Below, piece by piece: positions 1-64,000 of a stretch of DNA of 64,000 nucleotides. The stretch lies in assembly GCF_008064665.1 (NCBI RefSeq), contig NZ_VRZA01000007.1, forward strand, positions 124,001 to 188,000, written 5' to 3'. The stretch is from Parahaliea maris. Its GTDB lineage: Bacteria; Pseudomonadota; Gammaproteobacteria; Pseudomonadales; Halieaceae. Every line of letters starts with the position of its first letter. Position 1 is the stretch's first letter. The notes beneath the pieces were generated by a model that saw nothing but the letters and a program-made list of their open reading frames with translations, made no database searches and was not told where the DNA came from. The position numbers and the translations under genes were made by a program.

Positions 1-2193
1 ACCCGTGGCTGCAGTGAACCGGCGGCGTTAACCCACGTTCGCAATTGCAGTAATTACCTCGACCCGGGTGGCCTGCTCAACACCCTGCGGATTCCGGTGT
101 TACTGCTGCGCGGAATGCTGCTCAACCTGTGTGTTTTCCTGCCCTACATTCTGGGAGCGGTCATCGTCACCCAGGCGGTTTACCTGCTGGGGCCGGATAC
201 CAACTGGCTACCCCGGGTTGTCATGCCACTGCTGGTGGCGTTTGCGTTACTGACGATCGCATTTCCCGTCGCCCAGCGGATTTTGCGACGGCGCCTGAAC
301 TGGACCTGGCGTGACCGCCTGGAGCGCTGGTTGGCGGTACCGTTGATCGTTGCGGTGCTCAGCCTGCTGTTGATTCCACTGTTGAACCTGACCCGCCTGG
401 CCATTGAGCACAATGCCAGCCAGGTGGCGGGTTTTCTCGATGGTTCCGATGGTCTTCGCCTCTGGCACCTGGGGGCACTGGTCTTTGTGCTGTTGCTTCT
501 GCTCAGCCTGCTGGGTCGGGCGTCGACCCGCTTTGCGCCCTGGGTAGGGCGGATCTTTGTCGGGCTCATTGCCGTCATTGGTCCGGTGCTGCTGTTCGCG
601 GCCTACCTGACGCTGTGTCTCTGGCAGATTGAGTCGCCATATCTGCCAGCGGGCTCGAGCACAGTGCTCAATCGGGCCCTGGGCTGTGAGCAACCCTGCC
701 TGGTGGAGGGTGCGCAGGTGGACCAGCGCCAGCGGCAAGGCGGGCTGGTCGCCGCAGTCACAGGATTGTTTGCGGCAGAAACACCGCCGGATGACTTCGG
801 CCAACTGGTCACTGAATTGCGCGGGCGGGGGCTGGTGCTCACCGACGATGCCCGGGTGTTCTGTGCCTCCTCCGGGAATTGTCTCGAGCAGCCAGCCTCG
901 TGGCAGCAGGACCAGCGGGTGTGGGTACTGACCAATAGTGCCGGCACGACCAACCCCTGTCCGCCCTCGGATTCAGCGGGCGGCTTCAATGCTGCGGATG
1001 GACTCTATTGCCATTACCTGAAACGGGTTTCACCCGACCATCTGCGGATATCCAACGGGGCTGCCATGCCCTGGGCGGATGAGGAGAACCTGTGGTTTGT
1101 GCTGTTGTTTCTCGTGGTGCTGCTGTTCAATCGGTTTTTCCTGGATATCAATATCATTGGCCCTCACCGTTTCTACCGCGACCGCCTCAGTCGCGCGTTT
1201 CTGGTCGGCCTGGGGGAGGAGGACGAGTTGGTTGCCCGGGATGGCCTGACCCTGTCGAGCCTGAATGCCGAGCACACCAGTGCGCCCTACCACCTGATAA
1301 ACGCCGCACTCAACCTGCAGGCAGACCGGGATCCGGGCTTGCGTGGCCGGGAGTCTGACTTCTTCCTGTTCAGCAAGCGCTATTGCGGCAGTCGCCTGAC
1401 GGGTTATGTCGCCACGCCCTCCCTGGAGAAAGCGGACCCTCACCTCGACCTGGGCACCGCTGTTGCCATCTCGGGCGCAGCTGCGGCGCCCAATGCCGGC
1501 CGCCAGACCAAACGGTCGCTGAGCTTTGTGCTCACACTGCTGAATATCAGGCTGGGCTACTGGCTGCCCAATCCCCGGCGGGTAGCCCGGCGCCACCTCA
1601 TGCAGCACTTGCGTACCGGCTGCGCCCGGCCGTCGCTGATGTGGCGCGAGGCGCTGGGCCTGCTGGATGCCAGGCACTCCCACGTGAATGTGTCCGACGG
1701 CGGGCATATCGAGAACCTGGCCATCTACGAGTTGTTGCGTCGCCGCTGCCGCCTGATCGTCGCCATCGATGGGGAGCAGGACGCCGAACTGCGCTTTGAC
1801 GGCCTGGTAACCCTGCTCCGCTTTGCCCGTATCGACCTCGGCGTGGAAGTGGATTTCAATCGCGAGGGGGAGAATCAACTGGATGCCCTGCGCCTGCAGG
1901 ACGGGCGTGTAAGTCGTCGTCACTGGGCCCTGGGCACCATCCATTATGGTGACGGCGAGACGGGCCAGTTGCTGTACATCAAACTGTCCTACACCGGGGA
2001 TGAGCCGGCCACTGTGCGGGCTTATCGGGAGTTGCAACCGGCATTCCCCCATGAGTCCACGGCGGACCAGTTCTTTAATGAAGCCCAGTTCGAGGCCTAT
2101 CGGGCCCTGGGTGAGCATATTGTCGAGGAACTGGCGCGGGAACTGCCGCTGGACTCGCTGGTACAGAGTGAGGGGCGGGAAAACTGGAGATAA
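1..2193 (+). CDS. Patatin-like phospholipase family membrane protein, N-terminus outside window
   Basis: The frame is open from base 1, so the gene starts upstream; 730 residues are visible. The visible N-terminal third holds about four to five hydrophobic membrane segments, with another near the middle. The C-terminal region contains the motif DGGHIENLAIYELL, which matches the DG[GA] catalytic-Asp motif of patatins, followed by LIVAIDGEQD. The other half of the patatin dyad (GxSxG) would lie in the part that is cut off and cannot be checked. By family this would be a membrane-bound acyl hydrolase acting on lipids. It ends 121 bases before the next gene on the same strand. The family call is moderately sure; the substrate is unknown. 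Confidence 0.65.
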   Translation, partial: TRGCSEPAALTHVRNCSNYLDPGGLLNTLRIPVLLLRGMLLNLCVFLPYILGAVIVTQAVYLLGPDTNWLPRVVMPLLVAFALLTIAFPVAQRILRRRLNWTWRDRLERWLAVPLIVAVLSLLLIPLLNLTRLAIEHNASQVAGFLDGSDGLRLWHLGALVFVLLLLLSLLGRASTRFAPWVGRIFVGLIAVIGPVLLFAAYLTLCLWQIESPYLPAGSSTVLNRALGCEQPCLVEGAQVDQRQRQGGLVAAVTGLFAAETPPDDFGQLVTELRGRGLVLTDDARVFCASSGNCLEQPASWQQDQRVWVLTNSAGTTNPCPPSDSAGGFNAADGLYCHYLKRVSPDHLRISNGAAMPWADEENLWFVLLFLVVLLFNRFFLDINIIGPHRFYRDRLSRAFLVGLGEEDELVARDGLTLSSLNAEHTSAPYHLINAALNLQADRDPGLRGRESDFFLFSKRYCGSRLTGYVATPSLEKADPHLDLGTAVAISGAAAAPNAGRQTKRSLSFVLTLLNIRLGYWLPNPRRVARRHLMQHLRTGCARPSLMWREALGLLDARHSHVNVSDGGHIENLAIYELLRRRCRLIVAIDGEQDAELRFDGLVTLLRFARIDLGVEVDFNREGENQLDALRLQDGRVSRRHWALGTIHYGDGETGQLLYIKLSYTGDEPATVRAYRELQPAFPHESTADQFFNEAQFEAYRALGEHIVEELARELPLDSLVQSEGRENWR

Positions 2194-2314
2194 CGGCAGA
2201 ATCAACTTGAGATCACCCGGCTGATCAACATACTGAAGGAAGCGGCACCAACAGTGCCAGTCACTTGGTCCTGCCATGGATGGAGGCAGTAGCTGCCGCC
2301 AGGAGGAAGTGTTC

Positions 2315-4402
2315 ATGACGACGGTAAACTCGCGCTTACTGTACCGGTGGTTCAAGGGGCTGCTTTGGCTACTGCTGGTGTTGGCCCTTATCGCACTGGT
2401 CTCCTGGCTCAGAGGGCCGTCATTTGGCGCGGTCATCGAGGGGCTGACACCTCCCCATCTGCCGAAGGTCGATTACTCTGGCAAGCAGCGGGTCTGGCCA
2501 CAGCAGAACTGGGACGCGCCCCTGCGGCAGAAGTACCACCACATCAGCCAGGGTACGCGCACCCTGCCCATTCCCCTGAGCTGGCTGCTGGCCCTTGAGC
2601 GTCCGGTCGACAACCTGCTGACGCTGCCCTTCGGTAAGCGCGGCAAGTTCAGCGATGACGACTACCTGCTGCGCTTCGGCTTCATTGGCAGCGAGCGCAG
2701 CGAACACAACCCCCACGGTTTGCCGGTGGGTTTCGCCGCGACCCCGTCACAGAACCTGCCCGGTGTCAGCGGCCAGGTAACGGCCGTGGGCTTCAATTGC
2801 GCGGCCTGTCATACCAGCCATTTCACCTACGGCGATACCGAATACATCATCGAGGGTGGGCCGGCGACCACCGACCTGGGCCAGTTGACCAGTGCCCTGG
2901 GCGCCGCATTGGGCCAGACGCTACTGTCTTCGAAGGTGCCGCTGGTGAAAGGGCGCTTCTACCGCTTTGCCGATGCCGTGCTGGGAGAGGATGCTGCTAC
3001 CGATGCCAATATCAGCCAGCTGGCGAAGGACCTCGAGTCCCTGGTGGAATACCTGGCCGGTCTGCCCGCCGCGGTGGATACGGTTGAAGGCTTCACCCGC
3101 CTGGATGCGCTGAACCGCATTGGCAACCAGGTATTCGCGCTGGACCCCGGCAAGTTCGAGAACTACGTGCCCATCAATGCGCCGGTAAACTACCCCCACA
3201 TCTGGACCTCATCCTGGTTCAGCTGGGTGCAGTACGATGGCTCCATCATGAACCCGCTGGTGCGCAATACCGGTGAGGCCATGGGCGTCAGCGCCTACCT
3301 GGATACCCGTTCGCCGCACGAGGAGAGGCGCTTCAGCTCCTCCGTCAAGGTCGACAACCTGTACTGGATCGAGCAGTCCCTCAGTGGCACAAACCCGCTG
3401 CCCGAACAGCGTTTTAACGGCCTGCTGTCGCCTCCCTGGCCGGAGAGTCTGCCCGCTGTCGACCGGGCGCTGGCACAGACGGGGGCGGCGCTCTACCGCG
3501 AGCACTGCGAGGCCTGTCACCTGCCGGCCCCCGACAGCGAGCGCTTCTGGTCACATTTCAACCCGGTGGAGTACTACGTTAACGACGAGCGTCGGGAAAC
3601 CGAGCAGGCACTCCTGTCCGTCCACATCATTCCCCATGCCCAGGTGGGTACCGATCCCGCCCAGGGGGAGGTGCTGGTCAGCCGCACGGTGAACACCGCC
3701 GGGATGGGGAACAGTAACGGCTTCTCCAACTTCCGCGGAATGGGTGTGGGCACCGAGGTGTGTACGCGTGCCCCCGGGATGCCGCCAAACCCCTATCGGC
3801 CGGGGTACCCCGACGACCGCAGCGCACCGCCCTCCCGCCAGGCCGGCAAGTTGGTCAATGTGGCGGTCAGCGACGGCCCCAATCTCAGCTTCGCCCTGGC
3901 GTTGGGTGCAGTGGTTCAGCAGGTGAACAACGAATGGTTCCTGCAGAACTACTACAGCGCGGCGCAACAGGCACTGTTCGAAGAGGGCAGGCCCAATTGC
4001 CTGCAGGCAGGCCAGGGCTACAAGGCGCGCCCGTTGAACGGCGTCTGGGCGACCGCGCCCTTCCTGCACAACGGTTCGGTGCCGACCGTCATGGCGCTGC
4101 TGTCGCCGCCCGATGAGCGGCCCTGCTTCGTGGAGCTTGGTGGCATCGAGTTCGATCCGGTTCATCTTGGCCTCGCCCAGGACATCGAATTGGCCTGTGG
4201 TGAAGAGGCGCCGGCAAAGTACGGCCGCAACGGCCGTTTTATCCTCGATACCTCGGTTCCCGGCAACAGCAATCGGGGGCACGAATTCTCCAGTCGCTAC
4301 GACGCGACAAAGTCGTGGTGGGATCAACCCATGGGCGTGATCGGCCCCGAGCTGGAAGAGTCGGAACGCCTCGCAATTATCGAATACCTCAAAACCCTGT
4401 AG
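2315..4402 (+). CDS. Dihaem cytochrome c, RoxA/peroxidase-like
   Basis: Predicted exported dihaem c-type cytochrome of 695 residues. An N-terminal hydrophobic segment (about residues 13-33) acts as signal or anchor. Two CxxCH haem sites are visible: CAACH at 162-166 and CEACH at 398-402. The C-terminal stretch LNGVWATAPFLHNGSVP is typical of the bacterial dihaem peroxidase and RoxA (rubber oxygenase) superfamily. ATG at 2315 is chosen because AGGAGG lies 8 bases upstream; an in-frame ATG at 2276 has no such site. Members either reduce peroxide or cleave polyisoprene with oxygen; sequence reading alone cannot decide between them. It would act in the periplasm. Confidence 0.75.
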   Translation: MTTVNSRLLYRWFKGLLWLLLVLALIALVSWLRGPSFGAVIEGLTPPHLPKVDYSGKQRVWPQQNWDAPLRQKYHHISQGTRTLPIPLSWLLALERPVDNLLTLPFGKRGKFSDDDYLLRFGFIGSERSEHNPHGLPVGFAATPSQNLPGVSGQVTAVGFNCAACHTSHFTYGDTEYIIEGGPATTDLGQLTSALGAALGQTLLSSKVPLVKGRFYRFADAVLGEDAATDANISQLAKDLESLVEYLAGLPAAVDTVEGFTRLDALNRIGNQVFALDPGKFENYVPINAPVNYPHIWTSSWFSWVQYDGSIMNPLVRNTGEAMGVSAYLDTRSPHEERRFSSSVKVDNLYWIEQSLSGTNPLPEQRFNGLLSPPWPESLPAVDRALAQTGAALYREHCEACHLPAPDSERFWSHFNPVEYYVNDERRETEQALLSVHIIPHAQVGTDPAQGEVLVSRTVNTAGMGNSNGFSNFRGMGVGTEVCTRAPGMPPNPYRPGYPDDRSAPPSRQAGKLVNVAVSDGPNLSFALALGAVVQQVNNEWFLQNYYSAAQQALFEEGRPNCLQAGQGYKARPLNGVWATAPFLHNGSVPTVMALLSPPDERPCFVELGGIEFDPVHLGLAQDIELACGEEAPAKYGRNGRFILDTSVPGNSNRGHEFSSRYDATKSWWDQPMGVIGPELEESERLAIIEYLKTL

Positions 4403-4526
4403 GCGCGGTCTGGCTTGGCTTCCCTTGAGCTGGATCAATAGGCATGGCGCAGGAATTGTCTACTATGGAAGACAGGGTTGGCCCACTCTACCGGCCCGCC
4501 ATTTACATGATGAAAGAGGTTCTTCC

Positions 4527-4763
4527 ATGTTGATCGAGAAACACAGCCTGATAAATGATTTCCCCGAATTCAGGGATCGCATTCATGACCTGAAGATGTC
4601 GGATGTAAATTTTGCGTCCCAGCTCGAGAAGTACACCGAGCTGGACAAGGAGATCATCCGCATCGAAGAGGGCATTGAGAACGCATCGGACGATTTTCTC
4701 GAGGGTCTCAAGATGAAGCGGGTTCACCTGAAAGACGAACTGGTGGACAAGCTGCGGGGCTGA
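4527..4763 (+). CDS. YdcH-like DUF465 family small protein
   Basis: Small cytosolic protein of 78 residues beginning MLIEKHSLINDFPEF, the usual opening of the DUF465/YdcH family. It is mostly helical and charged, with a likely coiled coil (QLEKYTELDKEIIRIEEG) followed by MKRVHLKDEL, the family's closing KxxLKDE-type motif. AAGAGG lies 7 bases before the ATG, which rules out the longer TTG start further upstream. Family members are widespread in proteobacteria and have no settled function. It is followed by a strong hairpin and a gene on the opposite strand. Confidence 0.85.
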   Translation: MLIEKHSLINDFPEFRDRIHDLKMSDVNFASQLEKYTELDKEIIRIEEGIENASDDFLEGLKMKRVHLKDELVDKLRG

Positions 4764-4827
4764 TCGGCCTGTTCATCATCTCGTCATCATCAGGCCATCG
4801 ACACGGAAGCCGGCGGCTTTTGCTGGT

Positions 4828-4855
4828 CAGGGGCGGGAGCTGTTGCCCGCCCCTG
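4828..4855. terminator. Hairpin between convergent genes
   Basis: Perfect 10-bp stem, CAGGGGCGGG pairing with CCCGCCCCTG, and an 8-base loop. It sits between two convergent genes, so it probably ends both transcripts. There is no clear T-run on either side. Confidence 0.5.
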
Positions 4856-4871
4856 CCAATACAAGCGATGG

Positions 4872-5651
4872 TTACGGGGCAGGGTTTATGCCCGCGTTAC
4901 GCACCGTCGTCGAATGGTACACGCGGGAACTGTCGCAACTGATCACCCCCTGTGCCATCTGCAGGGTGCTGCGCCAACCCTGGCCGTTGACGTAGCCGTC
5001 CCAGGAGGCGCCAAACGCCGCCAGGTCGCTATAGCTGGTCACCAGTTTGTAGTCCCACTCGGGGTTGTTGTTGCCGGGCCCCGGTATGAAGGCCCACACG
5101 CCGACGTCACTGCCGTCCGGGTACCGGCTCTGGGCGATCTTCTGCTGCACGGCCATCCCCTCGTCCGGCGTCTTGCCTTCCGCCATGGTGCAGTTGGCGA
5201 ACACTGCGATGCCCGACTTGCCCGGCCAGCTGGCTGGCGGTGGCCTCAGGTTGACGGATGCGGAATTGGAGTGTTCGCTACAGGTCACTACCTTGTCGAA
5301 CTCGGCATTCAGGTCACCACCTTTGTCCATCCAGGTCTGTAGCCCTTTACCCATGTCGATTCCGTTCTGCCAGGCGCCCAGCCAAACGACCTCCACGGGA
5401 GTATTGGATGAAATAAAGATTGGGCTCAGTACCCAGGCGCTGTAAGGCACCTTGAAATTGCTGTCGGCCCACTTGGTCCAGCGGGTGATTACTTTGTCGA
5501 GGTCATTACGTGTCTGGCCTTCGTTGTAGGTACACAGGTACGCCTCGATCGCAGTGAAGTTTTTGAGTGGTGAGTCTTGAGAAATTGCCGGGCTGGCTGC
5601 GAGCAAAGGGAGTGAAAACGCAAGCAACAGAGTGCTTCTGGAGTGGGTCAT
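4872..5651 (-). CDS. Secreted protein of unknown function
   Basis: 259 residues with a clear Sec signal peptide (MTHSRSTLLLAFSLPLLAASPAISQ, cut after A-I-S-Q or nearby). The mature part has paired aromatic- and Gly-rich stretches (VVWLGAWQNG, WDGYVNGQGW), suggesting two repeats of an alpha-beta barrel-like fold; this is only an impression. Three cysteines (VTCSEH, FANCTM, VISCDS) could form disulphides. It lies alone on the minus strand opposite a PQQ dehydrogenase gene. I do not recognise the family. Confidence 0.7.
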   Translation of the reverse strand: MTHSRSTLLLAFSLPLLAASPAISQDSPLKNFTAIEAYLCTYNEGQTRNDLDKVITRWTKWADSNFKVPYSAWVLSPIFISSNTPVEVVWLGAWQNGIDMGKGLQTWMDKGGDLNAEFDKVVTCSEHSNSASVNLRPPPASWPGKSGIAVFANCTMAEGKTPDEGMAVQQKIAQSRYPDGSDVGVWAFIPGPGNNNPEWDYKLVTSYSDLAAFGASWDGYVNGQGWRSTLQMAQGVISCDSSRVYHSTTVRNAGINPAP

Positions 5652-5902
5652 GGGGGATCCTCCGGGCTTATTGGTATTGTGCTCCCTGCCTGATCACCGC
5701 CGTTTCGACTTCCGCTGTCACAACGTTTGTGAATTATAGCTAGCGAAACTCGTGCGAACCGCGCGCCTTATACCGATTGTTGTTATAGGCTACTTTTTAA
5801 TAACCGAATGCATGTTGCTATTGCCTGCACGGCGAACAAGCCCGGGCTGACGCAACAGTGCCATGGGCCGCGCAGCAACACCAGAAGAGGTGGGATCAAC
5901 CG

Positions 5903-7915
5903 TTGAAAAAATCCCTGTGCATAGTGATCGTTCTTTGCGTCCTGGGCCTGTTGCCGTTTCTGGGCGGCTCGGTGATCTGGCAATTATCTGGTGTGGACCG
6001 CCTCGACATCCACGGCGCGGCTGATCTTACCGGGCGCGATGTGCGCGCCTCTGGTATCGGGCATGGCTGGACCAGTTACGGTGGTGACACGGGGGGGCAT
6101 CGCTACAGCCAGGCCCGGCAGATCACGCCAGCCAATGTCGCAGCACTGGCGCCCGCCTGGCGTTATCGTACCGGCGACCTGGCGCGGCGGCCGGATGCCA
6201 TGCGCGATGCGGCATCCGAGGGCACACCGATTCTGGTGGAGGGTTCGCTGGTATTCTGCACGCCGTTCAATGAGGTGATTGCACTCGATCCGGGAACCGG
6301 GAGTGAGCGCTGGCGTTTTGACCCCGGGATCGATCTCCAGCAACGGCCCGCCAACCAGTTTGTGTGTCGCGGCGTTGCCTACTGGCAGGGTGAAGATGTC
6401 GAAGGCCACTGCAGCCACCGAATCCTTATGGGTACCAACGATGCCCGCTTGATTGCCCTGGACGCACGGAGCGGACAACGCTGTGCAGACTTCGGCGAGA
6501 AGGGGCAAGTGCACATCGATCCCGGCATGGAGCTGTGGTGGGCCGGGGAGTACCAGGTCACGTCTCCCCCCGTCGTGATCGGCGATACCGTGATTCTCGG
6601 GTCGGCAATCAGTGACAATGTGCGGGTGGTGGCTCCGGCCGGTACGGTTCGAGCTTTTGATGTGCGCAGCGGCGCCCTTGCGTGGACTTTTGACCCCATT
6701 GCCCGGCGCCCATCAGGTGATGGAGAGCCCGTAGCGGGGCACGCCAACGTTTGGGCTCCGATGTCTGTCGATGTTGAGCGGGAACTGATCTTCCTGCCGA
6801 CCTCCAGCCCCAGTCCGGATTTTTATGGCGGCCTGCGCTTGCACGAGCAGCCCTACGCCAATGCGGTGGTGGCCCTGCATGCTCGGACCGGTGAGGTGGC
6901 CTGGAGCTTCCAGACGGTACACCACGACCTCTGGGACTATGATCTCCCGGCACAGCCGGGACTCTACACCGTCTGGAAAAACGGGCGCCCTCACGATGTG
7001 GTAGCCCAGGTGACCAAGACAGGTATGGTGTTTGTACTCGACCGCGACAGTGGCAAACCCTTCCTTCCAGTGACCGAGAAGCCGGTGCCTCGGGGCGCTG
7101 TTGACGGCGAGGTCCTGTCGGCGACGCAGCCCTTTCCCGTGACCCCGCCCATTGTTCCCCAGTCCGTGTCTGCCGATGAGGCCTTCGGTATTACCTGGTT
7201 CGACAGGAACACGTGTCGGCAAGGGATTGCCGAGTCCCGTTCCGAGGGGCTGTTTACGCCACCATCTGAGCAGGGAACCCTGCTGATACCGTTTACGGGT
7301 GGCGGCGCCAACTGGGGCAGCGCCGCCTACGACCCGGCGCGCAATCTGCTGGTGGTCAACATGAGTAACATGGTGCACAGGGTGACTCTGTTCCCCGCAG
7401 ACCAGGTTGAGGAAATGCGCCGTGTCTTTCACGACCAGGAGGTCGCACCCCAGCAAGGCGCGCCCTGGGGGGCAAAGCGTGAAGTGCTGCTTTCGCGGCT
7501 TGGCCTGCCCTGTAATATGCCGCCCTGGGGCGTGATTGCCGGTATTGACCTGGCGACGGGGAGTATTATCTGGCGCAGGACATTGGGTACCACCGAAGAC
7601 CTGGCTCCCGGCCCCGCGTTGAAGCTGGGTACGCCGAACGTGGGTGGCCCCGCCATTTCCGCTGGCGGTCTGGTGTTTATCGGGGCGGCGATGGATGACT
7701 ACCTGCGCGCCTTCGATGTGGCAACAGGGGAAGAGCTCTGGAAGGGTCGGCTCCCCGCGGGCGGCCAGGCGACGCCCATGATTTACGAATGGCAAGGGCG
7801 GCAGTTCGTGGTGATCTACGCCGGAGGACACGCCAGGCTGGGGACAAGGCTGGGTGACTACATGGTGGCGTTTGCGCTGCCGGAGGGTGGCCAGGGCGGC
7901 GAGTACCAGCCTTGA
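5903..7915 (+). CDS. PQQ-dependent membrane dehydrogenase, GcdA-like
   Basis: Quinoprotein dehydrogenase of about 670 residues, expected to oxidise a sugar or alcohol in the periplasm and pass electrons to the quinone pool. The N-terminus KKSLCIVIVLCVLGLLP is a membrane anchor or signal. Eight-bladed propeller features follow: WTSYGGDTGGHRYS, TPANVAALAPAWRYRTGD, TVHHDLWDYDLPAQP and a closing GEELWKGRLPAGGQATPM. The start is uncertain. TTG 5903 is preferred because an AGAGGTGGG site precedes it and the anchor then begins at once; GTG 5858 is the alternative and has no ribosome site. The length fits the soluble-domain plus single-anchor forms rather than five-helix Gcd. Confidence 0.82.
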   Translation: MKKSLCIVIVLCVLGLLPFLGGSVIWQLSGVDRLDIHGAADLTGRDVRASGIGHGWTSYGGDTGGHRYSQARQITPANVAALAPAWRYRTGDLARRPDAMRDAASEGTPILVEGSLVFCTPFNEVIALDPGTGSERWRFDPGIDLQQRPANQFVCRGVAYWQGEDVEGHCSHRILMGTNDARLIALDARSGQRCADFGEKGQVHIDPGMELWWAGEYQVTSPPVVIGDTVILGSAISDNVRVVAPAGTVRAFDVRSGALAWTFDPIARRPSGDGEPVAGHANVWAPMSVDVERELIFLPTSSPSPDFYGGLRLHEQPYANAVVALHARTGEVAWSFQTVHHDLWDYDLPAQPGLYTVWKNGRPHDVVAQVTKTGMVFVLDRDSGKPFLPVTEKPVPRGAVDGEVLSATQPFPVTPPIVPQSVSADEAFGITWFDRNTCRQGIAESRSEGLFTPPSEQGTLLIPFTGGGANWGSAAYDPARNLLVVNMSNMVHRVTLFPADQVEEMRRVFHDQEVAPQQGAPWGAKREVLLSRLGLPCNMPPWGVIAGIDLATGSIIWRRTLGTTEDLAPGPALKLGTPNVGGPAISAGGLVFIGAAMDDYLRAFDVATGEELWKGRLPAGGQATPMIYEWQGRQFVVIYAGGHARLGTRLGDYMVAFALPEGGQGGEYQP

Positions 7916-7956
7916 CTCAGTAGTGTGCCTTTGTTGACGCACATTGCGGTGGCGAT

Positions 7957-8529
7957 TCACATCGGGTAGCGATACCCCAACGCCCGGAACACCCGGCAGC
8001 CCAGCCAGCCTATGGCCAGTCCCAGTGCCGCGCCCGCGAGAGTGTCCAGCGGGTAGTGCACCCCCACATAAACCTGCCCCAATGCGATGGAGGCCGCCCA
8101 TACCAACAGTGAGGGCATAAGCCACCAGCCCGGACGTTTAAAGGCGATGCCCACCAGCCAGGCAAAACAGAAATGATTGGCCGCGTGGGAAGAGGTGAAG
8201 GAAAAGGAGGGTCCGCAGGTCACCAACAAGCGCAGGGATTCGGCCAGTGCGGGTTCATGGCACGGCCGCGGCCGGCCCACCCAGGGCTTGATCAGCTGGC
8301 TACTCGTGAAATCACTCAGGCCAACACAAACGATCAGCAAGAGAAGAAAGGGCCATGCGCGTTGCCTGAAACGCCAAATCCACGCGAGCATCAGGATCGC
8401 GTAAGCAGGAATCCAGAATAAACGACTGCGCCACCAGGGCATGACGAGGTCGAATACCGGGTTCGACAAGGTGTTGTTGACCAGGAATAGGAGGTGTTGA
8501 TCGAACTCAAGCATCAAGTCCAGCATCAC
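7957..8529 (-). CDS. PAP2-family membrane phosphatase
   Basis: Integral membrane phosphatase of 190 residues with about five to six membrane segments. All three PAP2 signature motifs are present: KPWVGRPRP, the central histidine motif FTSSHAANHF, and the third motif GQVYVGVHYPLD. Family members remove phosphate from phosphatidic acid, undecaprenyl diphosphate or similar lipids on the periplasmic face. The second motif reads SSHA rather than PSGH, a known variation. It converges with the PQQ dehydrogenase and is followed upstream, on the same strand, by a DUF2789 gene 14 bases away, so the two may be co-transcribed. Confidence 0.85.
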   Translation of the reverse strand: MMLDLMLEFDQHLLFLVNNTLSNPVFDLVMPWWRSRLFWIPAYAILMLAWIWRFRQRAWPFLLLLIVCVGLSDFTSSQLIKPWVGRPRPCHEPALAESLRLLVTCGPSFSFTSSHAANHFCFAWLVGIAFKRPGWWLMPSLLVWAASIALGQVYVGVHYPLDTLAGAALGLAIGWLGCRVFRALGYRYPM

Positions 8530-8543
8530 TCGCCTTGAACGTG

Positions 8544-8774
8544 TTAGCGCCGCAGGCGTGCATCCAGGTGATCCACGACCTCTGCCCAGTCGGCGTCCTC
8601 TTCCAGGCAGTCACGCAGAAAGCGTGCCTGCCCCTCGTTCCAGAAATTCGCGTCCGCCAGGGGGACATTGGGCGGCAACACATGTCGGTCGATGAACGCG
8701 GCGATCTCGCTGTCCCCACTCGGTAGCCCGAGTTGTTCGAACAGCGACGGCATGGAGTGAAAGGCGGGTTCCAT
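8544..8774 (-). CDS. DUF2789 family protein
   Basis: 76-residue acidic cytosolic protein matching the DUF2789 family closely: N-terminal FHSMPSLFEQLGLPS, central FIDRHVLPPNV, and C-terminal EEDADWAEVVDHLDARLR. The family is found mainly in gammaproteobacteria and has no known role. It lies 14 bases upstream of the PAP2 phosphatase gene on the same strand. The GAGAGAAG stretch just before the ATG is a plausible ribosome site. Confidence 0.85.
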   Translation of the reverse strand: MEPAFHSMPSLFEQLGLPSGDSEIAAFIDRHVLPPNVPLADANFWNEGQARFLRDCLEEDADWAEVVDHLDARLRR

Positions 8775-8948
8775 CTTCTCTCTCCTGGTTCGGTGTTTCC
8801 AGTAACAAGGAAAGCAGACAGGTCCGTCCCGTCAAGGTGGCGCGATAGTTGTTGCCACTGACGTTGCTAAACGACCCGTGAAGTGAGGCGATGCGGCATG
8901 ATGCGCGGCAGGTGAGCGGGTTCCTGTCCTGGAAATGGGCTTGAGACC

Positions 8949-9974
8949 CTATAAGGCCAGTACGCTGGAGGGGGTGCTGCCGGTCCAGCGCTTGAAGGAG
9001 CGGCGCAGTCCGGCACTGTCGTGGAAACCCAGTTGTCGAGCCACGGCCTCGGTGCCAAGGCCCTGGCTGCGCAGCAGATAGATCGCCGTGTGCAAACGAG
9101 CCAGATCAAGCTGTTGCTGGAAATGAGTGCCGTGTTTCTTTAGGTGGCGCTTGAAGGTGGCAGGGCTCATTCCCAGCGACTCGGCTACGCTTTCCAGCTG
9201 TAGCGTGCGGTGATTCGCGGGCTGTTTGAGCTGCTGTTCCAGATGGTGGTAGACGGCTACCAGCAGCGGGCGGGGGGCAGGCAGCGTCTGGAGTTGCTGC
9301 CGGGCCTGTTGCAGGGCGACCTGGTGACTGATGCCGGCGGGCTTGATGCCTTCAAATAGCCATTGCCGGGGTACGCGCAGCATGTCGCAGGGTTGATCGA
9401 AATGCAGTGTCTCTCCCAGGTGCACCCAGTATTGCTCGATATACGGCGGGCGGCTATGGCGGAAGTGGAATTGCCAGGGCAGGTGTTCGCCGCGGTGACG
9501 CCGGCTGAAGGCAGCCACCGCAGTGGCGCTGGCCTCCAGCAGGAAGCGCCACTGTTTGCCGGTACCGCAGCTGTCCAGCCAATAGAGATAGCCGTAGTTC
9601 TCATCGACAACCAGTCGCGGCGACAGCAGGGGAGACAGCAGCGGGGCAAACTCCACCAGGCTCTCCAGTGCGCTGAACAGGTTGGGGGCTTGCGATAGCA
9701 GCTGGCTGGCGCCGTGAAGGTTGCCTGGCAGCAGGCGCTGGCCCAGCAGGAAGGCGCTGTCGGAGCTGTCCAGCAGGCGTTCGGCGTTATCCGCCAGCTG
9801 CAGCAGTTGCTCCTGGCTGATGCGGGGATTGCGCTGGATCAGGTCGTCCATGAACAGGCGTGTGCCACGCAGCACCCGGTCGCCGTGCAAACCCCGCTGC
9901 AAGCACAGGTCGAGCAACGTCAGGGGCAGGCCCTGCGCCTCGATGATGCCGCTGTCGCGCTCGTAAAAGGACAT
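8949..9974 (-). CDS. AraC-family transcriptional regulator
   Basis: DNA-binding regulator of 341 residues. The N-terminal two thirds resemble the OruR/ArgR-type AraC sensing domain; the C-terminus has the double helix-turn-helix, with SVAESLGMSPATFKRHLKK and the second helix pair GTEAVARQLGFHDSAGLRRSF. ATG 9974 is chosen because it begins 4 bases after the stop of the GGDEF-like gene, so the two form an operon; longer starts would run into that gene. The operon promoter carries a Pho box, so expression is probably phosphate-controlled. Its targets are unknown; the divergent phytate locus is the obvious candidate. Confidence 0.85.
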   Translation of the reverse strand: MSFYERDSGIIEAQGLPLTLLDLCLQRGLHGDRVLRGTRLFMDDLIQRNPRISQEQLLQLADNAERLLDSSDSAFLLGQRLLPGNLHGASQLLSQAPNLFSALESLVEFAPLLSPLLSPRLVVDENYGYLYWLDSCGTGKQWRFLLEASATAVAAFSRRHRGEHLPWQFHFRHSRPPYIEQYWVHLGETLHFDQPCDMLRVPRQWLFEGIKPAGISHQVALQQARQQLQTLPAPRPLLVAVYHHLEQQLKQPANHRTLQLESVAESLGMSPATFKRHLKKHGTHFQQQLDLARLHTAIYLLRSQGLGTEAVARQLGFHDSAGLRRSFKRWTGSTPSSVLAL

Positions 9975-9978
9975 GGCG

Positions 9979-10890
9979 TCAGGCCTGTAGTGCCAGTGGT
10001 TGTCGGGCCCGGCACAACGCCAGCTGCAGGCGTTGTAGCAGGTCTTCGGGTGATTCATTCATGGCCATTACCACAGCGGTAGTGGCGTTGAGTTGCAGGC
10101 GCTCGCCGTGCTGCTGCGTGTGGTAGGCAAAGTGGCGTAGCGCATCGGCGAGGTCTCTCGCCAACTGGCCGGCCTGTGTTTCACCGGTGCCAGGCAGCAG
10201 CGCCACAAAGCGGTCGCCAGCCAGGCGGCAGAGCAGGTCCTGGTTGCGCAGGTTCAGCAGGATCAACTGGCTTACCGCCTGCAGTACGGCGTCGCCCTCG
10301 CGGTGGCCGAAACGCTGGTTGATGCTGTCGAAACCGTCCAGGTCCAGGGCGACCAGCGATACCGGGGTGGCGCCCTGCTGCGCCTGCTGGCACTGGGCAA
10401 TTTGTTGGCGCAGGTAGTCTGCACCGGAGAGCGGGGTCAGGTGATCAAAGTAGCGGTGTTCGCGTAGCAGTCGTTCCCGCTTCTGCAGCTGGCCGCTGAT
10501 CGCCAGTTGTTCGTGATGCCAGTGGAAGAGCCCGTAGGTGAGTAGCAATAGCCCGCTCGCCATTGGCAGCGATTCCAGCCAGTGATCCCAGTTGATGCCC
10601 TCGGGCAGCTGAATGAATTCGTCCAGTGCGTCTACCCACCAGGCGACAAACATCAGCCCCAGCCCGAGGCTCAGCAGGGTGGTGATGCGTCCGGCAGGGC
10701 GACTGTTGAGGATGAGGCACAGCCAGACGAAAACGAGCACGGCAGCCCCGCCTTCGCCGGCGATATCGGCCCAGGACCACTGTTCAGTCGGTTTCCATTC
10801 CCCTGCCCCCAGGTACAGCAGTAACAGGCTATTGGCGACCAACAGCAGTGCGAGCAACTTGGCGGTATGCAGACGTAAAAAGCTGGGCAT
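9979..10890 (-). CDS. Membrane protein with degenerate GGDEF domain
   Basis: 303 residues: about four membrane segments in the first 130 residues, a short linker, then a GGDEF-type domain. The usual opening DxLTGL reads DHLTPLSG, and FDSINQRFGHREGDAVL is conserved. The signature loop, however, reads AGDRF at about 224-228 instead of GGDEF. Loss of the first Gly and the Glu usually abolishes diguanylate cyclase activity, so it may be a c-di-GMP or GTP sensor or a protein scaffold. ATG 10890 is preferred over TTG 10938 because the latter lies just downstream of the Pho box. It is the first gene of a two-gene operon with the AraC regulator. Confidence 0.75.
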   Translation of the reverse strand: MPSFLRLHTAKLLALLLVANSLLLLYLGAGEWKPTEQWSWADIAGEGGAAVLVFVWLCLILNSRPAGRITTLLSLGLGLMFVAWWVDALDEFIQLPEGINWDHWLESLPMASGLLLLTYGLFHWHHEQLAISGQLQKRERLLREHRYFDHLTPLSGADYLRQQIAQCQQAQQGATPVSLVALDLDGFDSINQRFGHREGDAVLQAVSQLILLNLRNQDLLCRLAGDRFVALLPGTGETQAGQLARDLADALRHFAYHTQQHGERLQLNATTAVVMAMNESPEDLLQRLQLALCRARQPLALQA

Positions 10891-10944
10891 GGGTAGTCGG
10901 CCAGTGGGGGAAAGCGGGGATTTGGCGTAGCTCAACAAAAGTTC

Positions 10945-10962
10945 GTGACAGTTTCATGACAG
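10945..10962 (-). promoter_or_regulatory. Pho box (PhoB site), leftward
   Basis: On the minus strand the bases read CTGTCATGAAACTGTCAC: two CTGTCAY heptamers separated by four bases, an 11-bp period, exactly the PhoB half-site arrangement. It lies 55 bases upstream of the GGDEF-like start. A matching -10 element is not obvious. Confidence 0.75.
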
Positions 10963-11146
10963 CTGTGGGAGGCATATCAGCTCACCCTGGTGTGCAAATT
11001 TCTGTGCCCAAGTGGCACTGCTGGTACCCGTGGTGGCGCGAGCCGTGACGCGCTGTACGTTTATCGTCACGCCCGCAAGGCAATTCAGCTCAAATGGCTG
11101 TCGCAGACGGGGCAAACCGGCGCGTTTAGAGGGGTGGCCACAATGG

Positions 11147-11164
11147 GTGTCACGTAACTGTCAC
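11147..11164 (+). promoter_or_regulatory. Pho box (PhoB site), rightward
   Basis: GTGTCACGTAACTGTCAC: two heptamers with 11-bp spacing and one mismatch (the first base) to the PhoB consensus. A -10-like TAGCAT at 11175-11180 follows after 10 bases, the distance used at PhoB-activated promoters. The TonB receptor starts at 11234. Confidence 0.8.
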
Positions 11165-11233
11165 AGTGGGTTCCTAGCATGCGCTGCAATTCGTCACTCG
11201 TATTTCGACTTTTGCAGAAGGGAAACCACCGCA

Positions 11234-13774
11234 ATGAATACCCGCAACGCCGCTCCGGCACTCAAACATACGCTGCTGTTCAGGGCGCTGACCCGGGGCG
11301 CACTGCCTCTGGCCTGTTTTGCTTCGGTACCGGTCATGGCCGAGGTGACCCAGAATTCGGAGTCCGAACTGGAACACGTTCTGGTCGTGGGGCAGGGCGC
11401 CAGCCTCGACAAGGCCTTGCGGGAGCAGCGCCGCGCCGACAGCATCAAGAGCGTGGTCAGTGCCGACGCCATGGCGCAGATGCCGGATGAAAACGTAGCC
11501 GAAGCCCTGCAGCGTCTGCCCGGCGTCTCCATCGAGCGGGATCAGGGTGAAGGTCGCTTCGTCAGCGTGCGCGGACTGGGTCCTGACCTTAACAGTGTGC
11601 AGATCAACGGTACCGTGATTCCCTCCCCCAACAGCGGCACTCGCGCCGTGGCGCTGGACGTGGTGCCCTCGGAACTGGTGGAAACCCTGTCGGTGGTCAA
11701 GGCCGTTACTCCCGATATGGACGCCAACTCCCTGGGCGGCAGTGTGGCAGTGGAGAGCCTGTCCGCCTTCGATCGAGACGGCCGCTTCTACAGCCTTGCG
11801 GCGGAGTCCAACTACGACGACAACGTGGGCGAGACGAGCCCCAAGCTCTCCGGTGTTTACAGCGACCTTTTCAGTATCGGCGGCGACTCCGAGAATTTGG
11901 GTGTGGCGCTGGCGTTCAGCTGGCAGGAACGCGATTTCGGCTCGGATAATGTCGAGACCGGTGGCGGTTGGGATTTTGACGAGGGTGCGCGCCTGGAAGA
12001 GAGTGAGATGCGCGACTACATCATTACGCGCGAGCGCAGCGGCCTGGGGCTCAACCTTGACTACCGTGTAAGCGACAGTAGCAAACTGTATCTGCGTACG
12101 CTGTACAGCGAATTCACCGACACCGAGATTCGCAATGCCGCGGGGGTGGAGTTTGCCGATGCGCAACAGGCCGGTGAACAGGGCGACGCCGAGGGCTGGC
12201 GTGAGTTGAAGGACCGGGAAGAGACACAGGAAATCGCCTCTTTTGTGTTCGGCGGTGAATGGGATCTGGAGCAGTGGAGCGTCACCGGTCAGTTGGGCTA
12301 CAGCCGCTCATCGGAAGATACTCCCGGCCATATCGCCGGCGCGGTCTTCGAAGGCGACGGTGACTTCACTGATACCCGTTTCAGCAGCGGCCGCAAACCG
12401 GTGCTTGTCGCCGCCGACAGCTTCTATGATCCCTCCGCCTTTGTGCTGGAGGAGGTGGAGTGGGGGCAGCAGAAGACCACCGACACGGAGCAAAATATTC
12501 GTTTCGATATTGCCCGCAGCTACCAGGCGTCCAACGCAGAGGGGGAGTTCAAGTTCGGCGGCAAATACAGCACCCGCGAAAAGGACAATGACACCAATGT
12601 CTGGAAGTACGAGGACTTCGCGGACTACGGCATCAGCGATGATGCGTTGTTGCTGAGCACCTACGCCGGTGGCGAGGTCGATTACAGTCTCGGCCGATTC
12701 GGCCCCGGTATCAAATCGGGGGGCATCGCCAGGCTGATCGGCGGGCTGGATGCCGAAGAATTCTATGACGAAGAGGAGTCGCGCATCGAGGACTTCGTCA
12801 TGGACGAAGATATTACCGCGGCCTATCTGATGAATACCCTGGAGTGGGAGCGACTGCGCATGATCCTGGGTGTCCGTTATGAAGGCACCGAGTTCAGCGC
12901 CGAGGGCACCGGCCTGCGGGACGATGTTTACGAGGCTGTGAATGTCGACAACGACTACGATCACTGGCTGCCCGGTGCACACCTGCGCTACCAGTTGGGT
13001 GACGACACCCAGCTGCGCGCCGCCTGGACCAATACCGTGGTGCGCCCGACCTTTGAACAGGTGGCACCCGGTTTTGTTATCGATGGCGATGAAGCCAGCT
13101 TCGGCAATCCCGACCTCGACGCGTTGGAGTCAGCCAACTTCGATCTGGGCGTGGAGCACTTCCTGGGCCGCGCTGGCGTGCTCTCGGCCTTTGTCTTCTA
13201 CAAGGAAATCGACAATTTCATCTATCAGACCGACATCGCCGGCACCGGGGCCTGGGCGGATTTCGATGAAGCGGAAACCTTCGCCAATGGCGACAGCGCT
13301 GATCTCTATGGTCTGGAACTATCCTGGTCCCAGCAGCTCGGCTCGCTGCCTGCGCCCTGGAATGGCCTGTTGCTGGGCGCCAACTTCACCTACAGCCGCT
13401 CCGATGCCACCCTGGTCGACGGCGACGAGGAGCGTGACATCGACCTGCCCTATCAGTCGGACCGGGTGGGCAATGCCATGGTGGGCTGGGAGAACAACAC
13501 CTTCAGCGTTCGCTTGTCGGCCAACTACAAATCCAGCTACTTGCAGGAAGTGTCGACGGTAGACGACCCTGAACACGACCTGTTTGTGGATGCGCAGACC
13601 TTTGTCGACCTGACCGTGCGCTGGTATGTGACGCCGCAACTGCAACTGAGTTTCGAAGCCCAGAATATTACTGACGAGCCTTACTACGTCTACACCGGCT
13701 CCCGCGGCTTCAATGCCCAGTACGAGGAGTACGGCCCGAGCTTCAAGCTGGGCATTACCCTGACATCGATGTAA
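11234..13774 (+). CDS. TonB-dependent outer-membrane receptor, phytate locus
   Basis: 846-residue outer-membrane receptor of the TonB/Xanthomonas-Caulobacter type. It has a signal peptide, a plug domain (DENVAEALQRLPGVSIERDQ, then VSVRGLGPDLNSVQING), and a beta-barrel ending in EYGPSFKLGITLTSM. ATG 11234 is chosen because the upstream extension codes no signal peptide and AGAAGGGA precedes this ATG. It is the first gene after a Pho box and is followed by a phytase and a PhoX-like protein, so the likely cargo is phytate or its inositol-phosphate products. It would draw energy from TonB-ExbB-ExbD, which are not in this window. Cargo is inferred from context only. Confidence 0.88.
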   Translation: MNTRNAAPALKHTLLFRALTRGALPLACFASVPVMAEVTQNSESELEHVLVVGQGASLDKALREQRRADSIKSVVSADAMAQMPDENVAEALQRLPGVSIERDQGEGRFVSVRGLGPDLNSVQINGTVIPSPNSGTRAVALDVVPSELVETLSVVKAVTPDMDANSLGGSVAVESLSAFDRDGRFYSLAAESNYDDNVGETSPKLSGVYSDLFSIGGDSENLGVALAFSWQERDFGSDNVETGGGWDFDEGARLEESEMRDYIITRERSGLGLNLDYRVSDSSKLYLRTLYSEFTDTEIRNAAGVEFADAQQAGEQGDAEGWRELKDREETQEIASFVFGGEWDLEQWSVTGQLGYSRSSEDTPGHIAGAVFEGDGDFTDTRFSSGRKPVLVAADSFYDPSAFVLEEVEWGQQKTTDTEQNIRFDIARSYQASNAEGEFKFGGKYSTREKDNDTNVWKYEDFADYGISDDALLLSTYAGGEVDYSLGRFGPGIKSGGIARLIGGLDAEEFYDEEESRIEDFVMDEDITAAYLMNTLEWERLRMILGVRYEGTEFSAEGTGLRDDVYEAVNVDNDYDHWLPGAHLRYQLGDDTQLRAAWTNTVVRPTFEQVAPGFVIDGDEASFGNPDLDALESANFDLGVEHFLGRAGVLSAFVFYKEIDNFIYQTDIAGTGAWADFDEAETFANGDSADLYGLELSWSQQLGSLPAPWNGLLLGANFTYSRSDATLVDGDEERDIDLPYQSDRVGNAMVGWENNTFSVRLSANYKSSYLQEVSTVDDPEHDLFVDAQTFVDLTVRWYVTPQLQLSFEAQNITDEPYYVYTGSRGFNAQYEEYGPSFKLGITLTSM

Positions 13775-13793
13775 ACACGGCTGAAACCTGGCC

Positions 13794-13822
13794 CTGCACC
13801 CGCTCCTGGTGAGCGGGTGCAG
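13794..13822 (+). terminator. Strong intercistronic hairpin (attenuator or mRNA stabiliser)
   Basis: Perfect 12-bp stem CTGCACCCGCTC / GAGCGGGTGCAG with a 5-base loop, placed in the 75 bases between receptor and phytase. The tail CTATGTTT is only mildly T-rich, so partial termination or protection of the receptor message are both possible. Confidence 0.55.
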
Positions 13823-13849
13823 CTATGTTTGGACACAAAGAAGGTGAGT

Positions 13850-15775
13850 ATGAAATTTCCTTTAATGACCGCACTACTGTCGGCCATGGCGCTTTATGGT
13901 TGCGCGGGGCAGGGCACGGCAGCTGGCAACAGCAGCTGGCAGAAACTCACGTTTGCCGGGGCCGGCACGGCAACGGTACTGGATAAGGCGCCGCTAGCAG
14001 AAGCGGCACTTGAAGTGCAGGCCCTGTCCGGTCAGGGCTTGCGCCTGGTCAATACGCAGGGCAAAACCCTGGCGTCGCTGGACGCTGGCTATGAGTCGCT
14101 GGACAGCCGCGCGCTGGGTGGCCAGTGGCTGATCAGTGCTGTGGATACGGTAGCGCAAAAAGCGGATCTGCTGCTGGTTTCTGCCGCGGGGCAGTTCGCG
14201 ACGGCAGTGACACTGCCATCCCGTCCGTACCCGGTCGACGCCGCCTGTCTGTTTCAGGACGATGGCGGCAACAGCTTTGTATTCCTGATCAGTGAGGATG
14301 GCATTGGTGAGCAGTGGCTGGTTGCCAGCCAGCAGCAGGTACTGGCTGAGCCGCTTTCCCTGCGCACCCTGCCACTGCCGCCGCAGGCCACGTTCTGTGC
14401 GGTGGACGATGTTGCCGGCCTGCTTTACGTCAACGAGGAGTCCCAGGGCGTATGGGCTTACCCGGCAGCGGCCGAGGCTGACACCCTGCGCCTGCCGGTG
14501 GCGCAGAGGGCGCCCTTTGGCACACTCGGTGATGAAACTGCCAGTGTCGCGGTCGTTCCCGGCGGCGTGCTGGTGACCGATCCGTCGACCTCGCAGTTGC
14601 ATCTCTATCGTCGCCAGGGTGAGCAGTGGCAGTTGGCGCAAAGCCTGGCCCTGCCCGATCTCGGTGACCCGGAGCAATTGCGGGTGAGCCCCGCGGCTGG
14701 CGGTTTCGAGATTGCCGTGCGCGACGATGACAGCGGCGAGTGGTATCAGCGCCGCGTTGACTGGCAGGCCGGGGATCAGGGTGCTGAGCCCGGCTTACCC
14801 TATGTGAAAGCTGCCGTGCAGTCCGAACCGGTGCGCGGCTTTGGTGATGCCGCCGATGACCCCGCCATCTGGGTGGATGCCAGGTCACCGCAGCGTTCGC
14901 TGATTCTCGGGACCAACAAGAAGCTGGGGCTGAAGGTCTATAACCTGGAGGGTGAACTGCTGCAATCCCTCGATATCGGCCGTCTCAATAACGTTGACGT
15001 GCGCCAGGGGGTGGTGCTGGACGGTCAGTCACTGGACCTGGCGGTGGCAAGCCACCGCGATAACAACAGTCTCAGCTTGTTTGTCATTGACCCGCTGACC
15101 GGGCGGGTACGCCACGCCGCTGACCTGCCGACGGATCTTGCGGATATCTACGGTATCTGCCTCTACCAGCCATCCACCGATAAACTCTACGCTTTCGCCA
15201 ACAGCAAGGACGGCACAGTGGTGCAATACCACATAGCCGCGGACGGCGCAGATTTTCAGGCCGACGCCGTACGTCGCTGGCGGCTGGCAAGCCAGCCGGA
15301 GGGCTGCGTCGCCGACGACAGCGGCAGGCGCCTGTTTGTCGGTGAGGAGGATGTGGGTGTCTGGGCCTTCGCGGCAGACGCCGATGCGAGCACCGAACAG
15401 CACGCTGTGGTCATGGCGGGCGCGAGTCTTAAAGCCGACGTGGAGGGCCTGGCGCTCTACCACCGGGGCGCTGGTCTGTCACCCCTGCTGGTGGTTTCCA
15501 GCCAGGGCAACGACAGCTATCTGGTGATCGACAGCGAGCCGCCTTACCGGCAGCTGGCCAACTTCCGGGTCGGCATCAATGCCGCAGAGGCTATCGACGG
15601 CAGTTCTGAAACCGATGGTCTGGATGTGAGCTCGGCCAACCTCGGGGGTATCTGGTCGGAGGGCATCCTGGTGGTACAGGATGGCCGCAATCGCCTGCCC
15701 CAGGCGCAGCAGAACTTCAAGCTGGTTCCCTGGAGTGCAATCGCGCCACTGTTGCGGGAGGTGAGCGCCCCGTGA
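13850..15775 (+). CDS. Beta-propeller phytase, two-domain lipoprotein
   Basis: 641 residues, predicted to hydrolyse phytate with Ca2+ on the cell surface. A lipoprotein signal ends at Cys18 (ALYGC). The C-terminal half is a typical beta-propeller phytase: DDPAIWV, GTNKKLGLKVYNLEG, RLNNVDVR, QPEGCVADDSGRRLFVGEED, SSQGNDSYLVID, SETDGLDV. The N-terminal half is a diverged second copy, since ATFCAVDDVAGLLYVNEESQ mirrors the PEGCVADD stretch, but it lacks many acidic ligand residues. ATG 13850 follows an AAGGTGAG site. It overlaps the next gene by 4 bases and shares a Pho-box promoter with the receptor upstream. Confidence 0.9.
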   Translation: MKFPLMTALLSAMALYGCAGQGTAAGNSSWQKLTFAGAGTATVLDKAPLAEAALEVQALSGQGLRLVNTQGKTLASLDAGYESLDSRALGGQWLISAVDTVAQKADLLLVSAAGQFATAVTLPSRPYPVDAACLFQDDGGNSFVFLISEDGIGEQWLVASQQQVLAEPLSLRTLPLPPQATFCAVDDVAGLLYVNEESQGVWAYPAAAEADTLRLPVAQRAPFGTLGDETASVAVVPGGVLVTDPSTSQLHLYRRQGEQWQLAQSLALPDLGDPEQLRVSPAAGGFEIAVRDDDSGEWYQRRVDWQAGDQGAEPGLPYVKAAVQSEPVRGFGDAADDPAIWVDARSPQRSLILGTNKKLGLKVYNLEGELLQSLDIGRLNNVDVRQGVVLDGQSLDLAVASHRDNNSLSLFVIDPLTGRVRHAADLPTDLADIYGICLYQPSTDKLYAFANSKDGTVVQYHIAADGADFQADAVRRWRLASQPEGCVADDSGRRLFVGEEDVGVWAFAADADASTEQHAVVMAGASLKADVEGLALYHRGAGLSPLLVVSSQGNDSYLVIDSEPPYRQLANFRVGINAAEAIDGSSETDGLDVSSANLGGIWSEGILVVQDGRNRLPQAQQNFKLVPWSAIAPLLREVSAP

Positions 15776-16917
15776 TCGATCGACGTCACCTGCTGCGCCA
15801 GGCCCTGGCCACGCTGGCTCTGACGCCTCTGGCCCCACACCTGCGGGCGGCGGACGCCCGTTCTCCCACATGGCTGGACCTTGTCCACCAGGCCACCCTG
15901 CCGGAAGGGGCCAGCCTGCGGGTGCTGGCCCGGGCGGGGGAGCAGCCCCACCCCGGCAGTGACTATGTCTGGCACGGCGCCCCCGATGGCGGCGCCTGCT
16001 TTCCCCATGAAGACGGTGGCTGGGTTTATGCCTGCAACAGCGAGCTGCCCTCCGGTCAGGGCGGCGCCGGCGCGCTGCGATTCAATGCCGCCGGTGAGCT
16101 GATTGATGCCTATCGAATCCTTGGCGGCACCACCGACAATTGTGCCGGCGGTGCCAGCCTGTGGGGCAGCTGGTTGTCCTGTGAGGAAAACGGCGAGAGC
16201 GGATTGGTGTATGAGTGCGACCCCTGGGGGGAGCGCGAGGCGAGGGCGTTGCCGGCGCTGGGTGCCTTCAACCATGAGGCGGTGGCCATGGACCCTGCAA
16301 CGGGCGACGCCTATCTCACGGAAGACCGTCCTGACGGCTGTCTCTACCGCTTTCGCCCCCAGCGCCCTGGTGACCTCAGCGAGGGCCAGCTGGAGGTGGC
16401 GACGCTTGACGGTTTGCAGGCCAGCTGGCTGCCCATCAACGATCCCGGTGCAAGTAGCAAGGCCCTGCGCTATCAACAGCCGGGGGCAGCCCGGTTCCGA
16501 GGGGGGGAGGGCATTGTCTATCACGCCGACCATGTTTACTTCACCACCAAGTACGATAACCGGGTGTGGTCGCTGAACCTGCGCAATGGCTATCTCAGCA
16601 TGATCTACGATGCGACGCTGAGTGCCTCTCCCGTGCTGACAGGTGTCGATAACATCGCCGTCAGCCCCAATGGCGAGTTGCTCGTGGCGGAAGATGGCGG
16701 TGACCTGCAACTGGTGGGCCTGGCTGACAACCGTGTGGCCGTACCACTGGTGACACTGCATAATCAGGATCGGTCGGAGATAACCGGCCCCGCGTTCAGC
16801 CCGGATGGCTCGAGACTCTACTTCAGCTCCCAGCGCGGTTACAGCGGGATGCTGACGGATGGCATTACCTACGAACTGACCTTGCCGGAGGATCTGCGTT
16901 TCAGCCGCTTGCTGTAG
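15772..16917 (+). CDS. PhoX-like (DUF839) exported phosphatase-family protein
   Basis: 381 residues with a twin-arginine-type signal (DRRHLLRQALATLALTPLAP). The body resembles the PhoX/DUF839 family: VWHGAPDGGACFPHEDGGW, LGGTTDNCAGGASLWGSWLS, SCEENGE, FNHEAVAMDP, YLTEDR and VDNIAVSPNGELLVAEDGG. PhoX enzymes are Ca/Fe-dependent alkaline phosphatases of the periplasm. This protein is shorter than classical PhoX, so activity is not certain. The GTG start overlaps the phytase stop (GTGA) after a GGGAGGTGAG site, indicating coupled translation. It probably removes phosphate from the products made by the phytase. Confidence 0.82.
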   Translation: MIDRRHLLRQALATLALTPLAPHLRAADARSPTWLDLVHQATLPEGASLRVLARAGEQPHPGSDYVWHGAPDGGACFPHEDGGWVYACNSELPSGQGGAGALRFNAAGELIDAYRILGGTTDNCAGGASLWGSWLSCEENGESGLVYECDPWGEREARALPALGAFNHEAVAMDPATGDAYLTEDRPDGCLYRFRPQRPGDLSEGQLEVATLDGLQASWLPINDPGASSKALRYQQPGAARFRGGEGIVYHADHVYFTTKYDNRVWSLNLRNGYLSMIYDATLSASPVLTGVDNIAVSPNGELLVAEDGGDLQLVGLADNRVAVPLVTLHNQDRSEITGPAFSPDGSRLYFSSQRGYSGMLTDGITYELTLPEDLRFSRLL

Positions 16918-16923
16918 GTGTGT

Positions 16924-16938
16924 TCGGGGGCGCCCCGA
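16924..16938. terminator. Short hairpin between convergent genes
   Basis: TCGGGG-GCG-CCCCGA, a 6-bp stem in the 28-base gap between the PhoX-like gene and the M13 peptidase gene. It is a possible bidirectional terminator without a T-run. Confidence 0.35.
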
Positions 16939-16945
16939 GGGGCTG

Positions 16946-19045
16946 CTACCAGATCGTCACCCTCTCTTCCGGTGCCTTCCACATGGGGTCCCCTTCGGTA
17001 ATCCCGAACGCCTGGTAAAATCCGTCCATGTTCACCGCTGGTCCGAAAGACCGCACCTCGCTAGGGGAGTGTGGATCGGTCGCCACCAGCATTTTTAATG
17101 CCTCCACCCGCGACTTGGCCATCCACGCCTGTGCCCAGGCGATGAAGAAGCGTTGCTCCGGCGACAGCCCGTCCTGGTCTGGAAGCCGCCCATTCTCCTT
17201 CATGTAAGTCTGGAGCGCATTGTAGGCCAGTGTCATGCCACCCAGATCTGCGATGTTCTCGCTGAGCGTCAAGGCACCGTTCACCTTGACCCCCGGCGCG
17301 ACCTCATACTCGTTGTACTGGCCTACCAGCACCTCGGCACGTTTCTTGAACTCGGCGGCATCTTCCGGCGTCCACCAGTCGTTGAGATTGCCAGAGACGT
17401 CGTAGTTTCTGCCTTTGCTGTCAAAGGCGTGGGTCAATTCATGGCCGACAACAGCGCCAAGTGATCCGAAGTTTGCGGCGGCGTCATTGGTTTTGACATA
17501 GTAGGGCGGCTGGATGAAGGCTGCCGTCACATAGACCACGAGAAAGCCCTGATGGATCGCCGCGTTCATCGAAATGGGTGTGATCTTTCCCGGAACCGTG
17601 AACTGGTCAATCTCGACCGGGCGACCCAGTTGCGCCAGATTTCGCCGCTTGTTGAACTCGCGGAGCCGGTTGATGTTGCCATAAAAATCATCGGCGGCAA
17701 TGGCGACGTCCGAGTAATCGATCCAGTCGTCCTCATTCTCTGGATAACCTACCTTGACCTGGATTTTGGCCAGTTTGGCGGCTGCGGTGGCCTTGGTGCT
17801 GTCCGTCAGCCAGGCGTTCCCATCTATTCGATGCCTGAACTCCGTCTGAATCCGCGCCATCATGTCCACCACCGCATTGCGCTGGGCGGGGTCGAAATAT
17901 TCCTCCACATACAGGCGGGAAATCGGATGTGCCATCAAAACACCGATGGCGCCCACAATCTCCTTTTCCATTGGCGGCATTTTCGGAAGACCGTACTTGA
18001 CCCTTTGATACTCATTCAGGATGTCGTGAAAGTTCGAGCCAAGAAGGGACGCGGATTTCCAGATAACGTGGGATCGCATCAACGATTTCAGGTCTTCACC
18101 CGATAGCCCGGCGAGCGTCTCCTGCATACTTTTTATCGATTCGGGGTCCGTCACAATGACAGATTCCGGTGGGGTCACACCGAGTGCTTTGAAATACACC
18201 CCCATATCGATGGCCGGAAGCATGGCTTGTAGCTTATCTATCGTGACGCTGTTATAAGTCGCCACCGGATCGGAGGCCTGCACCGGTGTCATTGTGCCGG
18301 CAGCGAGAGCTTGCTCAATGGCCATTACCGTCACCGCTCGCTGTTGTGCTACCTCTGGCGAATCTCCGGTCATTTCAAAGAGCGTTGCCTTGGTGGCAAC
18401 GTTCTGATCACGAATGGCCTGATTGTTTTCGCTGGTGTATTCATTGCGGTTCAAAAGAAACCCTCGCGAACCGACGTCTGTGGAAATTCTGAGGGAATTG
18501 AGATGTCGGTCCTTACTGTCCGGCCCAACCTCGACGGAGAAAAAGGGCGAAGAACCCAGTTCGAGTTCCATGCGCGCAGACACCTCAGCGATCTGCGCCG
18601 GCGTTTCAGCAGCCTCTACCGCGGCCAGGAAGTCTTGAATAGGTCGGGTGCCGCGTTCATCCCGCGCTTTCATGTCCATGCCGGACGTATACAGGTCGCC
18701 CACCAGTTGCACATTGCCCTTCTTTCTATCAGTGGTGGCGTCTGCGGCTGACCTGGCAATGGTCAGCAGTCGTTCATCCAGTGTGTCAAGCAGGGCATTG
18801 GCGGCAGTGATCTGGAGCTTGTCATCCGGGATCTCTGTGTGGTCCAGCCAGCCACCGATGGCGTAGCGTGTGAAGTCTTTTCGAGGGTCAGCCGAGAGGT
18901 CCATATGCCTGGTTGAAAACCCGACATCCGACCGTTGTTCTCCCCCGCCTGCCACAATGCTGGGGGTACTTTGCTCTGCCTGAAGTCCGACGGAGTGAAG
19001 GAGACACGCTGTGAGGATTAACGGGATAGTAGACGGGCTTCGCAT
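16946..19045 (-). CDS. M13-family (neprilysin/PepO-like) zinc metallopeptidase
   Basis: 699-residue exported metallopeptidase. Signal peptide at residues 1-24 (IPLILTACLLHSVGLQA). The zinc site HELTH is at 535-539, the downstream ENIADLGG supplies the third ligand and the M13 signature, and NAAIHQGFLVVY corresponds to the NAxY substrate-binding stretch. The length is normal for the family (about 680-700). ATG 19045 is preferred to 19126 because it begins the signal peptide directly and an AGGA site precedes it. M13 enzymes cleave short peptides on the amino side of hydrophobic residues. It is convergent with the phytate operon and has no clear functional link to it. Confidence 0.9.
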   Translation of the reverse strand: MRSPSTIPLILTACLLHSVGLQAEQSTPSIVAGGGEQRSDVGFSTRHMDLSADPRKDFTRYAIGGWLDHTEIPDDKLQITAANALLDTLDERLLTIARSAADATTDRKKGNVQLVGDLYTSGMDMKARDERGTRPIQDFLAAVEAAETPAQIAEVSARMELELGSSPFFSVEVGPDSKDRHLNSLRISTDVGSRGFLLNRNEYTSENNQAIRDQNVATKATLFEMTGDSPEVAQQRAVTVMAIEQALAAGTMTPVQASDPVATYNSVTIDKLQAMLPAIDMGVYFKALGVTPPESVIVTDPESIKSMQETLAGLSGEDLKSLMRSHVIWKSASLLGSNFHDILNEYQRVKYGLPKMPPMEKEIVGAIGVLMAHPISRLYVEEYFDPAQRNAVVDMMARIQTEFRHRIDGNAWLTDSTKATAAAKLAKIQVKVGYPENEDDWIDYSDVAIAADDFYGNINRLREFNKRRNLAQLGRPVEIDQFTVPGKITPISMNAAIHQGFLVVYVTAAFIQPPYYVKTNDAAANFGSLGAVVGHELTHAFDSKGRNYDVSGNLNDWWTPEDAAEFKKRAEVLVGQYNEYEVAPGVKVNGALTLSENIADLGGMTLAYNALQTYMKENGRLPDQDGLSPEQRFFIAWAQAWMAKSRVEALKMLVATDPHSPSEVRSFGPAVNMDGFYQAFGITEGDPMWKAPEERVTIW

Positions 19046-19399
19046 GGGCAAATTCCTGTTATCTGGTTGAAGATTGCCAACCGAACTCAATAGCCGCCTC
19101 CGTCCCCGCTGCGTTTGCGTCCGCATGGAAATCGTAAGACAGTGTTAGCGAGAACCCGAGTAAGGCTGTTACCGGATACCTACCGCGCTGGGAAAGTATA
19201 GACCAGATTCCATGATTGGCCGGGTGATGAGCAAGCAGGGCCAGGACGTGGCGAGAAGTAGCTTTGCTGAATTGTACCTATTTAGTTTTAATCTGCGACT
19301 GGCTCTTGTTATTCTCGTAAGCCGTTAGCTGGAAGCCGGAACTATTTTGTAACCGAATGTTCCGGTGCTGTGACGAACAAATAAGCTTGGAGATCCCCA

Positions 19400-20188
19400 A
19401 TGAAACTTTCACACCTTGCAAGTGCGTGTTCCCTGGTCGCTATGGTTGTTGCCCTGCCGGCAATGGCGAGAATCTCGGTCAGCGAATCAGGAGACAATTA
19501 TCTGGTTACCGATAGTGACGGTTGCGTCGCCGTTTTTGATCGTCACGGAAGAGAAAAGTCGTCCACCGAAAAGTGCTCGAGCAGGGACCTCCGGGACATG
19601 GAAGATGCCGTGGACGACTATCGTGACGGCCGCCACAGTTCCTCGGATCGCGATCGTCATTCCTCAAGCCACAGCTCCAGCCGCGGTGGGCGGACGAACT
19701 ATGAGATACACGGCGTCTCGGACAACAAGCTCAGAATCTGGGATAGCCCCCGTAAGGGTTCGGAAGTCGTGGCGGGTGGCGTTCGCAATGGCGAGCGCGT
19801 TCGCGGCCTGGGCAATTGCGAACACCATCACGGAGAACAGTGGTGCGAGGTTGAGTACCGAGGTGACCGGGGCTGGGTGATGGAAAAATTCCTGCGGGAA
19901 ACCAGCAGTGGCAGCAGTCATTCTTCTGATCGTTACCGCGACGACGACAGGGATCGTTACAGTAGCCGGGGAAGTGATGACCTGCAGGACCTCAAGGACA
20001 TACGCGCCAGCCGCGGTGAAGATGAACTGGAGGACATGGGCTACCGCTACGAGAAGCGCATCGAAGGCAGGAACGGCGATATTGAGTACTGGTGGAACCG
20101 ACGTGACGACCAATGTATCGCAGTCAATGTTAATGATGGGCGTTATATCGCGCTTACCAAGCAGCCTGAAGCGATGTGCGGGCGATAA
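19400..20188 (+). CDS. Secreted SH3-domain protein, copy 1
   Basis: 262 residues with a signal peptide cut after PAMA. A small N-terminal module (DGCVAVFDRHGREKSSTEKC, then DAVDDYRDG) is followed by a Ser/Asp/Arg-rich linker. A bacterial SH3 domain comes next (NKLRIWDSPRKGSEVVAGGV to GDRGWVMEKFL), then a second low-complexity linker and a C-terminal domain with EDELEDMGYRYEKRIEGRNG. Periplasmic SH3b domains often bind peptidoglycan or peptides. It is a close paralogue of the gene at 24452, and even the ribosome-site region (CTTGGAGA) is shared. Its function is unknown. Confidence 0.8.
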   Translation: MKLSHLASACSLVAMVVALPAMARISVSESGDNYLVTDSDGCVAVFDRHGREKSSTEKCSSRDLRDMEDAVDDYRDGRHSSSDRDRHSSSHSSSRGGRTNYEIHGVSDNKLRIWDSPRKGSEVVAGGVRNGERVRGLGNCEHHHGEQWCEVEYRGDRGWVMEKFLRETSSGSSHSSDRYRDDDRDRYSSRGSDDLQDLKDIRASRGEDELEDMGYRYEKRIEGRNGDIEYWWNRRDDQCIAVNVNDGRYIALTKQPEAMCGR

Positions 20189-20202
20189 ACTGGCGTGACC
20201 CG

Positions 20203-20232
20203 ATGTGCTGTGGTGCCCTTACCACCGCACAT
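20203..20232. terminator. Hairpin between convergent genes
   Basis: ATGTGCTGTGGT pairs with ACCACCGCACAT (11 of 12 pairs) around a 6-base loop in the gap between copy 1 of the SH3 gene and the PLD gene. Confidence 0.45.
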
Positions 20233-20246
20233 TGGATGTCATACCT

Positions 20247-21818
20247 TTAGAGCTCTTCTTCGAACAGGGTGCCCATTGATTGCTGGAATTGATCGAGCAA
20301 TGATTCGGGAACCTGGAACGCTGCCGCGTCTTTGGCTGTCACCTTGCGGCTGTACTTGAGGTCGTTTTCCAGAAACAATTGCCGGAGCTGGCTGGAGAGT
20401 ACCGCATCCCGGAACACGATGGCGTTTTCGCTGTTCAGCTTTTCACTGCGAGGATCCAGGTTGTAGGAGCCGACCAGGCTGATCGTACTGTCGATCACCG
20501 CGAACTTGGAGTGCATGGTCCCCTGGCTCGGACTTTCCTCATCTGCGGCCTGTCCGGTCCATTCCCAGATGTGCACACCGGCATCTTCGTTGGGGCAGGC
20601 GGAGACCTCGGGTGATTCGTTCACTGCTATCAGATCCTTGTAGTAGCCACGGCCGACGAGACTGATTTGCGGGTGATTGTTGGCCTCGGGACCATTGGTG
20701 ACCAGTTTTACGGATACGCAGCGCTGCGCCGCTGCAGTAATGGAGGCGAACAGCGCCGGGGTCGGCACGAAATAGGCGTTGGCGATGATAATCTCACGCT
20801 CGGCCTGCTGGAACAGTTTTTCGTAGGCTTGCAGCAGATAGGTTTCTTCAAGGCGGGGCCGGTTCTGCACGAAGCGGCAGGCGGCTGCATGGTAGTCCAG
20901 TGCCGGTTGGCGCTGTTCAAGTTGGGCAATGTAATCGTCAATAGCCGGGTCGGTGGTGTAACTGATGGGGAGCTTCCCCGTGCTGTCCATCACGTTGCGC
21001 GTCGCATCCCAGTACAGGTTGGTATTGAAGATGCCGCGGCTCTCCTTCACCGAAATAAAGTAGTCAAAGTTACGGTCGAAGGCCTCGACCATATCCTTCA
21101 CGACCGCACCGCGTACCACGACGTCCTGGTCGCGCCAGTTCATGGCGGGGTTGTTGGGATCTGCCCGGAAATACTCGTTGCCAATGTTCAGGCCGCCTGT
21201 GACCACTACGCCGTTATCCGTTTCTCCATCGATAATCCACATCTTTTCGTGGTAGCGCTTGTCGAGGTGGGTCAGGTTGCTGTGGGGCGTGAGCAGGGGT
21301 ATGGGTACCTCGTTCAGCCACTGCAGGGCCATGGCCTCATAACCCTCGACTTCGATGTCGTTCTGCTTGAGGTCAAAGAACATCCACTGGGTCTGTAACC
21401 AGGGATTGGAGAAGGCATCGACGATGACCCGGACATCCAGGCCCTCGGCGCGCTTCTGCTTTAGCACTTCGGCAATGCGAACTCCCGATTCGTCGCCCCG
21501 GAATATGAGTGTCTGAATGCGAATCGACTTCGTCGCGCCCTTGAGGGCCGCCATGCGCGCTGCGAATGAATCGCCCCCGTCCTGCACAACGGCCACTTCG
21601 CACTCGTCCTGATCGCGAACCGGAAACAGGCCGCTGAGCCCGACATCGGTGAAGGGGCTGCCGACAAATGTGCTTTCCGGATCGAGCACGGGGGAGCTGT
21701 CGGCGCCTGCGGTGGCGACCTGTGGGCCATCCTGTTCCTGCGGGTTGCTGGCGCAACCGCAGATGATGGTGATCGCGAGTACAACCAGTGCGGGGTAAAA
21801 GGGGTTGCGAGACGTCAT
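20247..21818 (-). CDS. Phospholipase D-family lipoprotein
   Basis: 523 residues with a lipoprotein-type signal (VLAITIICGCASN, lipobox ICGC). Two HKD catalytic motifs are present: HEKMWIID with downstream GGLNIGNEYF, and HSKFAVID with GSYNLDPRSE. This is the pattern of cardiolipin synthase-like and phosphatidyltransferase/PLD enzymes; GSYNLDPRSxxLNSE is typical of the exported YmdC/ClsC-like group. It probably acts on phospholipids at the periplasmic membrane face. It is a monocistronic gene convergent with the first SH3 gene and divergent from the aspartyl protease gene. Confidence 0.87.
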   Translation of the reverse strand: MTSRNPFYPALVVLAITIICGCASNPQEQDGPQVATAGADSSPVLDPESTFVGSPFTDVGLSGLFPVRDQDECEVAVVQDGGDSFAARMAALKGATKSIRIQTLIFRGDESGVRIAEVLKQKRAEGLDVRVIVDAFSNPWLQTQWMFFDLKQNDIEVEGYEAMALQWLNEVPIPLLTPHSNLTHLDKRYHEKMWIIDGETDNGVVVTGGLNIGNEYFRADPNNPAMNWRDQDVVVRGAVVKDMVEAFDRNFDYFISVKESRGIFNTNLYWDATRNVMDSTGKLPISYTTDPAIDDYIAQLEQRQPALDYHAAACRFVQNRPRLEETYLLQAYEKLFQQAEREIIIANAYFVPTPALFASITAAAQRCVSVKLVTNGPEANNHPQISLVGRGYYKDLIAVNESPEVSACPNEDAGVHIWEWTGQAADEESPSQGTMHSKFAVIDSTISLVGSYNLDPRSEKLNSENAIVFRDAVLSSQLRQLFLENDLKYSRKVTAKDAAAFQVPESLLDQFQQSMGTLFEEEL

Positions 21819-22064
21819 TTTCCTGGCTGCTTGCTATTGTTTACATCGGTCAGTCGCCAGCATAGCCTATTGTGGGCCTGTGCTTAAGGGTACGCCGGCT
21901 CCGGGGCTGCGCTAACAGGCCGGTTGGAACAGCTCATGCCCCCTGCCTATACTTACAGGGCCGTTCGGCGATGGTTGCCTGATTGAGATACTTTGGTACA
22001 GTCATGGTGAGTGCGATACCGTTCCCGGTACTAGTGTTTTGTCCAAGGTGGAAGAGTAAACCCG

Positions 22065-23357
22065 ATGAAATATCCCGATAGTTTAAAACGCCTTGCCTCC
22101 CGGTTGGGTGTCGTTGTTGGTACAGCCACACTATCTGTTGCCGCGTTTTCCCAGGCTCCTGAGCTGACCCCGGAAGAACAGGAAAAACTGCACAAGCTCA
22201 CCGCATTCCTTGAATCGGTCAATGAGTTCCTGCCCACCGTCAACCGTGTCGACGTGTCGTCATTGCCGATAACCATGTCATATAGAGATGTGCTTGACCA
22301 TGTCGTAGTGGATGTCGCAGTGGGCGACGGCGAGGCCTTGCCCTTCATGTTTGACACCGGCGCACCGACCTACATAACCAAAGAGATTTCTGAAGCCAAT
22401 CCCGGCGAGGTAGTCATCGAGACGGTAGGCGCTGCGGGTGGTGGCAAGTTGATCTGGAGCCCGCTGGAGCGGCTCTCATCCATGGCCGTGGAGGGCAAAC
22501 TGTCCATTGAAGATCCTACGGTTCAAATCGGCTGGGAACCCGACTCGGGGCTCTACTGCATAACTCCCCATGGACTTCTCGGTGCGCCTGCGATGCGTAA
22601 CGCAGTATGGCAGGTCAACTACGGTACCGGAGAAATTACCGTGGCGGCTTCGGCGGACCAATTGGACCATATCGACGGTGCCATCGAACTTCCCTTCAGC
22701 GTTAAGCCAAAAACGCTTTCTCCTTCGCCGCAGGTTGAACTGGGGGTGGGGAACGGAACGCTTACTTTCCTGGTGGATACCGGTGGCGGTATTCCCCTGA
22801 CGATCAATACCAAGGATCTGGCATCGGTCGGCGTCGAGGTGCCGGCGAACGCACCGGTTTCGGTTAATCTGGCCGGCGGCGCTGGTGGGACATTTGAAAT
22901 CAAACTGGCCGGCCTGCAGTTGCCAGTCAATGTGGGCGGCAGGCAAATCAACACCACGGTTTTTGTCGGCGATGGCATGGCGCCCACTACGGCAGGCAAC
23001 ATGGGCCACATGTTCCTGAAGAATTTCGTCGTAACCTTCGACTGGTCGCAGAACAAGATGTTTCTCGACCCATTGGCCGAGGATGGTAGCGTGGAACCGA
23101 TGTCCGATGCCAAGGCGGCGGGCATCGGGCTGCAGAACGGATCAGTTATTATCAACTCCCTCGCGTTGGGTGGCCCGGCGGACAAGGCGGGGTTGAAACT
23201 TGGCGATATCGTGACCAGGGTCGACGGCAACAGCGTCGAAGACATCGCGCTCGATGATTATTGTGAGTTGCTGAAAACCCAACCACAGTCGGTAACGACA
23301 GCGGCAGGCAAGACATACGATATCGGTACCATCAAGGGTTTTCTGACTGGTCAGTGA
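22065..23357 (+). CDS. Double-DTG retropepsin-like aspartyl protease with PDZ domain
   Basis: 430 residues, exported (hydrophobic signal about residues 13-30). Two retropepsin-like domains occur in one chain: FDTGAPTYI with Asp97 and LVDTGGGIPLTI with Asp238, so a pseudo-dimeric active site can form within one polypeptide. A C-terminal PDZ domain (about 345-425; GSVIINSLALGGPADKAGLK, GDIVTRVDGNSV) follows. Tandem DTG plus PDZ is a known but little-studied arrangement in gammaproteobacteria. It lies 38 bases before a CPBP membrane protease gene on the same strand, so two proteases of different class are likely co-expressed. Confidence 0.82.
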   Translation: MKYPDSLKRLASRLGVVVGTATLSVAAFSQAPELTPEEQEKLHKLTAFLESVNEFLPTVNRVDVSSLPITMSYRDVLDHVVVDVAVGDGEALPFMFDTGAPTYITKEISEANPGEVVIETVGAAGGGKLIWSPLERLSSMAVEGKLSIEDPTVQIGWEPDSGLYCITPHGLLGAPAMRNAVWQVNYGTGEITVAASADQLDHIDGAIELPFSVKPKTLSPSPQVELGVGNGTLTFLVDTGGGIPLTINTKDLASVGVEVPANAPVSVNLAGGAGGTFEIKLAGLQLPVNVGGRQINTTVFVGDGMAPTTAGNMGHMFLKNFVVTFDWSQNKMFLDPLAEDGSVEPMSDAKAAGIGLQNGSVIINSLALGGPADKAGLKLGDIVTRVDGNSVEDIALDDYCELLKTQPQSVTTAAGKTYDIGTIKGFLTGQ

Positions 23358-23395
23358 TTCATGTGATCAGATAGAAACAACAGGGCAATGGAGCT

Positions 23396-24187
23396 GTGAA
23401 ACCAAAGCAAAATCTGCCGGTCATTTCTTTTATCGTCCTGACGGTATGGCTGGCCATTGTTCTCGGCGGTGAGATTCTTCAGGCCGGCAAGGGTAGTCTG
23501 GATGAAATGGCCAGCAAGCAGTTCGTCATTGCGCTTTTTGTGGCCCCGATTTTTCTGCTGGCCGTAATAGCCCTGTTCAAATGGGACTGGCAAGCGATAG
23601 GTTTTAAGACGGCGCAGGACTGGAAGTTGCTTTGGCTTCCGGGATTATTTGTCCTGGGCTTTATCGGTATGGCGGTTGTCACGGGGCTGCCACCCACAGC
23701 TACCATCGTCATCGTGCTGGTCAATTCGATGCTGGTCGGTATCTCGGAGGAATTGATGTTCCGGGGCATCCTGTTTCGCAACCTGATGCAGACGTCAATG
23801 GGGACCTGGGCAGCTATCTGGGTCGTTTCGATCGTGTTTGGCCTGGTACATTCCCTGAACGGATTCATGACCGGGGATTTCATTGCCGCTTCGGCGCAAG
23901 CATTGGCGGCGATGATGTCAGGAATCTGGTTGCATGCCATACGCCTGAGAACAACGTCCCTGTACCCGGCGATGATCATTCATGGGCTGTGGGATTTTGC
24001 CTTGTTTCTGGTCGCTGCGGCAGTCGTAGCGGGCGGGGTGGCTGGGGGTTCCAGCAACGAGATTGCGGACCCCAACATGCTCGAGCAGATATTGTTGCCT
24101 GCTCTGATGCCTTTGCCCCTGTTTGTATATGGGCTGTGGCTGCTGCGTGGCATCGGCCGAAAAACGAAGGCGCAAGTATTGGCCTGA
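23396..24187 (+). CDS. CPBP-family (CAAX-like) intramembrane metalloprotease
   Basis: 263 residues, about seven membrane segments. The conserved glutamate pair and arginine of the Abi/CPBP family are in SEELMFRGILFRN. The histidine motifs FGLVHSLNG and MIIHGLWDFALF complete the site. The GTG start is inferred from the reading frame; the ribosome site is weak. It is probably co-transcribed with the aspartyl protease. Family members cleave prenylated proteins in eukaryotes and have roles in bacteriocin self-immunity in some bacteria; the role here is unknown. Confidence 0.83.
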   Translation: MKPKQNLPVISFIVLTVWLAIVLGGEILQAGKGSLDEMASKQFVIALFVAPIFLLAVIALFKWDWQAIGFKTAQDWKLLWLPGLFVLGFIGMAVVTGLPPTATIVIVLVNSMLVGISEELMFRGILFRNLMQTSMGTWAAIWVVSIVFGLVHSLNGFMTGDFIAASAQALAAMMSGIWLHAIRLRTTSLYPAMIIHGLWDFALFLVAAAVVAGGVAGGSSNEIADPNMLEQILLPALMPLPLFVYGLWLLRGIGRKTKAQVLA

Positions 24188-24451
24188 CCGAGCAGGCTAC
24201 ATGGGTTTGCAAAACACTGCTACCTTATCCCCTGATGAAGGGGTAGATACATGCCGGTATGGGCCTCCATCCTGCGGGCGGTTTTGTACCATGGTTGTCA
24301 CCGGGGGCTGTCGGCTTGCTGTACTTGGCTCTATTGCTTTGTAGGCCGGCAGGCACTATCTTCCTTTTCGTTGGCAGGCTGTAAAGAATCTGCAAACATT
24401 TCGTGGTCACATGAGTCGTTTGTGAATAATACTTGATCTTGGAGACAGGCT

Positions 24452-25210
24452 ATGAAATCACGCTACCTCGCGAGCGCATGCTCACTCGCTGTTCTGATGA
24501 CAGCCCTGCCCGCAATGGCCAGAATCACGGTTACCGAGTCGGGTGAAAACTACCTGGTCAACGTGGGTGACGGTTGCATCATTGTCGTAGACCGCCACGG
24601 CAGGGAAAAGTCGTCCACCGAACAATGCTCCAGCCGGGATGTTCGGGATGCCGAGGAGGCCGTGGACGACTACCGGGACGGCCGCCACAAAAACTCCGAT
24701 CGCTATTCCTCAAGCAGCAGTTCCAGCCATGGTGGACGCAAGAATTATGAAATTCATGGCGTTTCCGACAACAAACTCAGAATCTGGGATCGTCCCTCCC
24801 AGGACTCGCGCGTAGTCGCCGGTGGTGTCCACAACGGTGAGCGTGTTCGTGGTCTGGGTGATTGCGAACGGCATCACGGGGAAGAGTGGTGCGAGGTGGA
24901 ATACCGGGGTGATAAAGGCTGGGTGATGCAGAAATTCCTGCGGGAAACGAGCAGCGGCAGCAGCCATTCCTCAGACCGCCACCGGAGCAGTGGTAGCGAC
25001 GACCTTCAGGACCTGAAGGACATGCGAGCCAGTCGCGGGGAAGATGAACTCGAAGACATGGGATACCGCTACGAGAAGCGCATAGAAGGCAAGAACGGCG
25101 ATATCGAGTATTGGTGGAACCGAAGCGACGACCAGTGTATCGCGGTAAACGTCAAAGATGGTCACTACGTGGCGCTCACCAAGCAACCTGAGGTGATGTG
25201 CGGTAAATGA
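24452..25210 (+). CDS. Secreted SH3-domain protein, copy 2
   Basis: 252-residue paralogue of the protein at 19400 with the same layout: signal peptide, small Cys-containing module (GDGCIIVVDRHGREKSSTEQC), Ser-rich linker, SH3 domain (NKLRIWDRPSQDSRVVAGGV), second linker, and the C-terminal GEDELEDMGYRYEKRIEGKNG domain. Differences from copy 1 are concentrated in the linkers. The two copies are separated by a PLD and two protease genes, so the duplication is not simply tandem. Its function is unknown. Confidence 0.8.
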   Translation: MKSRYLASACSLAVLMTALPAMARITVTESGENYLVNVGDGCIIVVDRHGREKSSTEQCSSRDVRDAEEAVDDYRDGRHKNSDRYSSSSSSSHGGRKNYEIHGVSDNKLRIWDRPSQDSRVVAGGVHNGERVRGLGDCERHHGEEWCEVEYRGDKGWVMQKFLRETSSGSSHSSDRHRSSGSDDLQDLKDMRASRGEDELEDMGYRYEKRIEGKNGDIEYWWNRSDDQCIAVNVKDGHYVALTKQPEVMCGK

Positions 25211-25313
25211 GTTGGGGTGAACGGTCGTTGCCATGGCCGATTGCCCCAGAGTCGGCGGGTAATTAAATCCCGTTACTACGTTAGTGGCGTCGCAGTATGC
25301 GCAGGTATTACAA

Positions 25314-25853
25314 ATGCTATTAAAACCGCATATCAAGACAGTTTTGCTATCCATTGCGATGGCCCTGTCCGCCTGGATTCTCTCACCCAACGTGGTCGCT
25401 GAAGCCAGTGGCCCGGACTTCTTCAAGGCCGTAGATAGTCGGGCGGATGGTTTGCTTCGACTTCGGGCCGGCCCGGAAGAAGATGCGGAAGTGACGGGGG
25501 CGATTCGCAGCGGGGACACCGTGCGCAACCTCGGATGTGAAGGTGAGGGAGATGCCCGTTGGTGTCGCGTAGGCTCGTTGGCGGATGAATCAGCCGACGG
25601 CTGGGTACAGTCCCGCTATCTCACGGAAGCACAGCCTCCTGCTGCGCCGGGGGTGGGAAAGTCGCTGGCTGACGGCGATGATTCTGGTAATCCATCGGTC
25701 TACCAGAGGGGCACTGGAGAGTTCGAAGTGAATTTCAAGGGTGGCTGTGGAGCGCTGTTTGATCCGAAGGGCCATCGCATTACTGCTGGCTCCAGTTGCT
25801 CAGAGGCGCAACTCAAGATGGCTGAGCAAGCCGTTGCGGCCTTTCAGGACTAA
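25314..25853 (+). CDS. Secreted SH3-domain protein with C-terminal shuffled module
   Basis: 179 residues. The signal sequence (HIKTVLLSIAMALSAWILS) is followed by an SH3 domain (LLRLRAGPEEDAEVTGAIRS to DGWVQSRYL). The C-terminus, GGCGALFDPKGHRITAGSSC then EAQLKMAEQAVAAFQD, resembles the N-terminal module of the two SH3 paralogues nearby, so the domains are in reversed order. ATG 25314 is preferred to the upstream in-frame start because the signal sequence begins there. It lies 103 bases after copy 2, same strand. Its function is unknown. Confidence 0.7.
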   Translation: MLLKPHIKTVLLSIAMALSAWILSPNVVAEASGPDFFKAVDSRADGLLRLRAGPEEDAEVTGAIRSGDTVRNLGCEGEGDARWCRVGSLADESADGWVQSRYLTEAQPPAAPGVGKSLADGDDSGNPSVYQRGTGEFEVNFKGGCGALFDPKGHRITAGSSCSEAQLKMAEQAVAAFQD

Positions 25854-26148
25854 CACTGGCCATCGCCCAGATGATCCTCAATCCAGCCGTTCGGGACAAA
25901 GCCGTGCAAGCCGGCCCCCAGGCCCCCCGATCATCACCCCTTTCCAGACACGGGCAAAGATATTCAGGGTTTCATTCTTTGCATAGGTACGCCGTTCCGG
26001 GAGAGATCGGGGGGTACCAGTAGCCGCAGTCGTTGCGCGCTGTGTTTGTGGATGAGTTGAAGTTTTTGCTGATCGGGCCAGTCTCGCTCGAAGCGGTCGC
26101 TGCATGTTCTGATCACGGCGGCGGTGACCATTCCAAAGTGAGGGAGAT

Positions 26149-27357
26149 ATGACCAAATCATGGCCTCGATTTGTGGCAATCCTGCTGGCGGTCTGGATGA
26201 CCGCGTCCAGTACTCTCGGTGCCGACAGCGAAGCGCGACCAGTCGAGAATTCAACGGAAGTGCCACCGGCTCTGGCGGCGGCGATAAACACGCTGTTGCA
26301 GGAGCACCACGTTCCCGGTGCGAGCGTCGCTGTTATGGATGGCTACCGGATTCTCTGGGCTCAGGGCTTCGGGGTGGCGAGCCTAACCGGGGCGCAGCCG
26401 GTTACCGTGCACACGCGGTTTCAGGCCTGCTCCCTTAGCAAGCCCGTGGCGGTACGGGCGCTGCTGACGCTGGTGGATGCCGGTAAGGTTGAGCTGGATC
26501 AACCGGCCAACCGCTATCTCAAGCGCTGGCAGATCCCGAACAATTCAACTTTCAAAGGTGACATCATCACCGTTCGCCAGCTTGTCACTCACTCCGCGGG
26601 TTTGAGTGCCAGTTTCTACCCCGGCTATCGGCCCGGCGAGAAACTGCCCGACACACTGACTGACATGCTGAACGGCGAGCCCCCGACCACGTCAGAACCG
26701 GTAGAACCCATCTTCGAAGCCGGCAGCCAATGGCGCTATTCGGGCGGTGGTCTTTTGGTGGTGCAATTGCTGATAGAGGACGTCACCGGGCAGGCCTTTG
26801 CGGCGTTCATGCAGTCGACCGTACTGAATCCCTTGCAGATGGCCGACAGCACCTATGTTTCGCCTTACCCGGAAGCGCTTCTAGCGGTGAGCGCCGTGGG
26901 GTATGCGCAGGATGGGACCCTGGTGCCCGGAGGCTACCGGGAGTATCCGGCGGCCGCTGTCGCGGGGCTCTGGACGACGGCATCCGACCTGGCACGCTCG
27001 ATGATTGCGCTGCAGAAAAACGTTAACGGTCTGGAGCCTGGGTTTGTTTCCCGGACACTGGCCCGGGACATGTTGACGCCGCAGGAAACCGGGCTACCGC
27101 CGCAGATCGAGAAGATCCCCACCTTCACGCCGCAAATGGGCCTGGGTTACCTGTTGGAAGGTCGCGACCCGAATACCGGAAAGCCAACGCGATTCTGGCA
27201 CTGGGGCGACAACCCCGGCTATAAGGCCCTGCAGGTGGCCACACTCGAGGGCGGGCGCGGAGTCGTCATTCTCACCAACTCAGATGCCGGCGTCGCCGTT
27301 ACCCGCCCGATTGCAGAGCGTGTTGCTGACTACTACGGCTGGCCACTTGAGGAGTGA
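26149..27357 (+). CDS. Beta-lactamase-fold serine hydrolase
   Basis: 402 residues with a signal peptide (FVAILLAVWMTASSTLGA). Class C/AmpC-like motifs are in order: SLSK (catalytic Ser-x-x-Lys), YSGGG (Tyr-x-x equivalent) and HWGDNPG (HxG in place of KTG). This is the general serine hydrolase family that includes esterases, D-aminopeptidases and penicillin-binding-like proteins; nothing marks it as a true antibiotic-hydrolysing enzyme. A GAGGGAGAT site precedes the ATG. It stands alone, with about 295 bases of uninformative sequence upstream. Confidence 0.85.
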   Translation: MTKSWPRFVAILLAVWMTASSTLGADSEARPVENSTEVPPALAAAINTLLQEHHVPGASVAVMDGYRILWAQGFGVASLTGAQPVTVHTRFQACSLSKPVAVRALLTLVDAGKVELDQPANRYLKRWQIPNNSTFKGDIITVRQLVTHSAGLSASFYPGYRPGEKLPDTLTDMLNGEPPTTSEPVEPIFEAGSQWRYSGGGLLVVQLLIEDVTGQAFAAFMQSTVLNPLQMADSTYVSPYPEALLAVSAVGYAQDGTLVPGGYREYPAAAVAGLWTTASDLARSMIALQKNVNGLEPGFVSRTLARDMLTPQETGLPPQIEKIPTFTPQMGLGYLLEGRDPNTGKPTRFWHWGDNPGYKALQVATLEGGRGVVILTNSDAGVAVTRPIAERVADYYGWPLEE

Positions 27358-27427
27358 GGTTCGTCGGGATCGGGGGCCGTAAATGTTGTAGGCTGTACCT
27401 CCGCAGTAAACCGGCCTCGGGAACACC

Positions 27428-28180
27428 ATGCTAAAAGCCCTGTTTTTCGATATGGACCTGACCTTGTGTGACACCTCCAAGGCCAATGAGGTAGCCACAG
27501 ACAAGCTGGCTGGCGCCGTCACAGATCGATTCGGGCCCGGCATCGATGGGAGTGCATTCGCGCATGCCTACGTAAAAGGGATTTATCGGGACTGGACTGA
27601 GCAGCAGGAGGCACGCTACCTCCCAATCATCCGTGAGCAAAGTGAGGAGGCTTTTCGCGTTCAATTAATTCGGGACCTGCTGGCAGTACTCGGGATTGAT
27701 AACGTCACGGAGCATGAGGCCCTTGCCCTGCAACAGAAGTTCGATCACGACCGCCTCCAGGCCTTTGACTTTTACCCTGGCATTATTGAGTTTCTCGCGG
27801 AAGCCCGTCAGTTGTTCACCCTGGTCGTTATTACTAACGGCCCCGAGTTTTCTCAGTTACCCAAGGTCGAGGCCGTCAAGCTGGCGGAGCATGTCGACCA
27901 CATCATCATCGGCGGCCAGGAGCCGGAACAGAAGCCTGCCCGCTCGATCTTTGAAAAGGCGCTGCAACTCGCCGGTTGTGAGGCCTCCGAAGCGATCCAC
28001 GTGGGGGACAGTCTGGCGGCAGACATCGCTGGCGCGCACAGCACCCACATCACGTCAGTGTGGATTCAGCACCAGCAACCGCTGGACGCGGAACTGGGTA
28101 TCGAGCCCCATCACACGGTGATGCACCCCGCTGAGATTCCCGCGCTGATCCGCACTATCCACAGTGGTGACAACACGTGA
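27428..28180 (+). CDS. HAD-superfamily phosphatase, YjjG-like
   Basis: 250-residue cytosolic HAD hydrolase. Motif I is FFDMDLTLCD with the nucleophile and acid Asp pair, motif II VVITNG, motif III the Lys in EPEQKPARSIF, and motif IV HVGDSLAADIAGA. The helical cap between motifs I and II puts it in subfamily I, like the nucleotidase YjjG and N-acylneuraminate-9-phosphatase. The substrate cannot be told from sequence. Two hairpins follow before the convergent channel gene. Confidence 0.85.
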   Translation: MLKALFFDMDLTLCDTSKANEVATDKLAGAVTDRFGPGIDGSAFAHAYVKGIYRDWTEQQEARYLPIIREQSEEAFRVQLIRDLLAVLGIDNVTEHEALALQQKFDHDRLQAFDFYPGIIEFLAEARQLFTLVVITNGPEFSQLPKVEAVKLAEHVDHIIIGGQEPEQKPARSIFEKALQLAGCEASEAIHVGDSLAADIAGAHSTHITSVWIQHQQPLDAELGIEPHHTVMHPAEIPALIRTIHSGDNT

Positions 28181-28198
28181 CATCCAGCATGCCGCGAG

Positions 28199-28217
28199 TG
28201 CTCTGGTTAGCAGAGCA
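28199..28217 (+). terminator. Hairpin after HAD gene
   Basis: TGCTCTG-GTTAG-CAGAGCA, perfect 7-bp stem 19 bases after the HAD stop. No T-run follows. A second hairpin (CCCGG / CCGGG, 28260-28279) lies just before the end of the convergent channel gene. Confidence 0.35.
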
Positions 28218-28282
28218 TAGCCACCCAGGACTCCCCCCGGCGAATCTTGATTAGAGGCTCCCGGAGATTTGAACCCGGGTAA

Positions 28283-30166
28283 CTATTCGGTAGACATTGC
28301 CGGATCGGCTGTATCCTGTGCGTTTCCTGCACTGTAAAAATGCACATCCCGCTGCGGGAAGGGGATGCTGATACCCTCGGCATCAAAACGCAATTTGACC
28401 TCTCGCGTCATGTCCCAGTAGACCGTCCAGTAGTCGGCGGTTTTTACCCAGGGCCGCAGCAGCAGGTTGACCGAGGAGTCCCCGAGGCTGCCCACCTTGA
28501 TCACCGTTTCCGGCGAATCCAACACCAGCTCGTGGTCCTTGGCAATCTGCGCCAGTATTGCCTCTGCCTTGGGAATGTCATCGCCGTAACCGATGCCAAA
28601 CTCCAGGTCGACCCGGCGTACCGTCTGCCCGGTAACATTCTTGATGACGTCTCCCCATATCTTACCGTTGGGCACTACCAGCAGCTGGTTGTCGAAGGTG
28701 GTAATCGTGGTGGACACCAGATTCATCTTCTTGACCACTCCAGAGGCACCGGGAACTTCGATATAGTCGTCTATGTCATATGGACGGTAGATCAGAATCA
28801 TCGCACCGGCGGCAAAATTGGAGAGTGTGTCCTGCAGGGCAAAGCCGATGATAAAGCCGGCGATCCCCAGGCCGGCAAGCATCGGCCCGAGTGAAACACC
28901 AATCTGGGACAGCGCCATCAGGATGCCAAGCAGCATCACCGCGGCGCCGCTCAGTGACACCAGGGTATCCTTCATCAGCATCGAGATGTGAATGTTGCTC
29001 CTGCCGAGTGCAGCCTTCAAGCCCCGCCGTGTCAGCCGTGCCAGCAGATAGAAAATGACCAGAACGGTGAGGAACAGGATGACACTCAGAATGAGGTCGG
29101 GGCCCTGGGAGACCAGGTAATCCTGAATCAAATCGAACCACTGGCTGAAAAGTACTGTCACTACCCCGGGTTTGATGATGTCCATGGATATCCCGGAATC
29201 TTCCGTTACCAGGATGGAGCGATACTCCGCGGTATCCATTTCAACCGTTTCCATAATGTCGACCAGCTCACGCATTCTCTGCAGGTTGTGCTCGAGGTAG
29301 TCGTTGGCTTCGCTGAAAGCGGCCTTAAGATCTTCGTTGTTCGAGTTTAGCGCCAGCTTCTTACTGAGGTCTCCCATAGTGTACTGGAGAAAACTGATAC
29401 GGCCGGCAACGCTTTCGGCCTGGATCAATAACCGTGTTTTTAACGATGGGAGGAGATCTTCAACCGGGAGTTCAAAGCTGCGTCGGGTGGCGATATGGTC
29501 AGCCAGTACGCGGAGGAAGTGGTCACGCGTCGCTTCCAGACTGGTCAGGTACGACTCGTCCAGCTCCCGGTCACTTCCGCTCCTGTCTGTCAGACCATCC
29601 TTCTCCTTGGTAATTTGCGATTGTAGCGCGTCCACCCGCCTGAACACTGCCACACCAAGGTCTGCCAGTTCACCCAGCAGATGGTTCGCCAGGAGTTCAC
29701 GCGCGGCATCCTCCCGCGGCAGTTGTTCAACTTCTTGCGCCAATTCATTGGCGCGGGTCAGCAGGCGGATGACGCGGTCGTCCCGGCGATAGGTCAGTGA
29801 GGCCTGATCCAGGTCAACGCCCTCCTTGAGCTGCAACGCTACGACTTGCAGGCGGGCAATCCAGTCCCTCAGGCCGTCAATCTCCTCGGCCAGTTTCTGT
29901 GCCGCCTCGCTGGCCCCGGGTGGCAGCGCGTCGACCGCACTGGGGATTGCTTCTTTGTTTCCGACAGTTGCGGTGGTCGAGGCAGCATCTGCCGCGGCTT
30001 TCGTGGCTTCTGGCGTGTGGTCATGCGTGTCTGCCGCTACTTCGCTCGAGCCGGTCACCTTTGGTTGCTGCCTGTCGGGTTCCTCAGGCGGCTGCTGTGC
30101 TTCAGCAGAGATTGAAAGCCATGACACGACCAGTGCGACAAACAAACAAGACAATCCCTTGGGCAT
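28283..30166 (-). CDS. MscS-family mechanosensitive channel
   Basis: 627 residues. Signal peptide (LFVALVVSWLSISAEA), a long charged and helical periplasmic domain to about residue 330, then membrane segments and the MscS pore domain. The pore helix and beta domain show LAGLGIAGFIIGFALQDTLS, YRPYDIDDYIEVPG, VSTTITTFDNQLLVVPNGK and the FPQRDVHF end. It gates in response to membrane tension to release solutes under osmotic downshock. The long periplasmic N-terminal domain places it among the larger YbdG/MscK-like members. The nearest upstream gene on this strand ends 124 bases away. Confidence 0.9.
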   Translation of the reverse strand: MPKGLSCLFVALVVSWLSISAEAQQPPEEPDRQQPKVTGSSEVAADTHDHTPEATKAAADAASTTATVGNKEAIPSAVDALPPGASEAAQKLAEEIDGLRDWIARLQVVALQLKEGVDLDQASLTYRRDDRVIRLLTRANELAQEVEQLPREDAARELLANHLLGELADLGVAVFRRVDALQSQITKEKDGLTDRSGSDRELDESYLTSLEATRDHFLRVLADHIATRRSFELPVEDLLPSLKTRLLIQAESVAGRISFLQYTMGDLSKKLALNSNNEDLKAAFSEANDYLEHNLQRMRELVDIMETVEMDTAEYRSILVTEDSGISMDIIKPGVVTVLFSQWFDLIQDYLVSQGPDLILSVILFLTVLVIFYLLARLTRRGLKAALGRSNIHISMLMKDTLVSLSGAAVMLLGILMALSQIGVSLGPMLAGLGIAGFIIGFALQDTLSNFAAGAMILIYRPYDIDDYIEVPGASGVVKKMNLVSTTITTFDNQLLVVPNGKIWGDVIKNVTGQTVRRVDLEFGIGYGDDIPKAEAILAQIAKDHELVLDSPETVIKVGSLGDSSVNLLLRPWVKTADYWTVYWDMTREVKLRFDAEGISIPFPQRDVHFYSAGNAQDTADPAMSTE

Positions 30167-30254
30167 ACAACAACTCCGAATTCATTGATAACCGGTGGGC
30201 GGCAATCAGACTCAAGCCGCTCCCCCAAAACCGGGCCAGCTAACCGTGGAAATT

Positions 30255-30270
30255 TCCGGCTTCTCAGCCG
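30255..30270. terminator. Small hairpin
   Basis: CCGGCT-TCTC-AGCCGG, 6-bp stem in the gap between the GNAT and MscS-type genes, both on the minus strand. On the plus strand CCGGTTTTA follows; on the minus strand no T-run follows. Confidence 0.25.
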
Positions 30271-30290
30271 GCCGGTTTTACTATCATAGG

Positions 30291-30749
30291 CTACTCACGA
30301 GAATCGCTCAGGGAGCGGCTCATCCATATCGAGTCGTCCGCTGTGAATCCCGCCCTGGTATAGAAACTCCGAGCCCTGGTGTTACGCGTTTCAGTCTCTA
30401 GAAAGACCATCTGGACTCCCCGGGAGCGACAGTCGTCGAGAATTGCTTCGATGGCCCGGGAGCCGAGGCCTTGGCCCCTTGATCGCAGGTAGATCTCATC
30501 AATCAGCGCCTCACGGCCGCCGGATTCCAGACTGTACCCCCAGGTGATCACGGCATACCCGACAAAGGGTTCCCCGATTAGCCAGACAAGGCCGTAATCG
30601 TCTGTGTGAAGCAGATCGGGCAGGCAGCTCTCCAGGCGTTGCTCATCGAAAGTGTGGCCGTCGATAGCGCAAAATTCCCTGATAAGTTCCAGCAGTTGAG
30701 GAAGGTCGTCGATGGTCGCGCGTGTGAGCATGGGATTGGCGTTGTTCAT
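30291..30749 (-). CDS. GNAT-family N-acetyltransferase
   Basis: 152 residues with the GNAT fold. The acetyl-CoA loop reads RSRGQGLGSRAIEAI (Q/RxxGxG/A), preceded by ALIDEIYLRS and followed by VFLETETRNTRARSFYTRAGF, the usual strand-helix end. It transfers acetyl from acetyl-CoA to an amine; the substrate is unknown. It is the last of several single minus-strand genes. Confidence 0.85.
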   Translation of the reverse strand: MNNANPMLTRATIDDLPQLLELIREFCAIDGHTFDEQRLESCLPDLLHTDDYGLVWLIGEPFVGYAVITWGYSLESGGREALIDEIYLRSRGQGLGSRAIEAILDDCRSRGVQMVFLETETRNTRARSFYTRAGFTADDSIWMSRSLSDSRE

Positions 30750-30944
30750 AAGCAGAGTATCAGTGCCATCGATCCCCCCGGTAAAGTCGGGTAGTCCAGG
30801 GCGCTATAACTGTCTGAAAAACAGAAGTGCCGAGAGCAAAACGGCGCGAGACGGTCCAGGTAGCCTGCTGCCGTGTGTTTAGCTGACGTAACTTCAGTCA
30901 TATTCCCCGGCCGATGTGCGTCTGGATACAGGTTTGATCCCGTT

Positions 30945-31211
30945 TCACGATTCGGAGGGTTTCCAGACCGGGTCCACGTTGACAGTGAAAGCCATGGTCT
31001 CACTGGCCCCGTTGCGACAGGTGCCATGCCAGACGTTGCCGCTCTCGGTTTTGCGATACCAATCTTCCAGTTCGATGCTATCGCTTTTGCAGCCCTCTTT
31101 GACTGCCTGTTGCCGCACCCAATCAGCCAGATCCCCTGCATTCCATATCTCATGCATGCAGCCTTGCAAGGCGAGGCTCAGAACAACAGGGAATGGCATT
31201 AGGCGGTGCAT
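30945..31211 (-). CDS. Small lipoprotein of unknown function
   Basis: 88 residues. The N-terminus MHRLMPFPVVLSLALQGC is a lipoprotein signal with lipobox ALQGC. The mature part has the pattern ...WYRKTESGNVWHGTC, then a C-terminal VDPVWKPSE. ATG 31211 is chosen because AGGAAG lies upstream and the signal begins there. The overlapping longer frame on the same strand has no such features. I do not recognise the family. Confidence 0.6.
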   Translation of the reverse strand: MHRLMPFPVVLSLALQGCMHEIWNAGDLADWVRQQAVKEGCKSDSIELEDWYRKTESGNVWHGTCRNGASETMAFTVNVDPVWKPSES

Positions 31212-31342
31212 GTCGTGCTTCCTGATTTGCTGGCAGATACATCGGCTCTTCAATATAAACCGGGGACTGTCGGGGTAAGGATCGGGCCTCGTTTATCCAG
31301 TCTATAAATGGCTGCATTAGCCTGACGACATGAATGAGGTTG

Positions 31343-31762
31343 CTATTTCAGGTTTTTCAGTGAATCGGTATCGATGTTCTGTGTAGCTTCCTTACCGGCT
31401 TTCTCAATGTCCCTTTTGACAGATTTATTCGCGTCCTTGGTAATTTGATACCCTGCTGCCGACCCTACTGCGGCATCGGCCTGTTGTTGCATTCTAATAC
31501 CTTCTTCCTCGCCGGCCAGCCAGCCCTCGCGATAGTCTGTCTCCGTTTCGAATCGCTGAGTGTCCTTGACCATGTGTTCGAGATAGTTGCCGGCTTCTTT
31601 CATTCCACTGTGCCTGCCATCATGAAATCCAGTGATGTACGCTTCCGTTTTACCCGCTGCTTGCAGTGAAGAGTCTGTCGTTTCACAACCTGCGGCCATT
31701 AGAACCAATAAGAGTGTTGTCATCCGGGCTATTACGGTGAACCTGGGTAGGGATACAGACAT
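31343..31762 (-). CDS. Lipoprotein of unknown function
   Basis: 139 residues with lipobox MAAGC at the end of a hydrophobic run (MTTLLLVLMAAGC). The mature part has two similar short stretches, GFHDGRHSGMKEAGN and YREGWLAGEEEG, followed by a charged helical tail. GAGG lies about 7 bases before the ATG. It is the last host-like gene before the junction zone. I do not recognise the family. Confidence 0.65.
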   Translation of the reverse strand: MSVSLPRFTVIARMTTLLLVLMAAGCETTDSSLQAAGKTEAYITGFHDGRHSGMKEAGNYLEHMVKDTQRFETETDYREGWLAGEEEGIRMQQQADAAVGSAAGYQITKDANKSVKRDIEKAGKEATQNIDTDSLKNLK

Positions 31763-31835
31763 ATGATTTGCCTCGCCAAAGCAGTTCCCGCAGTACCCAG
31801 TATGGCGATGATCAGGGCAAGCAGCGAGGGAAGCG

Positions 31836-31901
31836 GCAGAAAAATAACGGGATTTTCCATAGCTAGCTGCCCATATTCCGAACTCCGAACTTATACCGAA
31901 C
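31836..31901 (+). repeat. 66-bp direct repeat, copy A
   Basis: Starts GCAGAAAAATAACGGGATTT and ends with closely spaced CCGAAC units. It matches 36958-37023 at 61 of 66 positions with no gap, same orientation, 5.1 kb apart. Confidence 0.85.
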
Positions 31902-32114
31902 GTTCAGGAGAGTCTAACTGAGACTACCCTGAGTGAAAATGACGCGCCCGGATGCCCGCTGATGCCTTCGAAATCAGAGACTTAAAAATTGGAGATGGGC
32001 ATTGGGTGGCGTGAAGGGGCGAAATGATGGTCTATGGTGGTCCCATCGTTAAATTCTGCGGTGCCCCCCCGAAATGACCCTCTATTGCATTCAACCCTAC
32101 TCCATGCTAGAAGT

Positions 32115-32136
32115 CCGTAAATTACGGAATTTACGG
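32115..32136 (+). promoter_or_regulatory. Inverted-repeat operator of the Phd/ParE pair
   Basis: CCGTAA-A-TTACGG is a perfect palindrome, followed after three bases by a further TTACGG half-site, 12 bases before the antitoxin ATG. Antitoxins of this class bind such sites to repress their own operon. Confidence 0.6.
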
Positions 32137-32147
32137 AATTTCGCCCC

Positions 32148-32432
32148 ATGAAGAAAGTAACCGCAACAGAGGCCTCCAAGGCTTTTGGCCAACTGGTCGA
32201 TGACGTGCAAAGCGGGGCAGTGACCATTGAGCGCAACGGGCGCCCCGTTGCAGTAGTGTATTCCTACGAGGAATCACAGCGCATCGAGGCGATGAGGGAA
32301 GCTCATCTGGATACCCTCATTCAAGAAGGCATAACTGCTGCTGACGAAGGGCGTATTCGCCCTCTTACCCAGAAAGTGAGAGATGAAATATTGGCTAGCG
32401 CCCGCCAACGGTACGAAGAACAAAGTCAATAA
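32148..32432 (+). CDS. Phd/YefM-family antitoxin
   Basis: 94 residues. The N-terminal DNA-binding part MKKVTATEASKAFGQLVDDV, with ITIERNGRPVAVVYS-like continuation, is the Phd/YefM fold. The C-terminal acidic tail would wrap and block the toxin. The gene overlaps the toxin start by one base (TAATG), so the two are translated together. It sits in the junction zone of the island, a common place for such modules. Confidence 0.9.
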   Translation: MKKVTATEASKAFGQLVDDVQSGAVTIERNGRPVAVVYSYEESQRIEAMREAHLDTLIQEGITAADEGRIRPLTQKVRDEILASARQRYEEQSQ

Positions 32433-32728
32433 TGCTAACGCTTGAGATCACCGATCAGGCAGAGGCCGATATCGAGGAAATCTATTTGTATATTGCTGCC
32501 GAAAGCTATCAAAGCTATGCCGAGAGTTTCGCAAGTAAGGTGTTCAAGGCATTCGATCTTCTCTGCCATAACTCTCAGATGGGTACAGAAAGGACCCGAT
32601 CAGGCGAAGGCGTCAGGTTTTACCCCATGGATAAGGTCAATATTTTCTATCGTGTTGTAAACAAGCGACTTCAAATACTCAGGGTTCACCATAGTGCGAT
32701 GGACAGTAACAAGCTTCGGTTGCAGTAG
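32432..32728 (+). CDS. ParE/RelE-family toxin
   Basis: 98 residues with the ParE/RelE pattern: LEITDQAEADIEEIYLYIA, then KVFKAFDLLCHNSQMGTER, VRFYPMDKVNIFYRVVNKRL and LRVHHSAMD. ParE members poison gyrase; RelE members cut mRNA on ribosomes. The RLQILRVHH end and overall shape favour ParE, but this is not decisive. It is paired with the Phd-type antitoxin directly upstream. Confidence 0.88.
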   Translation: MLTLEITDQAEADIEEIYLYIAAESYQSYAESFASKVFKAFDLLCHNSQMGTERTRSGEGVRFYPMDKVNIFYRVVNKRLQILRVHHSAMDSNKLRLQ

Positions 32729-33196
32729 TTCAATTGATCAAAGCGGAGCAAGAGCAACCGGGTTTACACCCCTCGCGCCGCCGTCCTGCCGTTCGGCGCA
32801 TACCCCCTGCAGGCTTCGCTTGCCAGTCAATCAGTATTTGTGGGTAACCATCCCTAAAGTCGGTCGCTGATAAATAACCATCTCTACCGACACTTAAACA
32901 ACTGATGTAGCGAGGGATTCGAATCCTCGAGAATGAAATTCGGTCGACGAAAATGATCATTTTGGGCTTTACGCCTAATTGCCAGAGGTTACCCCTATGG
33001 GACGTATCAACGCGACTGAAGCCAAGCGCGAGTTCGGTGAAGTCCTGCTCAAGGCTGGCAGGGTATCCAGTGGATCCGAGACCCTCGGCGACAGGCTGTC
33101 CCCTAGGGCACCGCGCAGATCGGATGGTCCAATTGGATGGTCCATAAGGAGGCCCGAAACACAGGCCCCCAAACGGACGGAGTCAGGCGGATTTTA
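32729..33196. other. Gene-poor stretch with antitoxin relic
   Basis: 468 bases with no intact gene. It contains the truncated antitoxin reading frame listed separately and a near-palindrome GAGGGATTCGAATCCTC around 32912. Nothing else is recognised. Confidence 0.5.
32997..33060 (+). pseudogene. Truncated Phd/YefM antitoxin relic
   Basis: The frame opens with MGRINATEAKREFGEVLLKA, which is the N-terminus of a Phd/YefM antitoxin. It then changes abruptly at about codon 21 to unrelated sequence, and no toxin gene follows. It differs from the intact antitoxin at 32148, so it is a remnant of a second module rather than a recent copy. Confidence 0.6.
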
Positions 33197-34735
33197 CTAT
33201 GTCAGTTGGGCTACCAATCGCTCCATAATACGTTCCGCATTGGCACCGATAGTCAGTGACGGGTTGGCCGCACCCGATGACCCCGGTATCAAGGCGCCAT
33301 CGACTACGAAGAGATTGGGTGTGCCGTACAATTCGCCCAGGTCACTGCACGCGACACCCATGGCAGCGCCTCCCAGTGGGTGCCAGGTACCAAGCGCTTT
33401 GACATCAAGTAGTTCTCCGCCGCCCTTGTTCATCATTTTGTCCATCGTATGGTTCAAAGCGGAGGTAGATGGCTCATTGTCTTCCCGGGACCAGTTAAAG
33501 TTAATTTTGTCAGTCACCACATTGTAGGAAGCCGTGCTTGTCTGGTCGGGAATACACATTCCCATCTGCATCTGCATGTACTCTCCGGCGACGAGATTGG
33601 GGGAATGCATGAAACCGGTCGGCTTGACCGGATTGTCGAAATCGAATGCAGCAATCGCAGGGGGCCCCCCCTGCACCGGCCCGGTTGACGCGGTAATGTT
33701 ATTTCTTGCTTTCAGTTCATCACCGTTGGTTCCCCATTCCTGCCCAACCCCTTCGTTGATTGTCGGAATGTCGCCCAGCGCCTTCGCCTTCAACAGCAGG
33801 CGTGTTGTATGAATGGAGCCAGCAGCCATGAACAGGTACTTGCAATCGATGATGCGCTTGGCAATGACTTCTCCGTCCTCGCTGACGACATCACAATGTA
33901 CCTCGTAACGACTACTGAAGATTTTCTTGCGTACCCTGACCACGTTGTGCAGGGTCATGATCTCGAGGTTGCCGGTATTTTGCGCATCGGCCAGGTAGTT
34001 CCTGTCGAGGGTTTTCTTGGCGCCGCTATTACAACCCAGCACGTATTCACCGATCGAGGCAAAGGGGGTGATCTCGCCCTGAACTTCCTTGCGAATGACA
34101 TCCCAATCGAATCCGACCTCACTGCGCACGACATCGAGTCCGGCCAGGTTTGCGTTTTCTATGAACACTCGCATTGATGTGTAATTGGGTGAATTCAGAA
34201 TATCGTCGGGAATCTTGCCGCCGCTGACCCTTGAGAGCAGCCGAGGGTAGTAGATGGAGTCCATTTCGTCGTAGGAAATATTCGGCAGTACTTTCTCGAA
34301 CAACTCGCGCGGTGGTTGCAACAGGACACCGCCATAAACCAGCGAGCCGCCCCCCAGGCCGGCGCCAACACCCACAGGAATCGAGCCACCGATGTACTGC
34401 TCCAGCATGCCTGTGGAACCGGAAATTGGACCGGGTTCTTTCCACAGGAGCCCGTCGTCGATATCGCCGATAAATCCTCCCACGGTGGGATAGGAATCCT
34501 CACCCTGATAGACCCAGTGTTTTCCGCGTTCGATCAGCATCGTCGGGATGCCTGCCTCCGCTAAACGTAACGAGGCCACTGATCCTCCGAAGCCCGAACC
34601 GATAACAACAGCTTTTCGGGAACTGCGATAGGTGGGAACCAACAGCGCGGCTCTACTCAGGGGGCTGTAGGTGCCGGCAGCAACTCCCGCTGCAGCTCCA
34701 CCTTTGATGAGGTTCCGCCTTGTGAATTTCTTCAA
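33197..34735 (-). CDS. Tat-exported GMC oxidoreductase, cholesterol-oxidase-like
   Basis: 512 residues. A Tat signal opens it (TRRNLIKGGAAAGVAAG). The FAD-binding site is VVIGSGFGGSVASLRLAEAG. The stretch GVGAGLGGGSLVYGGVLLQP and the C-terminal HPLGG and NPSLTIGANAERI (conserved His and Asn of the active site) match bacterial cholesterol oxidase and its relatives. It would oxidise a sterol or other hydroxylated hydrophobic compound outside the cytoplasm. It stands alone between two toxin-antitoxin modules, with a 553-base gap upstream. The sterol substrate is inferred from the family. Confidence 0.82.
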   Translation of the reverse strand: MKKFTRRNLIKGGAAAGVAAGTYSPLSRAALLVPTYRSSRKAVVIGSGFGGSVASLRLAEAGIPTMLIERGKHWVYQGEDSYPTVGGFIGDIDDGLLWKEPGPISGSTGMLEQYIGGSIPVGVGAGLGGGSLVYGGVLLQPPRELFEKVLPNISYDEMDSIYYPRLLSRVSGGKIPDDILNSPNYTSMRVFIENANLAGLDVVRSEVGFDWDVIRKEVQGEITPFASIGEYVLGCNSGAKKTLDRNYLADAQNTGNLEIMTLHNVVRVRKKIFSSRYEVHCDVVSEDGEVIAKRIIDCKYLFMAAGSIHTTRLLLKAKALGDIPTINEGVGQEWGTNGDELKARNNITASTGPVQGGPPAIAAFDFDNPVKPTGFMHSPNLVAGEYMQMQMGMCIPDQTSTASYNVVTDKINFNWSREDNEPSTSALNHTMDKMMNKGGGELLDVKALGTWHPLGGAAMGVACSDLGELYGTPNLFVVDGALIPGSSGAANPSLTIGANAERIMERLVAQLT

Positions 34736-35288
34736 TGTTCTGTCTCCGGTGAATGTTCAACCCTTGACCAGTGCGGTCGTCCTCCTGCGAATTCCGTGGG
34801 TAGATGAAATGCGGAAATCCCGGTCCCGGTGGAGATGCGTTGACTATGTTGTACAGTCACCTGATGGGAGGGGCGGCATGAGAAATCGGACACTGACTGA
34901 AGTGGGGAACAGGTGAGTTGAGTTAGATAAACAGGGAAAAGGCCCATTTAGTGATACCCGCAGAAACCGATACACGGCGATTGGCTTGTGTTGTTGAACA
35001 CCAAACAACCAGCTCTGATCAGTTGAATTGGGTGGTTAATTTGTAGCTCAGTGGGGCAAAGGCAATCAAACCACTCTCTGACCGATCTGAGTCATTTCCG
35101 CGAAAACTGGCCCATGGCGTGGATTACTGGATTCCCGTCCCCCGTTAATGGGGTAGAGCTTGAAAAGTGAGCGGTTTTAGAGTGTATAACACTTGCAATA
35201 GTCCCATTATGGGACTGTTTTGTTGTTCAATGATCTATCTACAGGAAAGGCTTTTGCCGCGTGAGAAAGTCGTTGGGAGATGTGTGCC
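34736..35288. other. Intergenic region between GMC oxidoreductase and HigBA
   Basis: 553 bases without a convincing gene. It should hold the promoters of both divergent genes. The only structured element seen is the palindrome at 35200-35216. Confidence 0.5.
35200..35216 (+). promoter_or_regulatory. Palindromic operator of HigBA
   Basis: AGTCCCAT-T-ATGGGACT, perfect 8-bp arms, 72 bases before the toxin start. It is a likely binding site for the HigA antitoxin; a short terminator-like hairpin is the alternative, since TGTTTTGTTG follows. Confidence 0.55.
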
Positions 35289-35591
35289 GTGAGGGTTGTA
35301 GCCTTATCAACCCTGAAAGCCGTCTGGGAGGACAATCCTGCTTACATCGATGCGATGCAGCCGACGCTTGCCTGGTATCGCCATACTCTGAACGCAGATT
35401 GGTCATCGCCAGCCGAAGTAAAGCAGGATATCCGGAACGCCAGCATCCTCAAAGATGGAAGAGTGGTGTTCAACCTTGCTGGGAATAAGTACTGGCTGTT
35501 GGTCTGGATCAACTATGCCTACCGCGTGGTGTACGTCCGTTTCATTGGTACGCACGCACATTATTACCAGATTGACGTGCAAACCATTTAG
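35289..35591 (+). CDS. higB: HigB-type toxin
   Basis: 100 residues beginning MRVVALSTLKAVWEDNP, the typical opening of HigB, with WYRHTLNADWSSPAEVKQDI, VVFNLAGNKYWLLVWINY and YVRFIGTHAHYYQID. HigB cuts mRNA on the ribosome. The GTG start at 35289 is chosen because GGGAGA lies 8 bases upstream. The toxin precedes its antitoxin, the normal order for HigBA. Confidence 0.9.
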   Translation: MRVVALSTLKAVWEDNPAYIDAMQPTLAWYRHTLNADWSSPAEVKQDIRNASILKDGRVVFNLAGNKYWLLVWINYAYRVVYVRFIGTHAHYYQIDVQTI

Positions 35592-35620
35592 TTCCCATCG
35601 TTGGTGGGAGAGGTAAAACC

Positions 35621-35989
35621 ATGGACATCAAACCAGTTAAAACGGATGCGGATTACCGTGCTGCGTTGAAAGAAATCGAAACGCTGATGACCGCTGCCCC
35701 GGAGACAGCGGAGAGTGAAAAACTGGATGTGTTGGTAACCCTGGTGGAAGCGTATGAAGCCAGGCACTATCCGTTGGATTTCCCCGACCCGGTGGAAGCC
35801 ATAAAGTATGAGATGGAGCAAAAAGGGCTGACGGTCAAGGATCTGGAGCCGATGATTGGCAAGAGCAACCGGATTTACGAGATCCTGAATCACAAGCGCT
35901 CGCTGACCCTGAAAATGATCTGGAAGCTGAATCAGGAACTGGGTATCCCCGCTGAGTCATTGATCAAGCCATCACGAAATCACGCCTGA
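35621..35989 (+). CDS. higA: HigA-type antitoxin with HTH
   Basis: 122 residues. The N-terminal helical part MDIKPVKTDADYRAALKEIE is standard for HigA, and the C-terminal XRE-type helix-turn-helix reads LTVKDLEPMIGKSNRIYEIL followed by NHKRSLTLKMIWKLNQELG. It neutralises the HigB toxin 29 bases upstream and probably represses the operon through the palindrome at 35200. A GGGAGAGG ribosome site precedes the ATG. Confidence 0.92.
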   Translation: MDIKPVKTDADYRAALKEIETLMTAAPETAESEKLDVLVTLVEAYEARHYPLDFPDPVEAIKYEMEQKGLTVKDLEPMIGKSNRIYEILNHKRSLTLKMIWKLNQELGIPAESLIKPSRNHA

Positions 35990-36004
35990 GCCAGAGCGAG
36001 AAAA

Positions 36005-36062
36005 TGGTGGGCCCAGAAGGAGTTAACGGGGCCGCCCAGGCCTTCGACCTGCCGATTATGAG
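36005..36062 (-). other. Decayed att site: 3'-half of a CAT-anticodon tRNA with an insertion
   Basis: On the minus strand this reads from the anticodon loop (CTCATAATCGGCAGGTCGAA) to TGGGCCCACCA. The T-loop is replaced by a longer GC-rich stretch, so it cannot fold as a tRNA. It matches the cleaner fragment at 36878 except for that replacement. Confidence 0.7.
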
Positions 36063-36223
36063 TGATTTAACCTTAATCCCGAATTTCAATAAGGTTTGTG
36101 GTCGATAACCTCGGTGGCCGAGCCGATCCCTAAGGAAGGCCTATAACGATTGGTGTGGAGGAGGCTCGATGGTTGCGACCGTTGTTTTGGTCGCCAATTT
36201 CGGTCTGACACTTTCGATGCCGC

Positions 36224-36568
36224 GTGGTTGTTCTACACCACGCGGAGGTATCGAGTACTAACCAGGTTGAGTATCTCAGCATAACCATACCCAGGCAGTT
36301 CATCGATGGAGTAGCTGATGCGATTGTGGCCAGGGTTACCAAGCAATTGGAATCCAGGATGAGGGATTTGGTCTCAGCCATGGCTGTCAGGCCGCAGCAT
36401 GACGAACCAAAATCGAAGCCAACGTTTCTAAGGATCAAAGACGTTTCTGATCGGGTAGGGCTGGCTCGAAGTACTATCTATGCCAAGATGAGCGAAGGAA
36501 GCTTTCCGGAGTCGGTGAAGCTCAGTGAGCACACGGCCGCATGGAGGCTGGAAGACATTGAGGACTAG
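36224..36568 (+). CDS. AlpA-like regulator with premature stop
   Basis: 114 residues. The N-terminal part is of unknown type (EYLSITIPRQFIDGVADAIV); the C-terminal part is an AlpA/phage excisionase-type helix-turn-helix (FLRIKDVSDRVGLARSTIYA, then EGSFPESVKL). The frame ends at TAG 36566-36568. Reading on gives ERDPLGYRSH and a TGA at 36599. AlpA proteins normally continue here as EDWE..., so a Trp codon (TGG) appears to have become TAG. The start is uncertain (GTG 36224, no clear ribosome site). AlpA proteins control excision of P4-like islands, fitting the neighbouring att fragments. Confidence 0.65.
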   Translation: MVVLHHAEVSSTNQVEYLSITIPRQFIDGVADAIVARVTKQLESRMRDLVSAMAVRPQHDEPKSKPTFLRIKDVSDRVGLARSTIYAKMSEGSFPESVKLSEHTAAWRLEDIED

Positions 36569-36661
36569 GAGCGAGACCCGCTGGGCTACCGAAGTCATTG
36601 ATTCCCGAAGGGCTCTTGGCCTGCCCGGGACCTTTTGGTATAGTTGCGCGCCTCAAAACTA

Positions 36662-36738
36662 CGGTGTGTAGCGCAGCCTGGTAGCGCACTTCCTTCGGGA
36701 GGAAGGGGTCGGAGGTTCGAATCCTCTCACACCGACCA
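36662..36738 (+). tRNA. tRNA-Pro (CGG)
   Basis: 77 bases including an encoded CCA. Acceptor stem CGGTGTG / CACACCG is perfect; anticodon stem CTTCC / GGAAG encloses TTCGGGA, giving anticodon CGG; the T arm is GGAGG-TTCGAAT-CCTCT. It folds as a complete tRNA and lies between the two CAT-tRNA fragments. Confidence 0.95.
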
Positions 36739-36816
36739 TTTCTCTGCGGGCGAACTCCGGTTACAACGGTTTCGCTCGAGCATCCTCACCTACCGATTCC
36801 GCACGCAAAATCCCCC

Positions 36817-36840
36817 ACCCGCCGATGGAAGTCGGCGGGT
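36817..36840 (+). terminator. Terminator-like hairpin after tRNA-Pro
   Basis: ACCCGCCGA-TGGAAG-TCGGCGGGT, perfect 9-bp stem, 79 bases after the tRNA, followed by an AT-rich tail. Confidence 0.6.
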
Positions 36841-36877
36841 CGATATATAGAAAAATCTGATAAAAAACAAAGGGATA

Positions 36878-36922
36878 TGGTGGGCCCAGAAGGACTTGAA
36901 CCTTCGACCTGCCGATTATGAG
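36878..36922 (-). other. att site: 3'-half of a CAT-anticodon tRNA
   Basis: The minus strand carries exactly 45 bases, from the anticodon loop CTCATAA through TCGGC, variable loop, T arm GAAGG-TTCAAGT-CCTTC, and TGGGCCC-A-CCA. No 5' half is present. This is the copy a tyrosine recombinase leaves when an element integrates into a tRNA 3' end. The direction places the element and the intact tRNA to the right. Confidence 0.8.
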
Positions 36923-36957
36923 GGGAGCGGAGAGGGCGAGTTCGGTGGCCCTAAGTA

Positions 36958-37023
36958 GCAGAAAAATAACGGGATTTTCCATAGATCACCGCCCATATTC
37001 CGAACTCCGAACCTATACCGAAC
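36958..37023 (+). repeat. 66-bp direct repeat, copy B
   Basis: 61 of 66 bases identical to 31836-31901. Four of the five differences cluster in the middle, next to CCATAG. Confidence 0.85.
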
Positions 37024-37143
37024 TTCACGGGACTCCGCGGCGAACTGGGGGCCAGCAACTCGAAGAGTTGTAACGGATTTCCCAACCGAACTTCCGAACC
37101 AAAACCGAAATCCGGCCCGGCACCTGTCGTGTAGGCAGGCACA

Positions 37144-37165
37144 CTGGGAAACTGGCATTCTGGGG
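37144..37165 (+). repeat. AACTGGNATTCTGG island repeat, copy 1
   Basis: CTGGGAAACTGGCATTCTGG. Related copies are at 47788, 48429 and 52469, all inside the island. Confidence 0.5.
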
Positions 37166-37206
37166 CTGTCTAGTTTTTGATCAGTGAATCGACTAGGCTT
37201 CAACCA

Positions 37207-37908
37207 ATGAAAAGAATATTTGTGCCCACCCAATCGGGCGATGATTGGAAACCCCTCCTCGCAAAACCAGACCTTCATTGGAAAATCGGCCGATCGGCCA
37301 TGTCGACGGCCTCTTGCTGGGAAACGGCACGTGATCAATTGCCCCAGGACCTTAGGGTTACCCTCGAAGCTTCGGAAGATCCAGCGTTGTTGAATCTGGA
37401 ACTTCTAGCCGCGATCCCAGAATGGGAGGTTGAGCTACCAGGCGGTAAGACCTCCTCTTGCACCGATGTAATGGCTATCGCGAGGAACGAGTGTGGATTA
37501 GTGGTACTGGGGGTCGAGGCTAAAGTCGACGAGCCCTTCGGACCGACGCTAGGTGAAAAACGTAGGAATGCCTCGATGGGCCAGCAGGAGCGCATACGCT
37601 ACCTGGAAGCGGAGCTTCACGATGGACGTGAAATGGCAGATGAAATTCGCTACCAGCTCATGCATAGAACCGTCTCCGCGATTCTGACAGCTCGAGCGTT
37701 CCATACCGCCACTGCGGCGATGATCGTACAATCTTTCAGCGCTGATCAGGCATGGAGAGAGGACTTCGAATTCTTTGCGAGAGCCCTGGACGCAGAGCCG
37801 GTTACAGAAGATTTGTACCAGTTACATACCCCCAGCGGTGAGAAGTTGTATCTCGGTTGGTGTAAAGGTGACCTCCGTCACACAAGAGTAAATCTAGCTG
37901 ACACTTAG
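37207..37908 (+). CDS. DUF6946-like protein, putative PD-(D/E)xK nuclease
   Basis: 233 residues. It opens MKRIFVPTQSGDDWKPLLA and contains CTDVMAIARNECGLVVLGVE followed by AKVDEPFG, a D...ExK arrangement as in the PD-(D/E)xK nuclease fold; both parts agree with what I know of the DUF6946 family. ATG 37207 is preferred to a TTG 30 bases upstream. It is the first gene inside the island and is followed by a possible base-excision protein, so a DNA-damage or defence role is plausible. Nuclease activity is inferred. Confidence 0.6.
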   Translation: MKRIFVPTQSGDDWKPLLAKPDLHWKIGRSAMSTASCWETARDQLPQDLRVTLEASEDPALLNLELLAAIPEWEVELPGGKTSSCTDVMAIARNECGLVVLGVEAKVDEPFGPTLGEKRRNASMGQQERIRYLEAELHDGREMADEIRYQLMHRTVSAILTARAFHTATAAMIVQSFSADQAWREDFEFFARALDAEPVTEDLYQLHTPSGEKLYLGWCKGDLRHTRVNLADT

Positions 37909-37995
37909 GAGCCAGATATACTGATCATTTCTGGTCACGTCTGCCCACATTATTAGAACATTACACCCAAAGTTCGAGCCTGAGGGGAGAAAGAA

Positions 37996-38682
37996 ATGCG
38001 GAGTTGGAGTTCTCTTGCCGAATTGGAAGGTGTAATCGAAAACGGCTACGAACGCCTTGGGTATAGAGAATTGGGTGATCGAGGATATCGCTTTCTATCT
38101 TCGCCGGAGTCTACACTTGGCTCATCTCGTTTGATAATGTCCATCAATCCCGCTGGTAACACGCCTGATTATGAGAACGACGGCATGTTTACCGCCGAAG
38201 GAACAAGCGCATACGTTAATGAACGTTGGCTTTCCGCCCCGATGGGTAGCAGTAAGTTACAGGTACAATACCAAGAAATGTTTAAGCTGCTCCGATGGGA
38301 GCCGCTGCAGGTGCTTCAGGCGCCGTTCTCACCCTATCGTCACCCGAGTTGGTCAAAACTTCCTAGTGATGTTGCCCGGGAGACACTTCAATTCTGCAAT
38401 GATCGGATATGGAAACCATATTTCACTGAGCATTGCCCGAACGAAATTGTGTGTGTTGGAAAACCGCAGATCAGTGCACTATTGGATTCAATCCCTTATC
38501 GAGTTACTGGAATGCGAAGTATCGAAACTGGCTGGAATAATTCTGCGTGTCAAACTGCGACACACTATTTCTTTGAAAATGATACGGTGATTGTGCAGAT
38601 ACCACACCTATCGAGGTTCGGGATATTGACAGCGCTTGTTTGTCAGGAACATCTGGGCGATATTTTTTCACCGCTTTTATAA
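37996..38682 (+). CDS. Possible uracil-DNA-glycosylase-superfamily protein
   Basis: 228 residues. The stretch LIMSINPAGNTPDY resembles the GxNPG motif of uracil-DNA glycosylases. A middle strand EIVCVGKPQISALLDSI and a late VQIPHLSRFGI, in the place of the H-P-S-P loop, fit the same fold. The key Asp/Asn residues are not certain. GGGGAGAAAG precedes the ATG. It lies 87 bases after the putative nuclease gene, same strand. The fold call is tentative and no function is claimed. Confidence 0.4.
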   Translation: MRSWSSLAELEGVIENGYERLGYRELGDRGYRFLSSPESTLGSSRLIMSINPAGNTPDYENDGMFTAEGTSAYVNERWLSAPMGSSKLQVQYQEMFKLLRWEPLQVLQAPFSPYRHPSWSKLPSDVARETLQFCNDRIWKPYFTEHCPNEIVCVGKPQISALLDSIPYRVTGMRSIETGWNNSACQTATHYFFENDTVIVQIPHLSRFGILTALVCQEHLGDIFSPLL

Positions 38683-38707
38683 GCTAATTGCTTTGTAGAT
38701 GAGATAA

Positions 38708-39373
38708 ATGCGTCAAAAGGGAAAAATTAGGTCATGGAATGACCAAAAGGGGTTTGGATTTATCACTCCCGAGGATGGAGGCAAAGATGTCTTCATGCAC
38801 GTCTCAGCAGTGAGACGCCGGGGCAGGCGGCCAGTCGTAGGCGAGATAGCGTCATATGATCTGGGTACCGATAACCGAGGTCGACCGCGGGCGGCCAATG
38901 TGCTCTTGCCCGGTGATCGGCTGAAACCAGCCCAGGGAACCAAGGGCAGGACAGTTGCCGTTGTTGTGGCCATTGTATTCCTGTGTGCAATTTCAGCTGC
39001 CGTAGTGGTTGGCAAATTACCAGCCCTGATCCTTTGGGCCTACATTGGCTTGAGCATAATTACATTCTTTGTTTACGCGTTTGACAAGGTAGCAGCCAAG
39101 GATGGGGCATGGCGGACTTCTGAAGGAACTCTCCATGGCCTATCGCTATTTGGTGGCTGGCCGGGAGCTCTAGTGGCTCAGCAGTTCCTAAGACACAAGT
39201 CGAAGAAGCAATCGTTCCGGTCGATGTTTTTTGTAACTGTTGTCCTCAATCTGGGTATGTTGGCCGGTATGAGCACCGAGGTCGGACGCGATGTTTTTGG
39301 ATCATGGCTAGGGCTGTCGAATTCGAGTGACCGACCATTCGGGCGTGCAACGATAGAGTGGAGTGATCAATAA
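38708..39373 (+). CDS. Cold-shock domain fused to DUF1294 membrane domain
   Basis: 221 residues. Residues 1-65 are a cold-shock domain with both RNA-binding motifs (KGFGFI and DVFMHVS). About four membrane segments of the DUF1294 type follow (YIGLSIITFFVYAFDKVAAK, HGLSLFGGWPGALVAQQFLR, HKSKKQSFR). A C-terminal tail VGRDVFGSWLGLSNSSDRPF completes it. CSD-DUF1294 fusions are common and their role is unknown. The same tail appears again as a relic at about 44435-44542, on the far side of the Hsp70 operon. Confidence 0.87.
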   Translation: MRQKGKIRSWNDQKGFGFITPEDGGKDVFMHVSAVRRRGRRPVVGEIASYDLGTDNRGRPRAANVLLPGDRLKPAQGTKGRTVAVVVAIVFLCAISAAVVVGKLPALILWAYIGLSIITFFVYAFDKVAAKDGAWRTSEGTLHGLSLFGGWPGALVAQQFLRHKSKKQSFRSMFFVTVVLNLGMLAGMSTEVGRDVFGSWLGLSNSSDRPFGRATIEWSDQ

Positions 39374-39432
39374 CGGTTGTGCTCTAACTGGCTAGTGAAT
39401 AAGTTTTGGCTGAAGAATATAGACTCAAGAAT

Positions 39433-40470
39433 TTAACTTCGCCAAGCTCTAGAAGCTGTTGGACTCAGAGTACTGAGATACGAGAGCGACTCATTCAGTT
39501 TTGCTTCAACCGTATCGATGCTCTCGGACTTGGATAATCCTTTAAGAAATGTAGTCATCTTAACCAACATTTGGTCCCCAAATTCGTCCTTGAATTTTGA
39601 TTGTTCATCCTTTGTAAATGTTCCTTTTGCCACTATAGTTTTGGCCCGCATCCACATTGCAACATCCCGCTCCGCGTTAGCAATTTTCTGCTTAGCTGGC
39701 CCATCAATAAATCTTTGCAAATCTTCTTCGATTCTTTTATCGATTTGTATCAAATTTTTGGAGGAAAACTGGAGATTTCCTGTATAAAAATCTTCGTTGA
39801 GGGAAAACCATATCAATGCTCTGCATCTGATAAGTATGGATGGGTGCGTCGATTCTGCTGCACGAGTATCAGTGCCCTCAATCTTATCCATCTGACGCAT
39901 AAAAGAACTGACATCAAATCTCAAATGTCTATCGTTCAGGCCAGATGCAGTCTTTATCAACGCTCTAATGGCGACGTCAATTGCGCCTGACGCAACGAGT
40001 CCAATTCGATCCGCAGATATTTCCATTGCTCGGTCATGCATCAAGGACTCTATTGAGTGAGGTTGACCAAAAAATTCTGTTCTGTAGTGCCGTAAGAGGA
40101 AATGCGCAATCTCATGTCCTAATACAAACTCGAATTCCTTAGGAGACAGAAGATCAATCAAAGCAGAAGAGAACCTGACTATGCACTCTCCGTCAGTTCC
40201 TAGCAAACATTGAGCATTGAGGTCAGGGCCAGGAAAAACGAAAACGTGTATACAAGCGCGAGGAATCTCAAGTCGATGTGAGACGTTTAGAACGCTCTCA
40301 TCCAGGGTGGGAGTGACGGCTGAACTGATCGATAACTCCTGCGAAAACAAGGAGTCACGTATTCTCTGTGCGTCTACAGCAAATTTTTTGTGTTGTGAGC
40401 AGGATTGGCGCTCACCGGAAAATCTAAGAGCTTCTATCCTTGCTCTACATGATTCCAGCTCTTTAAGCAT
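39433..40470 (-). CDS. M48-like zinc metalloprotease of the Hsp70 operon
   Basis: 345 residues, no signal or membrane segment, so cytosolic. Zinc site HEIAH at 119-123 with the third ligand Glu150 in AMEISADRIG, and STHPSILIRCRAL, the THPP-like loop of M48 peptidases. The N-terminus is a charged helix; the C-terminal third is helical and of unknown type. ATG 40470 overlaps the stop of the TerB gene by 8 bases; a TTG at 40500 is the alternative. It is the last gene of a four-gene operon with Hsp70 machinery, so it may degrade clients delivered by it. The protease class is fairly sure; the role is inferred. Confidence 0.75.
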   Translation of the reverse strand: MLKELESCRARIEALRFSGERQSCSQHKKFAVDAQRIRDSLFSQELSISSAVTPTLDESVLNVSHRLEIPRACIHVFVFPGPDLNAQCLLGTDGECIVRFSSALIDLLSPKEFEFVLGHEIAHFLLRHYRTEFFGQPHSIESLMHDRAMEISADRIGLVASGAIDVAIRALIKTASGLNDRHLRFDVSSFMRQMDKIEGTDTRAAESTHPSILIRCRALIWFSLNEDFYTGNLQFSSKNLIQIDKRIEEDLQRFIDGPAKQKIANAERDVAMWMRAKTIVAKGTFTKDEQSKFKDEFGDQMLVKMTTFLKGLSKSESIDTVEAKLNESLSYLSTLSPTASRAWRS

Positions 40471-41710
40471 ACTTTTTACGTGCTTCCGCAATCTTTTCAA
40501 GCATTAATTGAGCATTCCTTCTCTCCTCACCATCATCAAGGGTATTGAGTCGATTATTCCATTTCTGAAACTCCCCCAATAAGTGCTTTCTAACTTTGTC
40601 CTTCGGCCAATCTGGATCGATTCCTAGAAGAGATTCAACTCCATCGCTTGAACTTTGAGATGCATCAAGTGAAACAATTTTTTGGTCACGCAGCTTATTG
40701 ACTTCATCCAAATCAAGTTCAAGCGCGCTAGCAATTTTAGAAATTAGTGTAAGCTCACTTGCCTCTGCAATACCGTCAGCAGCCATAATCTCAAAGCACA
40801 GTTCGACCGCTTCAAACTTCTGTGCAGGATCCGCAACCTCGTTGAGGCGTTTTGTCAAGGAGCTTACTGCCAAATCACCACTTAGAGCTGCTTTGTAGGA
40901 CTCACGTAGAGCGGTGTTGTACATTTCCTTAAGACGTTGTTCTTCATCACCATCGTATGGAGAGATCAGCTTCATCACGTGTTGTTTGAGGATCTCACCT
41001 TCATCAGAGTGAAGTGATCCATCGGACATTGCCACCGCTACGCCCAACTTAAGAGATAGACATTGTGCTTCATCGCGGTCTTCAGACTGTTCTAAATAGC
41101 CCTTAGCATCATACTCCCAGGTAAAGTCGATCCCTTTTTGCCATAGAATTCCTGGATCATCGGGTTGGTGGAAGCCATGCTTTATAGAGGGAAGATTATC
41201 TATGTCCACTAACCGAAAAACCGCAACAAGCTCGCGCTTACCAGTGTATGGCGGCTGTATCATTTGCGGAATAGCTACCCCAAGCCTTACCCAGCTTGTG
41301 AAGCCGTAGTTAGGTTTTACCTCGCCAATTGGAAGCGCATGTTGATAGACGAGGCTTTCATCTTCTTGAAATGCGTCCAGTACGCATATTACTGGCTCAT
41401 ACTCTCCAGAGGTCTTGTCGAATATCGAAGTGATGCACGCAGCGTTGACTGGGCGTGTAACAGGAAATAGACCCTTGCCCATAATTTGCTTTACGATCGG
41501 ACTATCTTTGTCATCAGTGTCAATGTTGCCATCTTCAAGTTTGACTTCGAAGGGCTGCATTCCTTGGAACTGAAGCTCTAGATTTTCTGAAAACGTACCC
41601 TTTCCCAAAGCTGTTTTGCCGGCAGCTGTGACGGTCTTGGCGCCAGCAGAGAGAATTTGGCCGATAAAAACCCAAGCGATTATGACGCCAATTATGGCTA
41701 GTATTTCCAT
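40463..41710 (-). CDS. Membrane-anchored TerB protein with degenerate J domain (DjlA-like)
   Basis: 415 residues: one membrane helix at the N-terminus (2-22), an unrecognised beta-rich domain (45-200), a TerB domain (215-345, with VAMSDGSLHSDEGE and MAADGIAEASE), and a C-terminal J-like domain (358-415, LLGIDPDWPKDKVRKHLLGE). The order TM-TerB-J is that of DjlA, a membrane J-protein partner of DnaK. The HPD motif that activates Hsp70 is missing; the site reads NNR at 385-387. It lies 1 base after the Hsp70 gene. The co-chaperone role is inferred from layout and neighbours. Confidence 0.75.
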   Translation of the reverse strand: MEILAIIGVIIAWVFIGQILSAGAKTVTAAGKTALGKGTFSENLELQFQGMQPFEVKLEDGNIDTDDKDSPIVKQIMGKGLFPVTRPVNAACITSIFDKTSGEYEPVICVLDAFQEDESLVYQHALPIGEVKPNYGFTSWVRLGVAIPQMIQPPYTGKRELVAVFRLVDIDNLPSIKHGFHQPDDPGILWQKGIDFTWEYDAKGYLEQSEDRDEAQCLSLKLGVAVAMSDGSLHSDEGEILKQHVMKLISPYDGDEEQRLKEMYNTALRESYKAALSGDLAVSSLTKRLNEVADPAQKFEAVELCFEIMAADGIAEASELTLISKIASALELDLDEVNKLRDQKIVSLDASQSSSDGVESLLGIDPDWPKDKVRKHLLGEFQKWNNRLNTLDDGEERRNAQLMLEKIAEARKKYA

Positions 41711-41711
41711 G

Positions 41712-43211
41712 TTACTCTACCGTGAACTGTTCAATCGAAATAGCTTGTCCGTCATCGCTTCCAGACATTGATAGATCAATGTCGGTCCTTCTATTTGTCG
41801 CAACATCGACGAAAGCGCATTTCATTATCTGATTTTCGTCGTAGGCGTAAGTAACTTTGATTTCCTGGCCCTCCGGTCGTCCCGGGGGTAGTTCGAGCGC
41901 GCCTTCCCAAATAATCTTCACGAATCTCGGGTCAGTTTCCGGTGCTGTGGATTCAGTGAGCCTACATGCTACTGATGTTTGCCCATCAGACATGGTGTAG
42001 AAAGACTCGGTGACAGAGCATGGTATCTTTTCCCCCTTCATGATGATGACGCTATTCGACAAAGTGGGTTGGTCACGGTGTTGGTCGTACGTTACGGCGA
42101 TAGTGCCAAAGCACTTGGATGTGCTTTCACTTACTCGAATCTTTCCTATGGAATGCTTTTGTGTCTCGGTTAGTTTAGATTTGTCACCCTTATAAGCGGC
42201 ATAAAGCGCCGCGCCCATTGCCACAACCTCGTCTACATTGACAGAGGCTGTTGGCTCTTTACCAAACACTCGCGTTACACTTTCTCGAACGAGGGGAACG
42301 CGAGTGCTACCCCCAGCGAGAAATATCTCTCTAATATCGCAAGGACTAATACCAGCCTCTTCGATCGTTGATTCGCAAAGCATTTCCGCTTGAGCTATGA
42401 GTGTAGATATTCCTTCCTCAAACTCTTCACGCGATATTTCAATCAGTTTCCGATTGACTTTGAGAGTGACGCTTTTCCTTTTTGAAAGTGACTTTTTCTC
42501 TTCTTCTGCGTCGTTTAAAGTGAAGTCTTCGTCATCAAGAGGGTCGCCAGTGATTTGTGCGTACTTCCTCTTTACAATCCCAATAATGACTTTGTCGAAA
42601 TCGTCTCCACCGAGCTTAGACACACCATTAGATGCGAGCACTTCGACATCCTGACCGTCGACTCGGATTATGGATACGTCAAAGGTGCCTCCGCCTAGAT
42701 CATATACTGCATATACTCCATGAAGATCTTCGCCGTTCTTGAAGGCGTAGTACAGTGCGGCCGCTGTCGGTTCATTGATAATATAATTTACCTTTAGGCC
42801 GGCACTTTTTGCTGCCGTCATCGTGGCTTCACGTGCTTCTGTAGAAAAATTAGCTGGAATTGTGACCACAGCTTCACCAACACTTCCAAGATTCTTGTTA
42901 GCTATCTTGAGTAGTTTTTTTAATACAAAGCTACTTAGCTGTGTTGGGGAGAAATTCTTTCCGTTAATGCTGTGGGTTCTTTCTGTACCCATGTCTCTTT
43001 TGAAACGAGCTGCAGCCCTCTCGGGGGAGACGCCCCATGTTTTTCGAGCGGTATCGCCAACTTCCATCTGGCCCTCGTCACCTTCTGAGACACAGGAGGG
43101 GACTATGTTTTCGCCATCCTCGTCATGAATGATTAGAGGCCTACCGGTCTTGTCAATAGTGGAGACCGCGGAGAATGTGGTTCCTAGGTCTATACCTATA
43201 AATGCTGACAT
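41712..43211 (-). CDS. Hsp70 (DnaK-like) chaperone lacking the lid
   Basis: 499 residues. The ATPase domain is intact: GIDLGTT at 6-12, DLGGGTFD at 171-178, GGSTRVP at 300-306. The beta substrate domain is present (about 365-495, with ELPPGRPEGQEIKVTYAYDE). The C-terminal helical lid is absent, and the usual hydrophobic linker DVLLLDV is not seen; the region reads KHSIGKIRVSESTSKC. Full DnaK has about 640 residues, HscC about 555. It is the second gene of the operon, 3 bases after the GrpE-like gene. It is probably tuned to a narrow client at the membrane rather than being a general chaperone. Confidence 0.92.
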   Translation of the reverse strand: MSAFIGIDLGTTFSAVSTIDKTGRPLIIHDEDGENIVPSCVSEGDEGQMEVGDTARKTWGVSPERAAARFKRDMGTERTHSINGKNFSPTQLSSFVLKKLLKIANKNLGSVGEAVVTIPANFSTEAREATMTAAKSAGLKVNYIINEPTAAALYYAFKNGEDLHGVYAVYDLGGGTFDVSIIRVDGQDVEVLASNGVSKLGGDDFDKVIIGIVKRKYAQITGDPLDDEDFTLNDAEEEKKSLSKRKSVTLKVNRKLIEISREEFEEGISTLIAQAEMLCESTIEEAGISPCDIREIFLAGGSTRVPLVRESVTRVFGKEPTASVNVDEVVAMGAALYAAYKGDKSKLTETQKHSIGKIRVSESTSKCFGTIAVTYDQHRDQPTLSNSVIIMKGEKIPCSVTESFYTMSDGQTSVACRLTESTAPETDPRFVKIIWEGALELPPGRPEGQEIKVTYAYDENQIMKCAFVDVATNRRTDIDLSMSGSDDGQAISIEQFTVE

Positions 43212-43214
43212 TGA

Positions 43215-44330
43215 TTAAGCTCCTGGATTACTAGAAAGCTGAAATACCTTGACCTTTGAGGGTATGATCACAGTCGCTTCTTCCCCCGCTATCAGTCGAT
43301 ATCCTGCTTCTATGACTTCAGCCACCTTGAAGTCATCTTCTTCAGATTGCGTTGGGATAATCTTGGGGTTATCTGAAATACTATCGCCGAGTTTTCTATA
43401 ATCATCTCCGACGTCAGGCTCGAATCGTATGACGCCTGACTCTTCAAAAGCATCTTCAAGCAGTCGTCTGATAAAGTGTAGTGATTCCGAATCATCGCCG
43501 TCCTCTATAAATTCACTAACAGCTTGATCAACTCGTGCAAACCTTAATACAAATCGCCGGAAAATTTCTGCATCATAGCCTTTACGTAATCGTCTTATCT
43601 CTTGGTCCTTTTCATCGAGAGCAGAGTTAAGTTCAAGATATGTTTCTATCATGGAGGCGACTTTCGTTTCGGTTCTGCCGTTCTGATCAGTATTGCGCGC
43701 TAATTCTGTCGTAATGCCCATATGGAGCGCTTCTAGCCCCGATCCGACTGAAGATAGATATTTGCCCCACTTTTCCGGAACAAGCAATCTCTGGTCATTG
43801 ATAAGTAATTGCCTCCAACGATAAAGGTAGAAACTAATACCAATGGAAAGAGCTGTTGTAGTTACAAGGAGAAAAAGCATGACAACAAGCCATGCTGGTA
43901 TAGAGGCAGCTTCCTGTATATTAGGTGCCGCGCCTTCTACGGTGTTGTCTTGGCGATCTCTAGTCAGGTAGTTATCTCGATCAGTATCAAAATTGTCGTT
44001 TTGGGAGTTGATGTCGCCATAATTGGCATTTGACAGCTTGAGTGTATTGCCAGGCGATTCGGATGTTTGGTGGTCACGCGCTGACATCAACGCTGAGTTC
44101 TGCTCGCGCCGAGTGGGGACGGGCACTGAAGATTTAAAGGTAGATTCCTCGTTACCTAGTGACCTAGCAAACGGAAATCCGAATGTTTCCGTTCCATTCG
44201 GTAGTCCGCCGTTGGTCTCGATTTCGAGCCAAGGAGACGTGCTGGTTGATTGTGTTTGAGCTACAACACTTGTAGAAGTTATGGTTGCTAGCAAGCATAA
44301 AAGCGGAGAAAGGCGTCTCCTGACTCTCAT
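43215..44330 (-). CDS. Membrane-anchored GrpE-like nucleotide exchange factor
   Basis: 371 residues. Signal peptide (PLLCLLATITSTSVVAQ), a polar low-complexity periplasmic part (25-145), one membrane helix (146-170), then a cytosolic part. The cytosolic end (225-365) has a coiled coil, a helical bundle and the closing pattern VAEVIEAGYRLIAGE, then VIIPSKVKVF. This parallels the GrpE beta-wing (VxGIxxKGYxL then AxVxVxK). It is directly upstream of a DnaK-like gene. AGGATGA lies before the ATG. The GrpE relation is from reading the pattern and is not yet tested. Confidence 0.65.
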   Translation of the reverse strand: MRVRRRLSPLLCLLATITSTSVVAQTQSTSTSPWLEIETNGGLPNGTETFGFPFARSLGNEESTFKSSVPVPTRREQNSALMSARDHQTSESPGNTLKLSNANYGDINSQNDNFDTDRDNYLTRDRQDNTVEGAAPNIQEAASIPAWLVVMLFLLVTTTALSIGISFYLYRWRQLLINDQRLLVPEKWGKYLSSVGSGLEALHMGITTELARNTDQNGRTETKVASMIETYLELNSALDEKDQEIRRLRKGYDAEIFRRFVLRFARVDQAVSEFIEDGDDSESLHFIRRLLEDAFEESGVIRFEPDVGDDYRKLGDSISDNPKIIPTQSEEDDFKVAEVIEAGYRLIAGEEATVIIPSKVKVFQLSSNPGA

Positions 44331-44434
44331 TAGTCATCCTTGAACAATCCCGGTTTGTGAGAAACATAGTTTCACATACATTCAATGAATGCCAAGCGCT
44401 GAAGCGTGTTTTACTCAGATTCTGTGAACCTGTT

Positions 44435-44542
44435 AGGATAATAGTTGGGCTGACTACCGGGCTAGGACGTCAATCGCTCGGATCGTGGACAAATCTTGAT
44501 CAACAGTCGTTTAGTCGCGCATCAATAGTGTGGAGCGAGTAG
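44435..44542 (+). pseudogene. C-terminal relic of a CSD-DUF1294 gene
   Basis: The frame GLGRQSLGSWTNLDQQSFSR, then ASIVWSE and a stop, parallels the end of the protein at 38708 (VGRDVFGSWLGLSNSSDRPF, then RATIEWSDQ). Everything upstream of it in the gene is missing. It is in the same orientation as the intact gene and lies 110 bases beyond the start of the Hsp70 operon. Confidence 0.6.
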
Positions 44543-44620
44543 TGATTGAGGCTGTTCTTTATTAGTAGATGCTTCTGGTTTTATCGATGACCAAAATCCT
44601 TAGATTGCTCATTCACGCCA

Positions 44621-45325
44621 TCAGCTATCGGGCATGGTATCTGAATCAGTGGAGAGGCTTGCCTGCATCCGCTGGGCACGAGATTGAATGAACTTAATGG
44701 TCGCGTCCTTTAACTTTAGATACTCTTCAGCATTCGCAGGTATGCCCTTACGAATGAAACCATCAAACGGTAGAAAAAAATCTACTTGGTTGTCAGCTGT
44801 TACAAGGTCTTGCAGTAAAAAGAAATTTACATACCCATCGAAATTAATAAACAACTCGAAGAACGCGTTGTAACGTTGAAGCACATCGGCTAGTGGTGAT
44901 TTTTCAAAAATATAATGCCTTCGAATGCATTCAAGTGTTAGGTCAAATCTGTCGGCTATTTTTGCATTTATACCCCGTGCCTGATTAATCGTGTTCTTTC
45001 TGTCAATCTGATATGAGGGGAATATGATATAAGCACCAATTGTTGACCCCGCCCGATAGAGCTCTTCAGCGTCGGCATTAACCTCGCCGATAATCGCAGC
45101 CATACGGGTATTTCCGCGATAACTATTGGTAATCGCGTCACTGCTCAGGGCTAACTCCCGCCATTGCAGATATTTTGTGTTAGTCATATCCAAGCTAAAA
45201 TACTTCCCATTGGGTAGAGTCTTAGACCAGAGCATTTGGTGGTACCGACGTAGAGTTGGGCTATGTGAGTCTGGATCTTTTCCGGCGGGGGTATCGGTAA
45301 AAAAATCAAATTTTGTGTCAATCAT
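44621..45325 (-). CDS. Protein of unknown function, DUF6994-like
   Basis: 234 residues, soluble. It opens IDTKFDFFTDTPAGKDPDSH, then SPTLRRYHQMLWSKTLPNGK, a pattern I associate with DUF6994 proteins. Other clear stretches are MAAIIGEVNADAEELYRAGS, DLTLECIRRHYIF and FLPFDGFIRKGIP, suggesting a globular alpha/beta protein. No catalytic motif is recognised. It is the last gene of a five-gene minus-strand cluster, 12 bases after the secreted repeat protein. Confidence 0.6.
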   Translation of the reverse strand: MIDTKFDFFTDTPAGKDPDSHSPTLRRYHQMLWSKTLPNGKYFSLDMTNTKYLQWRELALSSDAITNSYRGNTRMAAIIGEVNADAEELYRAGSTIGAYIIFPSYQIDRKNTINQARGINAKIADRFDLTLECIRRHYIFEKSPLADVLQRYNAFFELFINFDGYVNFFLLQDLVTADNQVDFFLPFDGFIRKGIPANAEEYLKLKDATIKFIQSRAQRMQASLSTDSDTMPDS

Positions 45326-45337
45326 TGGAAGCAGATA

Positions 45338-45706
45338 TCAGCGATCAATCTTTTTATAAGTATTACTTACGTCGACGCCAGTGGTCGAAAGTTTTCTGCC
45401 ATAAATATCAACAGGGTACAGCTTCCCGTCGACCACTTTGTGACACTTGTTGTAGTTAACATTCCCCCCAGATGATTGATCGCAGAAGGTACTTTCGTTC
45501 GTCCGGCGTTTTCCTTTTATTTTCGTCCTCCTGCCATAGATATCCACAGGAACGGCTTCATCTTCCGTGACCTTGATACAATCGTTGTAGTCGGTAAGCC
45601 CGCCCTTTGATCTTTTGCAGTATGTGTCAGCCTCAGCGTACAGGGAGGTCGGTGCCGAGACGACGATCAGAGTGAGTATAGAGAGCATTCTAGGTTGCTT
45701 ATTCAT
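45338..45706 (-). CDS. Small secreted protein with two Cys repeats
   Basis: 122 residues. The signal peptide (RMLSILTLIVVSAPTSLYA) is followed by two copies of a unit of about 40 residues: C-x9-YNDCIKV...AVPVDIYGRRT and C-x9-YNKCHKV...LYPVDIYGRKL. Each unit has two cysteines that could pair. ATG 45706 overlaps the end of the gene before it by 8 bases, so translation is probably coupled. I do not recognise the family; it is a likely periplasmic or secreted effector or structural protein. Confidence 0.7.
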   Translation of the reverse strand: MNKQPRMLSILTLIVVSAPTSLYAEADTYCKRSKGGLTDYNDCIKVTEDEAVPVDIYGRRTKIKGKRRTNESTFCDQSSGGNVNYNKCHKVVDGKLYPVDIYGRKLSTTGVDVSNTYKKIDR

Positions 45707-45905
45707 GGTTCCACCAAATACGCACCTTGGTGATGACATACCAAGTGAAGGCGGCCAAGAAGAGATAGACGGTCCAATCAGCAATAGAGCCGTCACGATC
45801 TTGAAAAGTGAATACTCCCAGACCTGCAAAGCAGGCCAGGAAGATAGAAAGCGCGAGATGAAGTTTTAATGGTTTGCTTGTTCTCTCAGTAGTAATTGTT
45901 CCCAT
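45699..45905 (-). CDS. Small two-helix membrane protein
   Basis: 68 residues: a polar N-terminus (GTITTERTSKPLKLH), two membrane helices (LALSIFLACFAGLGVFTF and WTVYLFLAAFTWYVITKV), and a short basic end. It overlaps the secreted repeat protein gene by 8 bases and follows the lipoprotein gene by 24 bases. GGAGGGAA precedes the ATG. Small two-helix proteins can be holins, toxins or complex subunits; nothing decides here. Confidence 0.6.
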   Translation of the reverse strand: MGTITTERTSKPLKLHLALSIFLACFAGLGVFTFQDRDGSIADWTVYLFLAAFTWYVITKVRIWWNHE

Positions 45906-45929
45906 CGAAGATTCCCTCCTGGGTATCAA

Positions 45930-46295
45930 TCATTCCTCTTTGTCTTCTAGTCGTTTCTGTAGGTGTAGTATGTAGCCAACGAGAACGATAATTATGATCA
46001 GTGAAAGCCAAATACCGCGTTCCATCCAGGAGACGTTAGATTGCTCGGTTTGAGTTGCTTCAATAGGGTGCTGTTGAGTCACGGTTTTGTCGGGGGTACC
46101 ACTACCATAGCTTTCGGCACTGTCGAGCATATCTCCGGCCGTGTCCATTGCCTGAGACGTTTTTTCCCGCATTGTCTCAGCTGCTTCAGACATCGAACTC
46201 TGAATCCGTTCGTCATTCTCCTTGCTACATCCGTGAAGAATGATTAGTGCAGGGACAATAAACAGACTTGCCCATCTAGCCAGGTGATTTTTCAA
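45930..46295 (-). CDS. Lipoprotein with C-terminal membrane helix
   Basis: 121 residues starting at a TTG (46295) with a perfect GGAGG seven bases upstream, which decides the start. The lipobox is IILHGC. A helical acidic part (MSEAAETMREKTSQAMDTAG) is followed by a membrane helix (GIWLSLIIIIVLVGYILHL) and a charged coil. It is tethered at both ends, so it may span the periplasm. It overlaps the preceding gene by 20 bases. The family is unknown. Confidence 0.65.
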   Translation of the reverse strand: MKNHLARWASLFIVPALIILHGCSKENDERIQSSMSEAAETMREKTSQAMDTAGDMLDSAESYGSGTPDKTVTQQHPIEATQTEQSNVSWMERGIWLSLIIIIVLVGYILHLQKRLEDKEE

Positions 46296-47445
46296 AGTCA
46301 GACCTCCATATAAGTCCAGTGCATTTGAGAAGGGCATAGAAGAAAAGCAGCGGGATTGCCACTGATTTCAACAGCACGGAAGTGAGTAAGAGCCAGGCAT
46401 TCTTGGTGAAGTCATCAAGCTTGTTATCGAGGCCTTCAAGTTTGTTCTGAATCGAAGAAGTACTGGGCGGTTTTGGAATATGGTCCAAAAATGAACAGGC
46501 TTTACCCTGAGACCGCTTGTTTATGCAGATCAGTTTGTCGCGCTGTTGTTTGAGCGCATCTTCAAATTCGTCTATCACTTCTTCGATATTCGTCTTTTCT
46601 TTTGCGTGCAGCCTTTGATTTTGGAATAGAGATTTGGTGGTGCCAGAGCAACTTGGTGATAACACGGGGGTTTTGGGGGTCTTGGCTGAGAGACGGCACG
46701 CTATGTCCTCTTTACCTAGTTGCTGTTCGAGATTTGATCTAGCAACGCCCAACTCTTTTACTTTGACTCTGTGATTTTCTTTACTGGCCTCGATTGATAG
46801 CTTCAAATTCTCGATATTCTTTTGAGCGCTTTCCCGGGCTTTCGAGTAGTCAGCCCCCTGGGTAGCCAAAGCCTTGACGCTTCTAAGATCACCCTCGAAG
46901 ACCTGCATGGCACTGTGGTGTTTTTCCTCGGCTGATTGGAGAAATACTGAATCTACCCAGGTATTTGCTATGACAACGATGCCAAGCGCAAAACGAACGA
47001 AAACAGCGACAAGAAAAATTTTAACGAGGGGAGTGAGTGCGCGTGAATTTTGGGAGATTAGGCCTAGTCCGGTTAGGACTGCTATTCCGGTAAAGATATA
47101 GTTGAAGATTTCGCTGGATACCAACAGCAGAAGTACCTTCTGGGCGGCAACAGCACCTAGTGCAAATAGGACTACGGTAGAGAAGCGCTCGATCAAGTCA
47201 TTGACCGGGTCGAGAACCTCACCGATGGTTAGGGTGACGAAAGGTAAATCAAGTTCTGTGCCCTGGAGTACGGAGACCAGAGCGTTGATGCCCCTTGCTG
47301 TTGCGTAGATCGCTCCTGTCGCAGCAAGCGCCCCATCAAGATTCTCGTCAGCCACTTTGTCGAAGCTGCCGGAAAGGCTTAGCGTGCAGAGGGCAATCAG
47401 AAATAGGATACAAACTGCTTTAACAGGTGTACTGGACAGCTTCAT
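46276..47445 (-). CDS. Multi-pass membrane protein with periplasmic coiled coil
   Basis: 389 residues. A signal-like first helix, three further membrane helices (about residues 85-165), a long polar region with heptad-like repeats and two Cys pairs (DIACRLSAKTP, LICINKRSQGKACSF), then a last membrane helix (LLLTSVLLKSVAIPLLFFYA). It is the first gene of the cluster running to 44621. I do not recognise the family. The architecture suggests a membrane sensor or scaffold for the other four proteins. Confidence 0.65.
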   Translation of the reverse strand: MKLSSTPVKAVCILFLIALCTLSLSGSFDKVADENLDGALAATGAIYATARGINALVSVLQGTELDLPFVTLTIGEVLDPVNDLIERFSTVVLFALGAVAAQKVLLLLVSSEIFNYIFTGIAVLTGLGLISQNSRALTPLVKIFLVAVFVRFALGIVVIANTWVDSVFLQSAEEKHHSAMQVFEGDLRSVKALATQGADYSKARESAQKNIENLKLSIEASKENHRVKVKELGVARSNLEQQLGKEDIACRLSAKTPKTPVLSPSCSGTTKSLFQNQRLHAKEKTNIEEVIDEFEDALKQQRDKLICINKRSQGKACSFLDHIPKPPSTSSIQNKLEGLDNKLDDFTKNAWLLLTSVLLKSVAIPLLFFYALLKCTGLIWRSDFEKSPG

Positions 47446-47789
47446 TCAACCCCTTCCCTGGATGCTGTGTTTTCATGTGATGCTGCATTTGTCAACATAC
47501 CTTATCTAGAAGAAAAAAAAAAATAGGTTTATGGAGTGAAATCCCGGGCCAAGCCGGGAATGTGACTGAAATATGTACAGATAGCGTGGCCCAGAGCGGG
47601 CCGGGGATGTGCCCCCGGGGGCGAGCCAGGGGGAGGGTGAGATTGCCCGCGAGCGGGGCAAAGTGGGGCCACAAGAGTGGCCGTACTGCAGGAGCCGGTG
47701 CGGCAGACAGTGCGTGGTGTATGTGGTGCTACAGGAATTCAGAAATCCAGATCCCCGGGGTCCGGCCAGGTGGTCAGCTGGGATGCTGG
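47446..47789. other. GC-rich stretch with no gene seen
   Basis: 344 bases between the membrane-protein operon and the integrase relic. An A-run lies at about 47513-47523, then G/C-rich low-complexity sequence. It should hold the promoter of the operon to its left. No reading frame here looks real. Confidence 0.5.
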
Positions 47790-47806
47790 CTAACTGGGAT
47801 TCTGGG
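47788..47806 (+). repeat. AACTGGNATTCTGG island repeat, copy 2
   Basis: GCTAACTGGGATTCTGGGT, at the 3' end of the integrase relic. Confidence 0.45.
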
Positions 47807-48095
47807 TCACCCGATCCACATAGTCGCCGACGCTCTTGGTGGCCTGCCGAAGAGCCTCAGAGGTGAGGTGGCTATAACGTTGCGTTACAGAAGAGTCACT
47901 ATGGCCCAGCACCTTCTGGACAACGTCCAGGCTGTGCCCGCTAAAGACCAGCATACTGGCATTCATGTGGCTTAGCTCGTGCAAACAGATATGCTCCAGG
48001 CCAGCAGATTTCCTCAGGGTCTGCCAGACCTTATTGATGGAGGTTACACGCTGATCGCCTCTACGGCTACTCACGAAAAGCCTTCTGATCGATTG
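47790..48095 (-). pseudogene. Integrase C-terminal fragment
   Basis: About 94 readable residues, collinear with the last quarter of the integrase at 48484 (TSINKVWQTLRKSA, SGHSLDVVQKVLGHSD, QRYSHLTSEALRQ). The catalytic HxxR box is LHELSH here against LHDLRH in the intact protein, so the Arg is lost; the Tyr is kept. Similarity stops near 48095 and no N-terminal part exists. It is a diverged duplicate or the rest of an earlier integrase, not a recent copy. Confidence 0.85.
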
Positions 48096-48483
48096 TCGTG
48101 CCTGGTCTGCTTGGTGAATAGCGTGTTGCTTGTTAGTAAATCTATGTTCATAAAAATAGTGCTTTCGTAGGATCGAAAAAATACATAAGGTTTAAGTCAC
48201 ATAAACATTGACGAACTACGCGTCCGAAAGGTAGACACATTAGCGAGGCCGCAGGCGGGCCGGCGAGGTGACCCATGGGGCGAGCCAGGGGCCGGGGGGG
48301 AATGGCCCACAGCGGGCCGGAGAGGCGGCCTCAGGGGCGGTGTGGTCGGACGGCGCGGTCAGTGAATGACGCCGTCAGAGTTCCAGGCTCCCACAGCCCC
48401 GGAGCCCGGTCGCGGCGGCGCACCATGACCGGGAAACTGGAATTGTAGAATCCTGGAATGCAACCGAATCTGTCCTCTGACCG
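48096..48483. other. GC-rich spacer next to the integrase
   Basis: 388 bases with no gene seen. It contains a variant copy of the AACTGG repeat at its right end; it may hold the recombination arm sites, but none could be proven. Confidence 0.4.
48429..48456 (+). repeat. AACTGG island repeat, variant copy 3
   Basis: GGGAAACTGGAATTGTAGAA followed by TCCTGG, directly downstream of the integrase stop. Confidence 0.4.
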
Positions 48484-49674
48484 CTAGCCGGCCTCCTTGG
48501 TCACGCGGTCCACATAGTCGCCGACGCTGTTAGTGGCTTCCCGTAAAGCCTCGGAAGTGAGATGGCTGTAACGTTGCGTTACTGACGGATCGCTGTGCCC
48601 CAACACCTTCTGCACGACGTACAGGCTGTGCCCGCTGGAGACCAGCATACTAGCGTGCATGTGGCGAAGGTCGTGCAAGCGGATATGCTCCAAGTCAGCA
48701 GATTTCCTCAGGGTCTGCCAGACCTTGTTGATGGACGTCATCCGCTTGTCCCCCTTGCGGCTACTCACGAACAGCCATTCTGATCGACCTTTGGTGCGGA
48801 GCTGATCGAGGATATCGAGAGCCCTGTCATTGAGTGGAACTGACCTTCTGCGCTTGCTCTTCGAGGTCCTGGCCTGGATAGTCCATGTGCGGTTCTTCCG
48901 GTCTATTTCAGACCACCGAGCGTTCAAGGCTTCATTGACTCTGGCCCCGGTGAAGAGCAGGAACTTGACGATCAGAGCTACCGTGCGTTGCCGGTGTGTA
49001 GCCTTGTCCAGTGTAGTGAGAAGCCGCTGCAGTTCCTCGTCAGACATCAAGCGCTCCTCTCTGTTGTCGGCATTGAACTGCTTTACGCCAATAGCAGGAT
49101 TCTTCTCTATCAGGTCCCATTCCACCGCGAGATTAAGCATCCTCCTTATCAGTTTCAGATGGTGGTCGGCGGTGGCAGGGGAGAGCTCGGACTGACCGAG
49201 TTCATTGTGAAACTGCTGGATATCAGCCCTCCGGAGTTGGTTAAGTTTGATGTGCCCGAAACGAGGCTTGATGCGTAGGTCATACATTTTTTTATCATAC
49301 GGCCATGAGCGCTTGTTGACTTTGGCGTGAGGTAGGTATGTGTCCTCAAAGTAGGCCGCGAGAGTCGGGACCTGCTTCTTGGCCTTTACATCAGCAGCGG
49401 GGTCTTCTCCCAGATGGGTCTTTGCCTTGAGTTCTTTTACCTTGGCTTTCGCGTCTTTGATCGACACGTCTGTTGAGCGGCCTACTTTAACTCGAGCCGT
49501 CTTGCCATTGGCGTCTTTATAACGATACCAATAGGTGCCAACCCCTGGTGTTACCGCGCTTACCTCAATATAAAGTCCTGTTCTGTTGATGTCCGTGTAT
49601 TCGATGCGCTGTCTGCCTGGAGGGCAGATCAGGCCGTTTTCGATGAAATTGTCGTCGAGAACCTTTGCTGGCAT
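48484..49674 (-). CDS. Tyrosine-type site-specific integrase
   Basis: 396 residues. N-terminal arm-binding domain (GLYIEVSAVTPGVGTYWYRY, KVGRSTDVSIKDAKAKVKEL), a core-binding SAM-like domain, then the catalytic domain with GARVNEAL (Arg), HDLRH (HxxR), GHSDPSV and the nucleophile Tyr in QRYSHL. All catalytic residues are present, so it should be active. It inserts and excises the island; the att fragments suggest a CAT-anticodon tRNA as the target, though an integrase usually sits closer to its att site. It overlaps by one base the small gene upstream. Confidence 0.93.
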   Translation of the reverse strand: MPAKVLDDNFIENGLICPPGRQRIEYTDINRTGLYIEVSAVTPGVGTYWYRYKDANGKTARVKVGRSTDVSIKDAKAKVKELKAKTHLGEDPAADVKAKKQVPTLAAYFEDTYLPHAKVNKRSWPYDKKMYDLRIKPRFGHIKLNQLRRADIQQFHNELGQSELSPATADHHLKLIRRMLNLAVEWDLIEKNPAIGVKQFNADNREERLMSDEELQRLLTTLDKATHRQRTVALIVKFLLFTGARVNEALNARWSEIDRKNRTWTIQARTSKSKRRRSVPLNDRALDILDQLRTKGRSEWLFVSSRKGDKRMTSINKVWQTLRKSADLEHIRLHDLRHMHASMLVSSGHSLYVVQKVLGHSDPSVTQRYSHLTSEALREATNSVGDYVDRVTKEAG

Positions 49675-49997
49675 TAGAGCCCTCCATTGTATGTTTGGAT
49701 ACCGATGTATGTGTAGTATCGGGAAGTGCCAGGGCTGTCGCTAAGAGGCACAGCTCTAAAGGACACCAGTTGTCTCTGGACCATCCAAGCGAACATGCGC
49801 CCGGCACGGTGGTGTACACCTCGCTCTGTACCATCCCAGAGGAACGTACCCGTGAGCATATCCCCGAGGCAGTACCAATGGTCGTGTACTAGGTAAGGGG
49901 ACACTGCATCCATAGCTCTGCGTAACTGTCTATAGAACACCTTGGGGTTTTCAGCGGGTTTGGGTCGGTGCCTCGGCGCTTCTGATATCTCGTTCAT
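49674..49997 (-). CDS. Small island protein of unknown function
   Basis: 107 residues, soluble, with PKVFYRQLRRAMDAVSPYLV, then HDHWYCLGDMLTGTFLWDGT, suggesting a small winged fold. It is positioned between helicase and integrase and overlaps both (4 bases with the helicase as ATGA, 1 with the integrase), so all are translated together. Such a position is typical of an excisionase or replication accessory gene in satellites, but there is no recognisable HTH. Confidence 0.6.
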   Translation of the reverse strand: MNEISEAPRHRPKPAENPKVFYRQLRRAMDAVSPYLVHDHWYCLGDMLTGTFLWDGTERGVHHRAGRMFAWMVQRQLVSFRAVPLSDSPGTSRYYTYIGIQTYNGGL

Positions 49998-51181
49998 GAC
50001 GCACCTCCTGGTGTCGTGTTGTTAAGGCGGTATCGGTGTACGCCGCGTTCACCGCGATCAAAGGTCCATAAGTGCTTGCTTGGGTCCGTTCCGCAATAAC
50101 GCTCTATAAGTTGTGCCGCCGCGTTCCTGGAAATTCCTCCACTTTCTTGTAGAGTAGCTATAAGCTCCTTTTTCGATGAGCCCCCTGAGCCAATTGCGGC
50201 TTTGACGATAGTGATGGCTTCGGAGTCGCTGTCGAGTTGGTTTAGTGTCGCTGCGCGATTCGCCTCTTCAGCAGGTATGCGAGTGAAGGAGTCCAATAGG
50301 TCCCGGTAATTGCGTATCTGGTCTGGGGCTGAGTAGCTGAAATGAACTTCGCGAGCGACGGAGCCACGTGATTTGATGTTTTCGAAAGCGATTACGCGCT
50401 TTCCAGTGCTGGCGCCATCATCGATAACCTCAATCACATAGGCACAGTCGAAGTCGTCCACAAGATCACTGGTGCCTGCATATATAGACTTGCCGTTGTC
50501 GCCTTTCCTTTTATTGACATGAGCAAGAGCGATTACAGTGCCCCCAACGGATACGAATCGGCGCATCAGTCTAGTGAACTCAGAAGCCACTCGTTTGCTC
50601 ATCAGGTCGGTAAAGCGTTTGGCAGTATCCAGTACCAAGATCGCTCCCAAGGCACAGCCATCCGCTATCATCTGTTCGATTAGCCCAAGAAGATCTTCGG
50701 CGCGGAATTCGTTATAGCCGTCGCCAATCATGTGAAAGCCGTATTCCTCGGCGATTTTTACTTTCTCAAGCAGGCCAGATAGGTTGTCGTCGGCATTAAC
50801 GTAGTAAATCTGTGCTGGATTAATGAAACCGGCAGTGATTGACTCCGCTAAGAGGCCTTGACTGGAGAGTGTTTTACCTGAGTTGGGAGAGGCATAAATA
50901 ATGGTCGATTGACCTACAAGGGCGATCTGGTCGAATACATACGTCTCTTCTTGACAGCGTTTTTCGAGCTCAGCACTTGATCCGGTTAGAGAATACTTTT
51001 CGAGCAGGCATCTGTTTTGAGGTGGTGGCGCTGGTATCTCTGGTTGGCGATCGGGATACACGATTTCGGTGTGTGTTTTCTCGAATGCATCTAGTTTTTC
51101 GTTGATTAGCTGCTGCGGGTCCTTGCCTGTGTTTTTTACCATCCAGTGCAGTGTAGCAATGGTTTGTCGTCCATCTTTCAT
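49994..51181 (-). CDS. RepA-like/DnaB-like AAA ATPase (replicative helicase)
   Basis: 395 residues. Walker A ASPNSGKT, Walker B AILVLDTAKRF, and a sensor stretch GGTVIALAHVNKRKGD; these identify a RecA-fold hexameric helicase of the RepA type used by plasmids and phage satellites. A C-terminal winged-helix part (SSKKELIATLQESGGISRNA) follows. ATG 51181 forms an ATGA overlap with the upstream stop; ATG 51199 is the alternative. It works with the split primase upstream to replicate the excised island. Confidence 0.82.
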   Translation of the reverse strand: MKDGRQTIATLHWMVKNTGKDPQQLINEKLDAFEKTHTEIVYPDRQPEIPAPPPQNRCLLEKYSLTGSSAELEKRCQEETYVFDQIALVGQSTIIYASPNSGKTLSSQGLLAESITAGFINPAQIYYVNADDNLSGLLEKVKIAEEYGFHMIGDGYNEFRAEDLLGLIEQMIADGCALGAILVLDTAKRFTDLMSKRVASEFTRLMRRFVSVGGTVIALAHVNKRKGDNGKSIYAGTSDLVDDFDCAYVIEVIDDGASTGKRVIAFENIKSRGSVAREVHFSYSAPDQIRNYRDLLDSFTRIPAEEANRAATLNQLDSDSEAITIVKAAIGSGGSSKKELIATLQESGGISRNAAAQLIERYCGTDPSKHLWTFDRGERGVHRYRLNNTTPGGAS

Positions 51182-51561
51182 GGCTTGAACGACCCCCATT
51201 TAGCACGCATCTGCGATATGCCGGGGTATTTAGAGCCCCTACTGCTCCACTGGTCCCATATAGCGAAACCCTCACAACTATTGCCTGTCTCGAAACTCAG
51301 GATCATGCCGACGCTAACCCAGTCGCCGTAGGAGATATCAGGGCTGAGTGCGTTGACCAATACCTCTAGCTCATCCAATTTTCTTTGTGTGAGCGGGGTA
51401 GGAGGAATAACTGCTTTCGGTGGCGGTCGAAGACTGGCGACGTGCGAGGGAGGTGGCTTTCCGTTGTTACGGAATACTGCGCACAGAGACAACGGAGGGG
51501 CGACGGGTAAATCGCGTATATGAGAAATGCTGCATCTTTCAATCTGCTTTTCATCACTCAT
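51178..51561 (-). CDS. PriCT-2 primase C-terminal domain protein
   Basis: 127 residues. A proline-rich N-terminal part is followed by a PriCT-2 domain (VNALSPDISYGDWVSVGMIL, then WDQWSSRGSKYPG). This domain normally sits between the primase and helicase parts of one large protein. Here it is a separate gene, with 4-base overlaps to both neighbours (ATGA). Confidence 0.78.
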   Translation of the reverse strand: MSDEKQIERCSISHIRDLPVAPPLSLCAVFRNNGKPPPSHVASLRPPPKAVIPPTPLTQRKLDELEVLVNALSPDISYGDWVSVGMILSFETGNSCEGFAIWDQWSSRGSKYPGISQMRAKWGSFKP

Positions 51562-52019
51562 GGCAGCACCACCATTGAGCGCCTGGCTTTTATGTCAATG
51601 CCCTGGGGGAGCTTGGTACAGTCAATAGACTGGGTCCGTACCGGAGTCCCGGGTTCTAACCGGAAATAGTGATGCTCACCTCTTCTGGTTTTTACGACCA
51701 GGCCAGGCTCTAAATCGAAGGATTCTTCGATCTGGTATAGAGCAGCAAGAGCTTCGGGTGAGTCAGCATCTAGAACAACCAGGTCTTCCGGAACGATAAA
51801 GCCGATCCAATGCGAGGGGTATCTTGACCAGTAGTCCCTGATAGCTGCTTCGCAGAGGTGAGATAGCCAAGGGTCCCATTTACGGGTGGTCTTTTTTGAG
51901 TTGGGATAAAGGGGTATGACGAGAAAGCCGGCAAGGAAGTAGATTAACGCCTTTTCGAGTTGATTCTTTGCCGCTTCAATCTTATCGCTTAATAAATAGG
52001 ATTCTGATTCGGGGTCCAA
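51558..52019 (-). CDS. Prim-Pol-type primase domain protein
   Basis: 153 residues. It matches the N-terminal bifunctional primase-polymerase domain: FLVIPLYPNSKKTTRKWDPW, GFIVPEDLVVLDADSPEALA (the acidic metal site DAD), and TRRGEHHYFRL, with GIDIKARRSMVVLP at the end. It makes primers for replication of the element. It is the first gene of a five-gene overlapping minus-strand operon ending in the integrase. Confidence 0.8.
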   Translation of the reverse strand: MDPESESYLLSDKIEAAKNQLEKALIYFLAGFLVIPLYPNSKKTTRKWDPWLSHLCEAAIRDYWSRYPSHWIGFIVPEDLVVLDADSPEALAALYQIEESFDLEPGLVVKTRRGEHHYFRLEPGTPVRTQSIDCTKLPQGIDIKARRSMVVLP

Positions 52020-52502
52020 TTAAAGGCCTCCTTCAACATAGTGTTTGATTACTGTGCTGGAAGAGACTTAGGCGCAATACGGCTAGCTGGGACGAGTGCA
52101 AAAACTCGATCCTGCTAACGTCGCACGGGTCGCTTGAAAGGAATCAGTGTATTAGCAATAGGAAGTAGTCGGCTGCAGAATCAGTATGCTTCAGCTCAAG
52201 TAGTGACTTCGCCGGAGGTTCACTACCCGCCACACGCGTATAGCAATGTGGATATATCACAACAAAAAGCTTGTCGTACGATGGCTGCCAGAAGCCTCCA
52301 CCAGACTTACACGGTAGCGGATGCAGCCCTTCTAGATCAAGAATGTATGACGTGAAAAATTTAGATTTTGGGTGCCTACACGAAATGGTCAGGGCTGGCA
52401 CCGGGCCAGAACCCCAGACACCCAGTTTCCCAGCGAATCCGGTTCGGTACTTGGCTCCTCCCCGGCAGCCTGGAAAACTGGAATTCTGGCAAACTGCCGC
52501 CC
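52020..52502. other. Intergenic region upstream of the primase operon
   Basis: 483 bases with no convincing gene. It should contain the promoter of the replication operon and possibly the element's origin, but no iterons or clear repeats are visible apart from a copy of the island repeat at 52469. Confidence 0.45.
52469..52490 (+). repeat. AACTGGNATTCTGG island repeat, copy 4
   Basis: CCTGGAAAACTGGAATTCTG, just beyond the stop of the ArdB gene. Confidence 0.45.
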
Positions 52503-52934
52503 TCAGTCGGTGGCACCGAGGATCGCCGCGGCCTCCGGGTGCTCGTAGACATAATCTCGGAGCCAGTAGTAGTTCTCTGCGCAGAGCTTACCGAAGACCA
52601 CGTTCTTGGCATAGGACAGCCGGGAGAAGGCGTACAGGCAGACTGTGATTCCCAGGGCATCTGCTGAAAGCTCTCCCGACCAGTAGTTCTCGCAAGACAG
52701 CTGAAACCGACGGTCATCATCCGGGGCGGTATAGAAGCCACCATTCGAGAGTTGGTACATCAGCCAGTAGCCTCCATGGTACTGACCATTGGTGAGTTTC
52801 TCGGCCGTGCTATAAATTGTCGGTTCAATCAGCAGAGGGTATGTGGCACCAAAGTGGTTGCCAATGAAATCAAGACGCTGCTCTTCAAGGATCAGGGTAG
52901 CGGTGACGGTGGTGTTGCTTTCGTTGCCACTCAT
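52503..52934 (-). CDS. ardB: ArdB/KlcA-family antirestriction protein
   Basis: 143 residues. The family pattern is clear: EEQRLDFIGNHFG, then GGYWLMYQLSNGGFYTAP, GELSADALGITVCLYAFSRL, and the end EHPEAAAILGATD. ArdB/KlcA blocks type I restriction enzymes without mimicking DNA. ATG 52934 follows GGAG by about 8 bases. On this island it sits about 2 kb from a type I restriction operon. It could protect the element on entry into new hosts. Confidence 0.92.
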   Translation of the reverse strand: MSGNESNTTVTATLILEEQRLDFIGNHFGATYPLLIEPTIYSTAEKLTNGQYHGGYWLMYQLSNGGFYTAPDDDRRFQLSCENYWSGELSADALGITVCLYAFSRLSYAKNVVFGKLCAENYYWLRDYVYEHPEAAAILGATD

Positions 52935-53002
52935 ACAGGTACTCCACAAAAAATAATCAGGGGGACAAAGAAGGGCAGCACCCGAAGGTGCCGCCACTGG
53001 GG

Positions 53003-53245
53003 TTACGCTTCCTGAGGGTCAGGAAAGGGGATGAGGTTTAGTTCCAACTGCCGCAGATACAGCAGTGACATGAGGTACTCCTGCAGAACGCCAGGAGGGA
53101 AGTCCGAATGCTCTGAATCCAAAATGGCGATGGCTACAGACTCATAAGCCTCGAACTCGTCCTGCTTGTTCACAGGCTCACCTGGTATCAGCTGGACAGC
53201 TTCTTCCAGGCGAGTGCGTACCTCCCGCAGATCGGGTGTCTTCAT
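53003..53245 (-). CDS. Small helical protein of unknown function
   Basis: 80 residues, acidic and helical (REVRTRLEEAVQLIPGEPVN, then EYLMSLLYLRQLELNLIPFP). AAGGAA lies 8 bases before ATG 53245. It belongs to a run of small same-strand genes (54225 down to 52503) typical of the accessory part of integrative elements. The family is not recognised. Confidence 0.6.
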   Translation of the reverse strand: MKTPDLREVRTRLEEAVQLIPGEPVNKQDEFEAYESVAIAILDSEHSDFPPGVLQEYLMSLLYLRQLELNLIPFPDPQEA

Positions 53246-53298
53246 ATGAAAATTCCTTGGTTTTGGGAGAGGGTGTGTGCCGGAACGGCGGGGAAGGG

Positions 53299-53475
53299 TT
53301 AGAAGCGGAGGGCAGTGCGATGATCGGATTCGGGAAATTCGCCGATCCAATCAACGTGAACCCCTGCTATCAGCATGGCCTGGTCCCTGACGGCGTCGAA
53401 GAATTGCTCTTCTGGCAGTTCCCAGGCTGAAACCAGGTCGAGGGCGTCTTGCAGATAATCAATGTAATCGTCCAT
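53299..53475 (-). CDS. 58-residue island protein of unknown function
   Basis: Short gene with a good ribosome site (GGAGAAG, 7 bases before the ATG). The protein starts MDDYIDYLQDALDLVSAWEL and ends FPESDHRTALRF. It is acidic and helical, with the central LPEEQFFDAVRDQAMLIAG stretch. It is placed in line with its neighbours on the same strand, 53 bases before the next gene. I do not recognise the family. Confidence 0.6.
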   Translation of the reverse strand: MDDYIDYLQDALDLVSAWELPEEQFFDAVRDQAMLIAGVHVDWIGEFPESDHRTALRF

Positions 53476-53748
53476 AGGACTTCTCCTTGCGTGAGGTGAT
53501 GGTTGGTTCGGGTCAAAAACGATGGATCTGCCTCAAAATTGCTAAGGCGTTGAAAACAAACAGCTTTATTTATGTGAGTTAGGGTCGGTATAGGGTCGGT
53601 TTTCCAGGTTCGAGCCAAGACCCATTAGAAAAAGTGAAGACAAACAGGGAGTTACAAGGGAGTAAAAACATCCACCTCCCGAATCAAAGTCGAGCCGAGA
53701 AGCTTGGGGGTGATTGGCGTTACCGGGCGGGAAACCCAGAGGAGGTGG

Positions 53749-54225
53749 TTACTTTTTGGCCCGGGGAGCGGCCTTTTTCCTGGCGGGAGTGTGCTTGCGA
53801 GCGGGGGTCTTGCGGGGAGGCTTGGAGGATTGCAGCTGCTTGGCCTTGGTCAGAAAGCCCTGGACATCTCCGAGCTGGTGACACCTTTGCTTACCCTCGA
53901 TGGGCTCAATGACACCCTCCGCTTTCAGAGCTGCCATCAGGAAGGCCGGTGTGTTCACTGACCGACCTCGGAAAAGGCTCTTGAGGGCGATAGAGGTGAT
54001 GCCATTGTCAGTTTCCGAGGCTTCCAGCGTACTGAGGATGTGAGCCATGGAGACCCACTCGTCACTGAAGAAGCCGCCGCCGGGGTTCTCATGGATGCGG
54101 ATCATCAGCTGGTCGTCCTCGGTGGTGCCGAGGCAGTAGGTGATCTCGGACTTACCGGAGATGGTGGGGCATGATGATTTTTTGATCACCCGGGCTGAAG
54201 GTGACGCTACTTTGGGTTTTGCCAT
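53749..54225 (-). CDS. Small island protein with basic, histone-like tail
   Basis: 158 residues. A globular middle (MIRIHENPGGGFFSDEWVSM, then LSTLEASETDNGITSIALKS, LFRGRSVNTPAFLMAALKAE) suggests a winged-helix-like domain. The last 25 residues are almost only Lys, Arg, Pro and Ala (PARKHTPARKKAAPRAKK), a DNA-binding tail. It may bind island DNA or regulate the genes downstream. It is the first gene of the small-gene run. Confidence 0.6.
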   Translation of the reverse strand: MAKPKVASPSARVIKKSSCPTISGKSEITYCLGTTEDDQLMIRIHENPGGGFFSDEWVSMAHILSTLEASETDNGITSIALKSLFRGRSVNTPAFLMAALKAEGVIEPIEGKQRCHQLGDVQGFLTKAKQLQSSKPPRKTPARKHTPARKKAAPRAKK

Positions 54226-54755
54226 AGGTCGTTCTCCGTGATGGATTGAAGGGGTACTGCAGAGGGGATTTTTTGATGAAGCTCACAGACAGCGAATAGC
54301 TTCATCGCGGGGACTGCTTCCTTTCATATAAGATGGCAATTTTTGCGCATTGACGATTAGCTGATATCGCAGGGCAAACATATAGATTGGGCCGGCTGCG
54401 TTGAGGCAAGGGCACATGAAGTGGCGTTAAAGAGTGTTGGTGGTGCGGGCGTTCTGAGGAGTGGAATTGGATCAACCCGTTGGATTAACCCCGGGGCGGA
54501 GATATGACTAGGGGTTGGTCATTGTACTTAATTTCGTGCCCACCTCTCCCGAATTCCCTGCTCATTCAAGACGCAGGCTTCGTTGATACAAAGCATCGCG
54601 CAGGATTCAAGGAAGCTCTTCTTCCTCAACCCCCCCCAAGCCCGAAACAGCTCACATATTAACCACTTATGTGATTCTAAAGGAATCGGCGGGCTCGCAG
54701 GGTTTAACGTTTACCCTTCCCCGATATTCCCCTATTCTCTCACGCGGGAATGTGA
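54226..54755. other. Divergent intergenic region before the type I operon
   Basis: 530 bases with no gene seen. It contains an inverted repeat (GATGAAGCT 54275-54283, AGCTTCATC 54298-54306) close to the start of the minus-strand run, possibly an operator, and AT-rich sequence before the plus-strand operon. Confidence 0.5.
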
Positions 54756-54953
54756 ATGCTGAAAACCATGAGCGAACAAATTTTGACCTTAAAAGAGGTG
54801 GCAGCGTATCTGAAGCTTGCAGAGAAAACCGCTTATCGCCTGGCAGCCGACGGCAAGCTCCCTGGCTTCAAGGTTGGCGGAAGCTGGCGCTTCAAAGAAA
54901 CAGATTTAGAGCGCTGGATTGAAGAACAGAAAACTGAGAACAAGAACTCGTGA
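54756..54953 (+). CDS. Excisionase-type HTH protein
   Basis: 61 to 65 residues, depending on whether ATG 54756 or 54768 is used; MSEQILTLKEVAAYLKLAEK at 54768 is the usual family start. The protein is a MerR/excisionase-type helix-turn-helix (TAYRLAADGKLPGFKVGGSW, RFKETDLERWIE). Such genes often stand directly before type I restriction operons, and this one ends 30 bases before hsdM. A role in control of the operon is likely. Confidence 0.85.
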   Translation: MLKTMSEQILTLKEVAAYLKLAEKTAYRLAADGKLPGFKVGGSWRFKETDLERWIEEQKTENKNS

Positions 54954-54983
54954 TCAGAGTGTGGGAACAGGAAAACCGAATAG

Positions 54984-56465
54984 ATGTCAGGTGAAAAATT
55001 AAACTTATCACAATTAGAGCAATATCTTTCGAAAGCAGCCTGGATACTCAAAGGGCCGGTCGATGCCTCAGACTTCAAGGTCTACATATTTCCCTTGTTA
55101 TTTTTCAAGCGCGTATCGGATGTATATGACGAAGAATACCAGTCAGCGCTTGAAGAATCCGATGGTGATGTAGAGTACGCATCTCTGCCTGAAATGCATC
55201 GCTTTGAGATTCCCGAGGGCTGCCATTGGCGCGATGTTCGCGAGACCACCACCAATGTTGGCCAAGCCATTGAACATGCCTTGCGCGGAATCGAAAAGGC
55301 AAATCAGGAATATCTCTACGGCATATTTGGTGATGCCCAATGGAGTAACAAGAACAAGCTATCCGATAGCCTACTAATCAACCTTATTGAGCATTTTTCG
55401 CAATACACATTGGGCAGAGAAAATGCAAATCCAGATATGCTGGGCAATGCCTATGAGTATCTCATCAAGCACTTCGCCGACCTAACCAATAAAAAGGCAG
55501 GAGAGTTCTACACCCCGCGATCCGTTGTGCATCTATTGGGCCTGATCCTCGACCCCCATGAAGGTGAAACAATCTACGACCCTGCCTGCGGCACAGGTGG
55601 GATGCTGCTTGAGTGCGTTGATCACCTCAATCACAATAATGAAGACTACAGAACGCTAAAGCTCTACGGCCAAGAAAAGAACCTAACATCTAGCTCAATT
55701 GCTCGCATGAACATGTTCCTGCACGGTATTGAGGATTTTGAAATACTGCGCGGCGATACTCTCAGACAGCCTGCATTCTTCGAAGCTGATGGCCTTCAAA
55801 CATTCGATTGTGTCATAGCAAACCCCCCGTTCTCCCTCAAAGATTGGGGAGCCGAGAATTGGGCCAATGACCCATATGGCCGGAATATCGCTGGAGTTCC
55901 GCCACAAGGTAACGGCGATATGGCCTGGGTGCAGCACATGGTGAAATCCATGAATAGCACAGGAAGAATGACTGTGGTGCTGCCTCATGGAGCGCTATTT
56001 CGCAAAGGCGCTGAAGGCAAAATTCGTAGAGTGCTAATTGAGCATGACCTGCTAGAAGCCGTAATCGGCTTAGGACCCAATGTGTTCTACGGAACACAGC
56101 TAGCGGCATGTGTGATGGTATTCAAGCAAAACAAAGACACAGCGAAAAAAGGCAAAGTCCTATTTATAGATGCATCAGACCAAATTCGTGTAGGCCGAGC
56201 CCAAAACTTTTTAGAACCAAAACATGTTCAACAAATCCATAAATGGTATCAGGCGTTCGAGGATGTAGATAACTACGCAAAAGTCGCAACGCAGGAAAAC
56301 CTATTAGATAACGACTGCAACCTGAACATTCCGCTCTATGTCGAGAAAATTATTGAAGACAACTTGCCGAGCGTTGAAGAAGCCATGGCCGAATTGAAAG
56401 AGGCATGGGAAGCGAGCTTGGAAGCGGAAGAAAAGTTCAAGGAAGTATTGGAGAAGTTTATTTAA
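54984..56465 (+). CDS. hsdM: Type I restriction-modification methylase subunit, first copy
   Basis: 493 residues. N-terminal HsdM helical domain (PLLFFKRVSDVYDEEYQ), then the methyltransferase fold: SAM motif DPACGTGG at 199-206 and catalytic NPPF at 280-283, as for N6-adenine methylases. It would methylate the host's recognition sites using SAM, with HsdS giving specificity. Its stop overlaps the start of a second hsdM by one base (TAATG). Confidence 0.93.
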   Translation: MSGEKLNLSQLEQYLSKAAWILKGPVDASDFKVYIFPLLFFKRVSDVYDEEYQSALEESDGDVEYASLPEMHRFEIPEGCHWRDVRETTTNVGQAIEHALRGIEKANQEYLYGIFGDAQWSNKNKLSDSLLINLIEHFSQYTLGRENANPDMLGNAYEYLIKHFADLTNKKAGEFYTPRSVVHLLGLILDPHEGETIYDPACGTGGMLLECVDHLNHNNEDYRTLKLYGQEKNLTSSSIARMNMFLHGIEDFEILRGDTLRQPAFFEADGLQTFDCVIANPPFSLKDWGAENWANDPYGRNIAGVPPQGNGDMAWVQHMVKSMNSTGRMTVVLPHGALFRKGAEGKIRRVLIEHDLLEAVIGLGPNVFYGTQLAACVMVFKQNKDTAKKGKVLFIDASDQIRVGRAQNFLEPKHVQQIHKWYQAFEDVDNYAKVATQENLLDNDCNLNIPLYVEKIIEDNLPSVEEAMAELKEAWEASLEAEEKFKEVLEKFI

Positions 56466-57943
56466 TGTCGGCAAAAGAACTAGACCAAAAATCGCTAGAG
56501 AAATACCTGTGGGGCGCGGCCACGGCTTTGCGCGGCACTATCGACGCAGGTGATTACAAGCAGTACATATTCCCGCTGCTTTTCTTTAAGCGTATCTCCG
56601 ATGTTTACGATGAAGAGTTTGAGAATGCACTGGCAGAATCCGATGGCGATTTAGAGTACGCAGCATTCGCTGAAAACCACCACTTTCAAATCCCGGAAGG
56701 TTCACATTGGAAAGATGTGCGTGAAACAACGGTAAATGTGGGCCTTGCCCTACAAAACGCAATGCGGGCTATTGAGAAGGCGAACCCAGACACGCTAGAA
56801 AGCATTTTCGGTGATGCAAGCTGGACAAACAAAGATCGCTTGTCGGATGCGATGTTAACAAACTTGATAGAGCATTTTTCACAGCACAAACTGAATTTGA
56901 GTAACGTGCCTGATGACAAACTGGGTAACGCATACGAATACCTCATAAAGGAGTTCGCGGACGATAGCGGCCATACTGCCGCTGAGTTTTATACGAACCG
57001 AACCGTCGTAAAACTGATGACCTTGATCATGGACCCACAACCGGGAGAGTCTGTTTACGATCCCACCTGTGGTTCTGGTGGCTTACTTTTGAATTGTGCC
57101 CTGCATTTGAAAGAAGAAGGGAAAGAATACCGAACGCTCAAGCTCTATGGTCAGGAGATAAACCTCATAACATCGGCTATCGCTCGCATGAATATGTTTA
57201 TGCACGGTATTGAGGAATTCGATATTGTGCGGGGTAATACCTTGGCCAATCCGGGATTTCTGGAGAATGATGAACTTAAGAAGTTCAATGTCATCCTCGC
57301 AAACCCGCCATATTCAATTAAATCCTGGGATAGGAAGTCATTCGAAAATGATCCCTTTGGCCGAAATTTTTGGGGTACGCCGCCACAAAACTGCGCCGAC
57401 TACGCATTTGAACAACATATACACAAAAGTATGGATACAAAAAATGGTAGGTGTGTTCAGTTGTGGCCTCATGGCATCCTTTTCAGAGACAGCGAAAAGG
57501 AAATGCGACGCAAGATGATTGAGACAGACACAGTTGATTGTGTCATTGCCCTAGGAAAGAACCTGTTTTACAACTCATCCATGGAGTCCGCATTGTTGAT
57601 TAGACGGACAAATAAGGAGAGGAAAAAGAAAGGTAAGGTGCTGTTCATTAATGCATTTAAAGAGGTTAAGGAAGAAAAAGCTATTTCTTATCTATTAGAT
57701 CAACACATCGAAAAAATATATAAAGCGTATAGTAACTATGAAGATGTTGATGACTTTTGTCGCGTAGTGTCGAATGAAGATATCAAGGAGAATGATTGTT
57801 CTTTGTTGGTTACGAACTATATAAAATCATCGAGGATATCAGATCCAACCGACATAGAATTTAATGATGCTTATTCTGCATGGGAGAAAAGTACTATATC
57901 TTCAAGAATAAGTATGAGTTCCCTCTTGGGGCAAGAGGGGTGA
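56465..57943 (+). CDS. hsdM: Type I restriction-modification methylase subunit, second copy
   Basis: 492 residues, collinear with the first HsdM and clearly paralogous, but diverged: SAM motif DPTCGSGG at 199-206 and catalytic NPPY at 280-283, both intact. The last 130 residues use more A/T and differ most from the first copy. The ATG overlaps the stop upstream, and HsdS starts 2 bases after its own stop, so all are translated in step. Two HsdM subunits with one HsdS could form a heterodimeric methylase. Confidence 0.92.
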   Translation: MSAKELDQKSLEKYLWGAATALRGTIDAGDYKQYIFPLLFFKRISDVYDEEFENALAESDGDLEYAAFAENHHFQIPEGSHWKDVRETTVNVGLALQNAMRAIEKANPDTLESIFGDASWTNKDRLSDAMLTNLIEHFSQHKLNLSNVPDDKLGNAYEYLIKEFADDSGHTAAEFYTNRTVVKLMTLIMDPQPGESVYDPTCGSGGLLLNCALHLKEEGKEYRTLKLYGQEINLITSAIARMNMFMHGIEEFDIVRGNTLANPGFLENDELKKFNVILANPPYSIKSWDRKSFENDPFGRNFWGTPPQNCADYAFEQHIHKSMDTKNGRCVQLWPHGILFRDSEKEMRRKMIETDTVDCVIALGKNLFYNSSMESALLIRRTNKERKKKGKVLFINAFKEVKEEKAISYLLDQHIEKIYKAYSNYEDVDDFCRVVSNEDIKENDCSLLVTNYIKSSRISDPTDIEFNDAYSAWEKSTISSRISMSSLLGQEG

Positions 57944-57945
57944 TC

Positions 57946-59148
57946 ATGAAGTTAGATAAGTTAAGCTGGAAAAAAGTAAAGCTCGGAGACGTAGTCACAA
58001 AAAGGGAAGAAGTTGATAGAGCTAACGCTAAAAATGAGTTTGATCTCTTTATTAAGGTTGATCATTTAGATGCTGAGTCCTTACATGTAAAAAGATGGGC
58101 CTCTCAAGAAGCGCACGAGATTCCTCCCACATTCTACAAGATTTTCAGAAAGGGGCAGGTTTTGTTTCCAACACGAAACCCCCATTTAAAGAGAGCTTCT
58201 TTAGCCCACTTTGATGGGATATGCGGAGAAAAGACATTAACCATAGAGGCCAACTCAGAAATAATTCTTCCTGAGTTCCTTCCGTTTCTGTTTCATTGCG
58301 ATGCGTTCTACGCGCACACAACTTCTTCGATTGTTGGTTCAACAAATCCACATGTTCGTTGGAGGGATGTGGCAAAATTCGAGTTTTTATTGCCTTCTAT
58401 TAATGTTCAGCGTGAGCTTTCAGAACTTTTATGGTGTGGCGACGAAACTATTGAGTCTTCTGTTAGAACTAAAAGTGATCTTTCATCTTTGCTGAATGCT
58501 GAGGTTGAATCAGAGATTCATGGAGTAGATATCGCCGGGAAAACCATCAACCAGGTTCTCTCGGAGCTATCAAAGTCCATCAATGTAATAAAGCTCAAAG
58601 AGCTTGGAAGTGTATTCAAGGGTAGAGGAATACCAAAAGCTGAAGTCCTTCGCGAAGGAATTCCTTGTGTCAGATATGGAGAACTATACACAAAACATCA
58701 TCGCATAATTAGGGATTTTGACTCGTATATATCAGAGGAATCTGCTGAGAAAGCCGTTCAACTCAAAAAAAATGATGTTCTATTTGCCGGTTCAGGTGAA
58801 ACTATTACCGAAATTGGAAAGTCAGCATGCTTTATACACGATGACAAGGCATATTCTGGCAGCGACATTTTAATATTTCGGCCACATGATATGGATGGCG
58901 TGTATTTGGGGTATCTGATGAATTCTCAGCTGGTGAGACAGCAGCTAAACAAATTTGGAACTGGAGCTACTGTTATGCATATATATGCAGCAGACGTAGA
59001 AAAACTACAAGTACCTGACTTGGGTAAAGATAAGCAAATAGCAATAGGGCAACGTCTAGAGACCATAACAAAAGAAATATTCTTGATGGATGAAAAAATA
59101 GCAAAGGCTAAAGAATTACAAAAAGTAATTATCAATCAGGTATTTTAG
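57946..59148 (+). CDS. hsdS: Type I restriction-modification specificity subunit
   Basis: 400 residues with the two-fold HsdS layout. The first target-recognition domain is about 1-190; a conserved helical spacer (NVQRELSELLWCGDETIESS) and the second domain from about residue 210 (KLKELGSVFKGRGIPKAEVL, then KNDVLFAGSG, IYAADVEKLQVPDL) follow, closed by a helical end (LMDEKIAKAKELQKVIINQV). It is markedly A/T-rich compared with HsdR. It recognises a bipartite DNA site; the sequence of that site cannot be read from the protein. Confidence 0.92.
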   Translation: MKLDKLSWKKVKLGDVVTKREEVDRANAKNEFDLFIKVDHLDAESLHVKRWASQEAHEIPPTFYKIFRKGQVLFPTRNPHLKRASLAHFDGICGEKTLTIEANSEIILPEFLPFLFHCDAFYAHTTSSIVGSTNPHVRWRDVAKFEFLLPSINVQRELSELLWCGDETIESSVRTKSDLSSLLNAEVESEIHGVDIAGKTINQVLSELSKSINVIKLKELGSVFKGRGIPKAEVLREGIPCVRYGELYTKHHRIIRDFDSYISEESAEKAVQLKKNDVLFAGSGETITEIGKSACFIHDDKAYSGSDILIFRPHDMDGVYLGYLMNSQLVRQQLNKFGTGATVMHIYAADVEKLQVPDLGKDKQIAIGQRLETITKEIFLMDEKIAKAKELQKVIINQVF

Positions 59149-59150
59149 GG

Positions 59151-62120
59151 ATGGGATTTACTGAATTAAATAGCGTCGAGCACTACATCATCAATCAATT
59201 GACGGGTGTAAATCTCAATCAGGGAAAGGTCGCTGAGACACCTTTGCAGCCCTATGGCGCTGAGTGGCAATATCAAAGTTCAGAGCAGCTTGGCCGTGGT
59301 GTTAATGAAGTACTCGTTGAGTCGCAGGTGAAAGAAGCGTTACTGCGTCTTAACCCTGAAATACAAGCGAAGCCTGAACTGGCGGATGAGGTCATCTACA
59401 AGCTCCGCGCCATTTTAATCTCGGTAAATCAGATTGGTCTTGTAAAAGCCAATGAAGAATTCTTCTTGTGGCTTACAGGCGAGAAAACCATGCCTTTCGG
59501 CGAGAGTAATCGCCATGTACCTGTTCGCTTAATCGATTTCGACGATTTCGCCAATAACCAATATATAGTCACTAACCAGTTTCGCATTCATCACCGCGAA
59601 ACCAAGATACCCGATGTGGTGATGGTGATTAACGGCATTCCCGTTGTCATCGGCGAAGCTAAAACACCCATCCGGCCATCCGTGAGCTGGCTTGATGGCG
59701 CGAATGAAATACACAACATCTATGAGAATGCGGTTCCGCAGCTCTTTGTGCCGAATATCTTGTCTTTTGCGACTGAAGGCAAAGAGCTGTATTACGGCGC
59801 TATACGCTGCCCATTAGAATTTTGGGCGCCGTGGCGACTGGAGAATGACGACGAGAAAATTGCCAAAAGCCTTGGTTTAGCTGGTATGGGTAAGGAGCTT
59901 ATCGACTTGCTAAGCCCGGTTCGCCTGCTCGATATCATGCGTAACTTCTCTTTGTTTACTAGCAACAGCAAGAAGCAGCGTATGAAGGTCATACCGCGCT
60001 TTCAGCAATATGAAGGGGCCAACAAGATTGTTCAGCGGGTTATAGAGGGCAAGATCAAAAAGGGCTTGATTTGGCACTTCCAAGGCTCAGGTAAATCATT
60101 GCTCATGGTCTTTGCTGCGCAAAAGCTCCGCCGCGAAGTCTCCCTTAAAAGCCCAACCGTTATTGTGCTGGTAGACAGAACCGACCTGGACACACAGATT
60201 AGCGGGACGTTTAATGCCGCGGACATCGCCAATGTCGAAACCACCGAAAGCATTAAAGAGCTACAGCAAATACTGGAGCGGGATACCCGCAAGATCATTA
60301 TCTCGATGATTCATAAGTTCCGCGATGCGAAGCCAGACATGAATACCCGCGACAATATCATTGTTCTTGTGGATGAAGCACACCGCACTCAAGAAGGCGA
60401 TCTTGGTCGCCAGATGCGGGCTGCATTACCCAATGCTTTCCTATTTGGTCTGACAGGAACGCCAGTCAACAAGGCGGACAAGAATACATTCTGGGCTTTT
60501 GGCGCTGAGGAAGATCAAGGCGGATATATGAGCCGCTATACCTTCCACGACTCCATCCGCGATAAAGCAACACTGCCTCTGCATTTTGAGCCGCGCTTGG
60601 TTGATGTCCATGTTGATAAAGACTCCTTGGATCAGGCTTTTGAAAACCTGAAAGAGAGAGCGGGCCTTACGGATGAGGAAGCAGATGCCTTAAACCAGAA
60701 ATCGGCGAAGATGGCTGCATTCCTCAAGGCTCCGGAGCGCGTTGAGAAGATCGTGAATGACATTGCCGTGCATTTCAAAGAGAAGGTGTTACCCCATGGC
60801 TTCAAGGCAATGATAGTCACGCCGGATCGCCATGCTTGTGTTCAATACAAGGAAGAGCTGGATAAGAACTTCCCAGTCGAAGCCAGTAAAGTTGTTATTT
60901 CTACGACGGCTAACGATGAGCTTGAGTTTAAACAAAAATGGGGTGTTGATAAAAGCCAGCAGGAAAAGATCGTCGATGAGTTTAACGATGCCACCTCAGA
61001 ACTTAAATTTATTATCGTTACAGCCAAGCTTTTGACGGGGTTTGATTCACCAATACTTCAAACGATGTATTTAGACAAGTCCATAAAAGATCACACGCTC
61101 CTCCAGGCGATATGCCGGACTAACCGTCTGTATCCGTATAAAACCTTCGGCAGAATTGTCGATTATTTTGGAGTATTTGATGATGCAGCAAAGGCTCTTG
61201 AGTTCGATGATGAAAGCCTACAGCAGGTTATCACCAATCTTGCCGAGCTCAGGTCAAAATTGCCACAAGCAATGGCGGACGCTTTATCTCATTTTGAAGG
61301 AGTTGATCGCGCCCTGGAAGGATTTGAGGGATTAGAAGCCGCGCAGGATGCCATTGATACTGACGAGAAGAAAGATGCCTTTGCAGCAGACTTCAAATAC
61401 TTAGCCAAGCTTTGGGAATCGCTTTCGCCGGATAATATCCTTGATGCCTATAACACCGATTATAAATGGCTCGCCCAGGTCTATGAGTCGGTCAAACCAG
61501 CTTCAGACAACATTGGGAAATTGCTGTGGTTAACCTTGGGTGCACAGACAACCCAGTTGATCCATGAAAACATTCATGTCGGTGAAGTGCATACACTAGA
61601 TGAATTCGTTATGGACGCCGACGTTATTGAAGATATATTCAATAACCCTGATCCAAGGAAGACAAAGCAATTAGAGAAGGCGTTAGCGAAACGCTTTAAA
61701 GATCGCGTCGATCTTCCAGTATTTAAGTCGTTGAGCGAGAGGCTTGAAACGCTTAGAGATAAGGCTGAGAAAGGACTAATCGCCTCAATCGACTTTGTTA
61801 AAGAGCTTTGCAAGATCGCTAAGGAAACACTCCAGGCTGAAAAGGAGCTTGAGGAAGCTAGACAAGAGAAATCACCAAAAGCCGCTCTTACTGAGCTATT
61901 CTTGGAGCTGAAAAGCAACCAAACGCCCGCAGTCGTCGAGCGCATAGTCAATGATATTGATGCCATTGTTCGCATAGTACGTTTCCCTGGCTGGCAGAAT
62001 ACTACTGGGGGCGAACGTGAGGTGCAGAAGTCGCTGCGTAAGACATTGCTGAAATACAAGCTGCATACTGATCAGGATTTATTTGATCAGGCATACGCAT
62101 ATATTCGGGAATACTATTGA
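59151..62120 (+). CDS. hsdR: Type I restriction endonuclease subunit R
   Basis: 989 residues. N-terminal PD-(D/E)xK nuclease: Asp155 (PDVVMVI) and Glu169-x-Lys171 (IGEAKTP). Then the translocase: Walker A GSGKS at 312-316, DEAH at 408-411, LTGTP, and motif VI QAICRTNRLYP. The helical C-terminus binds HsdM/S. It moves DNA past the complex and cuts unmethylated DNA at a distance. It starts 2 bases after hsdS. Its stop overlaps the start of the next gene by one base, showing that two further genes are part of the same transcript. Confidence 0.95.
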   Translation: MGFTELNSVEHYIINQLTGVNLNQGKVAETPLQPYGAEWQYQSSEQLGRGVNEVLVESQVKEALLRLNPEIQAKPELADEVIYKLRAILISVNQIGLVKANEEFFLWLTGEKTMPFGESNRHVPVRLIDFDDFANNQYIVTNQFRIHHRETKIPDVVMVINGIPVVIGEAKTPIRPSVSWLDGANEIHNIYENAVPQLFVPNILSFATEGKELYYGAIRCPLEFWAPWRLENDDEKIAKSLGLAGMGKELIDLLSPVRLLDIMRNFSLFTSNSKKQRMKVIPRFQQYEGANKIVQRVIEGKIKKGLIWHFQGSGKSLLMVFAAQKLRREVSLKSPTVIVLVDRTDLDTQISGTFNAADIANVETTESIKELQQILERDTRKIIISMIHKFRDAKPDMNTRDNIIVLVDEAHRTQEGDLGRQMRAALPNAFLFGLTGTPVNKADKNTFWAFGAEEDQGGYMSRYTFHDSIRDKATLPLHFEPRLVDVHVDKDSLDQAFENLKERAGLTDEEADALNQKSAKMAAFLKAPERVEKIVNDIAVHFKEKVLPHGFKAMIVTPDRHACVQYKEELDKNFPVEASKVVISTTANDELEFKQKWGVDKSQQEKIVDEFNDATSELKFIIVTAKLLTGFDSPILQTMYLDKSIKDHTLLQAICRTNRLYPYKTFGRIVDYFGVFDDAAKALEFDDESLQQVITNLAELRSKLPQAMADALSHFEGVDRALEGFEGLEAAQDAIDTDEKKDAFAADFKYLAKLWESLSPDNILDAYNTDYKWLAQVYESVKPASDNIGKLLWLTLGAQTTQLIHENIHVGEVHTLDEFVMDADVIEDIFNNPDPRKTKQLEKALAKRFKDRVDLPVFKSLSERLETLRDKAEKGLIASIDFVKELCKIAKETLQAEKELEEARQEKSPKAALTELFLELKSNQTPAVVERIVNDIDAIVRIVRFPGWQNTTGGEREVQKSLRKTLLKYKLHTDQDLFDQAYAYIREYY

Positions 62121-62968
62121 TGCCTCAAGACGATAATATAGCTGCACTTGAGATTACTGGCTTTCCAATTGATGATGATTGTGTCGGGTCAAAATGGAAA
62201 GTTGAGAATGAAGATCAGTTGGCTCGTCTTATAGCAATAGTTATTATGGGACAGGCTGCGCAGGCAGCTCATATTATTGACGAATTATTACCAGCCGCTC
62301 CTGCATTTACTACTGATGCACTCAAACAGGAAGCAGTAATAAAGTTCACTGTTCAGGAAGTGGCTCAAACTCCACGAAAGGGTTATCCCAGAATTCAGAG
62401 GGATGGCTTGATATTTGAAATTATTTCCTGGATAGCTGCCAAACAGGTATCCGGTGACAAATGTTTTCTTAAAGATCCGCACACGAGTTCTACATCTCAA
62501 GGCTTAGACGGGATCATGATAGAGCTTAATGAAGATGGTAGTGAAATATTAAAATCCACCATCTTTGAAGATAAGTGTACGGACAATCCACGAGATACAT
62601 TTACGCAGAAAGTAATACCTGGGTTCTTAGATCGGCACGGAAACACGAGAAACGCAGAGCTTATTGCTGCCGCTGCAACCCTTATCCAGCTAAGTGGAGT
62701 TAGTAATGTGCAGGCCATGTCTATGGTTCGCAAAGTAATTGATAACTCAAGCAGGCAATATCGAGCAGGTTTTGCGTTAACTCAGGATTTCAATACGGAG
62801 GAAGCCCAGAAGGCGTTGTTTAAGGGGTATGACAAAATAAAGGATATAAACCAGGAACAACGTATTGGTGCAAGCCTTATTGTGGATGGAAAGTTAAGGG
62901 ATTGGTTTGATGCGTTGTCAACAAAAATCATTGCTTACATAGAACAGTTAGATGTGGAGCAGGATTAA
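62120..62968 (+). CDS. Putative nuclease paired with helicase (HamA/AbpA-like by layout)
   Basis: 282 residues. The central part shows Asp130 (GLDGIMIEL) and Glu150-Asp-Lys152 (TIFEDKCTDNPRD), a D...ExK arrangement of PD-(D/E)xK nucleases. Then come VIPGFLDRHGNTRNAELIAA and a helical C-terminal part. A nuclease next to a helicase resembles the HamAB (Hachiman) or AbpAB defence pairs, but the sequence is not close enough for me to name the family. ATG 62120 overlaps the HsdR stop (TGATG), and its own stop overlaps the helicase start (TAATG). Confidence 0.6.
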   Translation: MPQDDNIAALEITGFPIDDDCVGSKWKVENEDQLARLIAIVIMGQAAQAAHIIDELLPAAPAFTTDALKQEAVIKFTVQEVAQTPRKGYPRIQRDGLIFEIISWIAAKQVSGDKCFLKDPHTSSTSQGLDGIMIELNEDGSEILKSTIFEDKCTDNPRDTFTQKVIPGFLDRHGNTRNAELIAAAATLIQLSGVSNVQAMSMVRKVIDNSSRQYRAGFALTQDFNTEEAQKALFKGYDKIKDINQEQRIGASLIVDGKLRDWFDALSTKIIAYIEQLDVEQD

Positions 62969-64000
62969 TGTTTGATCCAGAAACAGCTTCACTCCTTCGA
63001 TCCGCTCCCGAGTTTCCTGATTTAGCCCCTGAAGACCTGCCGCAATTCTTAACCAGCCACTATGCACAGATTGTCTCTTTGAGGCTTGGCGGAGAAGAAC
63101 AATTAAGCCAAGAAGGTGGCTGGACATTAGCTCGTATTGCGGATACCTATGAGCTAGTAGTTTCTATCAATAGCGATCCATCTATTAGGCGGTCCTCTGC
63201 ATTTGTTGCTGCGAGTGCTCAGCAGTTGATAGCAAGGAGAGAGGAATTACTAGAAGAAGAAATTGCTGAGAGAGAAAATGTAAGCAGGGATCGTTTAGCA
63301 CCTGAAATAGCAGCTGTCCTCCTATTTCTTGCGGCTGAACAGTACGCAGATGCCCTTGAAGCCGCGTCCAAGGTAAAAATCGAAAAGGAGGGGCAGCATT
63401 ACCTTGTTACTGAGTTAGTCAGACATATAGTAGATTTAGCTAATGGTCGGCTAACAGATATTGTTTATAGAGGTAATGAAAGAGTAGGGTTTGTTGTAGA
63501 ACAGGGTAGTAATGTTGAATTTTCTGCCTTTCTCGCACTGGTTCAGTCTTTAGTCTTCGGCATAGAAAATCTATCAAAAGTCGTCTTAGGAATTGGTTTA
63601 GATGATGTCCAAATCCAATCTCCCAAAGTGATTTTTGAGCATGTAAAATCACTAGCAGCTTCAATCAAGAGAGATGCTCTAGCATGTGGAGTAGAATTCA
63701 CGTTTCCTGGGATTACTCACCTAGCATCATTACTCTCAGCAACATATGACGGGATATCTGAATCTGCACTCACTAGGCTAGAACCACCACAGGGCTCTGG
63801 GCCTGAATTTTGGCATAATTGGATAGCGTTCCGAGCAAAAAAATTCCCTTATATCTGGCCTAATCACAGAAAAGCTCTCGCAGATGGCTTCCACCACAAT
63901 GAAACGTCTGCTGTAATGGTTTTGCCAACAGGAGCTGGAAAAACAACTATTTCCTCAATAAAAATCGCTGGCACTTTATCACGAGGAAAAAAGGTAATAT
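62968..64000 (+). CDS. Helicase with long N-terminal domain, cut by the window end
   Basis: 344 codons are visible and open to the last base. About 315 residues of helical unknown sequence (QIVSLRLGGEEQLSQEGGWT, EIAAVLLFLAAEQYADALEA) are followed by a Walker A, VLPTGAGKTT at about 318-327, introduced by WPNHRKALADGFHHNETSAV, as in superfamily 2 helicases. The remaining helicase motifs lie beyond the window. It is translationally coupled to the putative nuclease. Confidence 0.75.
   Translation, partial: MFDPETASLLRSAPEFPDLAPEDLPQFLTSHYAQIVSLRLGGEEQLSQEGGWTLARIADTYELVVSINSDPSIRRSSAFVAASAQQLIARREELLEEEIAERENVSRDRLAPEIAAVLLFLAAEQYADALEAASKVKIEKEGQHYLVTELVRHIVDLANGRLTDIVYRGNERVGFVVEQGSNVEFSAFLALVQSLVFGIENLSKVVLGIGLDDVQIQSPKVIFEHVKSLAASIKRDALACGVEFTFPGITHLASLLSATYDGISESALTRLEPPQGSGPEFWHNWIAFRAKKFPYIWPNHRKALADGFHHNETSAVMVLPTGAGKTTISSIKIAGTLSRGKKVI

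Follow-up and report, generated by a model that had tools for sequence, protein, structure and literature searches.

A conserved four-gene cassette with a lidless Hsp70 and an M48-type protease on a genomic island of Parahaliea maris

What might an Hsp70 without a lid do when its gene lies between genes for two membrane proteins and close to a gene for a protease? We considered this question for a 64,000-nucleotide stretch of the genome of Parahaliea maris (contig NZ_VRZA01000007.1, positions 124,001 to 188,000), which we refer to as the window. Our preferred answer, which we hold with somewhat less than even confidence, is that the genes form a laterally moving cassette that encodes a protease together with a non-canonical Hsp70 switch tethered to the membrane, carried as cargo for defense or envelope stress.

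A four-gene cassette and its island

The list of open reading frames places four co-directional, nearly abutting genes on the minus strand at 39433-44330 of the window. In order, they are:

43215..44330, minus strand: membrane protein with a signal peptide and a GrpE-like tail, 371 amino acids (open reading frame, transmembrane segment by hydropathy, homologues in AqS3 and G1040)
41712..43211, minus strand: lidless Hsp70, 499 amino acids (open reading frame, Pfam HSP70)
40463..41710, minus strand: transmembrane, beta-sandwich, TerB, and J-like protein, 415 amino acids (open reading frame, Pfam TerB)
39433..40470, minus strand: M48-type zinc protease, 345 amino acids from the ATG or 355 from a TTG at 40500 (Pfam M48)

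As the first-pass annotation had it, the genes are tightly packed: the gaps are 3 bases (GrpE-like/Hsp70) and 1 base (Hsp70/TerB), and, with the ATG at 40470 as its start, the M48 gene shares 8 bases with the TerB gene. The annotation also had two of the chaperone parts tied to the membrane, and a hydropathy scan agreed, with one transmembrane segment in the GrpE-like protein, one in the TerB protein, and none in the Hsp70 or the M48 protein. Scans for promoters and terminators gave sites no more frequent than in shuffles.

Two other gammaproteobacteria, namely a genome that we call G1040 and the metagenome-assembled genome AqS3 (G576), have the same four genes in an unchanged order. Because the order recurs in these two genomes, the set is, judging by sequence, a conserved cassette and more than a chance arrangement. 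Homologues that mostly lie apart would have spoken against a functional set; instead, the four genes are together in all three genomes that were found with this Hsp70, and the exception is a distant M48 relative that stands alone in another genome (G092). The cassette was detected in 2 of 322 genomes sampled from the order, 2 of 369 from the class, and 1 of 388 from the phylum. The large whole-genome Hsp70 searches scored at most four candidates per genome, so members may have escaped. The idea that the cassette is part of a lineage core was rejected: within G1040's family, 1 of 46 genomes has it, as does 1 of 56 among AqS3's relatives, and searches of two congeners gave no match to it.

Other searches added little. 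A scan of a genome collection with two peptide patterns alone found only AqS3, which is not an estimate of rarity for that collection, and another genome-collection scan found no further members. Plasmid searches with the TerB, GrpE-like, and M48 proteins and phage searches with M48 gave nothing relevant, and searches of viral contigs with single proteins, plus alignments, gave no cassette. One viral contig (L063) has a single short, distant M48; the other three genes were not seen by eye among the listed open reading frames within about 4 kb. Titles and abstract openings in the open-license literature, which leave print elsewhere uncovered, held no description of the four-gene set.

In P. maris, the cassette is part of an island of roughly 30 kb, whose borders are a perfect 46-bp repeat from a tRNA-Met. 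The island also carries an integrase, genes for type I restriction, and a helicase that resembles that of Hachiman. The repeat of the tRNA-Met end and the integrase confirm the first-pass view that the island is mobile. Within the window, its other features are:

36877..36922, no strand: att repeat at the left island end, a 46-bp fragment from the 3' end of a tRNA-Met, with an identical copy at contig 191122-191167
47789..48082, minus strand: partial, diverged copy of the C-terminal end of the integrase (82% DNA identity)
48484..49674, minus strand: tyrosine integrase of the island, 396 amino acids (Pfam Phage_integrase, 1.7e-34)
54984..62120, plus strand: type I restriction-modification genes (two HsdM, HsdS, and HsdR), on the same island
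62117..62968, plus strand: 283-amino-acid protein with no family assigned, whose gene overlaps the start of the helicase gene by one base

The second att copy (contig 191122-191167, equivalent to 67122-67167 of the window) overlaps an intact tRNA-Met (contig 191123-191199, minus strand). The helicase gene (L097:969-4157), whose 1,062-amino-acid product resembles HamB of Hachiman, extends beyond the end of the window. The partial integrase copy may mark the border of an older element with the cassette inside it. In this island, the cassette travels beside anti-virus genes.

Does the cassette itself protect against phages or plasmids? The Hsp70 complex would then keep an M48 effector inactive and free it upon infection, which we consider improbable. 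Among the features of the cassette and its surroundings, only its company on the window's island, the type I restriction-modification system and the HamB-like helicase, speaks for it. Precedents for it are the Hsp70-GrpE sets of predicted conflict systems (PMC7159879), the Hsp70-like parts of CoCoNuTs (PMC11090510), and the requirement of bNACHT25 for DnaJ (PMC12169576). However, PADLOC offers no family for the four proteins beyond a weak capP match of the M48 protein (5e-4), and its models gave no match to the Hsp70, TerB, or GrpE-like proteins at E values up to 1. Also, clear defense neighbors are missing around the other two copies. In G1040, a NERD-domain gene is the one exception, and ATP synthase genes lie near the copy; the neighbors of the AqS3 copy look metabolic (by eye). 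Because these surroundings differ from the window's island, the defense company is not general.

The Hsp70 and its J-like neighbor

The Hsp70 of the window matches Pfam HSP70 (PF00012, E = 1.9e-84) and consists of an ATPase domain and a beta substrate-binding domain. The alpha lid is absent: the best Pfam stretch stops at position 501 of the 599 in the profile, and the members have 474-499 amino acids. The window protein is 52% and 62% identical to its two homologues. In searches with a profile of the three Hsp70s, the cassette members scored at least 845 bits; in one of these searches, the best other Hsp70 scored 288 bits. Phage matches to the Hsp70 were 28-33% identical (among the matches listed, 20 of 41).

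All three members retain D8, K70, E171, T199, and D201 (E. coli numbering), which we take to be the catalytic residues of DnaK. At the position of Arg167 of DnaK, they have Y, Q, and Y, in contrast to Arg in 40 of 40 other Hsp70s. The hydrophobic linker VLLLDVTP is replaced as well, and D393 is replaced by E in all three. D35 of the J domain contacts R167 of Hsp70 (PMC5519331).

The partner side of this contact is changed too. The 40463 protein has a transmembrane segment (residues 2-22), a beta region (55-199), a TerB domain (about 204-348), and a J-like part (about 352-415). TerB (PF05099) is above the cut-off in all three members (E = 2e-11 in the window protein), and a profile search of the PDB finds the TerB structure 2jxu at 0.0034. 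Foldseek with the predicted model gave 2h5n, presumably a TerB-like structure, with a probability of 1.00 but with an E value of 0.03 and at rank 9; this entry is titled "unknown function." In the J-like part, the members' profile is in register with J domains over just 20-25 columns, with a probability of about 5%; none of 200 column shuffles did as well, although shuffling destroys local order and is a lenient control, here and for GrpE below. In a predicted model with a pLDDT of 62, the helices are in the expected order. HPD is missing at the J position in all three members. The AqS3 member does carry an HPD, inside its TerB region.

Thus the first-pass description of a transmembrane-TerB-J-like protein without HPD stands. 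The annotation had called every chaperone part remodeled, which the missing lid and the missing HPD bear out; the identity of the GrpE part was not secured. The matching loss of Arg167 on the Hsp70 was absent from that annotation. Because both HPD and Arg167 are gone while the ATPase residues and the zinc motifs of the protease persist, both sides of the canonical J-Hsp70 switch seem to have been lost. Alternatively, the Hsp70 and the J-like protein could be partners that never touch.

The GrpE-like protein and the protease

The 43215 protein has a signal peptide (residues 1-24 or so, by eye), a transmembrane segment (about 148-166), a cytosolic helical region, and a GrpE-like part (about 255-365). 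The ectodomain is poorly conserved, and the whole protein is just 24% identical to the AqS3 homologue and 29% identical to that of G1040. An exchange factor with a signal peptide and a membrane helix had been proposed; the membrane helix was recovered, and GrpE itself was not secured. The window protein's match to Pfam GrpE (PF01025) is below the cut-off (E = 0.26, 11.4 bits versus 25.8), and no such match was listed for the AqS3 and G1040 members. A profile of the three members aligns colinearly with real GrpEs over 132 columns, with a probability of just 3-10%. Of the column shuffles, 199 of 200 in one set and all 300 in another aligned less well; the remaining one of the 200 scored higher. 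Aligned singly to GrpE, the AqS3 sequence scores well (26.1), while the window (14.2) and G1040 (12.7) sequences are at the noise level. GrpE has helices followed by strands, and the AlphaFold model of the 43215 protein has the same order, with a pLDDT of 58. No GrpE was among the Foldseek matches listed for that model (50 of 447), and a profile search of the PDB did not return GrpE either. Because there is no significant family match, the model is of low confidence, and the listed Foldseek matches include no GrpE, the GrpE identity is only suggestive.

The protein may instead be a membrane sensor of coiled-coil and beta structure, with the set consisting of an Hsp70, a membrane receptor, and a protease. 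We regard this as possible but rather unlikely. The missing Pfam matches in two of three members, the structure searches, and the noise-level scores of two single sequences argue for it; the colinear alignment, which beats nearly all shuffles, and the position of the gene beside the Hsp70 argue against it.

That the last gene encodes an M48-type protease was confirmed. M48 (PF01435) is above the cut-off in all three members (E = 2.3e-14 in the window protein). The M48 signature is HExxH plus a downstream Glu, and all three members have HExxH and ExxAD (HEIAH and EISAD in the window). The window protein is 35% and 30% identical to its two homologues. Its C-terminal part has no significant Pfam match. 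We considered whether that part is a TerB domain and rejected this, as there was no TerB match and 10 of 200 shuffles did as well. In G092, the distant M48 relative has a fused TerB just over the cut-off (24.7 versus 24.4 bits), a fusion that, in sequence terms, ties TerB to the protease. No Hsp70 is visible beside it, so a protease of this type can probably work alone.

Plain quality control of membrane proteins, in which the chaperone set would extract misfolded membrane proteins or present them to M48 and would have no immune role, is a minority reading in our estimate. It draws on the nearest NCBIfam models of the protease, LoiP (1.4e-4) and HtpX (3.3e-4), which are both weak matches, on the DjlA-type layout of the TerB protein, and on the two of three members outside defense surroundings. 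However, the cassette is rare and patchy, which is odd for housekeeping, and its protease has no transmembrane segment by hydropathy, unlike HtpX.

Known systems and a possible mechanism

DjlA has one transmembrane helix, a TerB-like domain, and a C-terminal J domain (PMC11709261). E. coli DjlA (sequence L032), which works with DnaK, thus has the layout of the 40463 protein, but the latter has an extra beta-sandwich between the membrane segment and TerB, lacks HPD, and has a dedicated, adjacent, lidless Hsp70 without Arg167. HscC with DjlB and DjlC of E. coli, and clusters such as L007, likewise have a second Hsp70 beside J-type genes, and in L007 a GrpE-looking gene also adjoins the Hsp70 (by eye). 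In contrast to the cassette, they have full-length Hsp70s in which Arg167 is retained, and no TerB or M48 was seen alongside.

In the GAP1-N2 GTPase conflict systems, a single accessory neighborhood brings together Hsp70, GrpE, and a third protein fused to DnaJ or TPR (Kaur et al. 2020; PMC7159879). The theme of an Hsp70 with GrpE-like and J-like partners recalls the cassette; a Rhodococcus plasmid used for comparison has an Hsp70-TPR-GrpE-FtsK set. In the cassette, no GTPase, FNIII, or TPR protein was recognized, TerB and M48 are present instead, and the GrpE-like part sits in the membrane. No GTPase or GAP1-N2 gene was named among the neighboring proteins scanned with Pfam. The mitochondrial PAM motor includes a membrane-tethered Hsp70, the degenerate J-like Pam16, Mge1 (a GrpE-type factor), and the true J protein Pam18. 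The tethered Hsp70 with a degenerate J-like partner is like the cassette, but the cassette has no HPD-bearing counterpart of Pam18 and adds a protease. HtpX and LoiP share the M48 zinc motifs; the cassette protease differs in that no transmembrane segment was detected and its C-terminal part lacks a significant Pfam match.

Under our preferred reading, a laterally moving switch with its own protease, the TerB protein would be the membrane dock for the Hsp70 and its client. The GrpE-like protein, whose outer part differs among the three species, might sense a change in the periplasm or the membrane, and its cytosolic end might set the nucleotide state of the Hsp70. Because a lidless Hsp70 would let its client go quickly, nucleotide exchange would act as the trigger: either the client would be passed to the soluble M48 protease and cut, or an M48 that had been held back would be unleashed. 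The use is most likely conditional, with the cassette carried on a genomic island for defense or against envelope stress. This reading and the three rivals overlap and are not mutually exclusive. Against it, the GrpE homology is statistically insecure, just three members are known, and the defense company is not general.

A bolder version, to which we give a low probability, is a new class of bacterial sensor, switch, and effector, in which a membrane receptor that is also the nucleotide exchange factor, rather than a J protein, drives the Hsp70. A cue from outside or from the membrane would lead to exchange, and the lidless Hsp70 would release its client to M48 or free M48, with protection against phages or plasmids as the outcome.

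Overall, the conservation of the four genes, the tRNA-Met-flanked island of roughly 30 kb, and the joint loss of HPD and Arg167 are new. The best-known contact between J proteins and Hsp70 is gone on either side and the ATPase residues are kept, which makes the cassette a natural test of what drives an Hsp70 without a J protein. It combines a membrane anchor with an Hsp70 and a protease in a single unit that can be transferred, and transferring the four genes could distinguish a device for membrane quality control from an immune switch.

The cassette and its island

The four reading frames described by the first-pass annotation lie where it placed them, on the minus strand, and they are tightly packed: the intergenic gaps are 3 and 1 bases, followed by an 8-base overlap provided that the M48 gene starts at the ATG at 40470 (its longest reading frame begins with TTG, at 40500). 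The annotation's mobile island is likewise borne out, by a repeated piece of tRNA-Met on both flanks and a tyrosine integrase.

Features of the island (window coordinates unless a record is named)
36877-36922: att repeat, a 46-bp piece of the tRNA-Met 3' end, identical to contig 191122-191167
37177-37908: DUF6946 gene
38708-39373: cold-shock-DUF1294 gene
39433-40470, minus strand: M48 protease
40463-41710, minus strand: TM-TerB-J-like protein
41712-43211, minus strand: lidless Hsp70
43215-44330, minus strand: GrpE-like protein
44621-45325: DUF6994 gene
47582-48776: integrase end and adjoining DNA, duplicated (82% and 73%)
54984-57943: type I restriction-modification (RM) locus carrying two distinct HsdM genes, one after the other
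62117-62968: 283-aa gene with no PADLOC match, overlapping the helicase gene by one base
L097:969-4157 (a record running past the window end): 1062-aa helicase, like Hachiman HamB, at the island's right end

The distal copy of the repeat overlaps an intact tRNA-Met (contig 191123-191199). The two copies are 30.2 kb apart, with about 3.1 kb of this stretch lying beyond the window, and enclose the cassette, the integrase and a broken copy of its end, the type I RM locus, and the two-gene helicase unit. Within the window, G+C is 0.586 to the left of the repeat and drops to 0.477 over the remainder, with 0.454 in the operon. The duplication of the integrase end and neighboring DNA suggests that two elements integrated in tandem. 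The last 717 residues of the helicase match HamB in PADLOC (4.8e-20), with the candidate family PDC-M23B scoring similarly (1.3e-19), and the helicase and the 283-aa gene are possibly a Hachiman variant. These contents argue for defence, which may be the role of the cassette.

Pfam identifies HSP70 (1.9e-84), TerB (2e-11), and M48 (2.3e-14) in the window proteins. The HSP70 match extends no further than position 501 of the 599-position profile, the final 163 residues of the protein matching positions 406-501 only; the lid is therefore absent, as had been proposed. Two chaperone parts are indeed tied to the membrane: a hydropathy scan found a single transmembrane segment in the GrpE-like protein (from residue 148) and in the TerB protein (at the N-terminus), and none in the Hsp70 or the M48 protein.

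Conservation and relatives

We searched for the Hsp70 in several genome samples, which overlap one another; the class, order, and phylum searches scored at most four candidates per genome. At E ≤ 1e-60, 3 of 145 relatives had a match, and in the two besides the window genome the open frames measure 570 and 580 aa; both congeners searched lacked the Hsp70 at this threshold. The class sample gave 16 of 369 genomes at 1e-55, with short open frames only in the window genome (500 aa) and in G576, the metagenome-assembled Gammaproteobacteria bacterium AqS3 (483 aa); the remaining 14 span 567-624 aa. In the order sample, just the window genome and another genome, G1040, had matches at 1e-85 (2/322). 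The phylum sample had 22 of 388 at 1e-80: the window genome scored 968.8 bits, and none of the remaining 21 exceeded 287.7 bits. Matches were found in 1 of 46 genomes of G1040's family and 1 of 56 relatives of AqS3.

AqS3 and G1040 share the order and direction of the genes: GrpE-like (signal peptide, transmembrane segment), lidless Hsp70, TM-TerB-J-like, and M48. The whole set is therefore present in all three genomes with this Hsp70. In AqS3, the four genes have identical coordinates in contig 158 and MEIF01000030.1, and 217 bases separate the Hsp70 and TerB genes. Identities to the window proteins (AqS3, G1040) are 52% and 62% for Hsp70, 42% and 44% for TerB, 35% and 30% for M48, and 24% and 29% for the GrpE-like protein. 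The hydropathy of both sets matches the window's; the GrpE-like signal peptides, which were assigned by eye, also register as hydrophobic. The window and G1040 Hsp70s have a common acidic tail (SIEQFTVE at 41715-41738; SIDQFMVD), which AqS3 lacks. Just upstream in AqS3 (L023:3688-4455) is a second signal-peptide/TM protein, which by eye is similar to the GrpE-like protein's outer part and lacks the GrpE-like end.

Among 145 relatives, no genome but the window's yielded a match to the GrpE-like protein. The same held for the TerB protein in 398 genomes of the phylum, where the two further matches were a DjlA-type TerB-DnaJ protein and a small TerB protein. At a threshold of 1e-15, the M48 profile matched 2 of 97 relatives, the window genome and G092, whose protein (L091:7797-9952) carries a C-terminal TerB domain (24.7 bits vs. 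a cut-off of 24.4). This fusion supports a link of TerB to proteases of this kind. The annotation's view of the genes as one set thus stands for the three genomes with this Hsp70, but not for the G092 relative, as no Hsp70 was seen by eye among the surrounding ORFs. The G092 gene sits downstream of a GDSL-like hydrolase gene (under cut-off).

Searching plasmids with the G092 protein gave six records. Among the three inspected, only that of Tsukamurella (L094:4345-11996) has an Hsp70 nearby: grpE is divergent from Hsp70, then come an unknown gene, an MFS transporter, and an M48 gene, which is a weaker parallel than the fusion. A plasmid search with the window M48 gave no match. A Rhodococcus plasmid (L088:4601-11527) encodes a 510-aa Hsp70, a TPR protein, GrpE, and an FtsK-type ATPase.

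The J-like and GrpE-like parts

We aligned the three Hsp70s with 40 comparators (37 loci from our Hsp70 searches, E. coli DnaK and HscC, and one Rhodococcus plasmid Hsp70), which are top matches of the searches rather than a random sample. The position of DnaK Arg167 is Arg in all 40 and Tyr, Gln, and Tyr in the members; that of Asp393 is Asp in all 40 and Glu in the three members. The DnaK linker VLLLDVTP is also substituted in the cassette Hsp70s. D8, K70, E171, T199, and D201, which we take to be the active-site residues, are retained in all three members. As annotated, the TerB protein lacks HPD in its J-like C-terminus: a common stretch, KWN.RLN, occupies the expected position, and the HPD in the AqS3 protein lies elsewhere, within the TerB region. 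Contact between DnaJ D35 (of HPD) and DnaK R167 is backed by a suppressor mutation and modeling (PMC5519331). The loss of both HPD and Arg167 points to a machine that abandoned the canonical J switch yet kept its ATPase. The M48 zinc motifs HExxH and ExxAD are present in all three proteases.

AlphaFold models were built from two-sequence alignments and are of low confidence. In the TerB/J model (pLDDT 62), a TM helix and a beta-sandwich precede a helical TerB region and a three-helix J-like end. Foldseek found nothing for it at E ≤ 0.001; it listed 2h5n (probability 1.00 but E 0.03), an entry titled as of unknown function that we take to be TerB-like. The TerB sequence profile matches the PDB TerB 2jxu at 0.0034. 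The profile of the J-like end aligns with 20-25 columns in the J register, at a probability of about 5%, and none of 200 column shuffles, a lenient control, scored as high.

The cytosolic part of the 43215-44330 protein is likely, but unproven, to be GrpE, as annotated. Its model (pLDDT 58) has helices then strands, which is the GrpE order, and the profile of this part aligns colinearly with 24 true GrpEs across 132 columns (P 0.003, probability 10%); 1 of 200 column shuffles, again lenient, reached the real score. With a more diverse GrpE profile, 23 columns aligned (probability 3%), and none of 300 such lenient shuffles scored as high. As single sequences, only the AqS3 member scored well. 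Against this, the Pfam GrpE match of the window protein is under the cut-off (0.26), no GrpE was among the best 50 of 447 Foldseek matches, and a PDB profile search found none. Because HPD is missing and the GrpE cut-off was missed, we class the cassette with neither the J-protein nor the GrpE family.

Proposed function

We propose that the TerB/J-like protein would dock the Hsp70, the GrpE-like end would exchange nucleotide, and the client would be handed to the M48 protease. Besides defence, the role may be quality control. In G1040, ATP synthase genes lie about 6 kb away and a gene encoding a NERD domain and a zinc ribbon (L029:5905-6639) adjoins the cassette; these surroundings and those in AqS3, which were judged by eye, do not settle which. 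The cassette would work most like a private DjlA-DnaK pair; alternatively, the closest likeness may be the PAM motor, whose Pam16 is a degenerate J-like part. Hsp70-GrpE sets are known from predicted conflict systems (PMC7159879), so the kind is already known. What is new in this cassette, and sets it apart from those systems, is TerB, a membrane GrpE-like receptor, and M48.
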